Positions 1 to 64,000 of a DNA stretch of 64,000 nucleotides are shown one piece after another. Position 1 is the stretch's first letter, and the number at the start of each line of letters is the position of its first letter. The notes beneath the pieces were generated by a model. It saw only the letters and a list, made by a program, of their open reading frames with translations. It searched no databases and was not told the origin of the DNA. Made by a program: the position numbers and the translations under genes. Source of the stretch: Longibacter salinarum (GTDB taxonomy: Bacteria; Bacteroidota; Rhodothermia; Rhodothermales; Salinibacteraceae); NCBI RefSeq assembly GCF_002554795.1, contig NZ_PDEQ01000003.1:62001-126000 (forward strand). Reading direction: 5' to 3'.

Positions 1-804
1 CTTGCTCCATTCCATGTCCTTCGCAAGGACAAACGTTTCGGCAGCGGCTTTGGCCCCGAACATTTGGTCCTCATACGTTTCAATCGGGCCGATCACAACA
101 TCCAGTTCGTTCGTTTTCATGTCCATCCAGGCCATGTCGCTTTCCTGGTATTCGCCCGACGTGAGGGCGTCTGCACGGAGGCGGAGGTAGCGTGCAAACC
201 CTTCATCCTCAGCCAGTTCGGCCGCGTCTTGAAGGCGTAGGGCGGCCTGCTCCATTTCCGCGGCAAAGAACTCGTGATATGGGATCGCTCTCAGAGAATC
301 GTTTTCACCGCGGCGGACCATCGTGTAGAGACCGAGGATCTCAGGGTTTGACTCGGCTGCAGCTTCGATTTCCGACCGTGTAGCTTCACTCGGATAAAAG
401 TTGGCTCCAGCAGGCTTCGGACCCACGCCCTGGATGAATGGCTGATTTCCGTTGAGTCGATCCCAGGGACCGTAGTTGATCTCGACGAAGCTCCGGAGGT
501 CGGCATTGTCGATCGTGGAAAGCAGGGAGTCTCGGTTTCCATATGCCTGCTCCCAGAACACCTCATCCATGGCCTGGGCGGCCTCGATAAACAGAGGAAT
601 CATCCGCTGCTGATTTTCCGAGAGGTTTGTCAGGTCAGCTTCGAGCGGGACCTGTTTGTATTTTGCCGTCAGGTTGCTGGGCGACACGTTCTGAGTCGCA
701 TCATCGGTAGCGGCATCGCTCTCATCTGTGTTGTCCGAGGTCTCACAACCGGTGAGGACGATCAGGGGAATGAATAGGAGGGAGAGGAGGTAACGTAAGC
801 GCAT
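1..804 (-). CDS. M49-family (dipeptidyl peptidase III-like) zinc peptidase lipoprotein, partial
   Basis: Reading leftwards from an ATG at 804 the frame is open for 268 codons and runs off the window, so only the N-terminal part is present. The product begins with a short hydrophobic signal ending in the lipobox LTGC, which predicts an outer-membrane or periplasmic lipoprotein. Around residues 235-255 it reads LDVVIGPIETYEDQMFG, a segment typical of bacterial M49 (dipeptidyl peptidase III-like) zinc hydrolases. The zinc-binding HExxGH motif of this family lies further downstream and would be outside the window, so catalytic competence cannot be judged. By family knowledge it would remove dipeptides from peptide N-termini. 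No neighbour explains its role; about 890 bp without a convincing gene separates it from the Nif3-like gene. The family call is confident, the substrate unknown. Confidence 0.8.
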   Translation of the reverse strand, partial: MRLRYLLSLLFIPLIVLTGCETSDNTDESDAATDDATQNVSPSNLTAKYKQVPLEADLTNLSENQQRMIPLFIEAAQAMDEVFWEQAYGNRDSLLSTIDNADLRSFVEINYGPWDRLNGNQPFIQGVGPKPAGANFYPSEATRSEIEAAAESNPEILGLYTMVRRGENDSLRAIPYHEFFAAEMEQAALRLQDAAELAEDEGFARYLRLRADALTSGEYQESDMAWMDMKTNELDVVIGPIETYEDQMFGAKAAAETFVLAKDMEWSK

Positions 805-1698
805 AAAGGGAGAAGCGTTGGGAAGAGGGGCGCATGGCTCGGCACCGAAGCGGGGTCACGTAGACGCGATACGGGCATCGGCGACGGATCGGTGCCGAGC
901 GTACGAGCATGATGATAGCGCACGACCGGACCACGATCAACTGAAAGGTGGCGGACTGGGTGACCGCACGTCCGACGGTGCACCGTCGCATGTGCCGTGG
1001 AGACAGAGGCGTCGCGTGACGGTGAAGAAGTTGGAGCTGCTGGTTGCGCTTGACGAAAGCCCAGGGATAGCGGCTTAGAAAATATGTCGCATACAGCACC
1101 GCCCGCCAGTCGGTGAGGGACTGGCGGGCGAGCTGTTCAGAAAACGAGTGGACGAATCCACGCGTCCTCTGGCCGATGCCGACGGGGGTCGGCGAATCTC
1201 GGGGCCGCAACGTCAGGGCAGGATGAAGTTCAAACCTGCTGGTGCGGAGGGTCAGCGTGCGGTCACGTTATACGCGGAGAAGTACACACAATTCAACGGG
1301 TGCCGCATCTATTTGCCGATACGTCATCATGTACAGAAGTCTAGGCACGGATAGATTGAAAAACAAGAGGCAAGAGACCATCAGGTCTTTCCGGTGTCTG
1401 GTTGCCCGGAATTGCGAGGCATTAACGTCGGAAGGCTCACCGTGGCACCGGCCATCATCGGCTCCGACGCGATTGTTGTTTGCCGCGCACCCTATGAGGT
1501 CTCGGAGCGCACCAGGAAGATTCTCTCTGGCGTTGAGCGCGACATATTGATGAATGTTGATTATCGAATCCACGTGCTTTGCGTACGTTTGGCCGTGCAT
1601 GTCTGGCAAAACAAAAATGCCCGCTGCCATGAGGCAACGAGCATTCGCAAAGCAGATCGGTCCGTCGATTGTACGATCACGCACACGGCGCAGAACGT
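805..1698. other. Intergenic stretch without a convincing gene
   Basis: Nearly 900 bp lie between the M49 lipoprotein start and the end of the Nif3-like gene. Overlapping short frames exist on both strands, the longest 138 codons, but none has a recognisable motif, a credible start or conserved composition. The one clear structure is the hairpin at 1101-1129, listed separately. The stretch must hold the M49 promoter, but I could not pick one with confidence. Confidence 0.5.
1101..1129. other. Perfect 11-bp inverted repeat (hairpin)
   Basis: The arms gcccgccagtc (1101-1111) and gactggcgggc (1119-1129) are exact complements around a 7-base loop. No T-run follows on either strand, so this is not a standard intrinsic terminator. 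It sits about 300 bp upstream of the M49 gene and 570 bp past the end of the Nif3-like gene. It could act on RNA or be an operator; no function is evident. Confidence 0.5.
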
Positions 1699-2826
1699 TT
1701 AGTCGACTCCATTGAACGTCCGCATGGGGCTGGTCCGGTGTTGTGTTCTGTGAAACGTCACATCCGGGAAGCGTTCGGTGAGATAATCCTTTAGCAGCTG
1801 TTCGGTCATAGCTTCGGTTTCGTAATGGCCGGCATCGACAACGGCCATCTGGGCCTGACCGTCAGTGTCTAACACGTTGAAGTACTGGTGGTACGTGATG
1901 TCCGAGGTCACGTATGCGTCTGCACCTGCCTTACGGGCCGTTCCGATGAAGTCCGATCCGGCACCACCACAAACGGCGACGCGCTGGACCGAGCCCTCGG
2001 GGTCACCGGCCCAACGAAGGTTGCCGGCATTCAATCGTTCTTTGACCCTCGCGAGGAAGTGGTCCATGGACTCTGCTTCGTCGAGATGACCGATGGCACC
2101 CAGTCCAGCCTGGCTCGTCTTCCCTTTTATCGGGTAGACATCGTAGGCGACTTCTTCGTATGGATGGGCGGCCTTCAGCGCAGAGAGCACGGGCCGCAGA
2201 CTCCATCGTTCCACCTGAACCTCGATGCGACGTTCGGATACGGACTGGAGGTCGCCCCCGGCTGTGCCGGTATGAGGGTTCGCAGCATCGCCCGGTTGAA
2301 AGTATCCATTTCCATCCGTTGCAAAGGCGCACGCGTCGTAGTCACCGATTTTGCCCGCACCGGCATCCGCGATGGCGGATCGAACGGCCTCAAAATGATC
2401 CTGTGGGACGAACGTCACCAGCTTAACCAGTGAGTCGTCAAACCCGTCCAGTAGATCGATGTCGCGGAGTCCCAGCTGCTCGGCGAGCGCAAACGAGACA
2501 CCGCCCGGTGTCGCGTCCAGGTTTGTATGGATGCTATACAGGGCGACCTGCGCCTCCGCAAGCCGAAGCGCAAGGTTCGAAACGAACCCATCCGCCGTCA
2601 CTGATGAGAGGCGTCGGAAGATGAGTGGGTGATGCGAGATGATCAGCTGAGCTCCCAACGCCTGTGCTTCGGCCAGTACCGCGGGTGTACAATCGAGGGC
2701 GATAAGGGCGGTGTCGACGTCGCGATGAGCGTCTCCCACCTGCAAACCGACGTTGTCGTAGTCCTGCGCGGAACCGGGAGGAGCCCAGGCTTCGAGAGGT
2801 TGGGCAAGATCACGGATGGTCGGCAT
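1699..2826 (-). CDS. Nif3-like dinuclear metal centre hexameric protein
   Basis: A 375-residue protein of the Nif3/YbgI family, often annotated as GTP cyclohydrolase 1 type 2 homologue. The N-terminal half shows the family motif ISHHPLIFRRL near residue 65, whose histidines bind the dinuclear metal site. The C-terminal part has GGAGSDFIGTARKAGADAYVTSDITYHQ and the closing DAGHYETEAM, supplying further metal ligands. The central residues 130-235 form the PII/CutA-like insertion of the long members of the family, including the AHPYEEVAYD signature. The protein is expected to be cytoplasmic and to form a toroidal hexamer. Its physiological substrate is unsettled in the family as a whole. It stands alone, with non-coding sequence on both sides. 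Confidence 0.9.
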   Translation of the reverse strand: MPTIRDLAQPLEAWAPPGSAQDYDNVGLQVGDAHRDVDTALIALDCTPAVLAEAQALGAQLIISHHPLIFRRLSSVTADGFVSNLALRLAEAQVALYSIHTNLDATPGGVSFALAEQLGLRDIDLLDGFDDSLVKLVTFVPQDHFEAVRSAIADAGAGKIGDYDACAFATDGNGYFQPGDAANPHTGTAGGDLQSVSERRIEVQVERWSLRPVLSALKAAHPYEEVAYDVYPIKGKTSQAGLGAIGHLDEAESMDHFLARVKERLNAGNLRWAGDPEGSVQRVAVCGGAGSDFIGTARKAGADAYVTSDITYHQYFNVLDTDGQAQMAVVDAGHYETEAMTEQLLKDYLTERFPDVTFHRTQHRTSPMRTFNGVD

Positions 2827-2991
2827 AGTGAGTTGACAATCGGGGGAAAAGGGTGCGAGCAGTCAGGGGCTGGAGGGCTGTTACGCCGTTGATACGTTTT
2901 CCGAATGATATTGTCGGGATTGCCCAACCCGTGTCCTCACAGCAGCTCCGAGTTGGGAAGAGAAACGTTCGAACGTCCTTCTGCTAGGGAG

Positions 2992-3051
2992 TGGCGGGTC
3001 CGCCGAATCGAAGCCGTAGCGGATACCGACATTTTAACGTCAAAACGGTAT
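2992..3051. repeat. Dispersed ~60-bp element, copy 1
   Basis: This block aligns without gaps to 50546-50605 with 44 of 60 bases identical by hand count. The right half is most conserved and reads ACCGA-Y-ATTTT-R-ACGT then AAACGGTAT. A perfect 12-bp palindrome, acgttcgaacgt, lies just to its left at 2965-2976. It is in the gap between two leftward genes, about 75 bp beyond the stop of the LOV kinase. It could be a small repeated element or a shared regulatory site. Confidence 0.45.
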
Positions 3052-3127
3052 GATGTGAGATGTCGGATGCGAATGGAGCGTACATCCCGTTAGAAAACGT
3101 CGCGTCCCGGCGGTCCAATCTCAACTC

Positions 3128-4828
3128 TTAGAGGTATTGATCGACCAGGGACACGAGGTCGCGCGCTTCGAACGGTTTCGCCAGGTACGCATCGAAGCCG
3201 CGGTTCAGAAGCTTCTCTCGATCGCCGGGCATCGCAATGGCGGTTACCGCGACCATTGGGGTGTCGGAATACCGATCTTTCCGTCGAAGTCGTTCTAGCA
3301 CATCAACGCCGCTTCCGCCACTGCCCAGATTGATATCGATCAGAAAAAGATCAAACGATTCATTTGCTTCGGCGGTCACGTTCAGGGCTTCGGATGCACT
3401 ACGAACGACCGTAAGATCGACGGCCTTATCGAGAAGATCTCGCACCAGAAAGATTGTGTTGTCGTTGTCTTCCACGAGGAGGACGCGCGCGTCCCCATCT
3501 TCCGGTGCGATTGCCTCTTCCGTATCGGGGGCGTCCTCCAGGCTGTGATTTTTGGTGATGGGGAAAGAGATCGTGAAGGTACTTCCGGTTCCGTGTTCCG
3601 TCTCCACTGAGATGCTTCCGCCCATCGCTTCGACGAGCTGCTTGGTAATCGCGAGGCCGAGCCCCGACCCCTCGTGCTCGCGTGTCAGTCCGTCGGATTC
3701 CTGGCGGAAGTCTTCGAACAGGTAGGGTTGAAAATCATTGCTTATGCCAATGCCTGTGTCGCGAACAGCGATCTGGATTTGCTCGTCCGGTCGATGATTC
3801 AACCTGGAGACGGAGACTTCTACCTCTCCGTCCTCCGTGAACTTAATCGCGTTGGAGATGAGGTTCTGCAGGGCCGAGTTCAGTGCACCGGCGTCCAGTT
3901 CAGCGATGGCATTTCGGGCACTGGGGTCGACACGGAAATCGAGCGAAAGTCCCTTGTCCTCCGCTCGCTCCCGAAAGAGCTCGACGACCTCAAACGCTTC
4001 GTCCGTTACGGAAACCGGCTGCAGGTCCACCTCCATGTTGCCGGCCTCTAACTTGGCGAGTGTTAGTAGAGACGATAGCGTGTCCATCAGACGGCTACCG
4101 GCCGACTTGATGCGCCGGATGTGCTCATCGAAATGACCACCATCACTCTTTGCACGGATGACATCGGCGAGCCCCAGGATCGCGGTGAGCGGCGTCCGAA
4201 TCTCGTGACTCATGTTTGCGAGAAACGTGGATTTTGCCCGGCTGGCTGCCTCGGCTTCCTCTTTTGCGCTCTCGAGCGCATCGCGCTGGTGCTCGAGTTC
4301 ACGCGTTTTCGTCTCCAGTGCCTGCGTGCGTTCCTGCACGCGCCGCTCCAGCGTCTCGTTCAGACGAACACGTTCCGTGATGTCGTTCTGGACGCCGATG
4401 TAGTTGACGAGCTTGCCGTCATTGTCGTACACAGGCGTTAGATAAAGCTCATTCCAAAACATCTCCCCGTCCTTCCGATAATTTCGGATCACAGCCCGGC
4501 AGTGTTCGCCTCGCTTCACGGCGTCTGCTAGCGTGCGGACCGCAGGCTGGTCATTATCGGTTGTGCCGTCGGGACGGATCTGGAGAAACCGGCAGTTGCG
4601 TCCAAGAATTTCGTCCTCATCGTACCCGGTCAGTTCCAGAAACCCCTGATTGATGTAAATTAGCGGGTTGTCGGGCTGATTCGGATCCGTGAGAACGATG
4701 GAGTTATTGGCTGCCTCGATCGACCGTTTCAAGAGGTCTTTCACTTCATCCTCCTGCTCAGGTAGGTCGATGCGATCATAAGAGGGGCGCGATTGCCCGG
4801 GATAAAAATCTCTATCGGAGGGCGACAT
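3128..4828 (-). CDS. LOV-domain hybrid histidine kinase with receiver domain (probable blue-light sensor)
   Basis: A 566-residue cytoplasmic sensor kinase with no membrane segment or signal peptide. Residues about 35-155 form a PAS domain of the LOV subclass: GRNCRFLQ holds the conserved photo-active cysteine (Cys79), followed by NYRKDG-x-FWNEL and YIGVQNDITERV. In LOV proteins blue light drives a covalent cysteine-FMN adduct. A coiled linker (150-200) leads to HisKA, with phospho-acceptor His208 in SHEIRTP. The HATPase domain carries the N, G1 (DTGIGI) and G2 (GSGLGLAI) boxes. A C-terminal receiver has the acidic pocket ED, phospho-acceptor Asp near 498 and Lys in AKPF. No output regulator is encoded next door, so the phosphate may go to an unlinked phosphotransfer protein. 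Light sensing is inferred from the motif, not shown. Confidence 0.9.
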   Translation of the reverse strand: MSPSDRDFYPGQSRPSYDRIDLPEQEDEVKDLLKRSIEAANNSIVLTDPNQPDNPLIYINQGFLELTGYDEDEILGRNCRFLQIRPDGTTDNDQPAVRTLADAVKRGEHCRAVIRNYRKDGEMFWNELYLTPVYDNDGKLVNYIGVQNDITERVRLNETLERRVQERTQALETKTRELEHQRDALESAKEEAEAASRAKSTFLANMSHEIRTPLTAILGLADVIRAKSDGGHFDEHIRRIKSAGSRLMDTLSSLLTLAKLEAGNMEVDLQPVSVTDEAFEVVELFRERAEDKGLSLDFRVDPSARNAIAELDAGALNSALQNLISNAIKFTEDGEVEVSVSRLNHRPDEQIQIAVRDTGIGISNDFQPYLFEDFRQESDGLTREHEGSGLGLAITKQLVEAMGGSISVETEHGTGSTFTISFPITKNHSLEDAPDTEEAIAPEDGDARVLLVEDNDNTIFLVRDLLDKAVDLTVVRSASEALNVTAEANESFDLFLIDINLGSGGSGVDVLERLRRKDRYSDTPMVAVTAIAMPGDREKLLNRGFDAYLAKPFEARDLVSLVDQYL

Positions 4829-5132
4829 ATAAGGGAAAACTCAATCGAAATATGCGGAGCGCGATCGGTAACCCGGTGCTAGACTCAGGCTGAATCCGGG
4901 TTCTGGAAGGTAGATCTACGTCCGCCGTGAAACAAATAACGGAAATCCAATTCCGGTCGGTATTTCGGAAATCTCACGGTCTACTTGACGCGATAACCGC
5001 GAGACGTGAGCCCTACGATAGAAAGAGGCAAGGGGTTTTTAAAAGAGCGTGTGTCTACAGTAACGCATCGGCAACAATCGACGATTCATCCATCACATCC
5101 GAGGTGTAAGGAAGAGAACGTACAAAACGGCT

Positions 5133-5158
5133 GCCGTCCCGGCCCGAGGCCGGGCGGC
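5133..5158 (-). terminator. Intrinsic terminator after the 5.2-kb lipoprotein gene
   Basis: gccgtcccggcc (5133-5144) pairs with ggccgggcggc (5148-5158), with one bulged base and a 3-base loop. Read leftwards, the hairpin is followed after four bases by GTTTTG, a short U-tract. It lies 20 bp past the stop of the leftward lipoprotein gene and about 300 bp upstream of the LOV kinase start. The rest of 4829-5176 shows nothing recognisable. Confidence 0.65.
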
Positions 5159-5176
5159 ACACCGGTGGGGTGATTT

Positions 5177-5755
5177 CTAGAAGGCAACCAGAGAGGGGTT
5201 GTTGGTCGCGTTGAAGTCGCACTCAATCGTCACCGAGGTCTCGGTTTGACCACTCGAAGACGACTCGATCACCGTACCCGGAATGGAAAACTCGCCGGCC
5301 ACCGTGTTGCTCGTCGATTCGGTGATTTGGATTTCTCCCCCGTCCGAATAGTACGCTGTGAACGAACTCGTTTGCGTTGCGTCTACGAGGTAGATCCCAA
5401 AATTCGTGAAGGCTGTTCCCGTCTCTGAGTTGATTTCTACGACGTCGTACGTACCGGATCCCGGGCGCTGCCCCCGCCGAAAAATGAAGCCTGTTGCTGC
5501 AGTCTGAGTGGACTGGCTATTCGTTAATGCCACGGCAAAGCTCGTTTGACCCTGGTCATCCGTTACTTCTGCCCAGTATGCCAGGCCTTCGTATGTTTTA
5601 TCAACGCCGTTCCCACTGATCGTCATCGTGAAAGAGGCATCGGCCTGCGCAGACCCGTTGTCTCCATCATTCGAGTCGCACGCAGTCAGGGAGACCACGA
5701 TGAGGAGAGCCAGGGTGGCAGTTCGTAATAGGTGTAAGAGTGATCTGGTCGTCAT
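5177..5755 (-). CDS. Small secreted lipoprotein, unknown function
   Basis: A 192-residue protein from the ATG at 5755; upstream in-frame ATGs at 5761 and 5794 would only lengthen the N-terminus before the signal. The hydrophobic core LALLIVVSL ends in the lipobox LTAC, after which comes a low-complexity acidic linker rich in D, N, G and S. The mature part is strand-rich, with many T, S, Q and G residues and repeated SSSGQTETS-type stretches, suggesting a single beta-sandwich facing the periplasm or the outside. I recognise no family. The gene is monocistronic, followed by a clear terminator, and divergent from the PhoD-like gene at 6044. Confidence 0.75.
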   Translation of the reverse strand: MTTRSLLHLLRTATLALLIVVSLTACDSNDGDNGSAQADASFTMTISGNGVDKTYEGLAYWAEVTDDQGQTSFAVALTNSQSTQTAATGFIFRRGQRPGSGTYDVVEINSETGTAFTNFGIYLVDATQTSSFTAYYSDGGEIQITESTSNTVAGEFSIPGTVIESSSSGQTETSVTIECDFNATNNPSLVAF

Positions 5756-6043
5756 ATGCATGTTCGGATGCGGTTGTAGTAGGAGGGAGGACAATTACAA
5801 ATTGCACAGCGCATGGTACGATAAAACATCGTACATGCACGCTGGCGGATGTTAGATGTATACGAGTCACGTCGATCGACATCCAGGAAGTCGATCAATA
5901 ATCATCACACCACCCGGTGTTGAATATAGCGTATTCCTTACCCGGAAACGGCCAGCTATCAGGCCCGCGCTACGAAGGCTTCACTCGGAGTCGGTCTACG
6001 TTTATCTTTCAGCATTTGAACAAAACGCGCATTTAAGGTAAAC

Positions 6044-7492
6044 ATGCATTCGACATCTGATCCAGCAGCGAGACACTACAAGGTGCGATCTTCAGGCAGT
6101 ACGACCGTGACTGCCCTGGTGCTCGTGATTACCCTTTTCGTTCTGGTTGTTGGGTGTCGCTACATGCACGGAGCGAATACGCCGTCACCAGCCGTCATTC
6201 CGGACTCTACGACGATTCTATGGACGGGGGCGGTTACATCAACCACGGCCCGCATCGTTGCCGGCACGGACTATAACCCCGCGGATGTTCGCCTGCACAT
6301 TGACACGCTGTCAAGCTTCCGGTCCCCGGACACAATTCGTGGTATGCCGGCCGAGCGTGGTCGCATGCAAGATGATGCGTTGGCGGGGATCGTGCACTTC
6401 GATCTGAGCGATCTCCAACCAGGGACCCGCTATCACTACCGTCTGCTTGCACGAGGCGACGTTCTTCCTGAGCGTGTCGGAACGTTCACGACGTTCGACG
6501 ACGGGCCGCAATCCTTCCGGGTGATCCTTGGAGGTTGCACCGAGACGGGATCACGACATCCCGTTTTCGACAGCATTCGTGTCGCATCGCCGGACCTGTT
6601 CCTTCATCTCGGCGACATGCATTACTCGGACATCGCGAGGCCGGAGCTGGAACGGTACAGGCAAGCCTACGCGACCGTGCACGCATCGCCGGAACAGTCG
6701 AGACTGTTTCGGTCTGTACCGCTGGCGTACATGTGGGATGACCACGATTATGGGCCGAACAACAGTTCGGGAGCCGCAGAGGTGCAGGACATTGCTCAGC
6801 GTGCCTATCGGGGACTGGTGCCCCACTACGCGCTGCCAGCCGGGACGACGGGGACCGTGCAGCAGGCGTTTTCGGTTGGCCGCGTCCACTTCATATTGTC
6901 GGATCTGCGATCGGCGCGAACGCGCAATGCCGCGCCCGACAACGCATCGAAAACGATGATGGGAGTGCAGCAGAAGAAATGGTTCAAGGACGAACTGCTT
7001 CGTGCCCGGGATGCAGCTGTCATCATCTGGGTGAGTTCCGTCCCATGGATCGCAAACGACCTACAGGAGAATGATCGCTGGAGCGGGTTTACGACGGAGC
7101 GGGCCGAACTGGCACGTTACATTGACTCGGTCGGGGTCGCATCGAAGCTCGTCATTGCGTCGGGAGATGCTCACATGGTCGCACTTGATGACGGCACAAA
7201 CAACGTATACGGTCCCGGTGACGGCATCAGGACGCCGGTGGTGCAGGCCGCTGCGCTGGATCGGCGAGGATCCGCTAAGGGGGGACCGTACACCATCGGG
7301 CCCTACCCGAATCGATTTTCCCTACGTGGGGCCAACGACGGTCAGTACGTGCGAATGGACATCGAAGACGATGCGGGCGACGAGGTGTGCGTGACGTGGA
7401 CCGGACGGCGATGGGCCTACGACGAACAGCGGATGACGGACCTATTCCGCTGGGAGCAGTGCTTTTCAGCAGAAGAGGCATCACCACGGTAG
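6044..7492 (+). CDS. PhoD-like metallophosphatase
   Basis: A 482-residue phosphoesterase of the PhoD/alkaline phosphatase D type. After a 25-residue N-terminal tail comes a hydrophobic stretch (about residues 26-41) ending in VVGC, so it is exported and possibly lipid-anchored. Residues 60-150 form the N-terminal Fn3-like PhoD domain, with LQPGTRYHYRL. The metallophosphatase core follows: GGCTETG, the metal-binding LHLGDMHYSD, MWDDHDYGPNN and the late SGDAHMVALDDGTNN. These supply the expected Asp, Asn and His metal ligands. The family hydrolyses phosphate mono- or diesters outside the cytoplasm; the true substrate is unknown. The 290-bp gap upstream, shared with the divergent lipoprotein gene, must contain the promoter. 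I see no Pho-box I would defend. Confidence 0.85.
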   Translation: MHSTSDPAARHYKVRSSGSTTVTALVLVITLFVLVVGCRYMHGANTPSPAVIPDSTTILWTGAVTSTTARIVAGTDYNPADVRLHIDTLSSFRSPDTIRGMPAERGRMQDDALAGIVHFDLSDLQPGTRYHYRLLARGDVLPERVGTFTTFDDGPQSFRVILGGCTETGSRHPVFDSIRVASPDLFLHLGDMHYSDIARPELERYRQAYATVHASPEQSRLFRSVPLAYMWDDHDYGPNNSSGAAEVQDIAQRAYRGLVPHYALPAGTTGTVQQAFSVGRVHFILSDLRSARTRNAAPDNASKTMMGVQQKKWFKDELLRARDAAVIIWVSSVPWIANDLQENDRWSGFTTERAELARYIDSVGVASKLVIASGDAHMVALDDGTNNVYGPGDGIRTPVVQAAALDRRGSAKGGPYTIGPYPNRFSLRGANDGQYVRMDIEDDAGDEVCVTWTGRRWAYDEQRMTDLFRWEQCFSAEEASPR

Positions 7493-7513
7493 GGGGGAAC
7501 GGCTGGGGGCGGC

Positions 7514-8509
7514 CTACGCTTCGTATTCTTGAATAATGGCCTCCGCACGAGCCTTCGCGTCGTCCGGCCAGTCTTCGATGTACTGGTAAAGAGAGGCGAT
7601 CATGTCCGGGCGCTCGTCCGGCGAGGCGTCAGCGAGCTTTTGATCCATCTCATCGAGCCGCTGATCAAGCTTGCTTGCCGGGCGGACTTCGCCGGCGGAC
7701 GGCGCGTTCGTTTCGCCACCCGAGGATGCGGACGGTCCCGTACCGCTCGTTGGAGTGAGGTGGGACGTTGCTACGCTTTCGGCATCACGCTCGTCTTCTT
7801 GCGGATCGATGTGCCGAGAGGAGGCGCTGGCCATGGTGTCGACATCATCATGTGACCCAGCTTCTGACGTCGGTCCGTCAGCCTGCCGCATTTCGTCGGT
7901 GGTGTAAAGACCGCTGGTCTGATTCGGGAAGGCCTTGCGCAGGCCAAGCGCCTCCGCGCACTTCGCAAGCATATGCGGCCCCATTTTATCCCACATGAAC
8001 GTTGGGTTACCGCGCCGATTCGTTGAAACGTAATCGCTCCACCGCGCGACGGCCCAAAGCGGCTCCCGAAAATCGGAGCGCATAATGCCTACCTTTGCTG
8101 CTGCAGGCGGAGCGTCGTCCAGCCACACCTCTTTCCAGTCGCCATCGCGGCCGCACCAGAAGGGACCTTTTTGGCCGGCATACTTACCGGTGCGCTCTGC
8201 GATCAGGCGGAGTCCATCGATGGACACCTGAATGTCCATGACCTCGCGCCCTTCCCGGCTATCCCACCGTTGAATGGCGTAGATCTGCCGGGCAAACGGG
8301 TCGAGACCGGTTCGCTCGCACTGGCGGACGAAAAGCTCGAACTCTTCGTCCGTAGCACCCTTGCAGATGGTACGACGCAGAAGGTCGAGGTCGTCGTCGC
8401 TGAAGGTCGAACTCCCACCGGTGGAATCGTCGGCTGACGTACGCTCAGGGACGTCGTCGGGAGCGGGTTGATTGGACATCGGGACGGGGGTCATCACAGA
8501 GCGTTCCAT
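7514..8509 (-). CDS. bet: RecT/Bet-family single-strand annealing protein, orphan
   Basis: A 331-residue protein of the phage recombination protein Bet (RecT) superfamily. The conserved core is residues about 35-205: [36 protein letters not shown], then [14 protein letters not shown], and [24 protein letters not shown]. These enzymes anneal complementary single strands and promote strand invasion, usually with a partner exonuclease. The last 115 residues are acidic and low in complexity and probably disordered. Later in-frame starts exist at 8494 and 8479. No exonuclease, SSB, integrase or phage structural gene is nearby; flanking genes are a phosphatase and an EEP lipoprotein. This suggests domestication or a captured phage gene. 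Orientation opposes the phosphatase, with convergent ends only 20 bp apart. Confidence 0.88.
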
Positions 8510-8674
8510 TGCCAGATCCTACTTTTTGCAAAACGGGTCAGGAGAGCGATCTATCCGCTCGGCTCGTAACGAGGCTGGGGGATCGCCCTAACATGATAAA
8601 CATGAGGGGTGACACCCTTGTGTCATGGCTAAACGTCCCCCGAAATTATGCTCTGACCCGAGTGATGACCGGTT

Positions 8675-9745
8675 CTATTCTGTCGTCAAGAGCGTCACCA
8701 CGACAGGGAGGTGATCGCTGAACCGTGCGAGTTCGGCGTCCGAGAGCGGCCGCGCCACGCGTGCTGATCCAGGGACCAGTTCGGGCTGCGTGTTTTCATT
8801 GATCAGAATGTAGTCCAGCTGCCGTTCCGGGTTGTCGGACGGGTGCGTGAACGTGGGGCGTCCGTGGAGCGGATCGATGAACGTGGCGTTCCACTCACCG
8901 GTATCTTGTTGCATCGATCCAGGTGCCGGACGGTCCGAGTCGTTGAGTAGAAGCCGGAGTTCGGGGCTATCGGACAAGCTGTTGAGGTCGCCGGCCACGA
9001 GAATATTGGCGTCCGGTGTCGTGGCGAGAAGGTCGTTGAATCGTTCGTGGAGGAGGCGGACCTGACCCACGCGCCAGCCTCGATCTCTATCGTCGCGCCC
9101 GGCCTTCAAATGCGCACCCACGAGGTGAACCGTGTAGTCCGGGCGGGCATGGACGGTAGCCCGCCAGATCCGATTATTCGTGAGGGACTGCGCCGCGGGC
9201 TCTCCCTCGTCGGTTGTAATGCCCTCGATGGGCGTAACGACATCCGAGTAGCTTTCCACGACGCCAAGGGGTACACGACTCATGAGCACGACATTCTGGA
9301 ACCAGTCGGGACTCTCCGTTGCGGTAAAGAACTGGTATCCCATGTCGCTGAGGTGCTCCTCGGCGATGGACTGTGCGAACGCTTCACTTTCGATTTCCTG
9401 TAAAACGACGATGTCGGCGTCGAGCGCACGCACACCTCGGATGAAGAGCTTGAACCGCGCGTACATGTCGTCCGGAGGCGAGTTCTCCCACTCGTTGTCG
9501 ATGTACGGGTTGTCGTATTCGTCGACGAAGTTTTCGACATTCCACGTGGCAACCGTGAGCGAATCGTCGGCAGGGAAGTCGTAGCCCGGTGGTACGGTCG
9601 CTACGCCCGGAATATTCGCCGTGCCGGATGGCGAGTCGGTCGTGGAGAAGACGCCACTACAACCGGATACGGTCGCCGCGATCAGAAGGACGAGGCCAAT
9701 GAATGGGAGGGGGCTCCAGTTTGTGGCGCGAGCAAACGGCGTCAT
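8675..9745 (-). CDS. Secreted endonuclease/exonuclease/phosphatase-family lipoprotein
   Basis: A 356-residue protein if started at the ATG at 9745; an upstream in-frame ATG at 9820 adds 25 residues without hydrophobic character. The signal peptide ends in the lipobox VSGC, followed by a Ser/Thr/Gly linker. The EEP fold is evident from ATWNVENFVDEYDNPY, QEIESE (metal-binding Glu), GAHLKAGR, AGDLNSLSDSPEL (catalytic Asp and Asn) and the terminal FSDHLPVVVTL with its catalytic Asp-His pair. All active-site residues are therefore present. Members cleave DNA, RNA or phosphate esters; an exported lipoprotein could be an extracellular nuclease that scavenges phosphate or nucleotides. The gene is divergent from folK, sharing a 220-bp promoter region. 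Confidence 0.85.
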   Translation of the reverse strand: MTPFARATNWSPLPFIGLVLLIAATVSGCSGVFSTTDSPSGTANIPGVATVPPGYDFPADDSLTVATWNVENFVDEYDNPYIDNEWENSPPDDMYARFKLFIRGVRALDADIVVLQEIESEAFAQSIAEEHLSDMGYQFFTATESPDWFQNVVLMSRVPLGVVESYSDVVTPIEGITTDEGEPAAQSLTNNRIWRATVHARPDYTVHLVGAHLKAGRDDRDRGWRVGQVRLLHERFNDLLATTPDANILVAGDLNSLSDSPELRLLLNDSDRPAPGSMQQDTGEWNATFIDPLHGRPTFTHPSDNPERQLDYILINENTQPELVPGSARVARPLSDAELARFSDHLPVVVTLLTTE

Positions 9746-9966
9746 ATTCTGTAGAGAAAAATGAGGGGGAAGGACGGAGTTGCAGGTACCTGTTCGTCCG
9801 TCGCCGTGTGGGATGTCCATGCTTGGCGTGAATCAGAGTGGAAAAGTAATCCGAGTCGAACCTCGGGCGTCGCTTTTTGCTTCCGAACGAGAGAGATGCG
9901 GCAACCTGCAGGCATAACGTACGTAACGCCGGTGCCGTCTTCCAGCATACAATTGATTCATGTGTT

Positions 9967-10488
9967 GTGACCGTTTTTATCGCTCTCGGCTCGAATATGG
10001 ATGACCGGATGGGACACCTTCGGTTAGCGGTTAACGGGCTGGAGGCAGCGGGGGCGACAATTCGTGGCGCGTCTCCCGTGTATCGGAGTGAGGCTCTCAC
10101 GCTTGATCCGGAGGAGGTGCAGCCGGACTACCTGAATGCGGTGCTGGAGATTCGAACCGACCGGTCGCCGCACGATCTGCTCGCCCTGGCCAAACGGATC
10201 GAGCAGGATGCCGGCCGCGACCTTTCAGCCAGGCGGTGGTCACCCCGTCCACTCGACATTGACCTGCTGGTTGCTGGTCGAGCCCAGATCTCCGATGACG
10301 ATCTGGTTGTGCCTCATCCACGGCTTGCAGAGCGACGCTTCGTGCTACAGCCGTGGTCGGACCTCGCCCCGAACCTGGTCGTCCCGCCGCCGTTCGACGA
10401 TACGGTTTCGGCTCTACTCGACCGATGCCCGGACGCGGGCTCACTGACGCTCGACGTGCGTACCTGGCTCCCCGAGTTCAGTGCCTGA
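9967..10488 (+). CDS. folK: 2-amino-4-hydroxy-6-hydroxymethyldihydropteridine pyrophosphokinase
   Basis: HPPK transfers pyrophosphate from ATP to 6-hydroxymethyl-7,8-dihydropterin in folate synthesis. I chose the GTG at 9967 because the family begins with the strand VFIALGSNMDDRMGHL immediately after it; the longer frame from 9877 adds 30 residues without family character. The result is 173 residues, a normal length. Diagnostic motifs are ALGSN, SPVYRSEAL, the catalytic loop RRWSPRPLDIDLLVAG with the metal-binding DxD, and PHPRLAERRFVLQPW. It is followed 64 bp later by a deoxynucleoside kinase gene on the same strand, a pairing also met in other Bacteroidota, so the two are probably cotranscribed. 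Confidence 0.93.
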   Translation: MTVFIALGSNMDDRMGHLRLAVNGLEAAGATIRGASPVYRSEALTLDPEEVQPDYLNAVLEIRTDRSPHDLLALAKRIEQDAGRDLSARRWSPRPLDIDLLVAGRAQISDDDLVVPHPRLAERRFVLQPWSDLAPNLVVPPPFDDTVSALLDRCPDAGSLTLDVRTWLPEFSA

Positions 10489-10552
10489 GTGCTGCAGAGC
10501 CAGCCCCTGTATTGTACCGGACACCCCCTGTCTCTCTCGTCTCCCCAACCGC

Positions 10553-11233
10553 ATGCCCGACCGATCCTCGCCGTCCGTATCGCTTCCCGATGACCTCGGG
10601 TACCTCGTCATCGAAGGGGTGATCGGCGCTGGAAAGACGACGCTCGCGCAGCTCCTCACCGAAGCCGTCGATGGCCGCATCGTGCTGGAGCAGTTCAAGG
10701 AAAACCCTTTTCTCGAGCGTTTCTACGAGAACAAGGATCGATGGGCGTTTCAAACCGAGCTTACGTTCCTCGCCAGCCGGTTCAAGCAGCAAAAAGATCT
10801 GGGGGCCCGCGACCTGTTTCACCGCATCGTGGTGAGCGATTACGCGTTTGATAAGAACCGTATCTTCGCGCACCAGACGCTATCCGGGGACGAGCTGCAG
10901 CTGTTTGAGACGTTGTACAGCATCATGGAGCCGAACGTCCCGACGCCAGACCTTATCGTCTACCTGCAGTCTTCGCCCGAGAGGCTGATGGAAAACATCC
11001 GGAAGCGTGATCGCTCCTACGAGCGGTCGATGGATCCGGCCTATATCCAGAGCCTGCACGAAGCGTACGATCATTATTTCCGGACGTATCGGAAGACGCC
11101 GCTTCTGATCGTAAACGCTGCGGAGATCGATTTCGTCGAGCATGAAAAAGATCTGGAGGTATTGCTGCACCACATCGCCAATGCGGATCTCGATGGGACG
11201 ACGTACGTGGATCCAGTTGTTGAGCGGTCGTAA
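10553..11233 (+). CDS. Deoxynucleoside kinase (dGK/dCK family)
   Basis: A 226-residue salvage kinase that phosphorylates deoxynucleosides to 5'-monophosphates. The ATG at 10553 places a short polar leader before YLVIEGVIGAGKTTLAQLL, the P-loop at residue about 25. Further family marks are EQFKENPFLERFYE, the DRS-like stretch VVSDYAFDKNRIFA, and the lid RKRDRSYERSMD, whose arginines contact the phosphates. The C-terminus VDPV closes the usual fold. Sequence alone does not separate purine from pyrimidine preference. The gene probably shares a transcript with folK. Confidence 0.88.
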   Translation: MPDRSSPSVSLPDDLGYLVIEGVIGAGKTTLAQLLTEAVDGRIVLEQFKENPFLERFYENKDRWAFQTELTFLASRFKQQKDLGARDLFHRIVVSDYAFDKNRIFAHQTLSGDELQLFETLYSIMEPNVPTPDLIVYLQSSPERLMENIRKRDRSYERSMDPAYIQSLHEAYDHYFRTYRKTPLLIVNAAEIDFVEHEKDLEVLLHHIANADLDGTTYVDPVVERS

Positions 11234-11309
11234 TCGTGACGTCACCGAACTCCTGCCGGGTCAATACGTGACAGCCGGCAATTTGTAGAACTTCTTGCCC
11301 CATACTCCG

Positions 11310-11537
11310 ATGGCTTCCATGGAGTACATTTTCTTTGCCGTCATTTTTTACTTCATCATGCAGGCGGCAAGCAACCTCGTAGTGATTATGCGCGGCCAGC
11401 ACGGCACGCCGATTGAGGAAGATCGGTCGCACGGATGGCAGGGACCGTCCCCGCGTCAGTATACCGGAAGTGAGCGGGGGTCCGTTCGCTACTGGGACGA
11501 CGTACGGGATGCTCAGTGGAAAGACGTATCCGACTAA
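11310..11537 (+). CDS. Small single-pass membrane protein
   Basis: A 75-residue protein from the ATG at 11310, or 72 residues from the ATG at 11319. The first 25 residues are a hydrophobic helix, MEYIFFAVIFYFIMQAAS, followed by a short basic turn (MRGQHG) and a hydrophilic, probably disordered C-terminus with several tryptophans and aspartates. Positive residues after the helix suggest a cytoplasmic tail. It resembles the small DUF4834-type proteins of Bacteroidota in size and layout, but I cannot confirm the match. It lies 77 bp after the deoxynucleoside kinase and may end that operon. It converges with the TonB-like gene. Confidence 0.6.
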   Translation: MASMEYIFFAVIFYFIMQAASNLVVIMRGQHGTPIEEDRSHGWQGPSPRQYTGSERGSVRYWDDVRDAQWKDVSD

Positions 11538-11582
11538 CGCACTGCCGCATCTATGTCGCTGCGGTTGCGCGCGGAGCCGGGT

Positions 11583-12254
11583 CTAGCGCGTTTCCTCGCC
11601 AAACGTAAAGGTTATGGTCGTTCGGGTCGGCACGGGCTCGCCGTTGTCCTGGGCGGGGCGGAAGACGGACCGACGAGCGGCGGAGAGAGCCGACTCCTCG
11701 ATGCCATACCCCAGCGAAGAGACGAGCTTTGTTCGGGATCCATTAACTCTTTCGCGACGAAGAACAGTCGCATCTGTGACACGTCCCTGCTCGTTGACGT
11801 CCACCTCGACAACCACACGGGCGCGAACGTCTGCTTTTCGCGCAGAGGCAGGGTATTCTGGTTGAACCGTTCGGAAAAGACGAGCGCTCACACTTGTCGA
11901 GCGGGCCGCGGTCGGACCCGTGGCGCCTTCCTGAATGGTCGCATCCTCTCCCGGCTCGTCGATGACGAGATTGCTCGAGCCGTCGAATTCGACCTCGACA
12001 ATAATATCTTGCGGCACGACGATGGGAGGAAGTGGCGCCGGTGGAGGTGGCTTCAGATCCTGCGAATGGTTTGTCGGTTGGATCTCCTCGATCTGAACGA
12101 AGTCAGTTGCCTGATCCCGGTAAGGCAGTTCCGACGGGACGGAGACAAAGGTAGGCCACCACCAGACGAGTGCTGTCATGACGATCAGCACCCCGGTCGT
12201 GGACCCCAGGATGTGAAGTCGGTACGACTCATTTCTGTGCGATACAGAAGACAT
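11583..12254 (-). CDS. TonB-family energy transducer
   Basis: A 223-residue protein from the ATG at 12254; an earlier in-frame start at 12290 gives 12 extra residues. One N-terminal membrane helix (about 18-36, GVLIVMTALVWWW) is followed by a Pro-rich periplasmic spacer (KPPPPAPLPPIVVP) and the C-terminal TonB domain with VQPEYPASARKADVRARVVVEVDVNEQGRVTDATV and a final SVFRPAQDNGEPVPTRTTITFTF. This is the layout of TonB proteins that couple the proton-motive force, through ExbB-ExbD, to outer-membrane transporters. No exbBD or TonB-dependent receptor is adjacent. The gene converges with the small membrane protein gene and is divergent from carA. Confidence 0.85.
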   Translation of the reverse strand: MSSVSHRNESYRLHILGSTTGVLIVMTALVWWWPTFVSVPSELPYRDQATDFVQIEEIQPTNHSQDLKPPPPAPLPPIVVPQDIIVEVEFDGSSNLVIDEPGEDATIQEGATGPTAARSTSVSARLFRTVQPEYPASARKADVRARVVVEVDVNEQGRVTDATVLRRERVNGSRTKLVSSLGYGIEESALSAARRSVFRPAQDNGEPVPTRTTITFTFGEETR

Positions 12255-12720
12255 AGCAGTAATATACCATTCACACACTACCGCGTACACCTTTGAACGG
12301 GCTTTAAGTTTCTTTCAGGGGCGACTGGCGACGGGGGAAGGCAGGTTGGTCAAGTGGGTGCGAACGTTTGGCGAACACGTGTTCAATGTGCTAAAAGGAC
12401 CGGAGGGAAGGCAAAGATTACGAAACCATTCCCATTCGCGGACATTTCTTGCAAGAGAAAATCGGCAACCCCCCTCGCTCTTCGTTGACATCGCCGATGT
12501 CACCCGGCATTTTGCCCGACTTGTTGTTATGTGATGATCCGGTGGGCCCACCGCTGGCCCCGGTCGAGTTGATGATTCTCATCATCTCGTCGTCCGGCCC
12601 CGTTTCCCGTTCCGGTTCGTCTCATCGTTCCGCCTTCCCGCTTTCGTCCGTGGGGAGGCATTTTTATGTCTTGCCATTCCGGAACCAGAGCCGCGCATCG
12701 ATCCAACCTACGCCGCTTCC
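12255..12720. other. Divergent promoter region between tonB-like gene and carA
   Basis: This 466-bp non-coding gap must hold both promoters. It contains the palindrome ggtgggcccacc (12541-12552) and a small hairpin, gatgat-tctc-atcatc (12571-12586), about 135-180 bp upstream of carA. Either could belong to a carAB leader, but there is no following T-run, no arginine or pyrimidine leader peptide I could recognise, and no known riboswitch fold. Confidence 0.4.
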
Positions 12721-13875
12721 ATGACCGCTTCGACTGACACTCCCGTTCCCGCCAAACTCGCGCTTTCCGATGGAACCGTCGTAACCGGTGAGTCCATCGG
12801 TCATCGGGGCCTCGCCGGAGGAGAGTTGTGCTTCAATACGAGCATGACCGGGTACCAGGAAATCATGACTGATCCGTCGTACGTCGGGCAGCTCATGATG
12901 ATGACGTACCCGCATATCGGAAACTACGCCGCCACGTTCGATCACGACGAGGCGGATGCCCCGATGGTGGCCGGGTTCATCGTGCGCCAGTTCACGCGCC
13001 GCCCGTCGAATCCGCAGGCGGACGAGACGCTCGACGCGTACATGCGCCGCCACGAGCTCGTCGGCATCTCGGGGGTCGATACGCGCATGCTCGTTCGCCA
13101 CATCCGCGACAAGGGGGTGATGAATGCGGTAATCTCGTCGGAGGAGCTTGACGACGAGGTCCTCGTGCAGAAAGCGAAAGACTGGCCAAGCATGGACGGC
13201 CTGGATCTCGCGTCGGAGATTGGCGTCAACGAGCCTACCACCTTCTGCGAGGGCGATGGGCCAACCATTGTCGTGTACGATTACGGCGTAAAGCGAAACA
13301 TTCTGCGGTCCTTCCGGCAACGTGGCTGCACCGTCCACGTCGTCCCGGGGAGTACGCCCGTTGACGACGCCATGGCATATGACCCGGATGGCATCTTTCT
13401 TTCGAATGGGCCCGGCGACCCGCGCGCAATGCCCGACGCGATCGAGCGGACCAGCCGGTTGATCGAGACGGGACGACCACTGTTCGGAATCTGTCTCGGA
13501 CACCAGCTGCTCTCGCTTGCCCAGGGCTTCGACGTCTACAAAATGTTTGTCGGACATCGCGGTGCCAACCACCCTGTCCAGAATCTCGATACCGGCAAGG
13601 TCGAGGTGACGACGCAGAACCACGGATTTGCCGTGGACCCGGACACCATCGACGAGGCGAAGGCCCGCATTACCCACGTGAACCTGAATGACGATACCGT
13701 GGAGGGCATGCGCTTCAAGACCTTCGCCGGTCTGTCGCTACAGTATCACCCCGAGGCGTCGCCCGGTCCGCACGATAGTCAGTACCTGTTTGACGAGTTC
13801 ATGTCGATGATTGCTGCGGAGCGCAACATCGAGATCGCTCCTCCGCCAGAGTCTCGTAGTCCGGTAAACGCCTGA
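12721..13875 (+). CDS. carA: Carbamoyl-phosphate synthase small (glutaminase) subunit
   Basis: A 384-residue glutaminase subunit that feeds ammonia to CarB for carbamoyl phosphate, the precursor of pyrimidines and arginine. The N-terminal CPSase domain shows GELCFNTSMTGYQEIMTDPSY and the NYAAT segment. The C-terminal class-I amidotransferase domain carries the nucleophile Cys258 in FGICLGHQLL and the catalytic His/Glu pair in YHPEASPGP. The oxyanion region SNGPGDP is intact. Length and start are normal for the family. A short TonB-C lipoprotein gene separates it from carB; all three lie on one strand with gaps of 53 and 111 bp. Confidence 0.97.
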   Translation: MTASTDTPVPAKLALSDGTVVTGESIGHRGLAGGELCFNTSMTGYQEIMTDPSYVGQLMMMTYPHIGNYAATFDHDEADAPMVAGFIVRQFTRRPSNPQADETLDAYMRRHELVGISGVDTRMLVRHIRDKGVMNAVISSEELDDEVLVQKAKDWPSMDGLDLASEIGVNEPTTFCEGDGPTIVVYDYGVKRNILRSFRQRGCTVHVVPGSTPVDDAMAYDPDGIFLSNGPGDPRAMPDAIERTSRLIETGRPLFGICLGHQLLSLAQGFDVYKMFVGHRGANHPVQNLDTGKVEVTTQNHGFAVDPDTIDEAKARITHVNLNDDTVEGMRFKTFAGLSLQYHPEASPGPHDSQYLFDEFMSMIAAERNIEIAPPPESRSPVNA

Positions 13876-13928
13876 TCTTTCGTCGGGACGCCCAATCCTG
13901 ATTCGCCCCACGATTTCTCGCCTGCCCT

Positions 13929-14399
13929 ATGATGTCACCGTCTAGTTCGAATCTCGCACTGCCCGTAGCGGCCACGTCGCGTCGCACCGTCATCAGCTTT
14001 CTCATTGCGTCCGCTGCGGCGCTCACACTGGTGCTTTCCGCATGCGGCGGGTCGAAGAAGACGGCGGAAGGGCTCGAGATGTACATTGCCGATTCCGTTG
14101 ACACTCCGCCGAAGATTATCGGTGGGATGAACAAAGTCTACGAGCTGACCACGTATCCACAGGACGCACAGGAAGTGGACGCCTACGGAACGGTCTGGGT
14201 GCGAGGGATCGTGACGGTCCGGGGGCACGCAACGCGGCTCCGCATTGTGCAGGGCGGCCACCGGTCGCTTGAGCGCGTGGCTCTCGACGTTGTAAGCCAG
14301 CTGACGTTCGAACCGGCCAAGATCGACAAAGGACCCGTACCGTCGGAGGTCGAAATCCCTGTCACGTTCCCGCCACCAAAGCCGGAGGACGAATCCTGA
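13929..14399 (+). CDS. TonB C-terminal-domain lipoprotein between carA and carB
   Basis: A 156-residue exported protein. After a polar leader and a hydrophobic segment (about 24-38) comes the lipobox LSAC, then residues 70-150 resembling a stand-alone TonB C-terminal domain: the IIGGMNKVYELTTYP start, VRGIVTVRGHATRLRIVQGGH and a final FEPAKIDKGPVPSEVEIPVTFP. It lacks the Pro-rich spacer of a true TonB and is lipid-anchored, so it cannot act as an energy transducer in the usual way. Such single domains in Bacteroidota are often annotated as energy transducer TonB with no demonstrated role. Its position inside the carAB run is surprising, and cotranscription is likely from the spacing. Confidence 0.8.
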   Translation: MMSPSSSNLALPVAATSRRTVISFLIASAAALTLVLSACGGSKKTAEGLEMYIADSVDTPPKIIGGMNKVYELTTYPQDAQEVDAYGTVWVRGIVTVRGHATRLRIVQGGHRSLERVALDVVSQLTFEPAKIDKGPVPSEVEIPVTFPPPKPEDES

Positions 14400-14510
14400 G
14401 TTCTATTCATCGACCCGTGCGGCGTTTTACGCGGCATCTACGCCGCCGGGACTGAAGCACCGTACCACGTTTGCCTTCCTCACCGCTCTCTTTACCCGAA
14501 ACTGTAGCTC

Positions 14511-17339
14511 ATGCCGAAGCGCACCGACATCGAAACCATCCTTCTCATCGGCTCCGGACCGATCGTCATTGGTCAGGCGTGCGAGTTTGACTATTCCGGT
14601 AGTCAGGCGTCCCGCGCGCTGATGGACGAAGGATATCGCGTGGTGCTGGTCAACTCGAATCCGGCGACCATCATGACCGATCCGATGACGGCGGACGAGG
14701 TCTACCTGAAAGACCTCACGACCGAGTCGATCCGCGAGATCGTCGAGAAAGAGCAGCCGGATGCGGTCCTCCCGACGATGGGCGGGCAGACGGCGCTAAA
14801 TCTGGCGCAGGACCTCAAAGATGAAGGGTTCTGGGAAGAGCGCGGCATCGACGTTATCGGCGTCGACATTGACGCGGTGCGGCGAACGGAGGACCGGCAG
14901 GAGTTCCGGAACCTGATGGAAGAAATCGGCCTGGACCAGGGGCGGAGTCAGACGGCGAAGAGTCTGCTCGAGGCGAAAGAAATTACGCAGGACCTAGGCG
15001 GTATTCCCGTCGTCATTCGCCCGTCGTACACACTGGGAGGAAGCGGTGGCGGCATCGTCTGGACGGCCGACGAGTTTGAGTCGAAGGTTACACGCGGGCT
15101 GGAGATGAGTCCGGTGCACCAGGTTCTGATCGAGGAGTGCCTCTTTGGCTGGAAGGAGTACGAGCTGGAGCTTCTGCGCGACAACAACGACAATGTGATC
15201 ATCATCGCGTCGATCGAAAATATCGACCCGATGGGAGTTCATACTGGGGACTCAGTCACAGTCGCGCCGCAGCAGACGCTGACGGATCGGCAGTACCAGC
15301 GTATGCGCGACGCTGCGATCCTCGCAATGAACTCGATCGGCACCTTCGCTGGCGGATGCAACATCCAGTTTGCCGTGGAGCCCGAAACCGGTCGGATGAT
15401 CGTCATCGAAATTAATCCGCGGGTGTCGCGCTCCTCGGCTTTGGCTTCGAAGGCGACGGGATACCCGATCGCGAAGGTGGCAGCGAAGCTCGCCGTCGGA
15501 TACACGCTGGACGAGCTCCCGAATGAGATTACCGGCACGACCAGTGCCTGCTTCGAGCCGTCGCTCGATTACGTCGTCACGAAAATCCCGCGCTTTAACT
15601 TTGAGAAGTTCGAAGGGGTGGACGAAGAGCTGACGACCCAGATGAAGGCGGTGGGAGAGGTCATGTCCATCGGGCGGACCTTTCCGGAAAGCCTGCAGAA
15701 AGCGTGGCAGAGTCTGGAGATCGGCTACGCCGGTCTGGGTGCTGATCGGCCGGATGCCGACCGTGACTACGTGCGCGAGCGGCTCCAAAAGCCACACTGG
15801 GATCATCTGCTTCACGTGCGACACGCCTTCCGCTACGGCACGAGCGTGGAGGAAGTGCACGACGTGACGAAGATCGACCCGTGGTTCCTCAACCAGGTGC
15901 AGGACCTCGTGGATGTGGAAGACTCGATTCGGGAGACGCCACTTGAGGAGATTGATGCCGCCATGATACGGCACATCAAGCGCCATGGATTCTCCGATGA
16001 GCAGATTGCCTACCTCGTGCCGGATGAGGTCGACGACCACGTTGTACGCGACTACCGGAAGCAGCTCGGCGTCAGCCCGACGTTTCAACTCGTCGATACG
16101 TGCGCAGGTGAGTTTCCCGCTCAAACGCCCTACTTTTATTCGAGCTACGAAACGTTCAACGAGAGCGACGTCACCGACGAGAAGAAGGTGCTGATCCTCG
16201 GCTCCGGGCCCAACCGGATCGGGCAGGGCATCGAATTCGACTACTCCTGCGTCCACGGCGTCCACGCCGCACGCGAGCTCGGGTACGAAGCGCTCATGCT
16301 GAACTGCAACCCCGAGACCGTCTCGACCGATTTCGATGTCGCCGACAAGCTCTACTTCGAGCCGGTGTTCTGGGAGCGCGTCCTGGACGTGATCGACCAC
16401 GAGCAGCCGGAAGGGGTTATCCTGCAGCTCGGCGGTCAGACGGCGCTGAAGCTGGGTGAGCGGTTCGTCGAGGAGGGAATCAAGATCTTCGGTACGAGCC
16501 ACGAGAAGATGGAGCTGGCCGAAGACCGCGGCAAGTTCTCCGACGTGCTCCGCGACCTCGACATCCCGTTCCCGCCGTACGGGATGGCGAAGACGGTGAA
16601 GGAAGCGGTCAATGTCGCTGACGACATCGGCTACCCCATCTTGATCCGCCCGAGTTACGTTCTTGGCGGACAGGGTATGCGCATCGCCATCAACCGGGAC
16701 GAAGTGGCCGAGTACGTCGACAACATCCTGTCGATCTTCCCCGGTAACCACATTTTGCTTGACCGATTCCTCGAAGACGCCATCGAGATTGACGTCGACT
16801 CCGTCTGCGATGGAGAGGAGGTTTGGGTCACGGGCATCATGCAGCACATCGAGCCGGCCGGCGTACACTCCGGCGACTCCACGGCCGTCCTTCCGCCGTA
16901 CAGCCTTTCGCAAGAGGTCCAGGACACGATCCGCGAATACGTGCGCAAGATCGCGCTTGAGCTCGATGCGATCGGTCTTCTGAACGTGCAGATGGTGATC
17001 AAGGACGGGGAGGTGTTCGTCATCGAAGCCAACCCGCGTGCGTCACGGACGGTACCGTTTGTCGCCAAGGCGACCGGCATTCCCATCTCGAATATCGCGA
17101 CGCAAGTCATGCTCGGCGAGAAGATCTCCACGTTCCGCGAGAAAGGGAGGCTGGAGTCTAGCCTAGAAGGCTTTGCAATCAAGGAGCCGGTCTTCTCCTG
17201 GGACAAATTCCCCGAGGTGCCGAAGGAGTTGGGGCCGGAGATGAAATCGACGGGCGAGGCGATCGCCTTCGTCGATTCACTCACTGATAAACACTTCGCT
17301 CAGCCGTACGAAATGAAAGATCTCTACCTTTCGCGGTAA
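14511..17339 (+). CDS. carB: Carbamoyl-phosphate synthase large subunit, form without the MGS domain
   Basis: A 942-residue synthetase subunit. The two homologous ATP-grasp halves are clear: the first opens with [20 protein letters not shown] and carries GGSGGGIVW, the second opens at about residue 560 with [20 protein letters not shown] and carries [10 protein letters not shown]. Both ends of the ammonia and carbamate path are present, including [17 protein letters not shown]. It stops shortly after the second ATP-grasp unit ([13 protein letters not shown]), about 130 residues short of the roughly 1070-residue enterobacterial enzyme. The missing part is the MGS-like domain that binds UMP and ornithine. 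Shorter CarB proteins of this kind occur in other Bacteroidota, so this is probably a lineage form and not a damaged gene. Confidence 0.95.
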
Positions 17340-17389
17340 AGATGTCTTTCGGACCTGAAGGAACGTATGGAGCGGGGCGTCGGACTTGG

Positions 17390-17600
17390 CTGTGGGCTCC
17401 CCGACGCAACGAGAACGTACGGATGATGCTGTCCCATCACCTGCGGTCTCATCTCCAGGGCCTCGCGATAAAGCGAGTCGACAGCGGGGTAATCGCCTTC
17501 GCGATCCTCTTCGCAAAGACGCTCCACCAGGGGCGTCACTTCGCTGGGAGAATTGAGCACGGGGAGCAGCAGCGTTCTGAAAACCAGCGGAGGGACGCAG
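17390..17600 (-). pseudogene. Deletion remnant fusing sigma-factor start to kinase-TPR fragment
   Basis: The minus-strand frame 17560-17324 begins MLNSPSEVTPLVERLCEEDR, matching the first 20 residues of the ECF sigma factor encoded from 25375. It then continues in frame as EGDYPAVDSLYREALEM and HHPYVLVA, matching a TPR segment of the kinase encoded at 22129-24714. The sequence upstream (to about 17600) also matches the leader of the sigma gene. The junction falls at 17497-17505, where both parents share ATCG-Y-GAAG, indicating a microhomology-mediated deletion of about 2.5 kb from a former second copy of the sigma-kinase module. The tail after the TPR piece is unrelated and overlaps the end of carB by a few codons. 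Confidence 0.8.
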
Positions 17601-17713
17601 GATTTCTACGCCCATCGGCGGGCGGACCGTGGACAAACGACGAGGTGGCGATCTCGGTCGCATGAGCGGTACCCCGACAGTTCTTCCACAACGGAAATAT
17701 TGGCGGACCCAGT

Positions 17714-17989
17714 TGTCACGATAATGTAACTGCCGCCGAATGAGCTATACTCCGCCGATGTGCCTGACCCATTCGACGGTGATTTCTTGCATGCAATAGT
17801 GAGGGAGGTATCGGTTCTTCTGCGTCCGTCTCCGGACGTGCAGGATGTTCATGGCGGCGAGGGGCGTTCGCTGCCTGCCGACGCCGACTCCTCGCTTGCG
17901 CCACTCCATTCGTGTCGGCCCAGCGCACCGTGCGACCCTTCGGCGACCGCAGAAACTCCCTCTTCTCTCTGGAATGACACCGCATTGTC
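17714..17989 (+). promoter_or_regulatory. Conserved upstream region of the first S74 gene
   Basis: This block is closely similar in sequence to 25531-25816, upstream of the second S74 gene. Shared pieces include tgtcacgataatgtaac at the left edge, a long run around ggtgatttcttgcatg and gtgagggaggtatcggttc, and gtcatgag at the start codon. Conservation outside any credible coding frame, placed between a sigma-gene start (here a remnant) and an S74 gene, fits a divergent promoter and 5' leader. The exact promoter elements are not identified. Confidence 0.55.
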
Positions 17990-19801
17990 ATGAGTTTAGG
18001 CTATTCACGATCGACTCCGTTCCTTCTCGCCGTTGCGCTTCTCACATTGGCCTTCGTCTGCATTCCCGATGACGGCCGTGCCCAACCGGTGCCCGTCACC
18101 AAGATCGAAAATGCCGCCGGCGACTCGGTGCTGACCGTCTTTGAGGACGGTAGCTTCGCGGCCTACGGGGAAGAAGGCACCGGCACGATTCCTATCCAAG
18201 GCGAAGGCGCGCGGATGATGTGGTATCCCAACAAGGCCGCCTTTCGTGCTGGGGAAGTCACCGGTACGCAGTGGGACGAAGCCAATGTCGGTGAACACTC
18301 GGTAGCGTTCGGATTGGACACGGACGCCACCGGGGTACGATCCACCGCCATGGGCTTAAGTTCGAGTGCCGCGGGCAACGGGTCTACGGCGATGGGCAAC
18401 GGGACCCTTGCCAGCGGCACCGGGGCCGTGTCAATGGGCAACCTCACCCGAGCTGAAGGGGACGAGTCTACGTCGATGGGCGATCGCACAGAGGCCGCGA
18501 CCGACCAATCCCTCTCCATTGGCCGATACAACGACGCCAACACCTCCGTCGACAATACTCTCTTCGTGGCCGGCAACGGCTCATTCAGCAGCCGCTCCGA
18601 TGCGCTGGTGCTCGACTACAACGGCAATATGACGATTGCCGGCACGCTCACGGAGAACTCCGACCGCCGTCTCAAAGAGCAGATCCAGCCACTCGCCGGC
18701 AGCATTCTCGGCAAGCTTGGTCACATTCGACCAGTACACTTCCGCTTCAAAGATAAGCGCACCCACCCTTCGGGCACCCAGCTCGGCCTTATCGCGCAGG
18801 AAGTGCAGTCGCAGTTTCCCAGGCTCGTCAGTGAGGGCGCGAGCGGGTATCTCTCCGTCTCGTACTCGAAATTCACGGCCGTCTTGTTGAAGGGCCTACA
18901 GGAGCAGCAGTCGCAAATCCAGGAGCAGTGGAAGCAAATCGATCGGCTGGAGGCGGAGCAGGCCAAGGTCGCGTCGCTGCGCAAGGAGAACGACGCCATC
19001 AAAAAGCGACTGGCCAGGCTGGAGCAGGGAGAGACGGACGCTGCCGCGTACGCAGGATGGAGCGCGTCGGCCCCTCTCGGCGGCCTGCTCGCGCTGTTGC
19101 TGCTTGCCGGTGGTGTCGTCGCGTGGCGGCGCTTCGACGCTCTTTCAAGCATCAAGACCCTGACAGGTCTGTTGGCAACGGGCCTGCTGGTGATCGGGAG
19201 TATTCTCGCTGCCCCGGTTGCGCACGCCCAGGCCACCTTCGCCGTGGAGCTCACGGACGAGGGCCACAAAACCCTGAAGGTCCTCCAAAAAGCCGGAGCA
19301 GACAGCGAGGCCTATGAGCGGCTAAACCGCGACGCCCGGCAAATGAAAGGGGGCGACGAAAATCCTAACCTGTGGATCCACCGCCTGCTGGCCGAGCACA
19401 CGCGCTTCGTCTATAAAGGATCGAGCCCCGTCAAGGCGCGGCTGGTGATGCTTCTTACCGACGGCAATGGCGACGTGCGAGAGCGCTTCCAGAGCGACCC
19501 ATTCAAGCTGAAACCCGGTGGGCACGCAACCGGCACGTTCTTTCCCGGCGATACACTCTTTCCAGGTGATACCCTATTTCCCGGCGATACGCTCTTCCCG
19601 GGCGATGCGCTTTCCCCTACCCATTCGTTCACGTCCCGGGAGGCCCAGGCTCTTGGCCGGCGCGGAACGGCCAAGAGCCTGCTCGGCAACTTGAAAAAAG
19701 GGCAGCGCGGCCTTGTCGTGGCGCTTGTCCCGGCGGGCGATGCGCTGGACGGCAAGGTGAGGCTCACAACGATGGGACTGGCGCTTAATCCGGTTCGGTA
19801 G
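17990..19801 (+). CDS. YadA-head / peptidase-S74 surface protein fused to an unknown secreted domain
   Basis: A 603-residue multidomain protein. Residues 1-31 are a signal peptide (cleavage near RA-Q). Residues 35-100 form a short N-domain (VFEDGSFAAYG). Residues 104-180 contain 14-residue YadA-like head repeats with STAMG, AVSMG and SLSIG cores. The S74 intramolecular-chaperone domain follows, with the autocleavage and catalytic motif SDRRLK at 224-229 and GLIAQEVQSQFP. Residues 303-346 are a coiled coil. Then come a membrane helix (362-379), Arg380-Arg381, a second hydrophobic stretch (391-410) and AHA-Q at 411-414, a signal-peptidase-like site. Residues 415-603 are a separate domain I do not recognise, with a GDTLFP repeat. 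The layout suggests a polyprotein. Start codon and leader match the gene at 25817. Confidence 0.82.
   Translation: MSLGYSRSTPFLLAVALLTLAFVCIPDDGRAQPVPVTKIENAAGDSVLTVFEDGSFAAYGEEGTGTIPIQGEGARMMWYPNKAAFRAGEVTGTQWDEANVGEHSVAFGLDTDATGVRSTAMGLSSSAAGNGSTAMGNGTLASGTGAVSMGNLTRAEGDESTSMGDRTEAATDQSLSIGRYNDANTSVDNTLFVAGNGSFSSRSDALVLDYNGNMTIAGTLTENSDRRLKEQIQPLAGSILGKLGHIRPVHFRFKDKRTHPSGTQLGLIAQEVQSQFPRLVSEGASGYLSVSYSKFTAVLLKGLQEQQSQIQEQWKQIDRLEAEQAKVASLRKENDAIKKRLARLEQGETDAAAYAGWSASAPLGGLLALLLLAGGVVAWRRFDALSSIKTLTGLLATGLLVIGSILAAPVAHAQATFAVELTDEGHKTLKVLQKAGADSEAYERLNRDARQMKGGDENPNLWIHRLLAEHTRFVYKGSSPVKARLVMLLTDGNGDVRERFQSDPFKLKPGGHATGTFFPGDTLFPGDTLFPGDTLFPGDALSPTHSFTSREAQALGRRGTAKSLLGNLKKGQRGLVVALVPAGDALDGKVRLTTMGLALNPVR
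19543..19612 (+). repeat. 18-bp coding tandem repeat (GDTLFP x4)
   Basis: About four 18-bp units encode the hexapeptide F-P-G-D-T-L, with the last unit varied to GDALSP. Synonymous third-base differences between units show the repeats are not freshly copied, but the array could still change by slippage in steps of six residues. Confidence 0.8.
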
Positions 19802-19872
19802 TGTGGTGGTTAGTTTTCATCCGTTCCCGTGAACGCGTTTCGACTCTTCTTCCCTTCCGCCCCCCACGTCCG

Positions 19873-21963
19873 ATGTCAGATTTTCCCTCCTCCTCTTCGT
19901 TTCGATGCGCTGCCCTGCTGCCGGCGCTACTCATCCTTGTCTTTGCCGGGCGGCCGACGCTCGCGCAAGACGCGCCCAACCGCTTCCCCGTCTACCAGGA
20001 CGGGGCGTGGGGCTACATCGATTCGACCGGGACGATGGCCATCTCGCCGCAGTTCGACGAGGCCGAGCCGTTCTCTGATGGACGCGCACGCGTTAGGGAA
20101 GGGGATCAGCAGAAGTTCATCGACGCGACCGGCGAGGTGGTGCTGGAAGGGGCTGCTGCACACGTTGGCTCCTTCCATGAAGGCCGCGCGGTCATACAGC
20201 CGAATCCCGACGGCCCATTTGGATACATCAACAAACGCGGGGCCGTTGTCATCGCCCCAAAGTTCGACAAGGCCCATGCGTTCTCCGAAGGCCGGGCCGC
20301 CGTCGCCACCGGCGAAGACCCGAAGCGTGGACAACCAATGTTCGGTTACATCGACCGGGACGGGCAGTTCGTGGTGGAGCCGCAGTTCTCGGGCGGCGGG
20401 CGTTATGCCGACGGGCTGGCCCCCGTACAGACGGGCGGGTTCGTGCACGGGAAATGGGGCTACATCGACGAACAGGGTGACATGGTGATCGAGCCGCAAT
20501 TTGCGGAAGCATTGCCCTTTTCGGACGGCCTCGCTGTTGTAGCCGTGGAAACGGGATTCGGCGAATCCTGGGGCTACATCGATGTGGAGGGCCGACGGGT
20601 CGTTGAGCCGGACTTCGAACGCGTGCATCGGTTCGCCAGCGGCGCGGCCCCTGTGAAGCGAGAGCGCCGCAGGTGGACGTACATCGACGCGGAGGGAGAG
20701 CCGGCTTTCGAGAAAAAATTCGCGTATGCTGAGCCGTTCCGTGGGCCGCTGGCGCGTGCGGCAACGGAAATCAGCGACAAGATGCGAAATCACGTCACCC
20801 TTTCCTCTAGCGTAGGCGACGGGGACTGGATCTATATCGACCGGGATGGGCAAAAGGTGTGGCCGGCTCCTGCCTCGCCCGCTGCGGCCGAAGCGCCGAT
20901 AGCGGTGGAAGAGGCGGCTCCTGCCGAAGAGAAAACATCTTCGAATGCCGATGACCCGTTCGTCACCCGATTCGAAGCCCTGCTGCCCGACGAACTCCCC
21001 GGCGGCTTCGCGCGCACCGACGTGGAGAAAAACCTCGGGGGCGACAAGCCCAACGTGAAGAGCACCTACGAAGGCGAAGCGGGAGCGCTCGAAATGAGGC
21101 TGGGCCGCGTTCGCACGGGCTGGAGCGAAGCACGCGCCAAGATGGATCAAGGGGCGACTGTGCAGGAAGCCATGATAAAAACCACGTACCGAGATCATGC
21201 CGCCTACGAGCGAACGCCTGACGGCGACGAACGGCAGATTTTCGTCGTGATCGACCCCGGCGCCCTGGTCGTCTCGGTTACCGCTCCCCCCGACGGACCG
21301 CCCATTCAGGATCTCCGCAGCGCGCTGGGTGCGCTGGACTGGGATCAGATCGAAACGCTCGCGCAGGATGCCCCCGAAACGGCTGCTGCCCCCACACCTC
21401 CTGTGAACGCCCCGGACGGCTTCGCCACCTACGCGGCGGAGGTCGGCGGTGCGCAAGTGGCCTTCGCTCATCCCGAAGACTGGGCGGTGGTTGACCTCAG
21501 CTTGATGAACTCGCTTCTGAAAAGCATCGTCGTCATGCGCAGCAGAGAGGCCGCCCAGAAACAATTTGGGAACGGAGTCGACCTGTCCACCAACGATGAG
21601 CCGCGCCTCGTCACGCCCGATAATGTGGTCATAACGCTTGGGGTGATCAACGACGGGCCGACGCCGAAGCAGTTCGTGCAGAGCATCGTCCAGGATCCTC
21701 CGCTACGCGAAGCGGACGTCACCGAGCCCCGTAGCGAGACGACTGTGAACGGGCGTGCCGCACTGGCGGCCACCATGCGCGGCACCGACGCAGACGGCCA
21801 CCCTGCGATCCATCGAGTCCTCGCCTTCACAACAGACGACACGCTGATTTTCGCATCCATCCTGCGCCCGCCCGAAGACCCGTCGGATGCTCGCACGGCC
21901 GTACAGACGCTGCTCGACCACCTCACGGTGGAGACGATGCAAGTCAGAGTGCAGACGCAATAG
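19873..21963 (+). CDS. WG-repeat secreted protein
   Basis: A 696-residue exported protein from the ATG at 19873; the frame is open back to 19801 but the signal peptide (ALLPALLILVFAGRPTLAQ) fits the later start. Residues 30-330 hold about eight WG/KWG repeats of roughly 32-40 residues, each with a W/F-G-Y-I-D core, a PQF-like centre and a DGLA/EGRA end. These are predicted to form a beta-propeller-like binding surface. A low-complexity Ala/Glu linker (about 335-360) leads to two alpha/beta segments, the second (LSLMNSLLKSIVVMRSREAA) resembling stress-type secreted proteins of unknown role. It starts 72 bp after the first S74 gene and may share its transcript. It converges with the kinase gene. 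Confidence 0.8.
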   Translation: MSDFPSSSSFRCAALLPALLILVFAGRPTLAQDAPNRFPVYQDGAWGYIDSTGTMAISPQFDEAEPFSDGRARVREGDQQKFIDATGEVVLEGAAAHVGSFHEGRAVIQPNPDGPFGYINKRGAVVIAPKFDKAHAFSEGRAAVATGEDPKRGQPMFGYIDRDGQFVVEPQFSGGGRYADGLAPVQTGGFVHGKWGYIDEQGDMVIEPQFAEALPFSDGLAVVAVETGFGESWGYIDVEGRRVVEPDFERVHRFASGAAPVKRERRRWTYIDAEGEPAFEKKFAYAEPFRGPLARAATEISDKMRNHVTLSSSVGDGDWIYIDRDGQKVWPAPASPAAAEAPIAVEEAAPAEEKTSSNADDPFVTRFEALLPDELPGGFARTDVEKNLGGDKPNVKSTYEGEAGALEMRLGRVRTGWSEARAKMDQGATVQEAMIKTTYRDHAAYERTPDGDERQIFVVIDPGALVVSVTAPPDGPPIQDLRSALGALDWDQIETLAQDAPETAAAPTPPVNAPDGFATYAAEVGGAQVAFAHPEDWAVVDLSLMNSLLKSIVVMRSREAAQKQFGNGVDLSTNDEPRLVTPDNVVITLGVINDGPTPKQFVQSIVQDPPLREADVTEPRSETTVNGRAALAATMRGTDADGHPAIHRVLAFTTDDTLIFASILRPPEDPSDARTAVQTLLDHLTVETMQVRVQTQ

Positions 21964-22128
21964 CAGCGGCAGAAAAGTCCCTCTGCATGATGGGGATGGA
22001 CCCGGCGATCATCGAGATGCTGCGCGGGCTTGACAGGTGAACCGGCATTGCTCCGAGAGAGACTCTTTTCCCTCTCTGAACGCATCCCCAACCTGCGCCA
22101 TGACCCATTCCGGATGCGACACGACCCG

Positions 22129-24714
22129 CTAATTTGCGACAGCCAGCGAGTCACGCCATGCAGCCGCCTGGTCTGGCCTGCCCCATTCATCGTAGAACTG
22201 GACGAGGTGTCGGAGGGTTTGTCGGGTGTACGGGTCGTCGGAGCTGCGCGTGCGCCGGAGTGTGGCGTGGGCGTCGTGCAGCAGTGGCTCGGCCTCGGCG
22301 TAGCGCTCCCGGGCAGCAAGGGACGCGCCCAGGAAGCTTTTTGACTCGGCGGCTTCCCAGCTTTGAGGACCGCGCTTTTCTTTGCGGATGGCGAGACTTT
22401 CGCGAAGAAGTGAATCCGCCTGACCAGGCGCCCCGGCGGCGATGAGGGCGGCGCCCAGTCCATTGAGCGCGTCAGCGACGTAGACGTGGTTGTCTGGCAC
22501 ATGCTCACGCAGACTCGTCAGAGCGGTCCGGTAGACCGGCGTGCTCGCGTCGTGCTTATCCTGGGCGCGAAGCGTGTGGCCCAGCGCCGTTCGGCTCAGC
22601 GCGATGCGGACGGCGTGCTCGGGGTAGCGGCTCTGGCGTACCTGCAGCACGGCGCGTTGCAGTTCCTCGGCTCGGTTGAGACGTCCCGATTCTCGGTATA
22701 ACTCGGCTTGATTGCTCCGGGCGACGAGGACGTACGGATGATGTTCTCCCATCACCTCCGTTCCCATCTCGAGCGCCTCACGATAGAGCGAGTCGGCAGC
22801 GGGGTAGTCGCCTTCGCGATGACGGATCTCGGCCAGGTTGGCAAGCGCGACGGGCAAAACCTCCTTTCGTTCACCGTCCAGCCGTCGCGCCATCGTAATT
22901 GTTTCGCGCAGGACCGGCCTGGCAGCGTCGTAGTCGCTTTGCGCGCGGAGAATGCCGGCCAGATTGTTGAGCGTTTCGACCATCGTTGTGCGCCGGGCGT
23001 CCGGCAAGGTGCGCCAGTACGTCAGCGCTTCACGATAGAGGCGCTCGGCCCGCTCGACCTCGTTCAGCACCTGCTGGTTGGCCCCGAGGTTGTGCAAGCT
23101 GGAGGCCAGTTGTTCAGAAGAAGCGGGGTCGTCGGTCGGGAGGGCGCGGCGCGTGGACAATGCTTCTTCGAGAAGCGGCGTGGCCTTGGCGTAGCGGCCC
23201 ATCTGTGTATACACGCGCCCGATGACAGATTGCACCTCGGCCTGGACGGCCGGCTGGTCGGCAAGCGCCTCGGTACGCTCGACGCCGCGCGCCAGCAGCT
23301 CTCGGGCGGTAATCGTGTCCCCCTGAGCGACATTGGGGTTTCCAGCTTCGAACAGGCTCGTCAGAAAAGCGGACACCTGCTCGGCCTTCTCCGCGTGCAT
23401 CTGTGCCCGGTCACGCTCGGTGGCGAGGCGGCGCGACTGCACGGTGACGGTCGTGGCATATCCAGCCAGAAGCAGTACAAGCACGGCGGCAGCGGCCACG
23501 CGCCAGCGGTTACGACGGAGGAACTTGCTTGCGCGGTATTGCCACGTGGAGGGGCGGGCCTCCACGGGCAGCCCCTCTCGGTAGCGACGCAGGTCTTCGG
23601 CAAACTCGGCAGCTGAGGCGTAGCGGCGAGACGGTTCTTTCCGAAGCGCCTTCATGATGATGCGGTCGAGGTCGCCTCGGAGGCGGCGCTTCAGGCGCGC
23701 GGGTGGAGGAAGGGGAGACGAGGACGGTTCGGGAGTGTCCGCCGTCGAGTCCCGTCGCGCGGCCGCCGTCGAGGGAGGCTCCGGGCGGGTTTCACAGATG
23801 ACTTGTTCGATGTGACTCGGCGTGCGTTTGTCGAAGCGATAGGGCCGCCGGCCCGTCAGCAGTTCGTAGAGCACGACGCCGAGCGCGTACACGTCGGTGG
23901 CCGGAGTAATTGCCTCGCCGCGCACCTGTTCGGGGGCAGCATACGCAGGCGTCATCAAAGTGCGACCCGTGCGCGTGACAGGGGCGTCCACAATCGCTTC
24001 GTCGTCCAGCAGCTTGGCAATGCCAAAGTCTAGCAGCTTCGGGGAGCCGTCGGCGGTGACGAGCATGTTGGACGGCTTGAGGTCGCGGTGGACAACGAGC
24101 GTGCGGTGCGCATGAGCAACGGCATCGGCCACCTTTTCAAAGAGCCGGAGCCGCTGATCGATAGAACAAGCGGCCTCCTCGCAGTAGCGATCCAGCCGCG
24201 TGCCGTCAACGCGCTCCATCGCAAAATAAGGGCGCCCGTCACCTGAAAGGCCGCTGTCGTAGAGGCGTGCGATGCCCGGATGCTCCAGCGAGGCCAGGAT
24301 CTGGCGCTCCGCCCGGAAGCGCTGCTCAATGTTTTCGGAGGGCAAGCCGGGCCGAATCACTTTCAGGGCAACCTCACGCTCGTGCTGGCCATCCGCACGG
24401 ACGGCGCGGTAGACGGCTCCCATGCCGCCGCGTCCGAGCAACCCGTTGAGACGGTACGGCCCGATTCGAGCATCGTCGTCGAGCGCCGCCTCGCTCCCGA
24501 ACAGGGAATCGGCCCGTTCCGCCTGTGGTATCCCCTCACTCAGAAAGCGGGAGACCTCCCCGTCGTTACCGGCCAGTAGTGATTCCACCTCCACCCTCAG
24601 GTCCTCGTCTCCAGCGCAGGCCTCGTCCAGAAACGCCTCGCGCTCTTTTCCTGCCGGACGGTCGAGCGCTTCGTCGAGGACGTCTTTCACACGATTCCAG
24701 CGGTCGGGGGTCAT
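22129..24714 (-). CDS. Transmembrane Ser/Thr protein kinase with C-terminal TPR domain
   Basis: An 861-residue kinase. Residues 1-60 carry the DRWNRVKDVLDEALD and AFLDEAC segments typical of bacterial kinases paired with ECF sigma factors. The Hanks-type kinase domain (about 85-360) has the Gly loop GRGGMGAVYRAV, the invariant Lys in VALKVI, the catalytic loop HRDLKPSN, DFGIAK and the APE motif. A basic linker precedes one membrane helix (about 415-436, AAAVLVLLLAGYA). The rest, to 861, is a run of tetratricopeptide repeats in the periplasm, for example GDYPAADSLYREALEMG. It lies 85 bp downstream of the ECF sigma gene on the same strand, so the two form an operon. In such pairs the kinase is thought to control the sigma factor or its targets. 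Confidence 0.93.
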   Translation of the reverse strand: MTPDRWNRVKDVLDEALDRPAGKEREAFLDEACAGDEDLRVEVESLLAGNDGEVSRFLSEGIPQAERADSLFGSEAALDDDARIGPYRLNGLLGRGGMGAVYRAVRADGQHEREVALKVIRPGLPSENIEQRFRAERQILASLEHPGIARLYDSGLSGDGRPYFAMERVDGTRLDRYCEEAACSIDQRLRLFEKVADAVAHAHRTLVVHRDLKPSNMLVTADGSPKLLDFGIAKLLDDEAIVDAPVTRTGRTLMTPAYAAPEQVRGEAITPATDVYALGVVLYELLTGRRPYRFDKRTPSHIEQVICETRPEPPSTAAARRDSTADTPEPSSSPLPPPARLKRRLRGDLDRIIMKALRKEPSRRYASAAEFAEDLRRYREGLPVEARPSTWQYRASKFLRRNRWRVAAAAVLVLLLAGYATTVTVQSRRLATERDRAQMHAEKAEQVSAFLTSLFEAGNPNVAQGDTITARELLARGVERTEALADQPAVQAEVQSVIGRVYTQMGRYAKATPLLEEALSTRRALPTDDPASSEQLASSLHNLGANQQVLNEVERAERLYREALTYWRTLPDARRTTMVETLNNLAGILRAQSDYDAARPVLRETITMARRLDGERKEVLPVALANLAEIRHREGDYPAADSLYREALEMGTEVMGEHHPYVLVARSNQAELYRESGRLNRAEELQRAVLQVRQSRYPEHAVRIALSRTALGHTLRAQDKHDASTPVYRTALTSLREHVPDNHVYVADALNGLGAALIAAGAPGQADSLLRESLAIRKEKRGPQSWEAAESKSFLGASLAARERYAEAEPLLHDAHATLRRTRSSDDPYTRQTLRHLVQFYDEWGRPDQAAAWRDSLAVAN

Positions 24715-24799
24715 GGCACGTGGGAATTGGGGAAATGCAGGAGTTCGGAATTGTCAGTGAGTGAAGGCGTGTACGTAGAGGCAAACGCCTGTGGCGTCA

Positions 24800-25375
24800 T
24801 CACGCCGATTCCATTCGCTTGATCTCGCGGGACAGCCAGGCTTTAGCCGTGCGCCAGTCACGCTTGACGGTGGAGGGGGAGACGTCGAGTGCGGCAGCGG
24901 TTTCCTCGATTGTCATTCCACCGAAGAAGCGGCATTCGACGATCCGACTCTGGCGCTCGTCAATGGCAGCGAGACGGTCGAGCGCCTCGTCGAGCGCAAC
25001 GAGACGATCGGCTTGCTGGTCGACAGCGATCCGGCCCTCGTCGATCGTAAGATGGGGGGCGTCCCCACCCCGCTTCTGTGCCTGCCGCTTGCGCGCGCGG
25101 TTGATCACAACCTGGCGCATCGCCCGGGCCGCCACCCCGAAAAAGTGGGAGCGGCCCTGCCAGTCCACCGCATGGTGATCGACGAGCTTGCCGTAGGCTT
25201 CGTGCACCAACGCCGTTGTGCGCAGCGTGATGTCGGGGCCTTCGCCGCGCAGTTCGAGGTGCGCCAGTCGGTGCAATTCGTCGTAGACCAGCGGCAGCAG
25301 CGCATCGAGCGCTTCACGATCCTCTTCGCGAAGACGCTCCAGCAGGTGCGTCACCGTGCTGGGAGAATTGGGCAT
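24800..25375 (-). CDS. ECF sigma factor (TIGR02999-like, paired with Ser/Thr kinase)
   Basis: A 191-residue ECF sigma factor from the ATG at 25375, where MPNSPSTVTHLLERL matches the usual family start. Region 2 shows LLPLVYDELHRLAHLELRGEG and ALVHEAYGKLVD, then WQGRSHFFGVAARAMRQVVINRARKR for -10 recognition. Region 4 shows VECRFFGGMTIEETAAALDVSPSTVKRDWRTAKAWL, a helix-turn-helix for -35 recognition. This composition matches the sigma group found next to Ser/Thr kinases in Acidobacteria, Planctomycetes and Rhodothermota. No classic anti-sigma factor is present, so control through the kinase downstream is likely. It is divergent from an S74 gene across a 441-bp region, which makes that gene a plausible target. 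Confidence 0.92.
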   Translation of the reverse strand: MPNSPSTVTHLLERLREEDREALDALLPLVYDELHRLAHLELRGEGPDITLRTTALVHEAYGKLVDHHAVDWQGRSHFFGVAARAMRQVVINRARKRQAQKRGGDAPHLTIDEGRIAVDQQADRLVALDEALDRLAAIDERQSRIVECRFFGGMTIEETAAALDVSPSTVKRDWRTAKAWLSREIKRMESA

Positions 25376-25530
25376 AGGGAGCAGCAGTGTTCTGAAAACC
25401 AGCGGAGGATTCGGGATTTCTTCGCCCATTGGCGGGGCGTACCGCGTGCGCAAACAACGAAGCGTCGGTCTCAATTGCATCCACGGTGCGACGGCTCTTC
25501 TTCCGCACAGGGCATTTTGATGCCTTCAAG

Positions 25531-25816
25531 TGTCACGATAATGTAACGAGAAGTGAAAGAGCCACGCTTCTCCGATATGCCTGACCCAGTTGACGGTGAT
25601 TTCTTGCATGTAATAGTGAGGGAGGTATCGGTTCTTCTGCACCCGTCTCTGGACGTGCAGGATGTTCATGGCGGCGAGGGGCGTTCGCTGCCTGCCGACG
25701 CCGACTCCTCGATTGCGCCATTTTTCGCACACCTCCTTTCGCGTCTCCTCGTGCACCGTGCGACCGCTCGGTGACCGTAGACGCTTCCCTTTTCTCTGGA
25801 ATGACACCGCCTCGTC
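25531..25816 (+). promoter_or_regulatory. Conserved divergent regulatory region, copy 2
   Basis: It corresponds block by block to 17714-17989, starting with tgtcacgataatgtaac and ending at gtcatgag at the S74 start codon. It lies between the ECF sigma gene start (25375) and the second S74 gene (25817). The remaining piece, 25376-25530, also matches the leader retained by the sigma-kinase remnant near 17565-17700. Shared non-coding conservation suggests a functional leader or promoter. Confidence 0.55.
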
Positions 25817-28087
25817 ATGAGTCTAGGCTATTCACGATCGACTCCGTTCCTTCTCACCGTTGCGCTTCTGACACTGGCCTTCGTTTGTCTGCCCAACGAC
25901 GCCCGCGCCCAGACGCGCGCCCTCAACGTAGACGACGCCGATGGCGACAGCCTCGTCCACGTCAACGACGACGGCGGCTTCGCGGTCTACGGCGAAAGCG
26001 GCACCGGCGCGATTCCCGCCACCGGGGCCGGCACACGGATGATGTGGTTTCCCAACAAGGCGGCCTTCCGCGCTGGAGAGGTAGACGGCACGCAGTGGGA
26101 TGATGCTAACGTCGGTGAACACTCGGTCGCGTTCGGATTGGACACGGACGCCGCCGGGGTACGATCCACAGCGATGGGGTTAGCTTCGAGTGCCAAGGGC
26201 AACGGGTCTACGGCGATGGGCAACGGGACCCTTGCCAGCGGCACCGGGGCCGTGTCAATGGGCAACCTCACCCGAGCCGAGGGGGACGAGTCTACGTCGA
26301 TGGGCGACCGGACAGAGGCCGCGACCGACCAATCCCTCTCCATCGGCCGATACAACGACGCCAACACCTCCGCCGACAACACCCTCTTCGTGGCCGGCAA
26401 CGGCTCATTCGGCAGCCGCTCCGATGCGCTGGTGCTCGACTACGACGGCAATATGACGATTGCCGGAACGCTCACGGAGAACTCCGACCGCCGCTTGAAG
26501 GAGCAGATCCAGCCGCTCAGCAGTGGCGTCCTGGCCCCTCTCGGCAAAATCGAGCCGGTGCGCTTCCGCTTCAAAGATAAGCGCACCCACCCTTCGGGCA
26601 CCCAGCTCGGCCTTATCGCGCAGGAGGTGCAGGCGCAGTTTCCCGCGCTCGTCAGCGAAGGGGCGAGCGGGTATCTCTCCGTTTCCTACTCGAAGTTCAC
26701 GGCCGTCTTGCTGAAGGGCCTTCAGGAGCAGCAAGCCGAGATCGCACGGTTAGAGGCGAAGCAGGCGAAGGTCGCGTCGCTGCGCAAGGAGAATGAGAGC
26801 ATCAAGAAGCGGCTGGCCAAACTGGAGCAGCAAGAGCAGGACGAGGCCGCATACGCAGGATGGGGCGCGTCCGCACCGCTCGGCGGCCTGCTTGCAATCT
26901 TACTGCTTGCTGGTGGTTTTGTCGCGTGGCGGCGCGTTCAAGCTCAGTCAAGTGCCAACACCCTGACAGGTCTGGTGGGGACGGGTCTGTTGGTCATCGG
27001 GGGGCTCCTGGCCGCCTCGACCGGTGAGGCCCGCGCCCAGCCGGTGCCCGTCACCGACGTCGAAAACGCCGCCGGCGTCTCGGTGCTGACGGTCTTCGAG
27101 GACGGAGGCTTTGCGGCCTACGGCGAAAGCGGCACCGGCGCGATTCCCGCCACCGGGGCCGGCACGCGGATGATGTGGCACCCCGCCAAGGCTGCCTTCC
27201 GAGTCGGCGTAGTTGGCAGGGGCTCCGAAAGTACCGGCGATGAGTGGGACGACACCAATGTTGGATTCGCCTCAATGTCCTTCGGAAATGGCACCAAAGC
27301 CAGTGGCTTCAAATCTACCGCAATGGGCGATAACACAACCGCAAGCGGTGAATCGTCTACTGCGATGGGTACGCAAACAACTGCCAGCGGTCTCAACACT
27401 ACGGCGATGGGTGAAAGAACGACCGCGACCGGGATCCGGTCCACGGCGATGGGCCTATTTACGAATGCCGCGACTGATAATTCACTCTCCATCGGCGTCT
27501 ACAACGATGCCAACCGGGGGAACGACGACAGCGACCCAAGCACAGGCCCGCTCTTCGTCGTTGGCAACGGCTCCTTTGGTAGCCGCTCCGACGCCTTGGT
27601 GCTCGACCAGAGCGGCGATCTCGAAATCAGCGGTACGCTCACCGAAAACTCCGACCGCCGTCTCAAAGAGCGGATCCAGCCACTCGGCAGCAGCATTCTC
27701 GGCAAGCTTGGTCACATTCGACCAGTACACTTCCGCTTCAAAAACGAAGCGACGCATCCTTCGGGCACCCAGGTTGGCCTCATCGCGCAGGAGGTCCAGG
27801 CGCAGTTTCCCGCGCTCGTCACTGAGGGCGCGAGCGGGTATCTCTCCGTCTCGTACTCGAAATTCACGGCGGTCTTGCTGAAGGGCCTTCAGGAGCAGCA
27901 GGCCGAGATCGATCGGTTGGAGGCGAAGGCGAACCGCATCGACCAGCTTGAAGCACGGCTCGCAAAGCTGGAGCAGCAGGACACGTCACGCCTGGCCGCA
28001 CTAGGGGGGCCGTGGTGGGCTGCGGCTCTGCTCGCCCTTGGACTGCTGGGCCTCGGCCTGTTCGTGCAACGGCAAAAGCGCGCATGA
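25817..28087 (+). CDS. Double YadA-head / peptidase-S74 polyprotein
   Basis: A 756-residue protein made of two complete units. Unit 1 (1-372): signal peptide, N-domain, 14-residue head repeats, S74 domain with SDRRLK at 223-228, coiled coil (302-340), membrane helix (355-371) and Arg372-Arg373. It is followed by a second hydrophobic stretch (383-402) ending in EARA-Q (404-408), a signal-peptidase-like site. Unit 2 (409-756) restarts with PVPVTDVENAAG, the same N-domain motif that follows the signal peptide in the other S74 proteins, then a head with STAMG repeats, an S74 domain with SDRRLK at 612-617, a coiled coil and a terminal membrane helix closing with QRQKRA. Unit 2 thus shows the ancestral single-unit ending. 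The gene looks like two consecutive genes joined by loss of the intervening stop. Confidence 0.84.
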   Translation: MSLGYSRSTPFLLTVALLTLAFVCLPNDARAQTRALNVDDADGDSLVHVNDDGGFAVYGESGTGAIPATGAGTRMMWFPNKAAFRAGEVDGTQWDDANVGEHSVAFGLDTDAAGVRSTAMGLASSAKGNGSTAMGNGTLASGTGAVSMGNLTRAEGDESTSMGDRTEAATDQSLSIGRYNDANTSADNTLFVAGNGSFGSRSDALVLDYDGNMTIAGTLTENSDRRLKEQIQPLSSGVLAPLGKIEPVRFRFKDKRTHPSGTQLGLIAQEVQAQFPALVSEGASGYLSVSYSKFTAVLLKGLQEQQAEIARLEAKQAKVASLRKENESIKKRLAKLEQQEQDEAAYAGWGASAPLGGLLAILLLAGGFVAWRRVQAQSSANTLTGLVGTGLLVIGGLLAASTGEARAQPVPVTDVENAAGVSVLTVFEDGGFAAYGESGTGAIPATGAGTRMMWHPAKAAFRVGVVGRGSESTGDEWDDTNVGFASMSFGNGTKASGFKSTAMGDNTTASGESSTAMGTQTTASGLNTTAMGERTTATGIRSTAMGLFTNAATDNSLSIGVYNDANRGNDDSDPSTGPLFVVGNGSFGSRSDALVLDQSGDLEISGTLTENSDRRLKERIQPLGSSILGKLGHIRPVHFRFKNEATHPSGTQVGLIAQEVQAQFPALVTEGASGYLSVSYSKFTAVLLKGLQEQQAEIDRLEAKANRIDQLEARLAKLEQQDTSRLAALGGPWWAAALLALGLLGLGLFVQRQKRA

Positions 28088-28208
28088 CATCGTCCAGCGC
28101 TCGTACGAACGGATAATCGCACGCCAGTGCAGACTGATACCGAAAATCTTCCTCGCCCCAACGACCCACGCCATGAACGCTCTACTAGAAAACCATCGCG
28201 ACCCAACC

Positions 28209-30677
28209 ATGTCCACGGATCGCTCTTCCCTCTTGACGTTTGCCTTCGCCGTTTTCCTCGTGTTGGCGCTCGCCCCGACCGGTGAGGCCCTCGCCCAGCC
28301 AGTGCCCGTCACCGACATCGAAAACGCCGCCGGCGACTCGGTGCAGACGGTCTTCGAGGACGGCGCTTTCGTCGCTTACGGCGATTCCTTCAACGGCACA
28401 ATTCCCGCAGAAGGAGAAGGCACACGGATGATGTGGCATCCTGCAAAAGGCGCGTTACGCGCCGGAGATGTGGACGCTACGGAATGGAACGACGCAAACA
28501 TCGGTCTATACTCAATGGCTTTCGGCTCCGACCCCATAGCCAGCGGTCCAGCTTCCACAGCAATGGGCCGAGATACGGAGGCTAGCGGCGACGAGTCCAC
28601 AGCAATGGGAAGCCTGTCGATCGCCAGTGGTGAACATTCCACGGCGATGGGTGTGAGCACGACGGCCAGCGGCGACGAGTCCACGGCGATGGGCGACGGT
28701 ACAGAAGCCAGTGGCAACTCAGCCACCGCGATGGGCGACGGTACGGAAGCCACCGCCCCCCAGTCCACGGCGATGGGCTTCGAAACGACGGCTAGCGGGA
28801 CTGATGCTACCGCGATGGGTCGTCGCGCCGAAGCCAACGGCACACATTCCACGGCGATGGGGGATAACACGATTGCGGAGACCGATCAGTCCCTATCCGT
28901 CGGCGCGTACAACGACGCCAACACCTCTCCCGACAACACCCTGTTCGTCGTCGGAAACGGCGAGGACACCATCTCCAATCCTGACGACCGTTCCGACGCG
29001 CTCGTGCTCGACCGAACCGGCAATCTCACCATCTCAGGCAGCCTCACCCAAAACTCCGACCGCCGCCTCAAGACACAGATCCGGCCGCTCGGTGCCAGCG
29101 TCCTGGCCCCCCTCGACGAGATTGAGCCGGTCCGCTTCCAGTTCAAAGACGAGCGCACCCATCCGTCGGGCGAGCAGATCGGTCTCATCGCGCAGGAGGT
29201 GCAGGCGCAGTTTCCCGCGCTCGTGAGCGAAGGGGCAAGCGGGCACCTCTCGGTCTCGTACTCGAAGTTCACCGCCGTCTTGCTGAAGGGTCTCCAGGAG
29301 CAGCAAGCGCAAATTCAAAAGCAGAAGGAGCAGATCGAGCGGCTACGTGGGCAGCAAACGCAGATCGCCGCGCTGCAGGCGGAGGTTGATGCGTTGAAGG
29401 AAGGACGATCGCAAACCGCGGGCTGGGGTCCGGCGGCAGGCGGGCTACTCGGGTTCCTACTTCTCGGCGGATGCATTGTGGCCGTCCGGCGGTGGGGCAC
29501 GCCGCACGCCGCCTCCCTGTTGGTCCTGGCAGGTATGGGGGCGCTACTCCTCGGAACCGCGCCGGCCTCGGCGCAGACGGTCACCATTCAAAACGGCGCT
29601 TCGGTGAGCGTGGAAAACGGCAGCGTCTTCGACCTCGGCACCAACACTGTACTTGTGGAAGAAGAATCCTCCGGCGCCCGGCTCACCGGCGGCACCGGCG
29701 TCGTCACCGCCACACGTACCGTCAACGCGCCCTCCAGCGTCGATGTGGCCGGCCTTGGCGCAGTCATCACCTCCAGCCAAGACCTCGGCCAGACGACGAT
29801 TGTGCGCGGCCACGCCGTGCAGACCGACAACAACAACGAGAGCATCGCGCGCTACTACGACATCCAGCCGGGACAGAATAACAGCGGCCTGGATGCGACC
29901 CTCGAGTTTACATATGTCGACGCCGAGCTCAACGGGCTGAGTGAAAGCAGCCTGGTTCTCTTCCGCTCGGAGGACGGCGGCAGCACGTACACCACGGCCG
30001 GCTACGACAGCCGCGACGCATCGGCCAACACCGTCACCCTCGGCGGCATCGACTCCTTTAGCCGCTGGACGCTTGGCGACGAAAGCCAGCCGTTGCCGGT
30101 GGAGTTGGCCGGGTTCGAGGTCACCCGCTCCGACGACAGCGTCCTGCTGCAGTGGGCAACTATCTCCGAACAACAAAACGCCGGCTTCGAGGTGCAGCGG
30201 CGCCGGGCCCACGCTCCGAATGGGAGCTGGAAGGAGATCGGCTTCGTCGAGTCGGCGGCTGCGGGAGGCACAACCACCGGGTCGGAATCCTACCGCTTTG
30301 CCGACACGGATCTCCCGTTCGAGGCCGACTCGCTCACCTATCGCCTCCGGCAGGTCGACATGGACGGGAGTGCGACGCTGAGCGACCCGATCGTCGTCGC
30401 GGTGAACGCGCCCGAGACGCTGGTCCTGCACGGTGCAGCCCCAAACCCGGTGCGCGGCCAGGCAACCCTCCGGTACGAGGTGCCGGAACAGGCGTCGGTT
30501 CGCATTGACCTGTTCGACGTGCTGGGCCGGCGGGTCACCACGCTCGTGAACCGAAAAGAGGTCGCGGGCCGGCAGAAGACGACCTTTGATGCGAGCCGCC
30601 TGTCGAGTGGGACGTACTTCGTACGCCTGCAATCCGCGGGCACGGTACGCACCGAACAGATCACCGTCGTCCGGTAG
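28209..30677 (+). CDS. YadA-head / S74 protein fused to a T9SS cargo domain
   Basis: An 822-residue protein from the ATG at 28209; the frame is open further back to 28038 over the end of the previous gene, but the signal peptide (FAFAVFLVLALAPTGEALA-Q) fits this start. The N-domain is followed by an extended head of eight 14-residue S/T-TAMG repeats (117-220), the S74 domain with SDRRLK at 283-288, a coiled coil (361-398), a membrane helix (409-426), Arg427-Arg428, a second hydrophobic stretch (435-452) and ASA-Q (453-456). Residues 457-625 form a beta-rich domain, then a strand-rich segment starting LPVELAGFEVTR, and finally a T9SS type-A sorting domain (about 735-822: APNPVRGQATL, FDVLGRRV, SSGTYFVRL). 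The C-terminal half resembles a complete T9SS cargo in itself. Confidence 0.85.
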   Translation: MSTDRSSLLTFAFAVFLVLALAPTGEALAQPVPVTDIENAAGDSVQTVFEDGAFVAYGDSFNGTIPAEGEGTRMMWHPAKGALRAGDVDATEWNDANIGLYSMAFGSDPIASGPASTAMGRDTEASGDESTAMGSLSIASGEHSTAMGVSTTASGDESTAMGDGTEASGNSATAMGDGTEATAPQSTAMGFETTASGTDATAMGRRAEANGTHSTAMGDNTIAETDQSLSVGAYNDANTSPDNTLFVVGNGEDTISNPDDRSDALVLDRTGNLTISGSLTQNSDRRLKTQIRPLGASVLAPLDEIEPVRFQFKDERTHPSGEQIGLIAQEVQAQFPALVSEGASGHLSVSYSKFTAVLLKGLQEQQAQIQKQKEQIERLRGQQTQIAALQAEVDALKEGRSQTAGWGPAAGGLLGFLLLGGCIVAVRRWGTPHAASLLVLAGMGALLLGTAPASAQTVTIQNGASVSVENGSVFDLGTNTVLVEEESSGARLTGGTGVVTATRTVNAPSSVDVAGLGAVITSSQDLGQTTIVRGHAVQTDNNNESIARYYDIQPGQNNSGLDATLEFTYVDAELNGLSESSLVLFRSEDGGSTYTTAGYDSRDASANTVTLGGIDSFSRWTLGDESQPLPVELAGFEVTRSDDSVLLQWATISEQQNAGFEVQRRRAHAPNGSWKEIGFVESAAAGGTTTGSESYRFADTDLPFEADSLTYRLRQVDMDGSATLSDPIVVAVNAPETLVLHGAAPNPVRGQATLRYEVPEQASVRIDLFDVLGRRVTTLVNRKEVAGRQKTTFDASRLSSGTYFVRLQSAGTVRTEQITVVR
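28550..28870 (+). repeat. 42-bp coding repeats of the YadA-like head
   Basis: Eight 14-codon units encode a pattern centred on S/T-T-A-M-G, followed by T-x-A-S-G. Adjacent units are alike but not identical at the DNA level. The array is longer than those in the two other S74 genes, so unit number varies between paralogues. Confidence 0.8.
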
Positions 30678-31091
30678 CCGCAAGCACGGCGTGGGATCGC
30701 TGCCGTCGGACGTCGCCCCCTTCGATGCCTAATCACGTTTCGTCTCCAATAGAGCCTGGACGGGCCATCGAGACGTCGGGAGGCCTTCTTTACCGAATCC
30801 ATCCGACTCAGCGTGGCCCGTTCGGTTTTTCTTTCTCCCACCCACATCGGAGTGGAGAAAACAGAATACTCCTACCTTGTGGTGAGTCCCGCTATTTGGA
30901 GCGCCTCCTCCGGTGAGAGACGGTCTACGAAGCGTTCGGAGGCGGCCCGCTAGGCATCGAGGCTCCGCTCCAGGTTGGCAGCAATCTGGTACGTGCGTTC
31001 GCGGCAGAGGTCTTCGACCGGATGGTTCTCCAGTGTGACACGATGCCCGATCGCGTCAAGCAGACCGTGATCGGGGATGTAAGACACAAGC

Positions 31092-31184
31092 TTACATCGT
31101 CTCGAGCTGGGCATTCTCCGCTTCTAGATCCTTCATACGTTTGAGGTCGCTTGCGTAGAGATCACCGTATTTGCTCTTCCCGTT
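31092..31184 (-). pseudogene. IS3-family transposase OrfA remnant
   Basis: The minus strand reads GKSKYGDLYASDLKRMKDLE then AENAQLETM and a stop at 31092-31094. This matches the leucine-zipper region that ends the helix-turn-helix protein OrfA of IS3-group elements, where KYGG-x-x-x-SD-x-KRL-KEL-EEEN is typical. No start, OrfB or inverted repeats remain nearby. Beyond the stop another frame stays open to 30950 (DHGLLDAIGHRVTLENHPVE) but I do not recognise it. The whole 30678-31455 gap holds no intact gene. Confidence 0.65.
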
Positions 31185-31245
31185 GTGTAGGGCGAATATC
31201 GGAGATGCCTAATGTTCACCTCCCCGAAACGGGGGCAAACGTAAT

Positions 31246-31279
31246 AAAGCCTGCTCAGGAACTCTGGGCGGGCTTTTTT
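31246..31279 (+). terminator. Rho-independent terminator
   Basis: aagcctgctc (31247-31256) pairs with gggcgggctt (31266-31275), using two G-U pairs in RNA, around a 9-base loop, and runs into six Ts (31274-31279). A smaller hairpin, ccccg-aaa-cgggg, precedes it at 31222-31234. It lies in a non-coding gap 570 bp past the third S74 gene and could end a long untranslated tail or a small transcript. Confidence 0.75.
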
Positions 31280-31455
31280 GATGTTGAGCTAAGGAGGTTC
31301 GAGCTCTTGAACTCTGCAGTGCGATTGAAGGAGTGGAAGGTCTGGAGCCCCACGCGGTGAAGTTGTCGTGTGGATGGAGGCCACGTATTGCATTCGGCCT
31401 CAATCTGTATGCTAATTTTAATGCAACGATTCTCATTAGGTGATCGGATTTCCCT

Positions 31456-32442
31456 ATGTCTCGCACGCGCTGGCTTCTGGTACTTGCCGCGGTTTGCGCG
31501 GTGGTTCTGACGGGCTGCAGCGGCGCTGAGGAGGGGGCGGATGCTGCAACCCCGCAGCCTCTCTTGCTCACCCCGTCGGATGGCGACGTTTTTACGACCG
31601 AGAGTACACTGGACCAGACGATTGAGATGACAATCATGGGCCAGACGGTCGAGATTATGCAGACCATTCAGGAGAACACCGAATGGCGGGTCGGTACGGA
31701 GTCTTCCGACGGGACGGTCGACGTTCAGGTTACGACGACACGTTTTCAGCTGACGCAAGAAGGGCCGGACTCGTTCGAGCAGTACGATAGCGACGATCCC
31801 GACGCCGTGCCGCAATCGGATCTGGCCGTTCGCATGGCGGCCCTGGCCAATGTGCCCGTAAGGATGCGTATCACGCCAACGGGCGAGATCACCATCACGG
31901 GTGGAATGGACGCTCTGTACAACAATATGGCGGATCTGTCGGGAGCGCAATCGCGGACGGAGCGGGACTCAATCCGTGCCTATTTCCGGAATGCATTTCC
32001 GACCGAGGAACTGGCTCAAGAGTACGAATCTGATCTTCCTGCCTACACGAGCGAGCCCGTGGCGCCGGGGTCCACCTGGACCGTTCACGCCACAACGTCG
32101 TTCCTCGCACCGATTCGTTTCGACGGCTCCATGCGTCTTGATTCGCTGACGGGACACCGGGCATTTATCAGTGGGCGCGGCGACGTGCAGTCCGTGCCGG
32201 TTGACAGCGTCAGCGGTTCTATAAACGGTCCATTTCAGGACGTCGACCTGAGCGGGACACGCACCGTGTCTTCCGCGCTTCACCGCCGAACGGGCTTTCC
32301 GATTCGGCGAACGGTCGAGCAGCGTGTTAGCGGGGACGGCGTTATACGATCCGGCGGGGGGGATCTCAAGGCTCAGGTTACGCTCACATCCACAATCTCA
32401 CAAACGGCGAACGTACAATCGCCGTCGGAAGCAATACCGTAA
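31456..32442 (+). CDS. Lipoprotein of the DUF6263-like type, paralogue 1
   Basis: A 328-residue lipoprotein: the signal peptide ends in LTGC, followed by an acidic Ala-rich linker. The mature part has the pattern DQTIEMTIMGQTVEIMQTIQENTEWRV, a conserved VPVRMRITPTGEI near residue 135 and an ending with EQRVSGDG and STISQT. The same order of motifs occurs in the next gene (DQSVDMQMMGQNMQMEQS, VPIRFTMTEKGQI), so they are tandem paralogues. The layout matches DUF6263-type exported proteins, but function is unknown for that group. The gap to its paralogue is 121 bp. Confidence 0.75.
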   Translation: MSRTRWLLVLAAVCAVVLTGCSGAEEGADAATPQPLLLTPSDGDVFTTESTLDQTIEMTIMGQTVEIMQTIQENTEWRVGTESSDGTVDVQVTTTRFQLTQEGPDSFEQYDSDDPDAVPQSDLAVRMAALANVPVRMRITPTGEITITGGMDALYNNMADLSGAQSRTERDSIRAYFRNAFPTEELAQEYESDLPAYTSEPVAPGSTWTVHATTSFLAPIRFDGSMRLDSLTGHRAFISGRGDVQSVPVDSVSGSINGPFQDVDLSGTRTVSSALHRRTGFPIRRTVEQRVSGDGVIRSGGGDLKAQVTLTSTISQTANVQSPSEAIP

Positions 32443-32563
32443 CGTGGTGGCATTTCACTGCACGGGACATGTACCCTCTATCCTCGTGCAGATACTACGC
32501 ATTCGGCTTTCGGGCCGCGTGTTAACTCATATACTCTTTCCCATTTCCCTTTTCGGTCATCTC

Positions 32564-33529
32564 ATGACGTTTCTTTCTCGCTTTCGCACGCTTGGCGTGC
32601 TCACCATCGTTTTAACGCTTTTCGCTGTCGCCGGATGCTCGTCATCTTCGGCTCCCGCCTGGAAACAGGGAGACGCCTACATCCTCGGTCTTCGAGTGAA
32701 TGAAGGAGAGTCGTTCTCTGGTACCATGGCGATGGACCAATCCGTCGACATGCAGATGATGGGGCAGAACATGCAGATGGAGCAGTCCATGACGTACGAC
32801 TACGGGTACGACGTCATCTCGCGCTCCGATGACGGCCTGATTACCATTGAGCAGACGTTGCAGCGCGTCCGCGGTGAGACCAAGAATCCAATGGCGGGAA
32901 CGCAGACGTTCGATACGGACAACGAGGAGGATGCCGCCCAGATCGGCGAGCAGATGACCGCGATGATCGACGTTCCGATCCGTTTCACGATGACCGAGAA
33001 GGGCCAAATTGAACGGGTCGAAGGCGTTGATGCCCTCGTAAAGCGGATGCAGGACCAAGCGATGACGGATGCGCAGCGCGAGATTCTGGAGGAATCGCTG
33101 ACGCCGGAGTCCTTCACCCAGAACATGCAGGCCTTCACATTTTACCCGCAAAATCCCGTTGCTGTTGGTGACTCGTGGGATGTGAAGAGTGAAATGAAGA
33201 TGGCGTTTCCGATGACGACCGAATCGACATATACAGTGACGCGCGTAGAAGCCGACACGGCGTATCTCGACGTGGAAATGGATGTGTACACGCCGGATGA
33301 TGCCGAACCCATGGAGATGGGCGGCGGAAAAATGACGATGGATATGACGGGCACGATGATCGGCACCGCGAAAGTCGATCTCGTCTCTGGTATGATGACA
33401 GATGTCGCTCTGGATCAGAACATGGAGGCGGACGCTGTCATCGACGCTCAGGGTCGTACCATGGACATGCAGATGTCAATTACCGGGACATCGACTCAGA
33501 CGCTCACAGGCCTCGGAGAGCCGAAATAG
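32564..33529 (+). CDS. Methionine-rich DUF6263-like lipoprotein, paralogue 2
   Basis: A 321-residue lipoprotein from the ATG at 32564; the frame is open back to 32324 but the signal peptide and lipobox VAGC fit the later start. It follows the same plan as the upstream paralogue. It is strikingly rich in methionine, for example MAMDQSVDMQMMGQNMQMEQ and MEMGGGKMTMDMTGTMIG. Such clusters can bind copper or silver or absorb oxidants, yet Met here replaces hydrophobic strand residues also seen in the paralogue, so no metal role is proven. Convergence on one beta-rich fold is likely. Confidence 0.75.
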   Translation: MTFLSRFRTLGVLTIVLTLFAVAGCSSSSAPAWKQGDAYILGLRVNEGESFSGTMAMDQSVDMQMMGQNMQMEQSMTYDYGYDVISRSDDGLITIEQTLQRVRGETKNPMAGTQTFDTDNEEDAAQIGEQMTAMIDVPIRFTMTEKGQIERVEGVDALVKRMQDQAMTDAQREILEESLTPESFTQNMQAFTFYPQNPVAVGDSWDVKSEMKMAFPMTTESTYTVTRVEADTAYLDVEMDVYTPDDAEPMEMGGGKMTMDMTGTMIGTAKVDLVSGMMTDVALDQNMEADAVIDAQGRTMDMQMSITGTSTQTLTGLGEPK

Positions 33530-33773
33530 AGCCGACATCATCACGTTGTAGACTGTGGTGTTCGAGGTCGCTGTCCGGGATGGGCGGCGACCTCGTTTTA
33601 TGAAACTCTCGGATGGGTCGTGTCAATCTCGCCTCGTCGTCTCCAATCGACGTATTTACGCTCCCCGAGATCGAACTTCTGGACCAAGCACAGGTACACG
33701 CTGTACCTCCGCAGCAGGCGCAGTGCACGTGCCGGCTGTGCCGCTGCAACCGGAATAAACCTGCCCTCTTTTC

Positions 33774-34409
33774 GTGGTCGACCCTAAGAATCTGTCCGAG
33801 GCAAAACGTGCTGACGTCGGAGCCGGAGTGCTCGAAGAAATTCAGAAGCGTTGGAGTCCGCGCGCCTTTTCTGCCCAGCCGGTTCCGGACGATGCGTTGC
33901 GACAATTGTTCGATGCCGCCCGCTGGGCCATGTCGTCATTCAATGAGCAGCCGTGGCGGTACGTCGTTGCAACGAAAGACGATTCCGACGGATACGAGCG
34001 CGTGCTCCACTGCCTGAACGAATTCAATCGTGAGTGGGCACAGACAGCCCCGGTGCTGATGCTCGGCCTTGCTAAGTCCACGTTTTCGCGCAATGGCAAA
34101 CCCAATCGCTATGCGCGGCACGACCTTGGCGCTGCGAGTGCATTCCTGACGTTGCAGGCGTCAAAGCTTGACCTCTACGTGCATCAGATGGCGGGCATTT
34201 TGCCAGATGTTATTGGCGAAACGTTTGATCTGCCCGATGATGTCGAGCCGGTCACGGGTCTGGCCATCGGATATCTCGGTGATCCGGACAATCTATCCGA
34301 GACGCTCGCCGAACGTGAACGAGGAGAGCGAACCCGAAAATCGCTGAGTGAAATCTTTTTCGACGCTGCCGGCTATGGCACACCGGCTCGCGTTATTGAG
34401 CGTATGTAG
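33774..34409 (+). CDS. Nitroreductase-family protein
   Basis: A 211-residue FMN-dependent oxidoreductase-like protein starting at a GTG. The family pattern is present: RWSPRAFSAQPVPDDALRQLFDAARWAMSSFNEQPWRYVVA at residues 26-66 carries the FMN-phosphate-binding Arg-Ser and the SSFNEQPWR signature, and GAASAFLTLQASKLDLY and VIGYLGDPD-like elements complete the fold. It should be a dimer with FMN at the interface and use NAD(P)H; the substrate is unknown. It is the first of five rightward genes. The gap 33530-33773 shows nothing else. Confidence 0.87.
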   Translation: MVDPKNLSEAKRADVGAGVLEEIQKRWSPRAFSAQPVPDDALRQLFDAARWAMSSFNEQPWRYVVATKDDSDGYERVLHCLNEFNREWAQTAPVLMLGLAKSTFSRNGKPNRYARHDLGAASAFLTLQASKLDLYVHQMAGILPDVIGETFDLPDDVEPVTGLAIGYLGDPDNLSETLAERERGERTRKSLSEIFFDAAGYGTPARVIERM

Positions 34410-34467
34410 AAGCGGCGCCAGACGCATTTCCTGCTTATCTCCCCCTGATCTTTCGACGTATCTGAAC

Positions 34468-35193
34468 GTGTTTGCTCGCGAAGGTTACTTCATCATTGCC
34501 GGCGCCGTCGTGCTCGGTCTCCTCATTGGCTCTGGCGCCTTATGGTTTGATCCCTGGCTGTGGCGCGCCCCATTCCTGCTCGTTGGTGCAGGTGTGATTG
34601 CGTTCACCCTTTACTTTTTCCGGGATCCAGACCGCTCAGCTCCCGCAGAGGCTCGAGAGGGACGTGCGTTCGTCGCTCCTGCTGACGGGAAGATCGTGGA
34701 GATCGTCGAGGAGGAGGAACCGCTTTACCTCGAGGGACCGTCGACGCGGATTTCGATCTTTCTCTCACCCCTCAATGTGCATGTAAACCGAGTGCCGGCA
34801 AACGGCGTGATCGAATACGTCCGATACGTGCCTGGCGATTATCTCGTTGCCTGGCATCCGAAGGCCAGTGAAAAGAACGAACGGTCCGAGATCGGCATGG
34901 AGCACGAAAGTGGCACGCGCATTTTATTTAAGCAGATCGCGGGAGCCGTGGCCCGACGCATCGAGTACCACGTCGAAGAAGGCGACTCGGTCGTAGCGGG
35001 TGAGCGCTTTGGCATCGTCAAGTTCGGGTCGCGAATGGATGTGCACGTGCCGCCTCACATCGAGGTCAACGCAGATGTCGGCGATCGGACCACGGCGGGT
35101 GAAACGGTGCTCGGACAGCTTCCCGATGCTGCCGGTGTCGTCTCTGGTGCGTCGCTCTCCGATTCGACGCCCGCCCCCGAAACGAACGCGTGA
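34468..35193 (+). CDS. psd: Phosphatidylserine decarboxylase family protein
   Basis: A 241-residue protein from the GTG at 34468; the frame is open back to 34348 but would overlap the nitroreductase and precede the first membrane helix. Two hydrophobic segments (about residues 5-24 and 32-50) anchor it, then the short-form PSD domain: YFFRDPDR, APADGKIVEI, ISIFLSPLNVHVNR, and FGSRMDVHVPP, where the Gly-Ser is the self-cleavage site that generates the pyruvoyl group. The product decarboxylates phosphatidylserine to phosphatidylethanolamine. Length and the single-chain precursor fit the archaeal/Bacteroidota class. It is followed by phosphatidylserine synthase, giving a two-step PE operon. Confidence 0.92.
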   Translation: MFAREGYFIIAGAVVLGLLIGSGALWFDPWLWRAPFLLVGAGVIAFTLYFFRDPDRSAPAEAREGRAFVAPADGKIVEIVEEEEPLYLEGPSTRISIFLSPLNVHVNRVPANGVIEYVRYVPGDYLVAWHPKASEKNERSEIGMEHESGTRILFKQIAGAVARRIEYHVEEGDSVVAGERFGIVKFGSRMDVHVPPHIEVNADVGDRTTAGETVLGQLPDAAGVVSGASLSDSTPAPETNA

Positions 35194-35282
35194 GACGCAC
35201 CGCTGCTGGACGGCTCGACAGGACTTGATGCCTGTCGAGCCAACGATTCTCCCGTGCATCACCGAGAAGAACTTGCCCCCGC

Positions 35283-36206
35283 ATGTCCTCATCTACCTGC
35301 GAGTCCGTTTCCAACGATCGCGAGCCGTCTTCGTCGCCCGGGCGTTCCGGAAGCCCAAACGGTTCTTCCACCTCGGCGGTGAGAAGCAACCGATCGCGCA
35401 AAAAGCGCATCCGGCGTCGTCTGAGTGCGTACCGTGCGGCCCGAAAGCGACAGCGCAGCCCGCGCCCGTCGCCGAGAGTGGCAGTGCCGTCGTTCTTTAC
35501 GTTGATGAACCTGTTCTGCGGCTTCCTCGCGATCACGCAGGTTCACGACGGCGCGATTACCATGGCGTGCTGGCTGATCGTCATGGCTGGCTTCTTCGAT
35601 TTACTGGATGGCATGATGGCGCGTCTGACGAATACGACCAGCCCATTTGGCGTCGAGTTGGACTCGCTCAGCGATATTGTCTCCTTCGGCGTCGCACCGG
35701 CATTTCTGGTGTACACCTACGGACTGGAGACGCTTGATCCTATCGGGATGATTGCTGCAGCCCTTCCCGCATTGTGCGGCGGCGTACGGCTGGCCCGCTA
35801 CAACGTCGATTATGGTCAGGGGGAAAAGAAGGACTACTTCGAAGGACTCCCTATCCCCGGACAAGCGATCGCGATAATAACACTCATTCTCGCGGCGGAG
35901 AACTCGACCTGGGCCTCGATGCTGCACCTCGATAGCATTCCGGTCCTTCTTGCTGTTGTCGTGATTCTCTCCGCCCTCATGGTGTCGAGCATTCACTTCG
36001 ACGCGATTCCGAAACCGACGATAACGTATATGCGTGCCCATCCTCGGAAGACGACGGCCTATCTCATCGCCGGGGTTCTGATCGTCGGCCTCCAGGAACT
36101 GGGTCTGCTGATTGTGTTCGCCACGTACCTTAGCTTCGGCATCGGGCGCGCTATCTACCAGTTGATCGAAGCATTGTCGACGCCCGTGCCAGACGAAACG
36201 TCCTGA
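35283..36206 (+). CDS. pssA: CDP-diacylglycerol--serine O-phosphatidyltransferase
   Basis: A 307-residue integral membrane enzyme that makes phosphatidylserine from CDP-diacylglycerol and serine. Residues 1-65 form a Ser- and Arg-rich cytoplasmic leader; then hydrophobic segments begin at about 70. The CDP-alcohol phosphotransferase signature is complete: DLLDGMMAR, then eight residues, G, three residues, D, three residues, D (in FGVELDSLSD). Several further membrane helices end near residue 290. The basic leader is longer than in most family members. It lies 90 bp after psd and supplies its substrate. Confidence 0.92.
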   Translation: MSSSTCESVSNDREPSSSPGRSGSPNGSSTSAVRSNRSRKKRIRRRLSAYRAARKRQRSPRPSPRVAVPSFFTLMNLFCGFLAITQVHDGAITMACWLIVMAGFFDLLDGMMARLTNTTSPFGVELDSLSDIVSFGVAPAFLVYTYGLETLDPIGMIAAALPALCGGVRLARYNVDYGQGEKKDYFEGLPIPGQAIAIITLILAAENSTWASMLHLDSIPVLLAVVVILSALMVSSIHFDAIPKPTITYMRAHPRKTTAYLIAGVLIVGLQELGLLIVFATYLSFGIGRAIYQLIEALSTPVPDETS

Positions 36207-36287
36207 CCGACGACCTAATCCGGTCGGCGTCGTTGGTTGCGTCTCCACCTGTTTCCCGTCTCGTTCCCTACCGCTTACTTGCTTTCC

Positions 36288-36551
36288 ATGTACAAAGCTA
36301 TCATTTCCATCACGCTGCGTCCGTCCATTCTCGATCCGGAAGGGAAGACCGTACATCACGGTCTGAAAAATTTGGGATTCACGCAGGTCGACGACGTGCG
36401 GATGGGAAAGCACGCTGAAATCCGTATCGACACAACGGATGAGGAGGAGGCGCGCCGGGTAGCAACGGAGGCGTGCGAGCAACTTCTTGCGAACCCGGTG
36501 ACAGAGAATTTCGAGATTGAGCTCGAAGAGGTCGCGTCCGAAGCCGCGTAG
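36288..36551 (+). CDS. purS: Phosphoribosylformylglycinamidine synthase subunit PurS
   Basis: An 87-residue protein from the ATG at 36288; the frame is open back to 36237 without family character. It starts MYKAIISITLRPSILDPEG, the typical PurS opening, and includes FTQVDDVRMGKHAEI and a final ACEQLLANPVTENFEIEL. PurS bridges PurL and PurQ in the third step-pair of purine synthesis (formylglycinamide ribotide amidation). The other subunits are not in this window, so the gene is separated from purQ/purL. Intact and of normal length. Confidence 0.93.
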   Translation: MYKAIISITLRPSILDPEGKTVHHGLKNLGFTQVDDVRMGKHAEIRIDTTDEEEARRVATEACEQLLANPVTENFEIELEEVASEAA

Positions 36552-36609
36552 TTTTCTTGCGGAACGGGCTGTATGACGATGTCTTGCCACTAAGGTAGCC
36601 GAAACAACG

Positions 36610-36966
36610 ATGCCTACGGACTCCGAGCAGAGTACTCGATGGCCGCGGTTGACCCCTTCATCGCCCGCTGAGCCGGAGGTCGAGCCGGCTACACCGGATG
36701 TGGAGGTGCTCGAGAAGGAAGATGACGGCACCGGGACCGATCATCCGTGGAAGGTGATTCTCTTCAACGACGAAGTACACACGTTCGACGAGGTCATCGG
36801 CCAGCTGGTGAAAGCTACGGGATGCTCGAAGGGACGCGCGGAAAAGTTGGCCTGGACGGTTCATACACAGGGAAAAGCGAATGTGTATGAAGGTACGTTC
36901 GAAGAGTGCTTCGAGGTGCAGGCCGTCCTGAAGGAAATTCAACTCGTCACGGAGATCCGCGGGTAA
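36610..36966 (+). CDS. clpS: ATP-dependent Clp protease adaptor ClpS
   Basis: A 118-residue N-end-rule adaptor. Residues 1-44 are a flexible acidic/proline-rich tail, longer than usual. The core has WKVILFNDEVHTFDEVIGQLVKATGCSKGRAEKLAWTVHTQGKANVYEG, with the Asn-Asp substrate pocket (FNDE) and the histidine in TVHTQGK expected for the ClpA/C docking side. It should hand N-degron proteins to ClpA or ClpC. It closes the psd-pss-purS-clpS run and is followed by a strong terminator. Confidence 0.93.
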   Translation: MPTDSEQSTRWPRLTPSSPAEPEVEPATPDVEVLEKEDDGTGTDHPWKVILFNDEVHTFDEVIGQLVKATGCSKGRAEKLAWTVHTQGKANVYEGTFEECFEVQAVLKEIQLVTEIRG

Positions 36967-37012
36967 CGAACCCCCGCCCGTTCGCGGTCAGAGCCATTGC
37001 TGCGACATACGT

Positions 37013-37058
37013 CGGACCGGTAGAAGCTGGCGACTGCTAGCTCCTACCGGTCCGTTTT
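37013..37058 (+). terminator. Terminator after clpS
   Basis: cggaccggtag (37013-37023) pairs exactly with ctaccggtccg (37044-37054), with a 20-base loop, followed by TTTTG-TG-TTT. It lies 46 bp past the clpS stop, and the convergent efflux gene ends at 37102, so it may serve both strands. Confidence 0.8.
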
Positions 37059-37101
37059 GTGTTTCGCTAACAAGCGGCGTTTCGCTACTTAGCGGCTGGG
37101 G

Positions 37102-40100
37102 TTACGCCTGACCCGGCTGCACCCGCTCGGTCCCGGCTGGGAGCCAGATCCAGTTGGGCAGCTTTGCCCGGACCCGCTCGGCGGCTCGATCGGCCGCGAC
37201 GTAGGCGACGGGAATCAGAACGAGCGTCACGAGTGTCGATGCCGTCAGACCACCGATCACGACACGGGCGAGGGCCGCCTGAATTTCTGCACCTGATCCG
37301 ATGCCAAGAGCGAGCGGTACGAGGCCCAGCACCGTCGTCAGCGTGGTCATGAGAATGGGGCGGAGGCGAAGACGTCCGGCCTCCGCGACGGCCTCGGTGA
37401 GCGGAAGACCGCGATCGCGACGCATCAGGTTGATGTAGTCGACCAGCACGATGGCGTTGTTCACCACGATGCCGATCAACATCACGAGACCCATCACGCT
37501 CTGGATGTTCACCGTCGTATTGGTTAGGACGAGCGTCGGAAGCACACCGATTAGAACGAGCGGAACGCTGAACATGACGACGAGCGGGTCGAGGAAGCGT
37601 TCAAACTGCCCGGCCATGACCATGTAGATCAGAATCAGTGCCATGATGATGGCAATCTGAAAGTCCGTTCGCGCTTTCTGTTGCTCGCGATACTCGCCAC
37701 CAAACTGGATGGAAAACCCGTCGGGCATATCCATCTGGGCGAGGTTGCCGCGGGCTCGCTCCACCACTTCGCCGAGAACCGCTCCGGCTTCGAGTGTCGC
37801 GGAAATGTAGGTCACGCGCTGCCCGTTGATTCGGCGAATTTCGGTCGGGCCACGACCCCGCTGCGTGTCGATGAGGGAGGAAACGGGGATCGTTTGTCCG
37901 GTCGGCGTCTGGATCGACACATTGTCGAGATCCTGGACGGAGAGACGGTCCTCAGGGCGCAGGCGCACCGTGATAGGGAACTGATCGCCGCCCTCACGGA
38001 AGACCGCCGCGCGGCTTCCTCCAACGTTCGTCTGGATGGCCTGTGCAACCTGCTGCGTCGTCAGGCCGAGTGCGGAAATCTTGTCGCGGAGGAACCGGAT
38101 GTTTTGCTCGGGCCGCCCCTCACGTCGGCCGGTGCGTGCGTTCGCAACGCCTTCGATCGTTTCGAGTCGACCTTTGATGCGCTCGCCAATCTGACGTGCC
38201 TGCTCGAGGTCGTAGCCCCTCAGCTCCACCTGCAGAGCCTCACTACCGCCCCCCGAACTGAAAATGCGTCGGAGAATCCAGAGGCCGGATTGCGCCTGCA
38301 CCTGGACATCTGCTCCCGGGACCTGTCCTTCCACGGCCTCCCGAATACGCGATGCGAGCTCGTAGCTGTTTGTCGACCGCTCACCGGCTGGTTTTAGCTG
38401 AATCTCGACCTCTGCGCCCCATGGACGCACCTGCTTCACAAAGTGCTGCATCTCCTCGCGCGGCAGCACCGGCTCGACACGCTTCTCCAGCTGGTCCAAA
38501 TATTCCATTACGACAGCGATATTGGTTCCCTCCGCCATCTCAAGGTCGACATCGATCTGGTTGGCCTCGGTCTGCGGCGCAAGTTCAACGGAAATCAGAG
38601 GCCACAGAGCGACTGCACCGACGAGTAGAACGCCCGTGATGCCGAAGACGACGGCGCGACGCTGAAGCGCGGTGCGAATGAGGTCGGAGTACTTGTTTTC
38701 CAGCTTGATGAACGCACGCTGGAACCACGACTTCTTGGATGCGCTGGACGCGGACTTTTCATCATCTGCGTCTGCTTCTTCTGTCGACGGAGCATCCGCA
38801 GATCGCGACGACGCAACCGTGTCGCCCGGGTCCACGGTGAGGAACCGGCTGGCCATCATCGGGACGAGCGTGAGGGCGACGACGAGGGAGCAAACCAGCG
38901 CAAACACGACGACGAGCGCGAGCGACTGGAAGAGTGCTGCCGTCGTGGTGCGGGCGAAAACGAGAGGGAGGAAGATGACCGACGTCGTGAGAGTCGAGGC
39001 GATAATTGCTCCTGCCACCTCACGTGTGCCGACCGACGCCGCTTCCTTCAGGGAAAGTCCTTCCTCTTCCCGCCTTCGAATGATGTTCTCTAAGACGACA
39101 ATCGCGTTGTCGACGATGAGCCCCACCCCGAGCGCGAGCCCACCGAACGTCATCTGATTGAGCGTCAGATCATTGAAGTAAAGCAGCGCGAACGTCGCTA
39201 TGATCGAAATGGGAATCGACAGCGCGATGATAAACGTCGTCGATCCGTTTCGCAGGAACAGGTAGAGAACGAGAATGGCGAGGAGCGAGCCCCAGATCGC
39301 CGAGTTCTGAACGTTATTGATCGACTTGCGGATGAACTCGCTCTGGTCACTCACGACCGTCAGATTGATGTCAGACCGCGTTGCGTTGACGCGGTCGACT
39401 TCCTCTCGGATCTCCTGGGCAACCGACACGGTGTTGGCTCCGCTTTGCTTCTGAATCTCCATGCGGAGCACGGGGATTCCACCGAGTTCTACGATGCGGT
39501 CCAGGTCTTCGAAGCCATCGACAACCTCGGCCACGTCCTGCACGCGGATCGGCATGCCCTCCCGACTTGCGATAACCGTCTGCCGGATTTCATCGAGGCT
39601 CTCGTATTCTCCCTGCGTGCGGACGTACAGATCGCCCAGACCCTCCTTGACGTTTCCACCGGGGAGCGCCACGTTCGACTGGCTGATCGCGTTCCGTACC
39701 TCGGCCGCGGAGAGCTTGTAGGCAGCGAGGCGATCCCGTTCCAGGTTAATACGGATCTCCCGGTAGATGCCACCGCGCACGTTGATCGTCCCGACGCCCG
39801 GAATCTGCTCAAACCGACGGCTGACGTCGCGATCGAGAAGACGGGTGAGCGACTCCAGGTCTCGGCTCGATTCCACGGCGATCGACACGATCTCCTGGCT
39901 GTTCGGGTCGAACTTCCAGATACCCGGCGGTTCGGCCTCGACCGGAAGGTCGTCTCGGATGCGGTCCAGAGAGGCGCGGACGTCGTTGGCTGCCGCATCG
40001 AGGTCCGTTCCCTGCGCGAACTCTAGGCTCACACGGGATGCGCCCTCCTCCGACCGGGACGTGATTTGTTCGACGTTCGGAACGCCGGAGACGGCATTCG

Positions 40101-40302
40101 CCACCGGGTCGGTGATGATCTTCTCCATTTCCTCCGGGCCTACATTGCCGTAGTTGGTGTAGACCGTGAGGCGAGGATATTCGATTTCCGGCAGGAGGTC
40201 GACCGGAAGGTAGCGGAAGCTGACGACGCCGATCACGATGACAACGAGGAAGGTCATCGCAGTCGCGACGGGACGGCGGATGGATGTATCGTAGAGCGCC
40301 AT
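37102..40302 (-). CDS. RND-family efflux transporter permease
   Basis: A 1066-residue inner-membrane pump of the HAE1/MdtB type. It begins with [20 protein letters not shown], the first helix, and [21 protein letters not shown]. The proton-relay helix carries a single Asp in [19 protein letters not shown]. The second half repeats the fold with LMVAGQFE-like and [15 protein letters not shown] segments. An acidic Ser/Asp-rich insertion near residues 500-530 separates the two halves, as in halophile proteins. The protein works as a trimer and exports amphiphilic compounds. It is 63 bp downstream of its adaptor gene. No outer-membrane factor is encoded nearby, so a shared TolC-like channel is assumed. 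Confidence 0.92.
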
Positions 40303-40365
40303 GGGGAGAGGTGGAAAGCGGTGAGCGGCAGGAACGGCGCGAGTCGATGCGCGACGCGGCGGGCG

Positions 40366-41829
40366 TTAATTCGATGTCAGCACAAGCTGCGACGAATCAG
40401 GCGCTGAAGGAGTGGCGGCCGGCATTGGGGAGCGGGCAGACGTGTCGGTCGAGTCGGGGGCGGAGTCGCCCTCGGTCGATGCTGTGTCGAACTTCTGTCG
40501 GGCCGCTTCCCGCTGTCGCTTCATGATTCGATTGAGGAGGTCCGTATCCTGAAGTCGCTGCAGAGCGATGAGGCGCGACCATGGCATTGCACGGACGCGG
40601 GCATCGACGCGCTCATCCGTGCTCGTACTCAGCAAGTTTTGTCCGACCGTAACCACCCAGTCGCCTGGCTCGATGCCGCGAACACCGGCGGTCTGCTGGC
40701 CTTCCGCGAGAATCTCTACTTGCTTAAAGGTTGTTGGCGTCGGGGCCGATAGAGCAGGAGGCTCGTCCTCATCGTAAGAGTCAGCGGACGGAATGGGGAC
40801 TTCCGTGCCGAGCGTCGGCGCAACGAACACCCCGCGGGATCCGGTTGTCGGATCTTCATACAGGGCAGCGAGCGGGACGATTGTAGCGTCCTGGCTTTCC
40901 CCGTACAGCACGTCGACTTTGACAAACATGCCAGCGCGAAGGAGGCCGCCGTCATTCGGGACTTCGATCTCCGCTTCTGCGCTGAAGCTCTCGTTTGAGA
41001 TGAACGGAGAGATGCGGGTGACTTCGGCTGAAATCAGTGTGTCGCCGAGAGATGGAGCGGTGATCTGTGCCGTCTGGCCCGGCTGGATTCGCCCGACCAT
41101 GCGATCCGTAACGCCAACCTCCACGCGGACGGTGTTGAGATCACCCATGGTGTAAACGCGCGTATCCGGGCCGACGCGTTGCCCGACCTGAACATCGCGC
41201 TGGCCAACGGAGCCGCTAATTGGAGCGCGCACGACGGTACGGCGAAGATCAGCCTGGCGCTCTTCGAGTGTTGCCTCTGCTTGCTCGACCTGTCCGCGCG
41301 CTTGTTCAAGATCAGCCTCCGCTCCCAGAACTTGAGCGCGAAGCGATTCAAGTTGCTGTTCGCTCTGGAACTGGTTTTCCGCAAGGCGCTCAGCGCGTTT
41401 CAGTTGCGACTGGAGTTCATTCATGGTCGCTTCGGCCGACGTCGCGTTCGCACGGGCGATGCGCAGACTGGCCCTGGCCTGCTTGACACGCTGCTCGTAT
41501 GTGTCCGATTCGAGACGGAGCAGGGCCTGTCCCCTCTCCACGCGGTCTCCGTTTTCTACATTCACGGAAACGACGCGACCGCTGATCTCCGGATAGATTT
41601 GAACCTGATTTCGGGCATACACCGTCCCGCTCATGCGTTCCCGGAGAGGGAGCGCGCCAAACCGCGCCTGGACGGCTTCTACGGATGGCGTTTTACCTTC
41701 TCGATCTCCGCCCCAGCGACCACCACGGGAACGCTCATCAGTATCGTCGGGCGAACCACATCCGCCGATTATGCTGGCGCCGAGGAGGAGGGCGGCGACG
41801 AGCCATGTAGAATTTCGTCCGGTGATCAT
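40366..41829 (-). CDS. RND efflux periplasmic adaptor (membrane fusion) lipoprotein
   Basis: A 487-residue adaptor. The signal ends in the lipobox-like IIGGC, then a Gly/Arg/Asp linker. Residues about 60-100 start the barrel-sandwich (lipoyl) hybrid with SGTVYARNQVQIYPEISGRVVSVNVENGDRVERGQALLRLES. A long coiled-coil hairpin follows (about 105-190, with LEEQ-rich repeats), then the second lipoyl half with RAPISGSVGQRDVQVGQRV, a beta-barrel and a membrane-proximal domain. The C-terminal 80 residues are an extra helical, Arg- and Ser-rich extension ending in low complexity. It precedes the RND pump on the same strand. Confidence 0.92.
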   Translation of the reverse strand: MITGRNSTWLVAALLLGASIIGGCGSPDDTDERSRGGRWGGDREGKTPSVEAVQARFGALPLRERMSGTVYARNQVQIYPEISGRVVSVNVENGDRVERGQALLRLESDTYEQRVKQARASLRIARANATSAEATMNELQSQLKRAERLAENQFQSEQQLESLRAQVLGAEADLEQARGQVEQAEATLEERQADLRRTVVRAPISGSVGQRDVQVGQRVGPDTRVYTMGDLNTVRVEVGVTDRMVGRIQPGQTAQITAPSLGDTLISAEVTRISPFISNESFSAEAEIEVPNDGGLLRAGMFVKVDVLYGESQDATIVPLAALYEDPTTGSRGVFVAPTLGTEVPIPSADSYDEDEPPALSAPTPTTFKQVEILAEGQQTAGVRGIEPGDWVVTVGQNLLSTSTDERVDARVRAMPWSRLIALQRLQDTDLLNRIMKRQREAARQKFDTASTEGDSAPDSTDTSARSPMPAATPSAPDSSQLVLTSN

Positions 41830-42180
41830 CGAAAAGACCGAGGTCGGAAAGAGGTTTGGCGAATAAATGTGATGCGTCTAACGGCTATTCCATCGATCGG
41901 ATTATGACGATGGTGTGTTGTGAAAGGAGCGGCACTCCGGTTGTTATAAACGGCTCCAGGACTCCCACGAGAGGGAGAGAGAGCTGTAGGTGTTTGTGGC
42001 TTCATTTCAGGAAAACGGCCTTTGACGCGCATAGGGGTGGAAACGGGTGTCTTGGGTAAGGCCGGTCGATACGGATCTCGATCGCATAAACTGGGGTGAA
42101 GGAAGCAAATCCAGCTGCACGTCGTAGGGAAAGATGCAACTGAACAGCCGCACATTTCCGGCGCATATCCGTATCATCAC
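41830..42180. other. Divergent promoter region, no gene seen
   Basis: The 351-bp gap separates the leftward efflux operon from the rightward LytS/LytTR pair. No conserved hairpin, repeat or coding frame with recognisable content was found. Confidence 0.5.
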
Positions 42181-43356
42181 ATGAATCGTCGTTTCTTTCG
42201 TCAGTCCTTCCGACACGAGTGGGGCGTCATCTTCGGCGCCTGGGGCCTTTTCCTCGCTCTTCTCATCGTGCGGTCCATGCTCGACGCCGACCGGTCGGAG
42301 CCGGTTTTCCAGTCCGGACAGGCGATGGCCTGGTTCTTCGAGTACTTCGCCTGGGCTTTGGTCACACCGGTCGTTTTCTGGTTGTGTCTCCACCTTGGGC
42401 GCAATGGACGATGGAAACCGTGGCAGCGTGTCGCGGCTCACTTCGTAGCAGGATTGACGGTGATCGTCCTGATGGATGTCTACACTGATCTACTCCGGCA
42501 GTATGTTTTCGAACTTCGGAATCCTGTGGATACGATCATGGCATCCCTGAAGAACTCCATGGACGATGTTCTGAGTCTCCGGGTTCTGTGGGAGTTTATG
42601 CTGTACGTGACGATTCTTTCGATCGGTTTTGCGCGGGCTTACTACATGCGCCTTCAGGATCGACGTTTGCAGGCGACGGAGCTACGGGCGGATTTGACGG
42701 AGGCTCGCCTCCAGGCCCTCCGAATGCAAATCAATCCGCACTTTCTGTTCAACACACTGAACGCAGTCGCGGGCCTCGTTGAGCGGGACCCGAAAGGCGT
42801 TCGTACGATGGTCGCTAGGCTAAGCGCTCTGCTTCGGCATACGCTCGACAGTTCAGGCCGGGATGAAGTGACGCTCTCCCGCGAAATGGATGTGCTCAGT
42901 GATTATCTGGCGATCATGCATGTCCGGTTCTCGGACCGTCTTCGAGTAAAGACCGATATCGACGACGATGTGCGTGCGGCGCTCGTCCCGGACCTCATCC
43001 TGCAGCCACTCGTCGAAAACGCCATCAAGCACGGAATCAGTCGTCGGGAAACGCCCGGAGAAGTGCGGATCTCGGCTCGACGGACCGGACCCTATCTCCG
43101 ACTCACTGTTGAAGACGACGGGGATGGATCGGGAGATACGTTAATGGGCGATGGGATCCCGGATACATCGAGCGGGATCGGCCTAAAGAACGTACGCGAG
43201 CGTCTGGAGCGACTGTACGGCGAGGATCACCGGATCAGTCTTCGTCCGACAACCGCGGGTGGTCTTGCCGCGCAGATCTGGCTTCCGTTTCACGAGGAAC
43301 CTGTGGAGGTGCCCGAAACGGGCGAACGTATTTTCGATTCGCTACCATCCGATTAG
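42181..43356 (+). CDS. LytS/YehU-type sensor histidine kinase
   Basis: A 391-residue membrane kinase. Four hydrophobic segments occur before residue 155 (near 14-32, 52-72, 86-103 and 138-152), followed by a helical linker. The His_kinase domain starts at LRMQINPHFLFNTLN, with phospho-acceptor His187 as in LytS/YehU proteins. The HATPase domain has LQPLVENAIKHGI (N box), EDDGDGSGD and GIGLKNVRERLE (G boxes). The adjacent LytTR regulator starts 75 bp downstream, so the two form a two-component pair. The sensed signal is unknown. Confidence 0.9.
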   Translation: MNRRFFRQSFRHEWGVIFGAWGLFLALLIVRSMLDADRSEPVFQSGQAMAWFFEYFAWALVTPVVFWLCLHLGRNGRWKPWQRVAAHFVAGLTVIVLMDVYTDLLRQYVFELRNPVDTIMASLKNSMDDVLSLRVLWEFMLYVTILSIGFARAYYMRLQDRRLQATELRADLTEARLQALRMQINPHFLFNTLNAVAGLVERDPKGVRTMVARLSALLRHTLDSSGRDEVTLSREMDVLSDYLAIMHVRFSDRLRVKTDIDDDVRAALVPDLILQPLVENAIKHGISRRETPGEVRISARRTGPYLRLTVEDDGDGSGDTLMGDGIPDTSSGIGLKNVRERLERLYGEDHRISLRPTTAGGLAAQIWLPFHEEPVEVPETGERIFDSLPSD

Positions 43357-43431
43357 GCCGCTTTCAGCCGGTCGTCCGAATCAGCGCCACCGACCTTCTT
43401 GCCCGCACGTAGTATTCCCCACACGCACCCC

Positions 43432-44265
43432 ATGTCATCCCAAAATCTCCGCGTCGTCATCGCCGACGACGAACGACCTGCGCGCCAGCGTCTTCTTGAT
43501 CTGACCGACGAACGCGATGACGTCAATGTTGTAGCAACGTGTAGCACCGGCCGCGAAGCCGTTTCTGCAATCGAAGACCACGATCCGGATGTGGTTCTGC
43601 TTGACGTGCAGATGCCCGGCCTGACCGGGTTTGATGTCGTGCAAGCCGTCGGTGCAGAAGCAATGCCCCTGACGATCTTCATCACGGCCTACGATCAGCA
43701 TGCGTTGAAGGCGTTCGACGTAGCAGCGATCGACTATCTGCTGAAGCCATTCGAGGATCAGCGTTTTCACGAAGCGCTGGATCGTGCTCGGAGGCACATC
43801 CATCTGGAAGCGGTGGACGCCGCGCGAGATCGACTTCTTGACCTACTCGATGCCACGGGGAAGCTGGCGGGAGAGGAGATGACGGAGATGTCCGGCACCG
43901 GTGAGCCAAGGCAAAGTGGTGACGGGTATCTGGAGCGTATTCCCGTTCGGAAGGCCAAAGAGATTCGCATTGTACCATCCGCCACCGTCGCGTACGTGAA
44001 GTCCGACGGCCCGTACGCAGAGCTCCATACGGCAGACGGATCGAAGCACCTCATTCGGGAGAGCATGAAGTCGCTGGAGCAGCAGCTCGATCCCTCGCAA
44101 TTTTGCCGGATCCATCGGTCAACGATTATCAATCTCGACTTCGTCGAGTCGGTGGAGCCGAACTATAACGATCGATACGTCGTGCGCCTCGTAACCGGAG
44201 AGCGTCTGGATGTGAGTCGTCGTCGCCGGGATACATTCGAGGACCGTTTTGGTCTCTCGTTTTGA
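43432..44265 (+). CDS. LytTR-type response regulator
   Basis: A 277-residue regulator from the ATG at 43432 (an earlier in-frame start at 43399 adds 11 residues). The receiver domain has the acidic pair DDE, phospho-acceptor Asp58 in VVLLDVQMPG, the Thr in FITAYDQHA and Lys in DYLLKPFEDQ. A linker leads to the LytTR DNA-binding domain with IPVRKAKEIRIVPSATVAYVKSDGPYAELHT and IHRSTIINLDFVESVEPN. LytTR proteins bind direct repeats upstream of their targets. It follows the LytS-type kinase on the same strand. Confidence 0.93.
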   Translation: MSSQNLRVVIADDERPARQRLLDLTDERDDVNVVATCSTGREAVSAIEDHDPDVVLLDVQMPGLTGFDVVQAVGAEAMPLTIFITAYDQHALKAFDVAAIDYLLKPFEDQRFHEALDRARRHIHLEAVDAARDRLLDLLDATGKLAGEEMTEMSGTGEPRQSGDGYLERIPVRKAKEIRIVPSATVAYVKSDGPYAELHTADGSKHLIRESMKSLEQQLDPSQFCRIHRSTIINLDFVESVEPNYNDRYVVRLVTGERLDVSRRRRDTFEDRFGLSF

Positions 44266-44371
44266 GTAGGCGTTTCGCTGGCCTCGCAACGACCGACATT
44301 CTGGCATCGACGCAGTGGATCGCTCGGTCCGTCTGCACTTATCTCGTCCATTTCTCAAAACACTTTTTTCC

Positions 44372-45004
44372 GTGTCCGACACGTATCTCACCATCGCTGG
44401 GCCGGCACGCGCCGAACTGAAGCGCGAGGGGTCGAAATTTATCGCGGAGGCGCAGCCCGTGACAAGCCGTGAGAATGCTGACGCGTGGTTTGCATCAGTG
44501 AGGGAGCGCGAGCACACGGCAACGCATCATTGCACGGCGTTCCGCGCCGGTCGAGAGGGCGATGTTTTTCACTACAACGACGACGGTGAGCCCAGCGGCA
44601 CCGCGGGCCCCCCGATCCTTCGGCAGATTGATGGGCATGACCTGACGAACACGGCGGTCGTCGTGACGCGCTACTATGGTGGCACAAAGCTCGGCACGGG
44701 CGGACTCATTCGTGCCTATGGCGATGCGGCTAAGCGCGTCCTCGACGCGGCGGAAATCGTCGAGAAAGTGGTTCGGGTCCCCGTTCGGGTTCGGTTTGCG
44801 TACGAAGATACGTCGCCCGCGTCGCGCGTGCTGGATCAGTTCGATCTCGACATCGTGGATCGGGACTATTCCGATGTCACCGAGATCGTAGCGGGGGTTC
44901 GCGAGTCTGACGTCGACCGTTTCATTCAGGCGTTCGTCAACGGGCTCGGAGACCGCGGGACCGTCGTCTCGACAGGAATCGATGAGAAGCGAGACGAGGG
45001 TTGA
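44372..45004 (+). CDS. YigZ/IMPACT-family protein
   Basis: A 210-residue protein from the GTG at 44372; a second GTG at 44315 would add 19 basic residues, so the start is uncertain. The N-terminal UPF0029 domain has FIAEAQPVTSRENADAWFAS, HHCTAFRAG and DDGEPSGTAGPPIL, then VVVTRYYGGTKLGTGGLIRAYGDAAKR, the family signature. The smaller C-terminal domain (about 135-205) has the ferredoxin-like fold seen in YigZ. The biochemical role is uncertain across the family, with ribosome-linked functions proposed for relatives. It follows the LytTR gene by 106 bp and may be separately transcribed. Confidence 0.9.
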   Translation: MSDTYLTIAGPARAELKREGSKFIAEAQPVTSRENADAWFASVREREHTATHHCTAFRAGREGDVFHYNDDGEPSGTAGPPILRQIDGHDLTNTAVVVTRYYGGTKLGTGGLIRAYGDAAKRVLDAAEIVEKVVRVPVRVRFAYEDTSPASRVLDQFDLDIVDRDYSDVTEIVAGVRESDVDRFIQAFVNGLGDRGTVVSTGIDEKRDEG

Positions 45005-45072
45005 TTTGCTGGACGTGTGCGTTGAGCCCGGAATGCACCGGGGCCGTGGCGCCTCGAATGAGGCATAGACAT

Positions 45073-45105
45073 AAAAAAGCCCGGTACTGCGTGTGCAGCA
45101 CCGGG
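45073..45105 (-). terminator. Terminator downstream of tRNA-Ala
   Basis: On the minus strand, cccggtgctgc-type and gcagtaccggg arms (45080-45090 with 45095-45105, one mismatch) form an 11-bp stem with a tetraloop, followed by a run of six T residues (45073-45078). It lies 64 bp past the 3' end of the tRNA gene and ends its transcript. Confidence 0.85.
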
Positions 45106-45168
45106 TGCAGAGACGACCCCGAGTCGGTGGGCGGGAGAGGGAGGAGGAACCGACCCGAGGCCTTAGAG

Positions 45169-45241
<73 letters not shown>

Positions 45242-45555
45242 ATATGTCAACGCGACGGGCACGTCGGAGGCTGCAGCCTCGTCATCTCCCGTTGCGATTC
45301 CGATATACTTTAACGTTCGTACCACGTTCCGTCTCGCGATTAACCTTTGCAGACTCTCCACGTTGCTGTGGCTGGCCGTCCTGACATCGCTTTTTCGATC
45401 TGAGGTCACCGGTTCGAATGGCGAAAACAGACGTGGAAGATTTGTGTGATTGCAAAAACATCGCTTCCAACGCGCGGCTCCGCCTTTACACTGTCCACCG
45501 ACGGAAGTAGACTACGTACGCTCATTCTTCTGCTCGTTATTCCGTTTCGCGTGAC

Positions 45556-46299
45556 ATGCAAATCGCCCTCGTAGGTACCGGGCAAATGGGACAGGCTGTC
45601 GATGCTCTCGCAGAGAGCCAGGGTCACCAGGTGGTGGACCGTTTTGACGGAGATCGCCCCCTCGTTTCCACCGATCCAGACCACATCACGGCGGATGTTG
45701 CCATCGATTTCTCGCTGCCGAAGGTCGCGCTGGACCATCTCCGGTGGTACTGCGAAAACGGTCTTCCGGCTGTCGTCGGTACGACAGGTTGGTACGACGA
45801 TCTGCCCCGCGTGCGCAACTGGGTCGAGGAGAATGGCGCATCCGTTCTGTACGCGCCGAACTTCTCGATTGGAGTCGCCGTGCTACGTCGCGCGGTGCAA
45901 TCGGTGGGTCCGCTTCTCAATCGGCTCCCGGACTATGATGCGTTCGTGCACGAAATGCATCACACCAAGAAGGTCGATAGTCCCAGCGGCACCGCGCAGA
46001 TGCTGGGCGAGCTTTTGATTGAACAGCTCGATCGTAAGACCCACGTCGACGGTGAGGCACAGCACGATCAGATTGACGCATCGGCGTTGCACGTAAGCTC
46101 GACGCGAGCTGGATCTGTCTTTGGCGAGCACACGGTTGGGTTCGATAGTCCATACGACCGGATCTCCCTCGAACACCGGGCGAAGAGTCGTCACGGGTTT
46201 GCCTTCGGCGCGTTGCAGGCAGCGGATTGGCTTCAGGGACGATCCGGCTTATTCACGCTTGACGACGTTCTCGACGACTGGATCGGCGAGCTAAACTGA
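45556..46299 (+). CDS. dapB: 4-hydroxy-tetrahydrodipicolinate reductase
   Basis: A 247-residue enzyme of the diaminopimelate/lysine pathway, using NAD(P)H. The Rossmann start is MQIALVGTGQMGQAV. AIDFSLPKVALDHLRWYCENGLPAVVGTTGW and YAPNFSIGV follow the family pattern. The substrate-binding HEMHHTKKVDSPSGTA carries the catalytic His-His and Lys residues. It is 58 bp ahead of dapA, giving the two consecutive steps of the pathway in one probable operon. The 314-bp gap upstream (45242-45555), shared with the divergent tRNA gene, shows nothing else. Confidence 0.95.
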   Translation: MQIALVGTGQMGQAVDALAESQGHQVVDRFDGDRPLVSTDPDHITADVAIDFSLPKVALDHLRWYCENGLPAVVGTTGWYDDLPRVRNWVEENGASVLYAPNFSIGVAVLRRAVQSVGPLLNRLPDYDAFVHEMHHTKKVDSPSGTAQMLGELLIEQLDRKTHVDGEAQHDQIDASALHVSSTRAGSVFGEHTVGFDSPYDRISLEHRAKSRHGFAFGALQAADWLQGRSGLFTLDDVLDDWIGELN

Positions 46300-46357
46300 T
46301 CTCCGATTTGCGAACATTCCATTTCACTTCTTCCCATCATCGACTGGTAGCGCTTTT

Positions 46358-47245
46358 ATGTCTGAGATGCTTTTCCGCGGAGTTGCTCCTGCACTTGTCA
46401 CGCCATTTACAGCGGCCGATGAGCTGGATCTCGACGCCTTCAAACGGCTGATCGACGCGCAAATCGAAGGCGGGGTGTCGGGCCTCGTCGTTTTGGGTAC
46501 GACAGGAGAGAACCCGACCATTACGCACGAGGAACGCCGCACGCTGGTGGAGACGGCGGTCGAGCAGACGGCCGGACGTGTGCCCGTCATCATCGGAACG
46601 GGGACGAACAATACAAAAGAAAGCATCACGTTCTCGCAAGAGGCAATGGAGGCGGGCGCCGACGGACTCCTCGTCGTCGGACCGTACTACAACAAGCCGT
46701 CTCAGGCGGGTTTCTCGGCCCACGTCAAAGCGATCGCAGAGGCGACACACGCCCCGATCATTATCTACAACGTGCCGGGACGAACGAGCTTCAACATCAG
46801 TGCCGAGACCACGCTGGCTCTCGCGCAATCCATCGAGGAGGTCGTCGGCGTGAAAGAAGCGTCCGGCGATCTCGCGCAGATCAGCGACATCCTCGCGGGC
46901 CGTCCCGATGGATTTGCCGTCTATGCAGGAGACGACGAAATGTCGCTGCCGATCTGTGCTCTCGGAGGGGACGGTTGCGTTTCCGTGATCAGCAACGCAG
47001 AGCCCGAGGCGTTCTGTTCGTTGGTCGATGCGTCGCTGGAGGACGACATCGAGGCGGCTCGACGTCAGCACCTCAACTTGCTACCTGCGATGCGAGCCTG
47101 TTTCTACGAGACGAATCCCGTTCCGGTGAAGGCTGTATTGGCGGCCGACGGGATGATGACGCCGCATGTACGTCTTCCCCTGACAGCCGCCGGCGAAAGC
47201 AGCGAGGTGTATCGGCGCATTATGACTGCGTTCGGCCGGAACTGA
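46358..47245 (+). CDS. dapA: 4-hydroxy-tetrahydrodipicolinate synthase
   Basis: A 295-residue aldolase that condenses pyruvate with aspartate semialdehyde. The TIM-barrel marks are RGVAPALVTPF, GLVVLGTTGENPTITHEER, the catalytic Tyr segments VVGPYYNKPSQ and IIYNVPGRTS, and the Schiff-base Lys in VVGVKEASGD. The order dapB-dapA is the reverse of the reaction order. Length and start are normal. It converges with mreD, with 35 bp between them. Confidence 0.96.
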   Translation: MSEMLFRGVAPALVTPFTAADELDLDAFKRLIDAQIEGGVSGLVVLGTTGENPTITHEERRTLVETAVEQTAGRVPVIIGTGTNNTKESITFSQEAMEAGADGLLVVGPYYNKPSQAGFSAHVKAIAEATHAPIIIYNVPGRTSFNISAETTLALAQSIEEVVGVKEASGDLAQISDILAGRPDGFAVYAGDDEMSLPICALGGDGCVSVISNAEPEAFCSLVDASLEDDIEAARRQHLNLLPAMRACFYETNPVPVKAVLAADGMMTPHVRLPLTAAGESSEVYRRIMTAFGRN

Positions 47246-47280
47246 CGTCTGGATGCGCGCGCCGGATAGATAAAGAGCGA

Positions 47281-47745
47281 TTATCCGAACAGGTTTAGGA
47301 GACCTGCGATGCAGGCGGTGTACAGGGCTGAGCCGAACCACAGGCTGAGCACCAGAAAGTCGTTCGCGGTATCCGTCTGCAGAGCGAGAAACGCGATTAG
47401 AAGGCCGTTGTGAACCAGTGCGATCACCAGCCCGCCCATGAATGCTTGGGTGGGCTGAATAGTTATGGTGTCTCGCTCATCGACAGCGAAGAAGCCGAGC
47501 AGGAACCCGATGACCGTTTTTACGAACGCGTGGATGCCCCATGTGCCGTAGATTGCATCGAGCACTAATCCGAGACTGAACCCAGCGATGGCGCCTTGCC
47601 GCCGGCTCGTTCGAAGTGAGAACCAGGCGATGAAGAGGAGGACGACATCAGGATAGGCGCCCCAGACCGTGAGGCGTCCAAGAACGAGCCATTGTGTGAG
47701 GACAGTTGCTGCACCGAAGAGGAGGTGACGAACGCGGGTGGGCAC
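47281..47745 (-). CDS. mreD: Rod shape-determining protein MreD-like
   Basis: A 154-residue protein with five or six membrane helices and little soluble sequence, starting at a GTG. The opening FGAATVLTQWLVLGRLTVWGAYPDVVLLFIAW is typical of MreD, including the W-G-x-x-PD stretch, and the following RQGAIAGFSLGLVLDAIYG matches its second conserved segment. MreD works with MreB, MreC and the Rod complex in wall elongation. mreB and mreC are not in the window; the partner here is the PBP4-like gene 58 bp upstream, likely cotranscribed. Confidence 0.8.
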   Translation of the reverse strand: MPTRVRHLLFGAATVLTQWLVLGRLTVWGAYPDVVLLFIAWFSLRTSRRQGAIAGFSLGLVLDAIYGTWGIHAFVKTVIGFLLGFFAVDERDTITIQPTQAFMGGLVIALVHNGLLIAFLALQTDTANDFLVLSLWFGSALYTACIAGLLNLFG

Positions 47746-47803
47746 AGAGGGTCGTCGGGGAAAAGAAGGAGGCGAAGAGCGAAAAGGGGCGGAGGCTGGA
47801 GGT

Positions 47804-49393
47804 CTACTTCAGCGTCACCGCGCGGACCACGTCATCAATGGTTCGGGTGATCTGATAGGATGGTCCCGTGTAGTTGTTTGCAAAAATCGAAAATGCGATC
47901 GGCGTCCCGTCTGGTCGCAGCGCATAGCCGCTCAAGGCTCGGACGTATCTCAGCGAGCCGGTTTTGGCAAACACTGGAGCTCGACGCAGGCGATGCTCGA
48001 GGGTCGTGTTGTTCTCGCCAGCGCCGGCTAGAGATGACCGGAAGACATCGCGTGCACTGTGATCGTTCATGTGACGAAGCAACTGAACCATCGCGCCCGG
48101 GGTCGCAAGGTCCTTCCGCGACAGTCCGGATCCGTCATAGACGCGCACCAGGTCGGTATCGATGTCGGCCCGCCGGAGGAACGCGTCCGTTCGACGCGAG
48201 GCGCCCCGCGTGGAGCCGCCCCACCCATACGTACGGAAGACCTGCTCGGCGTAAAAGTTATTGCTCTGCTTGTTGATCACCGCGACAATCTCAGACAGCG
48301 GTGGCGACAGATGGACGAAGAGCGCTTCGGCGTTGGGGGCGCGATCATCGAGATCGTCGATGTCGTGAACGGTCAGAGCGGTTTCGATCCCCGCGTCGCG
48401 AAGGTACGTGACGAAGCTGTTCAGTGCAAACGTCGTCGGGTTGCTCACTGGAACGCTGACCGTGCCGCGATACGACCGCGCGACGGAGCCGGTCATGACG
48501 AGTTTGTTGCTGTCGAAGAGCCGGTCCACCTGGAGCGTGCTCCCGCGCCACCGCCGGCTGGTCAGCGACTCGTTCTGTAGGCTGACCGCGCCGTCCGGGC
48601 GGATTCGGACGTTTGGTCGAGCGCCAGGGCGTGATGCCGCAATGCGTACGGACACGACATTATCTTTGTAGGACAGCCCGCCAGCGCTCGTCCCCATGTA
48701 GCGGCCCGCCTGCTTCGTGATATAGTCGACGTCCCATCCTTCGGGGTACGGACGGTCATCGAACCGATTGTCGTCTCCGATCAGGCGGCCCTCGATGCGT
48801 TTCACGCCCATGTTGGCGAGTCGCTCGGCCCACGCCCGCAGTGGATCCTCACCGCGTACCTCGGACGAACCGAACGTTGGATCTCCCGAGCCATCCAGAA
48901 TCAGGTCGCCGCGCATCACATTTCCCTCCGTTTCCCCCGAGAACCGGAGCGCAGTTTCGTAACGATACGTTGGCCCGAGCACATCGAGAGCCGTTGCCGT
49001 GGTAATAATTTTCTGGTTCGAGGCAGGCAGAAACGCATGGCCTGCGTTTCGCTGATAGATAGGGTCGCCCGTCTTGAGGTTGATCACAGAAATTCCCCAG
49101 AACGCGCGGTCGGCCTGCCACCGCTCGAGAAGTTGATCGATTTCTGCGGCGAGTGGGCCGGGAGGCGAGGCAGGCACGGGAGATGGTGTCGGCGCGGGGG
49201 ATGCGTCTGCTGCCGCTAGCGCTGATGGTGCTGGTGCAGATTGAGCATCCGGCGCGATCGTTGGGAAAAGAGTGCTAAAGCGTGCGTCGATTGATCCGGA
49301 GGACCAGACGACGGCTGTGCCGAGAAGAAGCATGAGCACGAGACCGATCACTGTCGTGCGAACGGTTCGGGAGAGACGAGGCATATGGGACAT
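47804..49393 (-). CDS. dacB: D-alanyl-D-alanine carboxypeptidase/endopeptidase (PBP4, S13 family)
   Basis: A 529-residue penicillin-binding protein. A membrane-spanning signal anchor (about residues 13-31) is followed by an Ala/Pro/Ser-rich linker (45-80). The S13 core shows the SxxK motif at Ser125-Lys128 (ASNQK), the SxN motif in KQSNNFYAE, and the KTG motif in FAKTGSLRYV. The insertion domain typical of DacB lies between the SxxK and SxN motifs. It should trim D-Ala and cleave DD crosslinks in peptidoglycan. It sits upstream of mreD in the same direction. Confidence 0.93.
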   Translation of the reverse strand: MSHMPRLSRTVRTTVIGLVLMLLLGTAVVWSSGSIDARFSTLFPTIAPDAQSAPAPSALAAADASPAPTPSPVPASPPGPLAAEIDQLLERWQADRAFWGISVINLKTGDPIYQRNAGHAFLPASNQKIITTATALDVLGPTYRYETALRFSGETEGNVMRGDLILDGSGDPTFGSSEVRGEDPLRAWAERLANMGVKRIEGRLIGDDNRFDDRPYPEGWDVDYITKQAGRYMGTSAGGLSYKDNVVSVRIAASRPGARPNVRIRPDGAVSLQNESLTSRRWRGSTLQVDRLFDSNKLVMTGSVARSYRGTVSVPVSNPTTFALNSFVTYLRDAGIETALTVHDIDDLDDRAPNAEALFVHLSPPLSEIVAVINKQSNNFYAEQVFRTYGWGGSTRGASRRTDAFLRRADIDTDLVRVYDGSGLSRKDLATPGAMVQLLRHMNDHSARDVFRSSLAGAGENNTTLEHRLRRAPVFAKTGSLRYVRALSGYALRPDGTPIAFSIFANNYTGPSYQITRTIDDVVRAVTLK

Positions 49394-49710
49394 AAGGTCG
49401 AGCAGTGCAGCGTAGAAACAGCGCGAGCGGGCGTCGGGAGGTGGACGCTGGGGACGGGAGAATCGGAACCTTGCGTTAGGGCTCCGGTTTCGGGCACCGT
49501 CTTTTCAGCCGGCCAGTCCAGGTCGGTGTAAGACGATAGCGGCTCCTTCTCCGGGAGGAGCAAGAACCGTACTTTCTCGCCAGGCGAAACGATCCGCCGC
49601 ATCCTCTTGATGAGGCCGTGCCGGCTGCTGCGATCGCCTTAGCTCTGGAGGGGCCGGTAGATATCGACCGGCTGCGTCTTATCCCGTGTACATTCAGTGA
49701 TGCCATCCTC
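49394..49710. other. Divergent gap between dacB and the DUF3098 gene
   Basis: About 317 bp. An 84-codon minus-strand frame (49602-49348) overlaps the dacB start and has no recognisable motif. I find no clear promoter or hairpin. Confidence 0.4.
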
Positions 49711-50025
49711 ATGCCGCAATCCCGTACCCGTCGTCCGACGTCACTCGTTTTTGAAAAACGGAATTATGCGCTGCTGGCGATCGGGGTCGCACTCATCGCT
49801 ATCGGCTTTGCCCTGATGCGGTTGGAGAATGAGTTTCTCGGGACGATCTCGCTCTACGTCGCTCCGCTGATGATTATTGCGGGGTATGCGGAAGTGATCT
49901 ACGCCATTCTGTGGCGCAGTGACGAGTCCAAAGAGCAGATCCGAAAAGCCCGTGAGGCGCAAGTCCGAGCGGAGCGCGAAGCCGAGGAGAAGAAAACGAA
50001 GACCGACGCGAAGGTCTCCGTTTAG
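49711..50025 (+). CDS. DUF3098-type small membrane protein
   Basis: A 104-residue protein from the ATG at 49711; the frame is open back to 49618 without hydrophobic character. It shows FEKRNYALLAIGVALIAIGFALMRLENEF then LGTISLYVAPLMIIAGYAEVIYAILWR: two membrane helices with a short loop, as in DUF3098 proteins of Bacteroidota. The tail is a charged helix rich in Lys, Glu and Arg that may be cytoplasmic. DUF3098 members often lie near cell-division genes; none is seen here. Function unknown. Confidence 0.7.
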   Translation: MPQSRTRRPTSLVFEKRNYALLAIGVALIAIGFALMRLENEFLGTISLYVAPLMIIAGYAEVIYAILWRSDESKEQIRKAREAQVRAEREAEEKKTKTDAKVSV

Positions 50026-50110
50026 AGCAGCACGCAGAACGATGCCCCGGTGCCGTTCCCGTGTTTGGCGAATGTCCGAGGTGTCAGGCGAGAGTGGAGA
50101 CAAAAATAGA

Positions 50111-50161
50111 AAAAGCGTCCTGACGGATCCGCTTCGTGCGGGCGACGTCAAGGACGCTTTT
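50111..50161. terminator. Bidirectional terminator-like hairpin
   Basis: aaaagcgtcc and tgacg on the left pair with cgtca, a one-base bulge and ggacgctttt on the right, leaving a loop of about 20 bases. The stem is flanked by A-runs on one side and T-runs on the other, so it can terminate in both directions. It ends the DUF3098 transcript, 85 bp past its stop. The rest of 50162-50604 holds the two repeats listed next and no gene. Confidence 0.8.
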
Positions 50162-50298
50162 CTCGTACAACCGGGTGGCGTGGTACCACACCGGCGGCAG
50201 GTTATACGTTGTCGGAATGACAATGTCGGAGTGACCTAGCCATGCCGACTCAGCTGCCTTGATCTGGGCACAAAAACGTTTCCACGTTATACGTTCAC

Positions 50299-50499
50299 AA
50301 CCTGTTTGGCGGATGGATCGCGAAAACGTGAGCGCCGTCTTTTATGGTGATTCGCAGGCCTGAAATCGGGAGCCTTTCACAATGACGTCGTCGACCCGGC
50401 TCGCGAGATCAACCAAGCCTTGTATTGCGAACGGAGCGAGGACCGACCGGCCGGAGGTCCGTACCATTGGATCGCCGAAGGCTGTCCGCCAAACAGGTT
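50299..50499. repeat. 15-bp perfect inverted repeats flanking ~170 bp
   Basis: aacctgtttggcgga at 50299-50313 and its exact reverse complement at 50485-50499 bracket a non-coding piece. Beyond the outer edges weaker inverted similarity continues for about 12 bases (ACGTT present on both sides). There is no open reading frame within it and no clear target-site duplication. It resembles a miniature inverted-repeat element or a large RNA stem. Confidence 0.5.
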
Positions 50500-50545
50500 C
50501 TCAAACGTTCTCGTGCTGAGGCTTGTCCCGACGACTGTCGGGGTC

Positions 50546-50605
50546 TGGCGCATCCGCTAAACGGAGACCGTCTCAGACACCGATATTTTGACGTTGAAAC
50601 GGTAT
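50546..50605. repeat. Dispersed ~60-bp element, copy 2
   Basis: It aligns ungapped to 2992-3051 with 44 of 60 bases identical. The right edge touches the last base of the ndk stop codon. A perfect hairpin, cccgac-gact-gtcggg (50527-50542), lies directly to its left. Both copies lie past the 3' end of leftward genes, in the same orientation relative to them. Confidence 0.45.
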
Positions 50606-51036
50606 TACGCTTTGTTTGCCACGATCTCGTGCTCGGGGAAGAAGTAGCCGGCTTCTTTGAGGCCATTCTCCACGGAGTCGGAGCCGTGCACAATGTTTTC
50701 GCCGATCGAGTCTGCAAAGTCGCTCCGGATCGTGCCGTCGTCGGCTTCCTCCGGATTCGTTGCCCCGATGAGCTCCCGGAAGTCAGCAATCGCGTTGTCC
50801 TTTTCCAGAACGACCGGCACGCACGGTCCACTTGACATGAAGTCGGTCAGTTCGTCGAAGAAGGGTTTGCCTTCGTGGACGGCGTAGAATCCTTCCGCCT
50901 CTGCCTTGGTCATGTTGACCATTTTCAGAGCGCACACGGAAAATCCAGCTTCCTGGATGCGACGAAGCACTTCACCGATGAGATCCTTGCGGACACAGTC
51001 GGGCTTGAGGATGGCGAGCGTACGTTCGTGAGCCAT
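50605..51036 (-). CDS. ndk: Nucleoside diphosphate kinase
   Basis: A 143-residue enzyme that equalises nucleoside triphosphate pools with ATP as donor. It starts [20 protein letters not shown], with Lys11 contacting phosphate. The catalytic phospho-histidine is His117 in [12 protein letters not shown], the family signature. [17 protein letters not shown] and [18 protein letters not shown] are conserved. Length is standard. It is alone, followed by a dispersed repeat rather than a clear terminator. Confidence 0.97.
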
Positions 51037-51186
51037 TGTGGTACAGTTCGTATCGGGAAAAAACGAGATTCAGGACGAGGTCACGAGAGGGACCTCAACA
51101 TCCATCACCTGTGTACGGCTCGAGGCGAATGTGTATGCATTCGGCCTGTGGGGCATTCGTGAATTCCGTCGGGCTTGAGCTCGTTC

Positions 51187-51225
51187 AATAAAAAAGCGGC
51201 CCCGAGTGTCGTGCTCGAGACCGCT
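51187..51225 (-). terminator. Terminator after the DUF4097-type gene
   Basis: Read leftwards, agcggtctcgag pairs with ctcggggccgct (51195-51206 with 51214-51225, two G-U pairs) around a 7-base loop, followed by TTTTTTATT (51187-51194). It lies 26 bp past the stop of the leftward DUF4097-type gene. Confidence 0.88.
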
Positions 51226-51250
51226 TGCCGCGTTTGTCGCGATGGTGGTG

Positions 51251-52117
51251 CTACTGGTTTCTGATCGTCACCGACCCGTCGTGGGACGACACGTAAATCT
51301 CGGGTCCACCACCGTTCACCGTGGCTCGAAGGTCGCCTTCATCGCGTGATTCGACGTTCATTTCCGGCTCCACATCGATCCGAGCGTCATCACCCATATC
51401 CGTCCGGAGGGTGAACGCCGCTTCTGCAGGGAGGCGGAGTATGACGCGAGCGTCATGGCTATCGATCTCGACTCCGTCATTCAGTGACGTGAACGCGGCG
51501 TCGATTTTTCCGTCATGCGTATCCACCTCGAACGGGCCCTGCAGTCCCGTCGCCTCCACGGATCCATCGTGTGTATCGATCTCGACCGCCCCGGCGATGT
51601 TCGACAGACGAATCGGGCTATCGTGCGTATCAATCTCGACGTCGCCATCGATATCCGACAGGACAATCTCCCCATCGTGCTTGTCTACGTCTACGTCGCC
51701 CTGTAGGCCCTCGATCGTGAGGTCGGACCCGTGGTCATCGATTTCAACCGAGGCTGTGCGTGGGACGCGAAGCGTGTAGTACACGTCGGGCACAGAGCGA
51801 CCTCCCCAGAACCCATCGTTTTCGACGTCATCGAAGTCGCTCTCAATCGATACGCGACCATTCGACGACTGAACTCGGATTTTTGTCTGATCAATATTGT
51901 CCTGTTCATCGTGAACGATGCGGGCCTCATAACTCACCTCTGAGCGATCCCACGTCGTGATGCGAATCTCGCCATCGTGGTTATCGACAGAAACGGTGCC
52001 GTTCGCATCAAGCGGAACGGTGTCGGAGACCATCCGCTCGGCATCTTGCGCGTGGACGGTGGACGCGACAGCGGCGAAGAAGAGGAGGGCGAGAACGAAG
52101 CGTGACAGCGTGCGCAT
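51251..52117 (-). CDS. DUF4097-type secreted beta-repeat protein
   Basis: A 288-residue exported protein from the ATG at 52117; the frame is open back to 52225 without signal features. The signal peptide ends in VHAQ. The mature part is built from short beta-strand repeats with the recurring pattern (V/I)-(D/E)-x-H-D-G: for example VDNHDGEI, VDKHDGEI, IDTHDGSV, VDTHDGKI and SSHDGSV. This is the layout of DUF4097/DUF4098 adhesin-like proteins, forming a right-handed beta-helix. The density of Asp and His along one face could bind cations, but this is inference. No anti-sigma or stress-operon neighbour is present. Confidence 0.78.
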   Translation of the reverse strand: MRTLSRFVLALLFFAAVASTVHAQDAERMVSDTVPLDANGTVSVDNHDGEIRITTWDRSEVSYEARIVHDEQDNIDQTKIRVQSSNGRVSIESDFDDVENDGFWGGRSVPDVYYTLRVPRTASVEIDDHGSDLTIEGLQGDVDVDKHDGEIVLSDIDGDVEIDTHDSPIRLSNIAGAVEIDTHDGSVEATGLQGPFEVDTHDGKIDAAFTSLNDGVEIDSHDARVILRLPAEAAFTLRTDMGDDARIDVEPEMNVESRDEGDLRATVNGGGPEIYVSSHDGSVTIRNQ

Positions 52118-52299
52118 TGTGCAGTAGGATTTGGAATGAGGGAGACCAAGCTCAGCAAACGATTCCGGACCCGTATGACACAGGTAATCGACGGAGGGTT
52201 TACATCTCTGCGCATTCGAGTCCACTTCCCCGTTCGTTGCGCAGTACGGATGGGATGTCGCGGACGTTACAGGGAGCGTACCCGTCGCGAGTTGGCATA

Positions 52300-52339
52300 A
52301 AACAGCGGCACCTCCGGAAAACCGAAGGTGCCGCTGTTT
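52300..52339. terminator. Strong hairpin terminator between lipA and the DUF4097-type gene
   Basis: aaacagcggcacct and cgg (52300-52317) pair with ccg and aggtgccgctgttt (52322-52339) around an AAAA loop, with one mismatch. The flanking A- and T-runs let it act on both strands. It lies 24 bp beyond the lipA stop. Confidence 0.85.
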
Positions 52340-52363
52340 CTGTTGTGTCCTGAGATGTGGCTG

Positions 52364-53353
52364 CTACACGTGCTTCTCGGCGTGATACGAGGATCGGGTC
52401 AGCGGGCTCGACTCGACGTGTTCGATGCCAAGGTCCTCACCGACCTCCTTGTACCATTTAAAGGTATCAGGGTGGACCCACTCTTCGACGGGAAGGTGCA
52501 TCTGCGTCGGCTGCATGTACTGCCCGATGGTCATCACGTCGAGGCCGATCTCGACGAAGTCCTTCATCAAGTCGACGACTTCCTCCTCGGTTTCCCCGAG
52601 CCCGACCATGATGCCGCTCTTCGTCCGAAGGTCTTCATTCTTAGCCCAGTGCAGAACGTCGAGGGAGCGCTGGTAGTCTGCCTGCGGTCGCACGCGGCGG
52701 TAGAGGCGTGGGACCGTCTCCATGTTGTGGTTGAAGATGTCTGGCCGTGCGTCGAACACCGTCTGACAGGCGTCGCGGATACCGCGGAAGTCCGGCGTTA
52801 GGACCTCCACTGTGGCGCCAAGGTCGTGGATGCGACGGATCGTTTCAGCGAAGATCGGTGCGCCACCATCCTGGCGTTCGTCACGGTTCACGCTGGTGAT
52901 GACGGCGTGCTGAACGCCCATCTTTTCTGCCGCCTCGGCGACGCGACGGGGCTCGTCCCAGTCGAGACCCTCATCCGGTCGGCCGGTTTTGATCGCACAG
53001 AAACCGCACGAGCGCGTGCAGACGTTACCGAGAATCATGAACGTCGCCGTACCGGCACTCCAGCACTCGCCCATGTTCGGGCAGTTGGCGCTTTCGCATA
53101 CGGTATGGAGATCATATTCGTCGACGAGGCTGCGAACCTTTTTGAACTCCTGGCCCTGCGGAAGTTTGACGCGGAGCCAGTCGGGACGGCGGCCTCGTTT
53201 GTTGCGATTTGTATTCTCAACAACCGGCAGCTCCAAGAAACCGGGGTCTCCGTCGCCCGTTGATGCCAACGGTTCTTTTTCAGCAGTCTTGAGCTGAACG
53301 TCACCCGGCTTTTTGGGCGCCTGCGTCGGCGCGGTCTGGCGTGTCTCGGACAT
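52364..53353 (-). CDS. lipA: Lipoyl synthase
   Basis: A 329-residue radical-SAM enzyme from the ATG at 53353; a TTG four codons earlier is also in frame. It inserts two sulfurs into octanoyl-lipoyl domains. The auxiliary 4Fe-4S cluster ligands are in CESANCPNMGECW, and the radical-SAM cluster in CTRSCGFCAIKTG. The C-terminal Arg-Ser-Ser-Tyr segment (SPLTRSSYHAEKHV) carries the serine that completes the auxiliary cluster. The N-terminal 60 residues are a basic extension. No lipB is adjacent. Confidence 0.96.
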   Translation of the reverse strand: MSETRQTAPTQAPKKPGDVQLKTAEKEPLASTGDGDPGFLELPVVENTNRNKRGRRPDWLRVKLPQGQEFKKVRSLVDEYDLHTVCESANCPNMGECWSAGTATFMILGNVCTRSCGFCAIKTGRPDEGLDWDEPRRVAEAAEKMGVQHAVITSVNRDERQDGGAPIFAETIRRIHDLGATVEVLTPDFRGIRDACQTVFDARPDIFNHNMETVPRLYRRVRPQADYQRSLDVLHWAKNEDLRTKSGIMVGLGETEEEVVDLMKDFVEIGLDVMTIGQYMQPTQMHLPVEEWVHPDTFKWYKEVGEDLGIEHVESSPLTRSSYHAEKHV

Positions 53354-53972
53354 GCGGAAGGTCAATTTGGCGGAACAGACGGTCGGTAGGAATCCAGTAC
53401 CCGGAATGCCGACGTGATCATCGGTCTATGACCGTATGAGCCGGCCCCGATCCGAGTACGTTCCCTACGTCGACGTCCACGATTGCGCAGTTAGCGTACG
53501 TGGCGGACGAAACGATCCGAAAGGCGAGCGATTCGCGAAGTCGTGGTCTTCGGCCGAAGGACATCCGGCAAAACCGTGACTCCTGCAAAACTCGCTAATC
53601 GTGTCGTGGCATACCGACCGGATAGAAGGGGATCGGGAGTGGGCGTGTGTACGACCGACCCGATGGGGCGTTCCTCTATCTTCGGACTGTTGCCGGCCAC
53701 TGTTAGGCCTGCTCGACCTGTCGAAAATGAATCGTTTGTGCGGTATCTGTTGTAGCCGAGAGCGACGGTTATCAATCCGTCTCTCGGCTTCTCATCTGGC
53801 AATTCTCCGGGCTGATGGTGTTACTGATCTGTCCGGTTGCTTTCATTCCGATATCGCTCTGGCCGAGTCTGTGTGGTGAGGCACAAGCATGATGTCGGCC
53901 CAGCGAGATGCGCTGTGTCCCGCCCATCTCGCCCTTCTCCCATTGTTTGTTTCATCTTCTGGAAGCCCTTAC
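53354..53972. other. Intergenic region with hairpin upstream of lysine aminotransferase
   Basis: 619 bp with no convincing gene. A hairpin, gccgagag-(cg)-acgg paired with ccgtctctcggc (53755-53788), lies about 190 bp before the next start and is followed by TTCTCATCT. It could be a weak terminator or part of a 5' leader. No lysine-riboswitch core was found. Confidence 0.5.
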
Positions 53973-55388
53973 ATGCAGGTAAATCACGATACCACGTCCG
54001 ACGCTCCGGCATCCCATACCCGTAGCACCGAACACGAATCAGGTTCGATGCCGGATGTCCGGAAGTCGCTGTCTCGCCACATGCTGACCAAGGGCATGAT
54101 GGAGATGGTGCTGGACATGGATGAAAGTCACGGCGTCATTTTACGTGACAAGCATTCCGGTCGCGAGTACGTCGATCTGTTCGGGTTCTACGCATCGAGC
54201 CCGCTCGGAATGAACCATCCGGAGTTGACGGACGACGAGGGGTTTCGCAAGCGCCTGCTTGATGCGGCCGTGAATAAGGTGACGAACTCTGACGTCATCA
54301 CCAAGCACATGGGGCGCTTCGTCGATACGTTCAGCCGCGTGGGGATTCCGGAATATCTCCCCTACACGTTCTTTATCTCCGGTGGTGCGCTTGCGGTGGA
54401 GAACGCTCTGAAGACGGCGTTCGACTGGAAGGTTCGGAAAAACCACGAGAAAGGGTATCGCCGTGAAGTGGGTCACAAGGTCCTTCACTTCGACCAGGCC
54501 TTCCACGGGCGCAGCGGCTACACGATGTCGCTGACAAATACCGCTGATCCGCGGAAGACGATGTACTTCCCGAAGTTCGACTGGCCGCGGATCACGAATC
54601 CGAAGGTTCACTTTCCGATCGACGCCGACGAGACCGCCCGGGTCGCCAAGCACGAAGACATGGCCATCCGTCAGGCTGAACAGGCGTTCCGGGAGCATCG
54701 GGACGAGATCGCCTGCGTGATTTTGGAGCCCATCCAGGGAGAAGGGGGCGATAACCATTTCCGTCCAGAGTTTCTCCACCGCCTCCGTGACCTCGCGCAC
54801 GAGAATGATGCTCTATTGATCTTCGACGAGGTCCAGAGTGGCGTGGGCATCACGGGTGAGTTCTGGGCCCACCAGTCGCTGGGAGTACAACCGGACATTA
54901 TCGCTTTTGGGAAGAAGACGCAGGTCTGTGGGATTCTGGCCGGGCGGAAGCTCGACGAGGTCGACGATCACGTGTTCAAGACGCCAAGTCGAATCAATTC
55001 GACGTGGGGGGGGAATCTCGTTGACATGGTTCGCTTCGATCGTATTTTGGAAATTATCGAGGACCACGACCTCGTTGGTCACGCAGGACAGGTTGGCGCC
55101 CATCTGCAGAAGCGCTTGCACGAGCTCGAGGACGATTTCTCTGTCGTGGATAACGTGCGAGGTCGCGGTCTTATGTGCGCCTTCGACCTTAGCACAGTCG
55201 AAATCCGCGACGCCGTCCGCGAGCACACCTTCAAGGAAGGAGCGATCGTGCTCGGATGCGGTCACCGCTCAATCCGCTTCCGGTCACCGCTTACGATTAC
55301 GGAAGACGAGATCGACCGAGGTGTCGCCTGCCTGCGTCGGGCATTGGAAACCGTAACCACGAAGCCGACGGCCCAGGCGCATTCCTGA
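53973..55388 (+). CDS. lat: L-lysine 6-aminotransferase
   Basis: A 471-residue PLP enzyme that transfers the epsilon-amino group of lysine to 2-oxoglutarate, giving 2-aminoadipate semialdehyde. The start at 53973 follows the last non-conserved stretch; an ATG at 54048 is also possible. Family marks are DLFGFYASSPLGMNHPEL, FFISGGALAVENALK, HFDQAFHGRSGYTMSLTNT, ILEPIQGEGGDNHFRPEF, the DEVQSGVGITGEFW segment and the PLP-binding Lys in FGKKTQVCG (Lys314 or Lys315). The specificity call rests on the strong match to TIGR03251-like motifs. It stands alone; no saccharopine or pipecolate genes are in reach. Confidence 0.9.
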   Translation: MQVNHDTTSDAPASHTRSTEHESGSMPDVRKSLSRHMLTKGMMEMVLDMDESHGVILRDKHSGREYVDLFGFYASSPLGMNHPELTDDEGFRKRLLDAAVNKVTNSDVITKHMGRFVDTFSRVGIPEYLPYTFFISGGALAVENALKTAFDWKVRKNHEKGYRREVGHKVLHFDQAFHGRSGYTMSLTNTADPRKTMYFPKFDWPRITNPKVHFPIDADETARVAKHEDMAIRQAEQAFREHRDEIACVILEPIQGEGGDNHFRPEFLHRLRDLAHENDALLIFDEVQSGVGITGEFWAHQSLGVQPDIIAFGKKTQVCGILAGRKLDEVDDHVFKTPSRINSTWGGNLVDMVRFDRILEIIEDHDLVGHAGQVGAHLQKRLHELEDDFSVVDNVRGRGLMCAFDLSTVEIRDAVREHTFKEGAIVLGCGHRSIRFRSPLTITEDEIDRGVACLRRALETVTTKPTAQAHS

Positions 55389-55432
55389 CGATGCATCGTA
55401 GGTAGCACCGAGGACGTAGCAACGTTCGATTG

Positions 55433-55467
55433 CGCCGGCCGGCAGAAAGACCCCTGCCCGGTCGGCG
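55433..55467 (+). terminator. GC-rich hairpin after lysine aminotransferase
   Basis: cgccggccggca (55433-55444) pairs with tgcccggtcggcg (55455-55467) with one mismatch and one bulge, 44 bp past the stop. Only a weak T-tract (tcgtcgtattc) follows, so it is a probable but imperfect terminator. Confidence 0.55.
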
Positions 55468-55604
55468 TCGTCGTATTCAATCACAGCGGTGGGCAATAAC
55501 GAGCGGACCCAAACCGTTCGAAATTGGTGTAAATGTTGCGTAGAAAGAGGTGCAGGCTGGTCTCCCCGCATGACTATTGGTTTTCTCGTTGTCACCGACA
55601 TACG

Positions 55605-56021
55605 ATGCAGCGCACTGGTTACGTTTATCGCGCGGTTGTGACAGGCCTTGGAGGTGTCGGCTCATTCGCAACGAGCGTTGTGCTCGCACTCTTGGTGCTA
55701 TCAATGATTGGGGCGGGCTGCACGAGCTCGGACGAACTCACTGAATCCCAGATGCAAAAGCTGAGTCCGTTTCTTCAACAGCAAATAAATGCGGAGGGCC
55801 AGGGCTCAGACCGCATTTGGCCGGTGACGGTAAAGACAGCCTCAGTTCAGGATCTTCGCGACGCGAACCTTCCTCTTGCTACGGTGACGGAGGGGATTGT
55901 AACAGCGAGATGGACGATGAAACAGATTCGCGACGCTGCGCAGATCTCTTCCGTTTCCGCAATCTCCTCGACGGAGAACCGGCCGATGTCACCGTCGAAT
56001 TCGCCTGATTCTTCTGCCTGA
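55605..56021 (+). CDS. Stand-alone subtilase-propeptide-like lipoprotein
   Basis: A 138-residue protein from the ATG at 55605. A hydrophobic segment (about 20-36) ends in GAGC, a plausible though imperfect lipobox (Cys39). Residues 72-120 align without gaps to residues 74-122 of the subtilase encoded 19 bp downstream, with 17 of 49 identical by hand count. The preceding LTESQMQKLSPFL also matches LTAEQVAKLDGRL of that protein. The region is the protease propeptide, so this is a separate copy of the propeptide held at the membrane. It could inhibit or chaperone the protease. It ends in a Ser/Pro-rich tail and shares the transcript with the protease. Confidence 0.8.
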   Translation: MQRTGYVYRAVVTGLGGVGSFATSVVLALLVLSMIGAGCTSSDELTESQMQKLSPFLQQQINAEGQGSDRIWPVTVKTASVQDLRDANLPLATVTEGIVTARWTMKQIRDAAQISSVSAISSTENRPMSPSNSPDSSA

Positions 56022-56040
56022 CTGTCTCTAACCTGTGCGT

Positions 56041-59000
56041 ATGAAGCGATTCGCTACAGTTTTTCTACTTGTCGTTCTTGGGGTGTTCGTTGGCCTTCGC
56101 CCGGCCGCCGGTCAGGATTTGACGGCGGAGCAGGTGGCGAAGCTGGACGGTCGTCTTCGGTCCGTTGTGGCCCATGCGGTGCCCTCGGCTGGGCTGCCGC
56201 AAGACCAGGCGCCGGCGGTCGCGCCCATCACGGATGCTCGAAAGAATGCACCTGCGCGGTACCGCGTCGTGCTTCGCACGTCCGCGGGTGAGGCTCTGCG
56301 AGCAGCTGGAATGCCGATTCAGACGGCATTGTCTCGTGTCAGTACGGCACGACTAACCCCCCGACAGATGGTCGATCTCGTGCGGCGGGACGACGTGTCA
56401 GCCATCCATGCTGCAATTCAAAATGAGCCGCATAACGACGAGGCTGCGGGTCTGTCCGGGATCCGCGCGTTGAACAACGGCCGACTGAACAACACGAACT
56501 ACACGGGGGCAGGCGTTGCATCCTGCGTCATTGACAGCGGGGTCGATTTCACGCATCGCGACTTTCGCGAGATTGCAGACCCATCGAAGAGCCGCATCTT
56601 GTCGATCTGGGACCAGACGCTCTCGGCCCAGTCGGGCGAGTCTACGCCGACCTCCTACAGTTATGGCGTGGAGTACACGAAGGCCGATATTGAAGACGAG
56701 ATCGACGGGTCGCCGGCCGGATATATCCGCCAGAAGGACACATCCGGTCACGGAACGCACGTCGCCGGCACGATGGCGGGCAACGGCGGAGCCGACCCTG
56801 AAGGACGGTACGTTGGAATGGCGCCCGAGTCGTCGATGATTGTCGTTAAAACAGACTTCTCTTCGACAGGCATTATCGACGCTGCCAATTACTGCAGCAC
56901 CGTTGCGACGTCGAACGGAATGCCAGTGGTTGCAAATCTAAGCCTCGGAACGGACTACGGCCCGCACGACGGGACGCTCGATCAGGACATCGGTCTGTCC
57001 GATTGGGCGACGGCTGCTCCCGGGAGAGCGGCGATTGCGAGTGCCGGAAACAGTGCGGATAACGGGCAGCACCTGACGGGTACGATCGCTGGAGGGGCGT
57101 CGAAAACGATCGAAGTCGATATTCCGGGTACGTATGAGCCCGAACCCGGGACGAACAACGACGTGTTGGGAATCGACTTCTGGTTTGATGGAGTGCCCAA
57201 CGTCGACTTTACCGTGACGACGCCGAATGGCCATACCGGCTCCATGTCGTTCGGAAGCAACAATTCGGTCGATACGCCGGAGGGTGAGATCCAGTTTTTC
57301 CAGGGGATATCCCAGGAAAATGGAGACTACGAAGTTGTTTTCCAGCTTGCGGACGCGGAGCAAGGTACGCAAGAGTCGGACACGTTAACGGCCGGTACCC
57401 TCACGATCGAGATTACCAATAACGAGACATCCTCGGCCTCGTATCACGGCTGGCGGTACCGTGATGGTGTGGGCACCACGCTCCCTGCCGGGGACGGTGC
57501 CTTTACGATTGGTTCGCCCGGCTCCGCCCTTGAGGTGATTGCGGCCGGGTCGTACGTGCACCAGTGGGTCTGGTGCTCCGAGAGCGATGGTTGCCTTCAT
57601 ACAGTCGATCGGGGATCCCCGAATCGTGGTGACGATGTTTCTTCCTTCAGCAGTGTCGGTCCGCTGCGCAACGTTTCGCAGACAAAGCCAGACGTTGCTG
57701 CCCCGGGCGAAATGACGCCGTCGTCGTACTCCTCGGACTACTCGACGAGCGGTTTTTACGTTGCCGATGGTGGAAAGCACCGGTTCAGCAGGGGGACGAG
57801 CATGTCTGCGCCCGTCGTAGCGGGGGCGGCCGTTTTGCTGCTACAGGAAAATCCAGGGCTTACGTCCGGGCAGATTCGGGAGGCACTTCAATCTGGTGCG
57901 TCCACGGACGCGTTTACCGGATCTGTACCGAACGATACGTGGGGCTTCGGAAAGCTCGATGCGATCGGAGCAATGAACTACGTAATCGATGCCTCGGCAT
58001 CGTATTCGAGAGAGGTCATTGCGTACGACGACTGGAGCAGTAGCGAAACACCGATCTCAGCTGGGAGTGCGCCGGTGGCCGTTCGATTTGAGGCCTCTTC
58101 CTCCGGTGTGCTGAGTGGTGTACTCTTCCATACCGCCAAGAGCAACGCTGTAACCGGCCCCATCTCGGTCGAGGTTTGGTCCGACGACGGAAGTGGTTTC
58201 CCCGATCAGAAGGTGTCGCAGACGGTGACGACGCCAGCCGGTAGCGTGCAGAATTACTCGTGGAACTACGTCGATTTTGCCGGGGCCGGATTCGAACCGG
58301 AGGCCGGCACACCCTATCACATCGTTGTGTCGGCTGCATCCGGTGATGATCTCCAGTTGGTCAGTTCAACGCAATCTGTGGATGGCCGCTCGTCGATTCG
58401 TTCCGGAGGCACGTGGGACGGTGTCTCGTCTGATCTTCGGATTCGTCCCATCGTGACATCCACCGAGGTCTCGGGCCAACTTCCCGTCGAACTTTCAGGC
58501 TTCAGCGGACACGTCGATGAAGACCGGGTCATCCTTACGTGGAATACATTGTCTGAGGCGACGAACGACGGATTTGTCGTCGAACACGCACGAGAAGGCG
58601 GATCGTTTTCTCGCATCGGTTTCGTCGACGGGGCAGGGACGACGCGCGAGCGTCAGTCATACAGCTACACGACGCGAGCTTGCGACGCGGGGACGCATCG
58701 GTTCCGCCTCCGACAGGTCGATGTAGATGGCACCAGCACGCTTGGCCCGGAGACGACCGTCGTGATTGGGCTGCAGCAGCCATACGTTCTGTCACAGGTG
58801 GCACCGAATCCGGTTCGCGACCGCGCCACTCTCACGCTTGAGGTGAAGAAGCAGCAGGAGGTCCGAGCGGAGTTATTTAACGTTCTTGGCCAGCGGGTGC
58901 GCGTCCTGCATGATGGGGCGATCAACCCAGGATCCGAGCAAACGATCTCCGTGAACAGCGCCGATCTGGCCAGCGGGATTTACTTCGTGCGCGTGAAAGG

Positions 59001-59043
59001 CGAGACCTTCAGCGAAACTCGAAAATTCGTACGCGTACGGTAG
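56041..59043 (+). CDS. Secreted subtilisin-like (S8) serine protease with T9SS C-terminal domain
   Basis: A 1000-residue protease from the ATG at 56041 (a GTG two codons earlier is in frame). The signal peptide ends at PAAGQ (residue 25). Residues 27-124 form the propeptide. The S8 catalytic triad is intact: Asp165 in VIDSGVDF, His237 in GHGTHVAGT and Ser587 in RGTSMSAPVVAG. A large insertion (about 330-500) contains a proprotein-convertase-like beta-sandwich (DFWFDGVPNVDFTV) between the His and Ser motifs. Residues about 660-800 form another beta domain, followed by an LPVELSGFSGHVDEDR fibronectin-like stretch and a T9SS type-A sorting domain (APNPVRDRATL, LFNVLGQRV, SGIYFVRV). It is exported through the outer membrane. 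A propeptide-like lipoprotein lies just upstream. Confidence 0.92.
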   Translation: MKRFATVFLLVVLGVFVGLRPAAGQDLTAEQVAKLDGRLRSVVAHAVPSAGLPQDQAPAVAPITDARKNAPARYRVVLRTSAGEALRAAGMPIQTALSRVSTARLTPRQMVDLVRRDDVSAIHAAIQNEPHNDEAAGLSGIRALNNGRLNNTNYTGAGVASCVIDSGVDFTHRDFREIADPSKSRILSIWDQTLSAQSGESTPTSYSYGVEYTKADIEDEIDGSPAGYIRQKDTSGHGTHVAGTMAGNGGADPEGRYVGMAPESSMIVVKTDFSSTGIIDAANYCSTVATSNGMPVVANLSLGTDYGPHDGTLDQDIGLSDWATAAPGRAAIASAGNSADNGQHLTGTIAGGASKTIEVDIPGTYEPEPGTNNDVLGIDFWFDGVPNVDFTVTTPNGHTGSMSFGSNNSVDTPEGEIQFFQGISQENGDYEVVFQLADAEQGTQESDTLTAGTLTIEITNNETSSASYHGWRYRDGVGTTLPAGDGAFTIGSPGSALEVIAAGSYVHQWVWCSESDGCLHTVDRGSPNRGDDVSSFSSVGPLRNVSQTKPDVAAPGEMTPSSYSSDYSTSGFYVADGGKHRFSRGTSMSAPVVAGAAVLLLQENPGLTSGQIREALQSGASTDAFTGSVPNDTWGFGKLDAIGAMNYVIDASASYSREVIAYDDWSSSETPISAGSAPVAVRFEASSSGVLSGVLFHTAKSNAVTGPISVEVWSDDGSGFPDQKVSQTVTTPAGSVQNYSWNYVDFAGAGFEPEAGTPYHIVVSAASGDDLQLVSSTQSVDGRSSIRSGGTWDGVSSDLRIRPIVTSTEVSGQLPVELSGFSGHVDEDRVILTWNTLSEATNDGFVVEHAREGGSFSRIGFVDGAGTTRERQSYSYTTRACDAGTHRFRLRQVDVDGTSTLGPETTVVIGLQQPYVLSQVAPNPVRDRATLTLEVKKQQEVRAELFNVLGQRVRVLHDGAINPGSEQTISVNSADLASGIYFVRVKGETFSETRKFVRVR

Positions 59044-59376
59044 AGAGCCGTGACATGGATGCTAGCTGTCAGCATTCCCATGATGTGTTCGGATTCGCTC
59101 TTCCACGGAAAAGCCGGAGAACCGCTCGTGTGAAGAAATGCGTTATCAACGAATCGAGGTGCATTCGTGACGGAAACGTAGCGGGGTCGGTCGCATTGCT
59201 GCTTACATTCCGTTATCTTTTCTTGGTCTGGAAAGACCGTCGTCGTACCAAGGCGTCTGGGCATATCTGTCTACAAGATGTGCCAGTTCTGTTTTCCCCG
59301 TGGGAATGAGCCTCCGTCTATTGTGGCAGGGTTCGTTCTTGATCCCACTTCGTTGTCTTTTGAGCTCCCCACACCC
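59044..59376. other. Intergenic region, nothing recognised
   Basis: 333 bp between two T9SS cargo genes. The frame of the metalloprotease is open into this stretch back to 59278 but lacks export features there. No strong hairpin or repeat was found. Confidence 0.45.
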
Positions 59377-61368
59377 ATGAGCAAGATTAACGTGGTATCC
59401 CGATCGCCTTTCTGTACAGTGGTCGGTGTGATTTGCCTTCTGCTGTTGATGAGTTCTCAGGATGTTTTCGCGCAGCAACATCGACTCGCGGACTTGAAAA
59501 ATGCTCGGAAGGTCTCGAACAATATTTTACCGGATATCGAGTGGACCTGCGGGTTGACAGCAGGCGATGTGGTTGAGTCAACCTTCGTCCCACGGGCAAA
59601 GAACCAGTCGAAAGCGACGGCGACGATTAACGTCAACTACGGGCCAGGTTTTAACGCGAACCCGGACGCAAGGGATGCTTTCCAGCGCGCCGTGGATACG
59701 TGGGCTCGGCATCTTGACTCCCCGGTCGAGATTCTGATCGATGCGACGTTCGAGACCTTTGAAAATCCGGCTGTTCTCGGTGGCGCGCGTCCAGCCTACG
59801 TTCTGGGAGATGTTAATGGTGAGCAACTCGTCGTTGCCGTCAATATCCTGGAGGCGATCCGCGGGGACAACGTTGAAAACTTCGCGCCGGCTGCTGGCCA
59901 TACGTCGAACGATCCGGAGATTTTTGCATCGTTCAACGAGGGCCGTTCGGATTGGCACTTTGGTGAGGGGCCACCGCCGGCTGGTGCGATCGACTTCGAG
60001 AGTGTCATTCTGCACGAGATTGGGCACGGTCTTCAGTTCGCCTCGACGTTCTCGTACAACACAGGTTCTGGAAGTTACTCCTGCAATGGTGGCACCGGGT
60101 CTGCATGCTGGGGCTTCGGTACGGGACGGCCAAGCACGTACGACCAGCAGGTTGTCCAGTATAATCCGCAGACCGATACGGCCGTCGACATGCTTAGCTT
60201 CCAAAACGACTCACCGTCACTTGGAGATGCTCTTACCGTCGACGCAACGGAGGCAACAACGGAGCAGGTTCGATTTAGTGGTGAGCTAGCAACAGGGAAT
60301 GCGAGCCTGACGAACGGGCCGCAGCCACCCGTGCTGTATGCGCCCTCTCCGTGGCAGGGAGGATCAAGTTTGAGTCATCTCGACGAGAGCACGTACGCGG
60401 CAGGTACGGAAAATGCGCTCATGACGCCTCAGATTGGGAGTGGAGAACTTGCGCGCGAGCCGGGCCCGGTCGTGTGTGGCAGTCTACGGGACATGGGCTG
60501 GCCGCTCGGACCGGGATGTTTGGAGTACATCGCAGCTCCGCTGAATCTTACCATTTCGGCTCAGGACCTTGCGCAAGGAACGGTAGAGCTAAGCTGGTTC
60601 GTGAGTTCAACCGCGGACGTTGCTTCCTATACGGTCGAGCGTCGCGCCTTTGACGGGCCTTTTCAGAGTATAGCGACGCTTCCCGGTAACGCAGAACCCA
60701 CGTTCGAAGACTCCGGGGTTGGTCTTGGCGTCTACACATATCGACTGAAGTATGAGAAAGGCAATGGTGAAACTGGAGCCGTCGAAGAGACGCCGACCGC
60801 TCGAATTGGATTCACCGATATCGAGGGCGCTCTGGAGCGCGGAGACCTCGTGTCGACCATTACGCTCAACTGGGCCGTTCCCACATCTACGACTGGATAC
60901 GAGTATGTCGTCGAACGAACCACGGGCGCAGCAACGGTTGACTCGACATTCAAGCCGGTCGGTCGAGTAGCAAGCGCCACGGAGTTTACGGATACCGGTA
61001 TCTATCCAGCCACCTATAAGTATCGGGTCCGGGCAGTTGACGGCAGCGGAAATTCGATCACGAGCCCGAGCACGACGGTTGATATCGAGTTTAAAGGAGA
61101 TGCTTTTGTGACTGGGCCGAATCCCAATCCGATCTCGTCGGGAATGGCAGAGGCGCAACTCGTTGTCTCGACAGATGAAGCGCAAGATGTGACCGTTGGG
61201 GTGTACAATACACTCGGGCAGAAAGTCTATGACGAGCGTGTCTCGATGCGCGCGTCCTCGTCGAAAACGCTACAGATTCCCGTTGGAAATCTTGGCAGCG
61301 GCGTTTATTTCGTCCGCGTTCAGGGGGAGACATTCGCCCGGACGCAACGCATGGCGGTTACGCGCTAG
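59377..61368 (+). CDS. Secreted zinc metalloprotease with T9SS C-terminal domain
   Basis: A 663-residue protein from the ATG at 59377; the frame is open back to 59278 but the signal peptide (VVGVICLLLLMSSQDVFAQQ) fits here. The zinc-binding motif is HEIGHGLQF at residues 213-221 (His213, Glu214, His217), with FESVIL before it. A third metal ligand is not clear; the DEST and MTPQIGSGE stretches further on may complete the fold. Regions around 390-560 are two fibronectin-like domains (ELSWFVSSTADVASYTVERR; NWAVPTSTTGYEYVVERTTG). A T9SS sorting domain ends the protein (GPNPNPISSGMAEAQL, YNTLGQKVYDERV, GSGVYFVRV). It belongs to the metzincin-like secreted proteases of Bacteroidota; substrate unknown. 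Confidence 0.83.
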   Translation: MSKINVVSRSPFCTVVGVICLLLLMSSQDVFAQQHRLADLKNARKVSNNILPDIEWTCGLTAGDVVESTFVPRAKNQSKATATINVNYGPGFNANPDARDAFQRAVDTWARHLDSPVEILIDATFETFENPAVLGGARPAYVLGDVNGEQLVVAVNILEAIRGDNVENFAPAAGHTSNDPEIFASFNEGRSDWHFGEGPPPAGAIDFESVILHEIGHGLQFASTFSYNTGSGSYSCNGGTGSACWGFGTGRPSTYDQQVVQYNPQTDTAVDMLSFQNDSPSLGDALTVDATEATTEQVRFSGELATGNASLTNGPQPPVLYAPSPWQGGSSLSHLDESTYAAGTENALMTPQIGSGELAREPGPVVCGSLRDMGWPLGPGCLEYIAAPLNLTISAQDLAQGTVELSWFVSSTADVASYTVERRAFDGPFQSIATLPGNAEPTFEDSGVGLGVYTYRLKYEKGNGETGAVEETPTARIGFTDIEGALERGDLVSTITLNWAVPTSTTGYEYVVERTTGAATVDSTFKPVGRVASATEFTDTGIYPATYKYRVRAVDGSGNSITSPSTTVDIEFKGDAFVTGPNPNPISSGMAEAQLVVSTDEAQDVTVGVYNTLGQKVYDERVSMRASSSKTLQIPVGNLGSGVYFVRVQGETFARTQRMAVTR

Positions 61369-61438
61369 GCGCATTCGATTTGTCCCGATTGGTCACCGTG
61401 CGATCGTGCCGTTGGCCTGATCCTGCTGACTAGGGCTG

Positions 61439-61464
61439 CCCGGTTGAGATATCTCTCGACCGGG
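61439..61464. other. 11-bp inverted repeat without T-run
   Basis: cccggttgaga (61439-61449) pairs with tctcgaccggg (61454-61464) with one G-T step, around TATC. It sits 71 bp past the metalloprotease stop and 80 bp before the next start. Lack of a following T-tract makes it a hairpin of uncertain role rather than a classic terminator. Confidence 0.5.
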
Positions 61465-61544
61465 TATGTCTGCGGATGGCTACAACGTGGACATTCATCC
61501 CGTGAGTCGCACCTTCTGTGTTCTTCTCACTTCTCGGTCGATTC

Positions 61545-63950
61545 ATGCCGATCCCCTCGTCGTATCGACAGCTCGCGTCCACGCTGGTCGTTCTGTTGGT
61601 TTTCTTCGTGCCCGAATTATCTCACGCACAGCACGATCTTGGTCCGGCAGGTTCCAGTCTTCGGTCGCTCTATAACGCATATCAGAAATATACGTCTGCT
61701 GGAAAGTCTGCGGCATCATTTGGGGAGGGACCCGCGCTGGTTTCCGTTCACGCTGGTAGGGTCAGCGTGGAGATTGTGACCGAGGTTGGCAAGCGCTCGC
61801 GGGTCGCGGCACGCCTTCATTCGCTCGGGATGAGGGGCGTCCAGTCGAACGCCCGCCTGATTACCGGCTGGTTGCCTGTCGGGAAGCTGCCCAACGCGGT
61901 TGCAATCGATGGCGTGCATTCCATTTATCCCGCGCTGATGGTGGCGCAGTCGGGGTCGGTGACGTCGCGTGGGGTTGAGGTGATGGAGACAGAGGCGTTG
62001 AGCACCGCACTCGGAACGAGCGGCCAGGGTCTTGTCGTGGGCGTCCTCTCCGACTCGTATGACAACTACGACGGCTCCCAGCCGGGTCAGGCGACGGCGA
62101 GCGATGACGTGTCGACCGGCGATCTGCCCGGAGGCGGGCGTGTCCAGATTCTTCAGGATTCGAGCACGCCGGCGAGCGACGAGGGCCGAGCGATGATGCA
62201 GATTGTTCATGATGTCGCGCCGGGTGCGGACCTTGCCTTCCATACGGCGACGGGCGGCCGCGCAGCTTTCGCAGATGCGATCCGTAGTCTCGCTGCTTCT
62301 GGATCACGGGTCGTTGTCGATGATATTCTGTACTTAAACGAACCGGCGTATCAGGATGGGATAGTGACAAGGGCGATCGATGAGGTCGTCCGGCAGGATG
62401 ATGTCGTCTACGTAAGTGCAGCAGGCAACACGGGGCGGGACGCGTTCGAGAGCCCGTTTCGCGGGTCGGGGACCGAGGGGCCGCTCGGCGGAGAAATGCA
62501 CGATTTTGACCCGGGCCCCGATGTCGATCCTATTCAGCAGATTTCAATTTCGGACGACAGCCAGTTTCAGATCGCTTTTCAATGGTCGCAGCCTTATGCC
62601 TCTACGGGAGGTCCAGCTGCGATATCGGATCTCGAAATTTACCTCGTAGACAAGCGGGGTCGACTCCTTCCGTCTGTCCAACCGGAGCGCAGGGATAATG
62701 TCGGTGGCGACCCGTTCGAGTTTATCAACGTTCAGGATCTCAGTGTGGACGCAGATGGGGATGGCACGGACGATACGGAGTTTGGCCTCGTCATCGAGCG
62801 CATATCAGGGCCCGCACCGGAGCGAATTCGCTACGTTCCGTTCCAGCAACGGGGAGAGATATCCGTCGAGGAATACGCGACCCGTTCGCCGAGTCTGTAT
62901 GGCCACCCGAATGCTGAAAGTGCTATCACCGTGGGGGCGACGGCATGGTTCGATACGCCGGAGGCAAATGGAGATCTCACCGCCCCGCTCGTTCACACGT
63001 TCTCTGCGGTAGGGGGAACACCGGTTCTGTTCGATGCTCTCGGACAGGAGATTCCTCCGGTGGTACGGCAGAAACCGGACGTGACGGGGCCCGATGGCAC
63101 GAACACGACCTTTTTCGGTCAACCGCTCAATGATGGAGACGACTTTCCGAACTTTTTTGGCACCTCGGCCGCCGCTCCGCATGTGGCCGCCCTGGCAGCG
63201 ATTATCCGCTCTGGACGTCCAGACGCGACTGCTGAAGTTGTGAAGCGCGCCATCATTGCTTCCGCCGAAGATATCTCTAGCACCCGCGATGACGTGGAAA
63301 CGACGATTGCGGGAGAAGATGCGCAGGGATTCGACTTCTTCAGCGGCACCGGTCTGGTCAGGGGCGATCAGGTGACCGTTTCGGCCTTCCCCGTGCGCGC
63401 GTTTCAAGCACGGGCGACCGAACGTGCGCCCGGCGGACGTGTGATCGTGTCGTGGGAGGAGAAAGAGGCAGCTGGAATTGATACGTACCGTGTCGAACAG
63501 AGCTACGTCGGTCAACCGTTCAACGAGATTGCGTCGGTGCCCAGTTCGGGAGGCGGGGCGTATGAGCAGGCGATTTCGGATGTACGCCCGGGGACGCACA
63601 CCTTCCGGCTCACGTGGACCACCTCAAGCGGAGACCAGATTCGCGGACCAGAAACACAGGTCATGGTTTCCGTTAAGGGTGAGGCTGTCGTCACGAAGCA
63701 GCCGTTTCCGAATCCGACCCGCTCCTCCTTTCGACTAGAGCTGACGGCGAGTCAGTCGCAGAACGTCGTCTTGGCGATGTATGATGTGCTCGGGCGATAC
63801 ATTCGGACGGTCTATACGGGACGGTTGCGAGCAGGCCAGCCCTCACTCATTCAGGTCAATCGCGTTAGTCAGACAGCGAGCGGGCAGCACTTCATTCGCA
63901 TCATTGGGGAGACGTTCGAAACAGTGGTCCCTGTGACGGTCCTGCGGTGA
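61545..63950 (+). CDS. Secreted S8/S53-like serine protease with Glu in place of the usual His, T9SS tail
   Basis: An 801-residue protease from the ATG at 61545. The signal peptide ends at LSHAQ (residue 29). Residues about 60-135 form a propeptide with VSVEIVTEVGKRSRVAARLHSLGMRGVQ. The catalytic Asp is in VVGVLSDSYDN (Asp170). Where other S8 enzymes have HGTxVA, this one has SDEGRAMMQIVHDVAPGA (Glu213), as in the S53-like branch. The Ser is in FFGTSAAAPHVAALAA (Ser541). The C-terminal half holds a beta domain, a fibronectin-like domain with SWEEKEAAGIDTYRVEQSY and a T9SS type-A sorting domain (PFPNPTRSSFRLELT, MYDVLGRYIRTVY). The last 50 bp of the window after its stop hold nothing recognised. 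Confidence 0.87.
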   Translation: MPIPSSYRQLASTLVVLLVFFVPELSHAQHDLGPAGSSLRSLYNAYQKYTSAGKSAASFGEGPALVSVHAGRVSVEIVTEVGKRSRVAARLHSLGMRGVQSNARLITGWLPVGKLPNAVAIDGVHSIYPALMVAQSGSVTSRGVEVMETEALSTALGTSGQGLVVGVLSDSYDNYDGSQPGQATASDDVSTGDLPGGGRVQILQDSSTPASDEGRAMMQIVHDVAPGADLAFHTATGGRAAFADAIRSLAASGSRVVVDDILYLNEPAYQDGIVTRAIDEVVRQDDVVYVSAAGNTGRDAFESPFRGSGTEGPLGGEMHDFDPGPDVDPIQQISISDDSQFQIAFQWSQPYASTGGPAAISDLEIYLVDKRGRLLPSVQPERRDNVGGDPFEFINVQDLSVDADGDGTDDTEFGLVIERISGPAPERIRYVPFQQRGEISVEEYATRSPSLYGHPNAESAITVGATAWFDTPEANGDLTAPLVHTFSAVGGTPVLFDALGQEIPPVVRQKPDVTGPDGTNTTFFGQPLNDGDDFPNFFGTSAAAPHVAALAAIIRSGRPDATAEVVKRAIIASAEDISSTRDDVETTIAGEDAQGFDFFSGTGLVRGDQVTVSAFPVRAFQARATERAPGGRVIVSWEEKEAAGIDTYRVEQSYVGQPFNEIASVPSSGGGAYEQAISDVRPGTHTFRLTWTTSSGDQIRGPETQVMVSVKGEAVVTKQPFPNPTRSSFRLELTASQSQNVVLAMYDVLGRYIRTVYTGRLRAGQPSLIQVNRVSQTASGQHFIRIIGETFETVVPVTVLR

Positions 63951-64000
63951 ACCGAGCGAGTGTGAAGGCCACTCATAGCACCTGTACATGACGTCGTAGC

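Follow-up and report, generated by a model that had tools for sequence, protein, structure and literature searches.

Predicted membrane hairpins formed by gene fusion in S74 proteins of Longibacter salinarum and a putative surface polyprotein system

Three S74 genes and their surroundings

The window analyzed here is a 64,000-nucleotide stretch of the genome of the salt-lake bacterium Longibacter salinarum (assembly GCF_002554795.1, 4.4 Mb in 22 contigs; contig NZ_PDEQ01000003.1, positions 62,001 to 126,000). It contains three forward-strand genes for proteins of 603, 756, and 822 residues, each matching the Pfam families YadA_head and Peptidase_S74. The open reading frames (ORFs) and Pfam matches bear out the layout that the initial annotation had proposed for all three, namely, a signal peptide, YadA-like head repeats, an S74 domain with the motif SDRRLK, a coiled coil, and a transmembrane (TM) helix. 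They also agree with its description of what lies beyond the helix, and the residue positions can now be given exactly. At three places, the helix (TM1) is followed by a short Arg-containing loop, a second hydrophobic stretch (TM2) ending in AxA/Q (the slash marks the predicted cut), and a new extracellular domain. Only the head repeats recall YadA, since the YadA β-barrel anchor was absent from the S74 proteins in Pfam and NCBIfam scans, which places them outside the trimeric autotransporters.

The first fusion (603 residues; 17990-19801, +) begins with a signal peptide and YadA head, followed by an S74 domain (18659-18901, +) whose first residue is the Ser of SDRRLK, the predicted self-cleavage site. 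After the coiled coil comes TM1 (residues 361 to 379; 19070-19126, +), recognized by hydropathy and equivalent to the C-terminal anchor of unfused relatives, and then the Arg/Lys loop RRFDALSSIKT (residues 380 to 390; 19127-19159, +). TM2 (residues 391 to 413; 19160-19228, +) is the putative internal signal peptide; it ends in VAHA/Q, with the cut predicted between A413 and Q414, and leads into a secreted domain with FPGD repeats (19229-19801, +). A secreted WG-repeat protein (19801-21963, +) begins about 70 nt past this fusion and may share an operon with it.

The second fusion (756 residues; 25817-28087, +) consists of two complete YadA head-S74-TM units with a hairpin between them (26873-27037, +). 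Its S74 domains lie at 26483-26725 (+) and 27650-27892 (+). The hairpin comprises TM1 (residues 353 to 371; 26873-26929, +), the loop (residues 372 to 382; 26930-26962, +), and TM2 (residues 383 to 407; 26963-27037, +), the last ending in EARA/Q with a predicted cut between A407 and Q408. Unit 2 had been pointed out as an example of an unfused end, and this is what we found: its C-terminal anchor (28013-28087, +) is a TM helix followed by QRQKRA and a stop codon. A Ser/Thr kinase with TPR repeats (22129-24714, -) and, beside it, an ECF sigma factor (PF07638; 24800-25480, -) occupy the opposite strand between the S74 genes.

The third fusion (28209-30677, +) has 822 residues counted from its own ATG, within an ORF of 879 residues. 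Its YadA head, S74 domain (29055-29297, +), and coiled coil are followed by a hairpin (29436-29573, +) made of TM1 (residues 410 to 426; 29436-29486, +), the loop RRWGTPH (residues 427 to 433; 29487-29507, +), and TM2 (residues 434 to 455; 29508-29573, +), which ends in ASA/Q with a predicted cut between A455 and Q456. The remainder (29574-30677, +) is a type IX secretion system (T9SS) cargo with a type A C-terminal sorting domain, matched by Por_Secre_tail at residues 745 to 818 (43.1 bits; cut-off, 27) and by TIGR04183 (40.6; cut-off, 23). Both the T9SS protein SprA and signal peptidase I are encoded in the genome. Downstream of the S74 cluster are two adjacent lipoprotein-like DUF6263 genes (31456-32442 and 32324-33529, both +), probably duplicated.

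Unfused relatives and the origin of the hairpin

We scanned a 1.2-Mb sample of the L. salinarum genome (939 approximate genes) for the arrangement of a soluble secreted domain, TM helix, short loop, second TM helix with AxA/Q, and second soluble domain, and found only the three junctions described above; the remaining matches were transporters or chance. The initial annotation had also proposed a search for this order in other genomes. A profile spanning the S74 domain to beyond AxA/Q, searched over 245 genomes of the class, found the full hairpin in only six genes of a single genus, three in L. salinarum and three in its sister species. All other matches to the profile end at or before about column 170, which corresponds to the end of TM1.

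Related genomes encode these parts individually. There, an S74-coiled coil-TM gene that closes with RR and a stop codon usually precedes a gene for a T9SS cargo that begins with a signal peptide of its own. Within the family, S74 genes that end in this way, with coiled coil, TM helix, short basic tail, and stop codon, are common (six genomes), and unfused S74-TM copies are also present on two contigs of L. salinarum itself. Farther away, in the wider Bacteroidota, S74 proteins stop after the coiled coil or bear a T9SS-like tail directly. In five such loci with tails recognized by eye, the S74 coiled coil is joined to a C-terminal sorting domain with neither membrane hairpin nor internal signal peptide in between. 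The S74 matches on viral contigs were all distant (no more than 44% identity; best E value, 9e-16).

The cargo part of the 822-residue protein has stand-alone homologs, the best of which are 50 to 55% identical over nearly the full length. An S74 gene adjoins the cargo homolog in 9 of the 12 best, at loci in genomes of the same family and elsewhere in the L. salinarum genome, and the gap between the S74 stop and the cargo start is 46 to 78 nt in the four loci where it was measured. Unfused loci of the family (e.g., L043, L044, L048, and L058) resemble the third fusion in proteins, gene order, and signal peptide end but have two genes rather than one ORF. In three others, an extra YadA-head-like secreted gene stands between the S74-TM and T9SS-cargo genes, which suggests a conserved adhesin-cargo gene cluster.

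The N-terminal signal peptides of the stand-alone cargo genes align with the third hairpin, and their ends coincide with its internal AxA/Q (GGAQAAHA/QTLKI and FHIRPATA/QTLNV versus GTAPASA/QTVTI in the window). The same holds for the C-terminal domain of the 603-residue protein, a member of a stand-alone family of secreted proteins of about 220 residues that have FPGD-like repeats and occur throughout the class, and whose signal peptide site aligns with the internal VAHA/Q (LLSAQA/QPTFGVHLSEE versus APVAHA/QATFAVELTDE in the window). This domain matches no Pfam family, and its AlphaFold2 model, built from an alignment of only two sequences, has a pLDDT of 57. The sites align in two partner families that are unrelated to each other. 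On this basis, TM2 is taken to have been a signal peptide and TM1 the anchor at the C terminus of the S74 protein. The alignments thus show the hairpin to be an anchor and a signal peptide, originally on separate proteins, joined by gene fusion. The internal signal peptidase sites and polyprotein-like arrangement suggested initially stand up to this comparison, which adds that TM2 was once the signal peptide of the neighboring gene.

Predicted cleavages and other readings of the hairpin

All four S74 units of the window score well above the PF13884 cut-off of 22 (48.6 to 103.3 bits), and SDxxxK keeps its S, D, and K without exception in these four units and throughout an alignment of 20 diverse members. 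Sequence searches with the S74 segment retrieved solved S74/ICA domains, with MYRF and a phage neck appendage protein among them, both weakly, and the Ser and Lys of the window domains align with those of GP12 and MYRF. A single-chain AlphaFold2 model has a pLDDT above 90 over much of the S74 domain and the C-terminal coiled-coil helix; with this S74 model, Foldseek found the MyRF ICA domain as the best match (E value, 5.8e-6), followed by the phage ICAs 3gw6 and 3gud. Taken together, the modeled fold and the alignments show an ICA fold with a Ser-Lys dyad, like that of MYRF and the phage chaperones, in keeping with the S74 reading of the initial annotation. The MYRF dyad cuts only as a trimer (PMC8326128), and Bdellovibrio S74 fibers self-cleave at the equivalent Ser of SDxxxK, as shown with an S782A mutant (PMC10769870). 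Given the fold match, the invariant dyad, and these two precedents, self-cleavage at the Ser of SDRRLK seems likely in the L. salinarum proteins.

At the hairpins, an h-region, AxA, and Q at +1 are present at all six junctions of the two species. According to the so-called Q-rule, cleavage by signal peptidase I in Bacteroidetes leaves most of its substrates with a Gln at the N terminus, which is later cyclized (PMC5837995, where Salinibacter and Rhodothermus are unmentioned), and Q is the commonest +1 residue in the signal peptide-like N termini of this genome (71/174). We scored the sites with a home-made signal peptidase matrix trained on 145 N termini of the same genome. The best cut was AxA/Q in each of the six TM2 segments, with scores between the 36th and 88th percentiles of real signal peptides; among 860 internal TM segments taken from other genes, just 0.7 to 8% reached an equally high score, and TM1 segments scored lower. 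Since the training rule demands AxA-like sites, the test is partly circular and serves as supporting evidence.

Each loop has two or three basic residues and, by inspection of the sequence, acidic flanks outside, from which the positive-inside rule predicts that the loop lies in the cytoplasm and not in the periplasm. AlphaFold modeling, also proposed initially, confirmed the S74 fold and gave no support to the hairpin turn: TM1, loop, and TM2 were drawn as a single continuous helix of low confidence, so the model is no evidence on topology.

It could be that the fusions are genuine and the internal site stays uncut, with the hairpin acting as a stable two-helix anchor and two extracytoplasmic domains remaining on one chain. 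The middling site scores of the 756-type junctions and a TM2 hydrophobicity equal to that of a normal TM segment would fit such an anchor. However, AxA/Q is kept at every junction and aligned with the signal peptide ends of stand-alone relatives, and a T9SS cargo held by its N terminus in the inner membrane could not be exported, judging from how the T9SS works. This makes an uncut hairpin unlikely, although it is the likeliest of the alternatives.

Much less probable is that the TM-RR tail, instead of being a plain anchor, is recognized as a sorting signal and processed by an enzyme resembling exosortase or rhombosortase. The genome does code for an exosortase X, but such signals are normally C-terminal and here the stretch is internal, and the rhomboid matches fall under the rhombosortase cut-off. 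None of the CTERM sorting families searched for (PEP-, GlyGly-, and PID-CTERM) exceeded its cut-off on the S74 TM-RR tails, the best match to any C-terminal sorting family being JDVT-CTERM with 16.1 bits (cut-off, 27). The exosortase X gene adjoins a polysaccharide-export-like gene.

The nearest species, represented by the Great Salt Lake metagenome-assembled genome (MAG) GSL.Bin3, belongs to the same genus, in a family that also includes a Salinivenus MAG. GSL.Bin3, which was assembled independently, has counterparts of all three junctions. A 628-residue gene is the counterpart of the 603-residue protein, and the other two junctions, including the counterpart of the hairpin in the 756-residue protein, share one ORF, which holds two S74 units and as many hairpins. 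Its contig ends eight residues past the last junction, inside the cargo, so that in this draft MAG, with the end of the ORF beyond the contig, there is probably one triple fusion in place of the two genes of the window. Between the two species, the individual junctions have dN/dS values of 0.12, 0.29, and 0.15 over the loop and TM2, and the pooled value over 96 codons is 0.20, with 25 synonymous and 15 nonsynonymous changes against a random expectation of about 70% nonsynonymous (P of about 3e-5). By this codon comparison, loop and TM2 are under purifying selection.

This selection bears on two further explanations. The downstream proteins might arise mainly from internal start codons in the long ORFs, the fusion being only apparent; start-like TTG, ATG, and GTG codons do exist within TM2. 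However, starts there would give truncated signal peptides devoid of basic residues, no start codon is conserved in the loops, the expected place for a signal peptide to start, which speaks against separate initiation, and loop codons are under amino acid selection in the long frame. We give this idea slightly less weight even than the sorting signal. Hardly credible at all is that stops were missed in the ORFs through faulty sequencing or assembly, a concern raised initially, or that these are decaying functionless fusions: the second genome is admittedly a low-coverage MAG (1.7 to 2.7 by its contig names), but two assemblies made independently share the junctions, at about 0.2 to 0.6 synonymous substitutions per site, under purifying selection and with no frame-breaking indel, and this excludes the missed stop.

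A putative surface polyprotein and its known counterparts

We favor gene-fusion hairpins whose chains would be split by signal peptidase I and by S74 self-cleavage, with a probability of roughly three in four; the fusion origin is shown by the alignments, whereas the cleavages, topology, and fate of the fragments are predicted. An S74-type trimeric adhesin gene with a predicted C-in anchor fused in frame with a downstream gene for a secreted protein, whose signal peptide was kept. Because the end of the anchor and the start of a signal peptide are both cytoplasmic, such a fusion leaves the topology undisturbed. In the course of Sec export, the head and S74 would cross outward, the Arg loop would stay inside, and the rest of the chain would cross outward in turn. 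The second protein, be it an S74 unit, the FPGD-repeat protein, or the T9SS cargo, would be freed by a signal peptidase I cut at AxA/Q, and the trimerized S74 domain would cut its own chain at the Ser of SDRRLK and free the YadA-like head. The S74 domain, coiled coil, and TM hairpin would stay in the inner membrane.

We lean, by a small margin of confidence, toward a further reading in which these genes form a surface polyprotein system, with one ORF giving rise to at least two extracytoplasmic proteins (probably three in the sister species) through the two cleavages, in fixed ratios and with adhesin heads and T9SS partner co-localized. The fusions may provide such fixed ratios or may merely be tolerated, as signal peptidase renders them harmless. 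In either case, the locus would offer a natural case of how a bacterial polyprotein can originate, from a C-in anchor lying beside a signal peptide: two secreted genes can fuse harmlessly since signal peptidase restores both proteins. The gene neighborhood also ties S74 adhesins to T9SS cargo, and the Q-rule together with the SDRRLK site predicts the exact ends of the fragments.

The arrangement had initially been thought to have no described counterpart, which is too strong, as its components are known separately. The closest in build are the MYRF/MrfA proteins, in which self-cleavage releases the N-terminal part of a membrane-bound transcription factor (PMC3742443, PMC8326128). Like the proteins described here, they have an N-terminal trimeric part, an S74/ICA domain with a Ser-Lys dyad, a C-terminal coiled coil, and then a TM helix, so that L. 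salinarum has a bacterial S74 protein built like MYRF, predicted to form a trimer with a self-cleaving chaperone, coiled coil, and TM helix. However, MYRF and MrfA are eukaryotic, reside in the endoplasmic reticulum, free a transcription factor, and lack an internal signal peptide that introduces another secreted protein. The MAT fibers of Bdellovibrio (S74 group) are likewise bacterial secreted trimeric fibers with an S74 domain that self-cleaves at the Ser of SDxxxK (PMC10769870). They differ in ending, as described, in the S74 domain, with no TM hairpin or second protein reported.

A search of the available literature for bacterial polyproteins processed by signal peptidase returned none. 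A known case is fbcH, the cytochrome b/c1 polyprotein of Bradyrhizobium, in which one ORF gives two proteins through a signal peptidase cut after an internal signal sequence. Its products are respiratory-chain subunits, in contrast with the self-cleaving chaperone, secreted adhesin, and T9SS cargo of the fusions described here. Bacterial polyproteins of this sort have rarely been described; the parts of the L. salinarum system are known, and it is their combination that is new.

Follow-up and report, generated by a model that had tools for sequence, protein, structure and literature searches.

The 138-residue lipoprotein encoded in the 64,000-nucleotide stretch of Longibacter salinarum DNA analysed here (the window) is homologous to the prodomain of a T9SS-type subtilase encoded 19 bp downstream. 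Its most likely role is inhibition of this partner enzyme while the latter is being exported or afterwards, by which it probably guards the cell from its own protease.

A stand-alone homologue of the partner prodomain

A preliminary description of this DNA had placed a lipoprotein of 138 residues 19 bp ahead of a subtilase, and the coordinates of the open reading frames agree (Table 1). Both in the window and in relatives, the lipoprotein has its own start and stop, and is thus a separate gene product rather than a segment of an enzyme precursor. The subtilase matches the Pfam models Peptidase_S8 (117 bits) and Por_Secre_tail (39.2 bits); its sorting tail corresponds to PF18962 and TIGR04183 and, together with the presence in the same genome of the T9SS translocon protein SprA (1714.7 bits), identifies the enzyme as T9SS cargo. 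The expected catalytic triad is invariant in 26 partner proteases, and the closest solved relative of the window subtilase by sequence is the CspB-type structure 4i0w (E 7e-42).

Table 1. Features of the lipoprotein-subtilase pair, in nucleotide positions of the window.
Feature	Position	Strand	Basis
Lipoprotein gene, 138 aa, stand-alone prodomain homologue	55605..56021	+	Own ORF, ATG 55605, stop at 56021
Lipoprotein signal peptide up to lipobox Cys39 (...MIGAGC)	55605..55721	+	Sequence; C39 column invariant, 20 aligned relatives
Modelled core region of lipoprotein	55812..55976	+	AlphaFold2 model, fold matches, profile match
Lipoprotein C-terminal tail past last-strand valine, residues 118-138 (21 residues)	55956..56018	+	
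19-bp gap, lipoprotein gene to subtilase gene	56022..56040	+	
Partner subtilase gene, 1000 aa	56041..59043	+	
Subtilase pro-region, residues about 25-130, ending at HND motif (H131)	56113..56430	+	Predicted extent
Peptidase_S8 catalytic domain, residues 156-635, triad Asp165/His237/Ser587	56506..57945	+	Profile; invariant columns
T9SS C-terminal sorting domain (Por_Secre_tail), residues 922-997	58804..59031	+	Profile

Alignment of lipoprotein residues ~72-120 with protease residues ~74-122 proceeds without gaps and yields 17 identities in 49 positions, exactly the count given in the preliminary description; the LT-x-x-Q-x-x-KL match that it had noted ahead of the aligned part is likewise present in both proteins. 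Smith-Waterman comparison of the mature lipoprotein with protease residues 25-140 gave a score of 86, which none of 5000 shuffles of the protease segment reached (mean 27.8, SD 5.1, maximum 62), and this pro-region match is the best local match of the lipoprotein within the whole protease. Among near relatives, an N-terminal LT-x-x-x-x-x-KL stretch and a core are common to lipoprotein and protease. A profile of nine lipoproteins only, used in a whole-genome search, recovered the prodomain of the window protease (E 2.5e-16) and that of its paralogue (E 1.7e-16), and hhalign comparison of lipoproteins with partner prodomains returned 99.5% (E 1e-22) with one set and, with a distant set, 97.6%.

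The lipoprotein had also been likened to I9-type inhibitors. Neither it nor the protease matches the Pfam Inhibitor_I9 profile (PF05922) at E up to 10, and 20 relatives searched at E up to 1 gave no match either; for this reason we do not file the lipoprotein under Inhibitor_I9; the likeness lies in fold and register only (hhalign against local I9 prodomains gave 22%, in the expected register) and is better read as an analogy. No family describing the lipoproteins emerged from scans with Pfam or NCBIfam. A match to CspB_prodomain in 2 of 20 lipoproteins (best E 0.076) is non-significant and points in the same direction as the homology. A search of PDB sequences with the lipoprotein profile yielded no significant match; hemagglutinin HA2, at the top of the list (E 0.041), was rejected as chance.

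The lipoprotein is predicted to take a prodomain fold. Its AlphaFold2 model (whole-chain mean pLDDT 70.1) has as its best Foldseek matches prodomain-bearing subtilases, namely ProN-Tk-SP (probability 0.99, E 0.06), PAM protease and, at rank 5, CspB; no match has E <=0.001, and the E-values alone are non-significant. In a VIA comparison, subtilase prodomains fill the first 11 rows (Z 8.3-5.0), with unrelated ferredoxin-like folds appearing from Z 5.0 downward, and a CspB prodomain chain stands among the best fold matches (Z 5.8). The modelled pro-region of the protease has its elements in the same order as the lipoprotein; because the pro-protease model is poor (mean pLDDT 42.8), we used secondary-structure order alone and drew no docking geometry from it.

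Recurrence and conservation of the gene pair

Within the genome of the window, the lipoprotein used as a query matched itself and a second lipoprotein, a paralogue on contig C9 (E 8e-10). It also matched two subtilase prodomains, one encoded immediately after the paralogue (E 4e-4) and the other belonging to the neighbour of the query (E 1e-3), indicating that the pair is present twice in this genome. Nine Peptidase_S8 matches, two of them within the C9 gene, correspond to eight genes; beside the remaining six no lipoprotein of this kind was seen, and three of these six carry ordinary Inhibitor_I9 prodomains.

Seven of 27 genomes from the same family have a match at E <=0.01, and these seven hold nine stand-alone lipoproteins, each beside a subtilase. 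The nine-lipoprotein profile matched 25 of 394 genomes of the phylum, and a wider, 20-member profile matched 30 of 244 genomes of the class; lipoproteins and lipobox-end matches aside, the other matches whose neighbourhood was read are N-termini of S8 proteases. These genome-set searches covered the window's own phylum; the step beyond it was a single contig scan with patterns from five close sequences, which found the lipoprotein in MAG contigs of Salinivenus (Salinibacteraceae, Rhodothermota) and in the 'Bacteroidetes' MAG GSL.Bin3.

The assembled set comprises 29 stand-alone lipoproteins from 26 genomes and 12 families. In 27 cases an S8 gene lies next to the lipoprotein gene on the same strand, with the lipoprotein gene first in 22 pairs and second in five (L078, L079, L085, L086 and L129); the two unpaired members are L126, near a contig end, and L131, an orphan with no S8 neighbour. 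Because L085, L086 and L089 came to light only in loci that had been chosen for their proteases, this count is biased toward adjacency, and without them pairing stands at 24 of 26. Scanning of 26 of the 27 partners (the contig-cut L036 was left out) found Peptidase_S8 in every one and a T9SS tail in 25; the partner without a tail is probably L127, whose C-terminus is cut by a contig end. Left out of the 29 were L075, in which the lipoprotein is split by a frameshift, a group of matches lying mainly at the lipobox end or inside larger ORFs (G147, G205, G091, G273, G503 and G289), a 33-aa fragment (G477) and a truncated protease (G122:C142); the protease-sized matches G463, G484, G485 and G020:C70 also stand outside the count. 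Proteases like the partners occur without a lipoprotein as well: at locus L134 an aminotransferase gene, a subtilase gene and a metalloprotease-like gene stand in the order seen in the window but no lipoprotein gene is present, and ten others bring the solo proteases aligned to eleven.

Examination of the evolutionary relationships bears on the earlier suggestion that the lipoprotein is a copy of the propeptide: homology holds, and a recent copy does not, as lipoproteins group mainly with one another rather than with the proteases they accompany. A tree of 67 prodomains, built on 56 columns, places lipoproteins mostly with lipoproteins, requiring 6 changes of type as against 22 in shuffles; they fall into two main sets and are not recovered as one clade (starred branches force 4 of the changes), a pattern compatible with a single origin or with several. 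Among near relatives, dN/dS (NG86) is about 0.08-0.32 in six of seven pairs, dS being not computable in the seventh. To judge from these sequences, the lipoprotein is neither a recent copy nor dead.

Tail anatomy and candidate roles of the lipoprotein

The last-strand valine of the prodomain lies at a distance of 45 from the catalytic-Asp motif in 24 of 27 proteases, a constancy that supports its placement as an anchor for comparing tails. Past this valine, 28 of the 29 lipoproteins end after 11-16 residues and the window's own after 21, while an (H)ND-type junction follows at 12-13 residues in 16 of 18 scored proteases. The junction pattern was scored in 18 of the 27 proteases, with values of 8 (once), 12 (nine), 13 (seven) and 18 (once); the value of 8 belongs to the window protease and is a mis-hit of the pattern on QNE, the HND motif of this protein starting at 12. 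The lipoproteins stop at about the point where the enzyme would be expected to remove its prodomain, which is the ending to be looked for in a product-like inhibitor.

An acidic residue occupies tail position 4 in 21 of the 29 lipoproteins and in 20 of the 27 partner prodomains, as against 4 of the 11 solo proteases. For SUB1 and SUB1-ProM, acids near the matching tail position are described as capping or contacting the catalytic domain, and the C-terminal tail as reaching into the active-site groove (PMC6993865). Tails are also closer to those of their own partners than to those of others (12 of 5000 permutations were as high, and 98 of 5000 outside the window's family), a likeness to which relatedness may contribute in both cases. 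The window lipoprotein has no acid at position 4 and a tail unlike its partner's; lacking this acid and bearing the longest tail, it is the least typical member of the set. Taken across the set, the profiles, predicted fold, recurrent pairing and matching C-terminal end all bear out the original proposal of a membrane-held propeptide relative in tandem with a T9SS-exported subtilase.

The explanation that we favour, and consider probable, is that the lipid-anchored prodomain homologue inhibits the neighbouring subtilase in trans, docking with its tail along the cleft during T9SS export. The lipoprotein would fold like a prodomain, engage the catalytic domain of its neighbour and lay its C-terminal tail along the substrate cleft in the manner of a cleaved propeptide. 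The T9SS would export the protease in folded form, the enzyme's own prodomain being cleaved and lost, and enzyme activated prematurely would be restrained within the envelope or at the cell surface, the periplasmic face of the outer membrane being the most likely site of action. Homology to the partner pro-region, the prodomain fold, pairing in both gene orders and the T9SS tails argue for inhibition, as do the C-terminus near the (H)ND junction, the position-4 acid, purifying selection, the analogy with the proven inhibitor SUB1-ProM and the potempins, which are reported as specific inhibitors. Against it stand the atypical window lipoprotein, the orphan L131, the like proteases that occur without a lipoprotein and the non-significant Foldseek E-values.

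Several of these observations could be accommodated by other roles. The lipoprotein might serve as a folding aid in trans, a second, membrane-held chaperone of prodomain type for the catalytic domain in the periplasm, like ORF2 for the serine protease of Aeromonas sobria. Subtilase prodomains are folding catalysts, and the lipoprotein gene usually precedes that of its partner; ORF2 itself, described as both chaperone and inhibitor, supplies a precedent (PMC5638518). An obligatory folding aid is nonetheless weakened because all 27 partners keep a prodomain-aligning region of their own (though the profile score by itself falls short of significance for several distant partners) and because like proteases, including the syntenic one at L134, occur without a lipoprotein, and we regard this role as unlikely. 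A device retaining the protease at the membrane so that it can be exported or displayed, with no inhibitory role, would fit the invariant lipobox cysteine of the 20 relatives and the T9SS tails of the partners; an anchor alone, however, needs neither a conserved prodomain core nor a C-terminus at the cleavage junction, and T9SS cargo carries its own sorting tail, so that retention or sorting appears improbable as the sole purpose.

Display of the lipoprotein on the outside of the cell, as immunity against protease from self or siblings rather than as a guard acting during export, would call for the same inhibitory anatomy and would suit proteases that are secreted or surface-bound, but by sequence it is inseparable from inhibition during export, and we hold it to be very improbable. 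That the lipoprotein is a decaying, functionless duplicate of a prodomain is scarcely credible: the frameshift-split L075 and the divergence of the window's member are what decay would leave, yet open frames and pairing are kept across 12 families with dN/dS well below 1, and this selection and conservation of the pair disfavours such a fate.

Extending the favoured inhibition to the whole set, we see about an even chance that these lipoproteins make up a widespread unnamed class, in Rhodothermota and several Bacteroidota-type lineages, that acts as a safety catch for T9SS subtilases, re-capping enzyme whose prodomain has been shed too early, each tail being fitted to its own partner's junction. 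On this proposal, it is because the T9SS carries folded cargo that a prodomain would have been turned into a membrane-held inhibitor. If true, a freed, membrane-tethered relative of the prodomain, the simplest possible part, would provide a general and recurrent answer to envelope self-digestion, and a function would be assigned to lipoproteins that now have no Pfam or NCBIfam match. The 27 pairs offer natural candidate enzyme-inhibitor combinations for studies of specificity.

Relation to known protease-inhibitor systems

To our knowledge, the ways in which T9SS exporters of folded proteases avoid self-digestion of the envelope have been worked out mainly in Tannerella. The potempins of this genus reportedly have OB-type or cystatin-like folds, not those of prodomains. 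Encoded beside the KLIKK proteases of Tannerella forsythia and reported as specific inhibitors, they resemble the present case in being products of small lipoprotein genes directly 5' of proteases with a T9SS-type C-terminal domain, a layout that the window pair shares; the six potempins are described as having no mutual sequence similarity, whereas here a single prodomain-like family accompanies subtilases (PMC7296668, PMC4404884). Inhibitors encoded beside cysteine proteases offer a looser parallel. Spi is a propeptide analogue beside SpeB in Streptococcus, and the Bfi proteins, small and predicted to be at the membrane, are staphostatin-like inhibitors beside C10 proteases of Bacteroides fragilis; both share the adjoining gene, but their targets are of a different catalytic type and Bfi proteins do not resemble propeptides (PMC2873492).

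Among subtilases, ORF2 of Aeromonas sobria is encoded beside its serine protease, for which it is reported to act as external chaperone and inhibitor, its C-terminus reaching the catalytic site, and this protease is propeptide-deficient and needs ORF2 (PMC5638518). The present partners differ, as their pro-region is homologous to the lipoprotein and they occur without it too; the ORF2 complex (3wqb) stands low in the Foldseek list of the lipoprotein, at rank 36 (E 4.2). CspB-type subtilases have their prodomain in cis and no stand-alone lipoprotein, and a T9SS-cargo subtilase of Bergeyella is reported to carry a cis propeptide unlike I9 (PMC11982257).

Functional parallels come from eukaryotes. 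Stand-alone mimics of subtilase propeptides include POIA1 (Pleurotus), the yeast proteinase B inhibitor, SPI-1 (Arabidopsis), TgMIC5 and SUB1-ProM (Plasmodium), the last a potent SUB1 inhibitor encoded beside subtilase genes (PMC6993865). Like the lipoprotein, these are small, separate gene products with a prodomain fold (PMC6993865). They are not known to have a lipid anchor or a T9SS partner; here sequence homology is also detectable and the neighbours recur. A search of open-licence PMC literature, subscription papers being outside its scope, found no description of such a bacterial pair. The novelty resides in the way these features are combined, with a lipid-anchored protein of bacteria that is homologous to the prodomain of the adjoining enzyme and forms a conserved pair with T9SS subtilases. 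The pair is arranged like the potempins of Tannerella and, by analogy, most likely works like the stand-alone propeptide inhibitors of eukaryotes.

Gene order and partner absence

In five relatives the arrangement of the pair is reversed, with the protease gene first and the lipoprotein gene second. At L131, a locus from a related genome, the stand-alone lipoprotein belongs to the same family as that of the window, and no neighbouring subtilase was found in the 8 kb around its gene. Inspection of L134, where an aminotransferase, a subtilase and a metalloprotease-like gene follow one another in the same order as in the window, revealed no lipoprotein gene in the aminotransferase-subtilase spacer (roughly 250 bp); this locus is a natural case of lipoprotein absence beside a syntenic subtilase.

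Feature coordinates (local to each locus, except in the window)
Locus	Feature	Position	Strand
L131 (G254:C1:140500-148500)	stand-alone lipoprotein	2963-3406	+
L085	lipoprotein after protease	4235-4603	+
L086	lipoprotein after protease	4278-4877	+
L129	lipoprotein after protease	2826-3242	+
L078	lipoprotein after protease	3489-3839	-
L079	lipoprotein after protease	3205-3555	-
L134 (G004:C5:146500-153500)	lipoprotein absent; gene order read at locus	827-5617	
L149 (G004:C13:34500-41000)	two tandem lipoproteins	3145-3540; 3774-4175	both -
Window	HEIGH zinc-protease-like motif protein, T9SS-tailed run	59278-61368	
Window	second subtilase, divergent, T9SS-tailed run	61518-63950	

T9SS-tailed genes of the window

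The partner subtilase is one of three consecutive T9SS-tailed genes (56041-63950), of which the second subtilase has a sorting-tail match below the cut-off. Elsewhere, YadA head repeats and Peptidase_S74 (endosialidase chaperone) domains mark the three long proteins encoded at 17990-30677; the third of these terminates in a T9SS sorting tail.

Tandem lipoproteins at L149

Two small lipoproteins (~132 aa each) lie in tandem at L149, with no subtilase found within the 6.5 kb examined. One attains the Pfam Inhibitor_I9 cut-off (24 bits) and the other is similar to it. L149 provides a second example of a lipid-anchored I9-type protein, distinct from that of the window.
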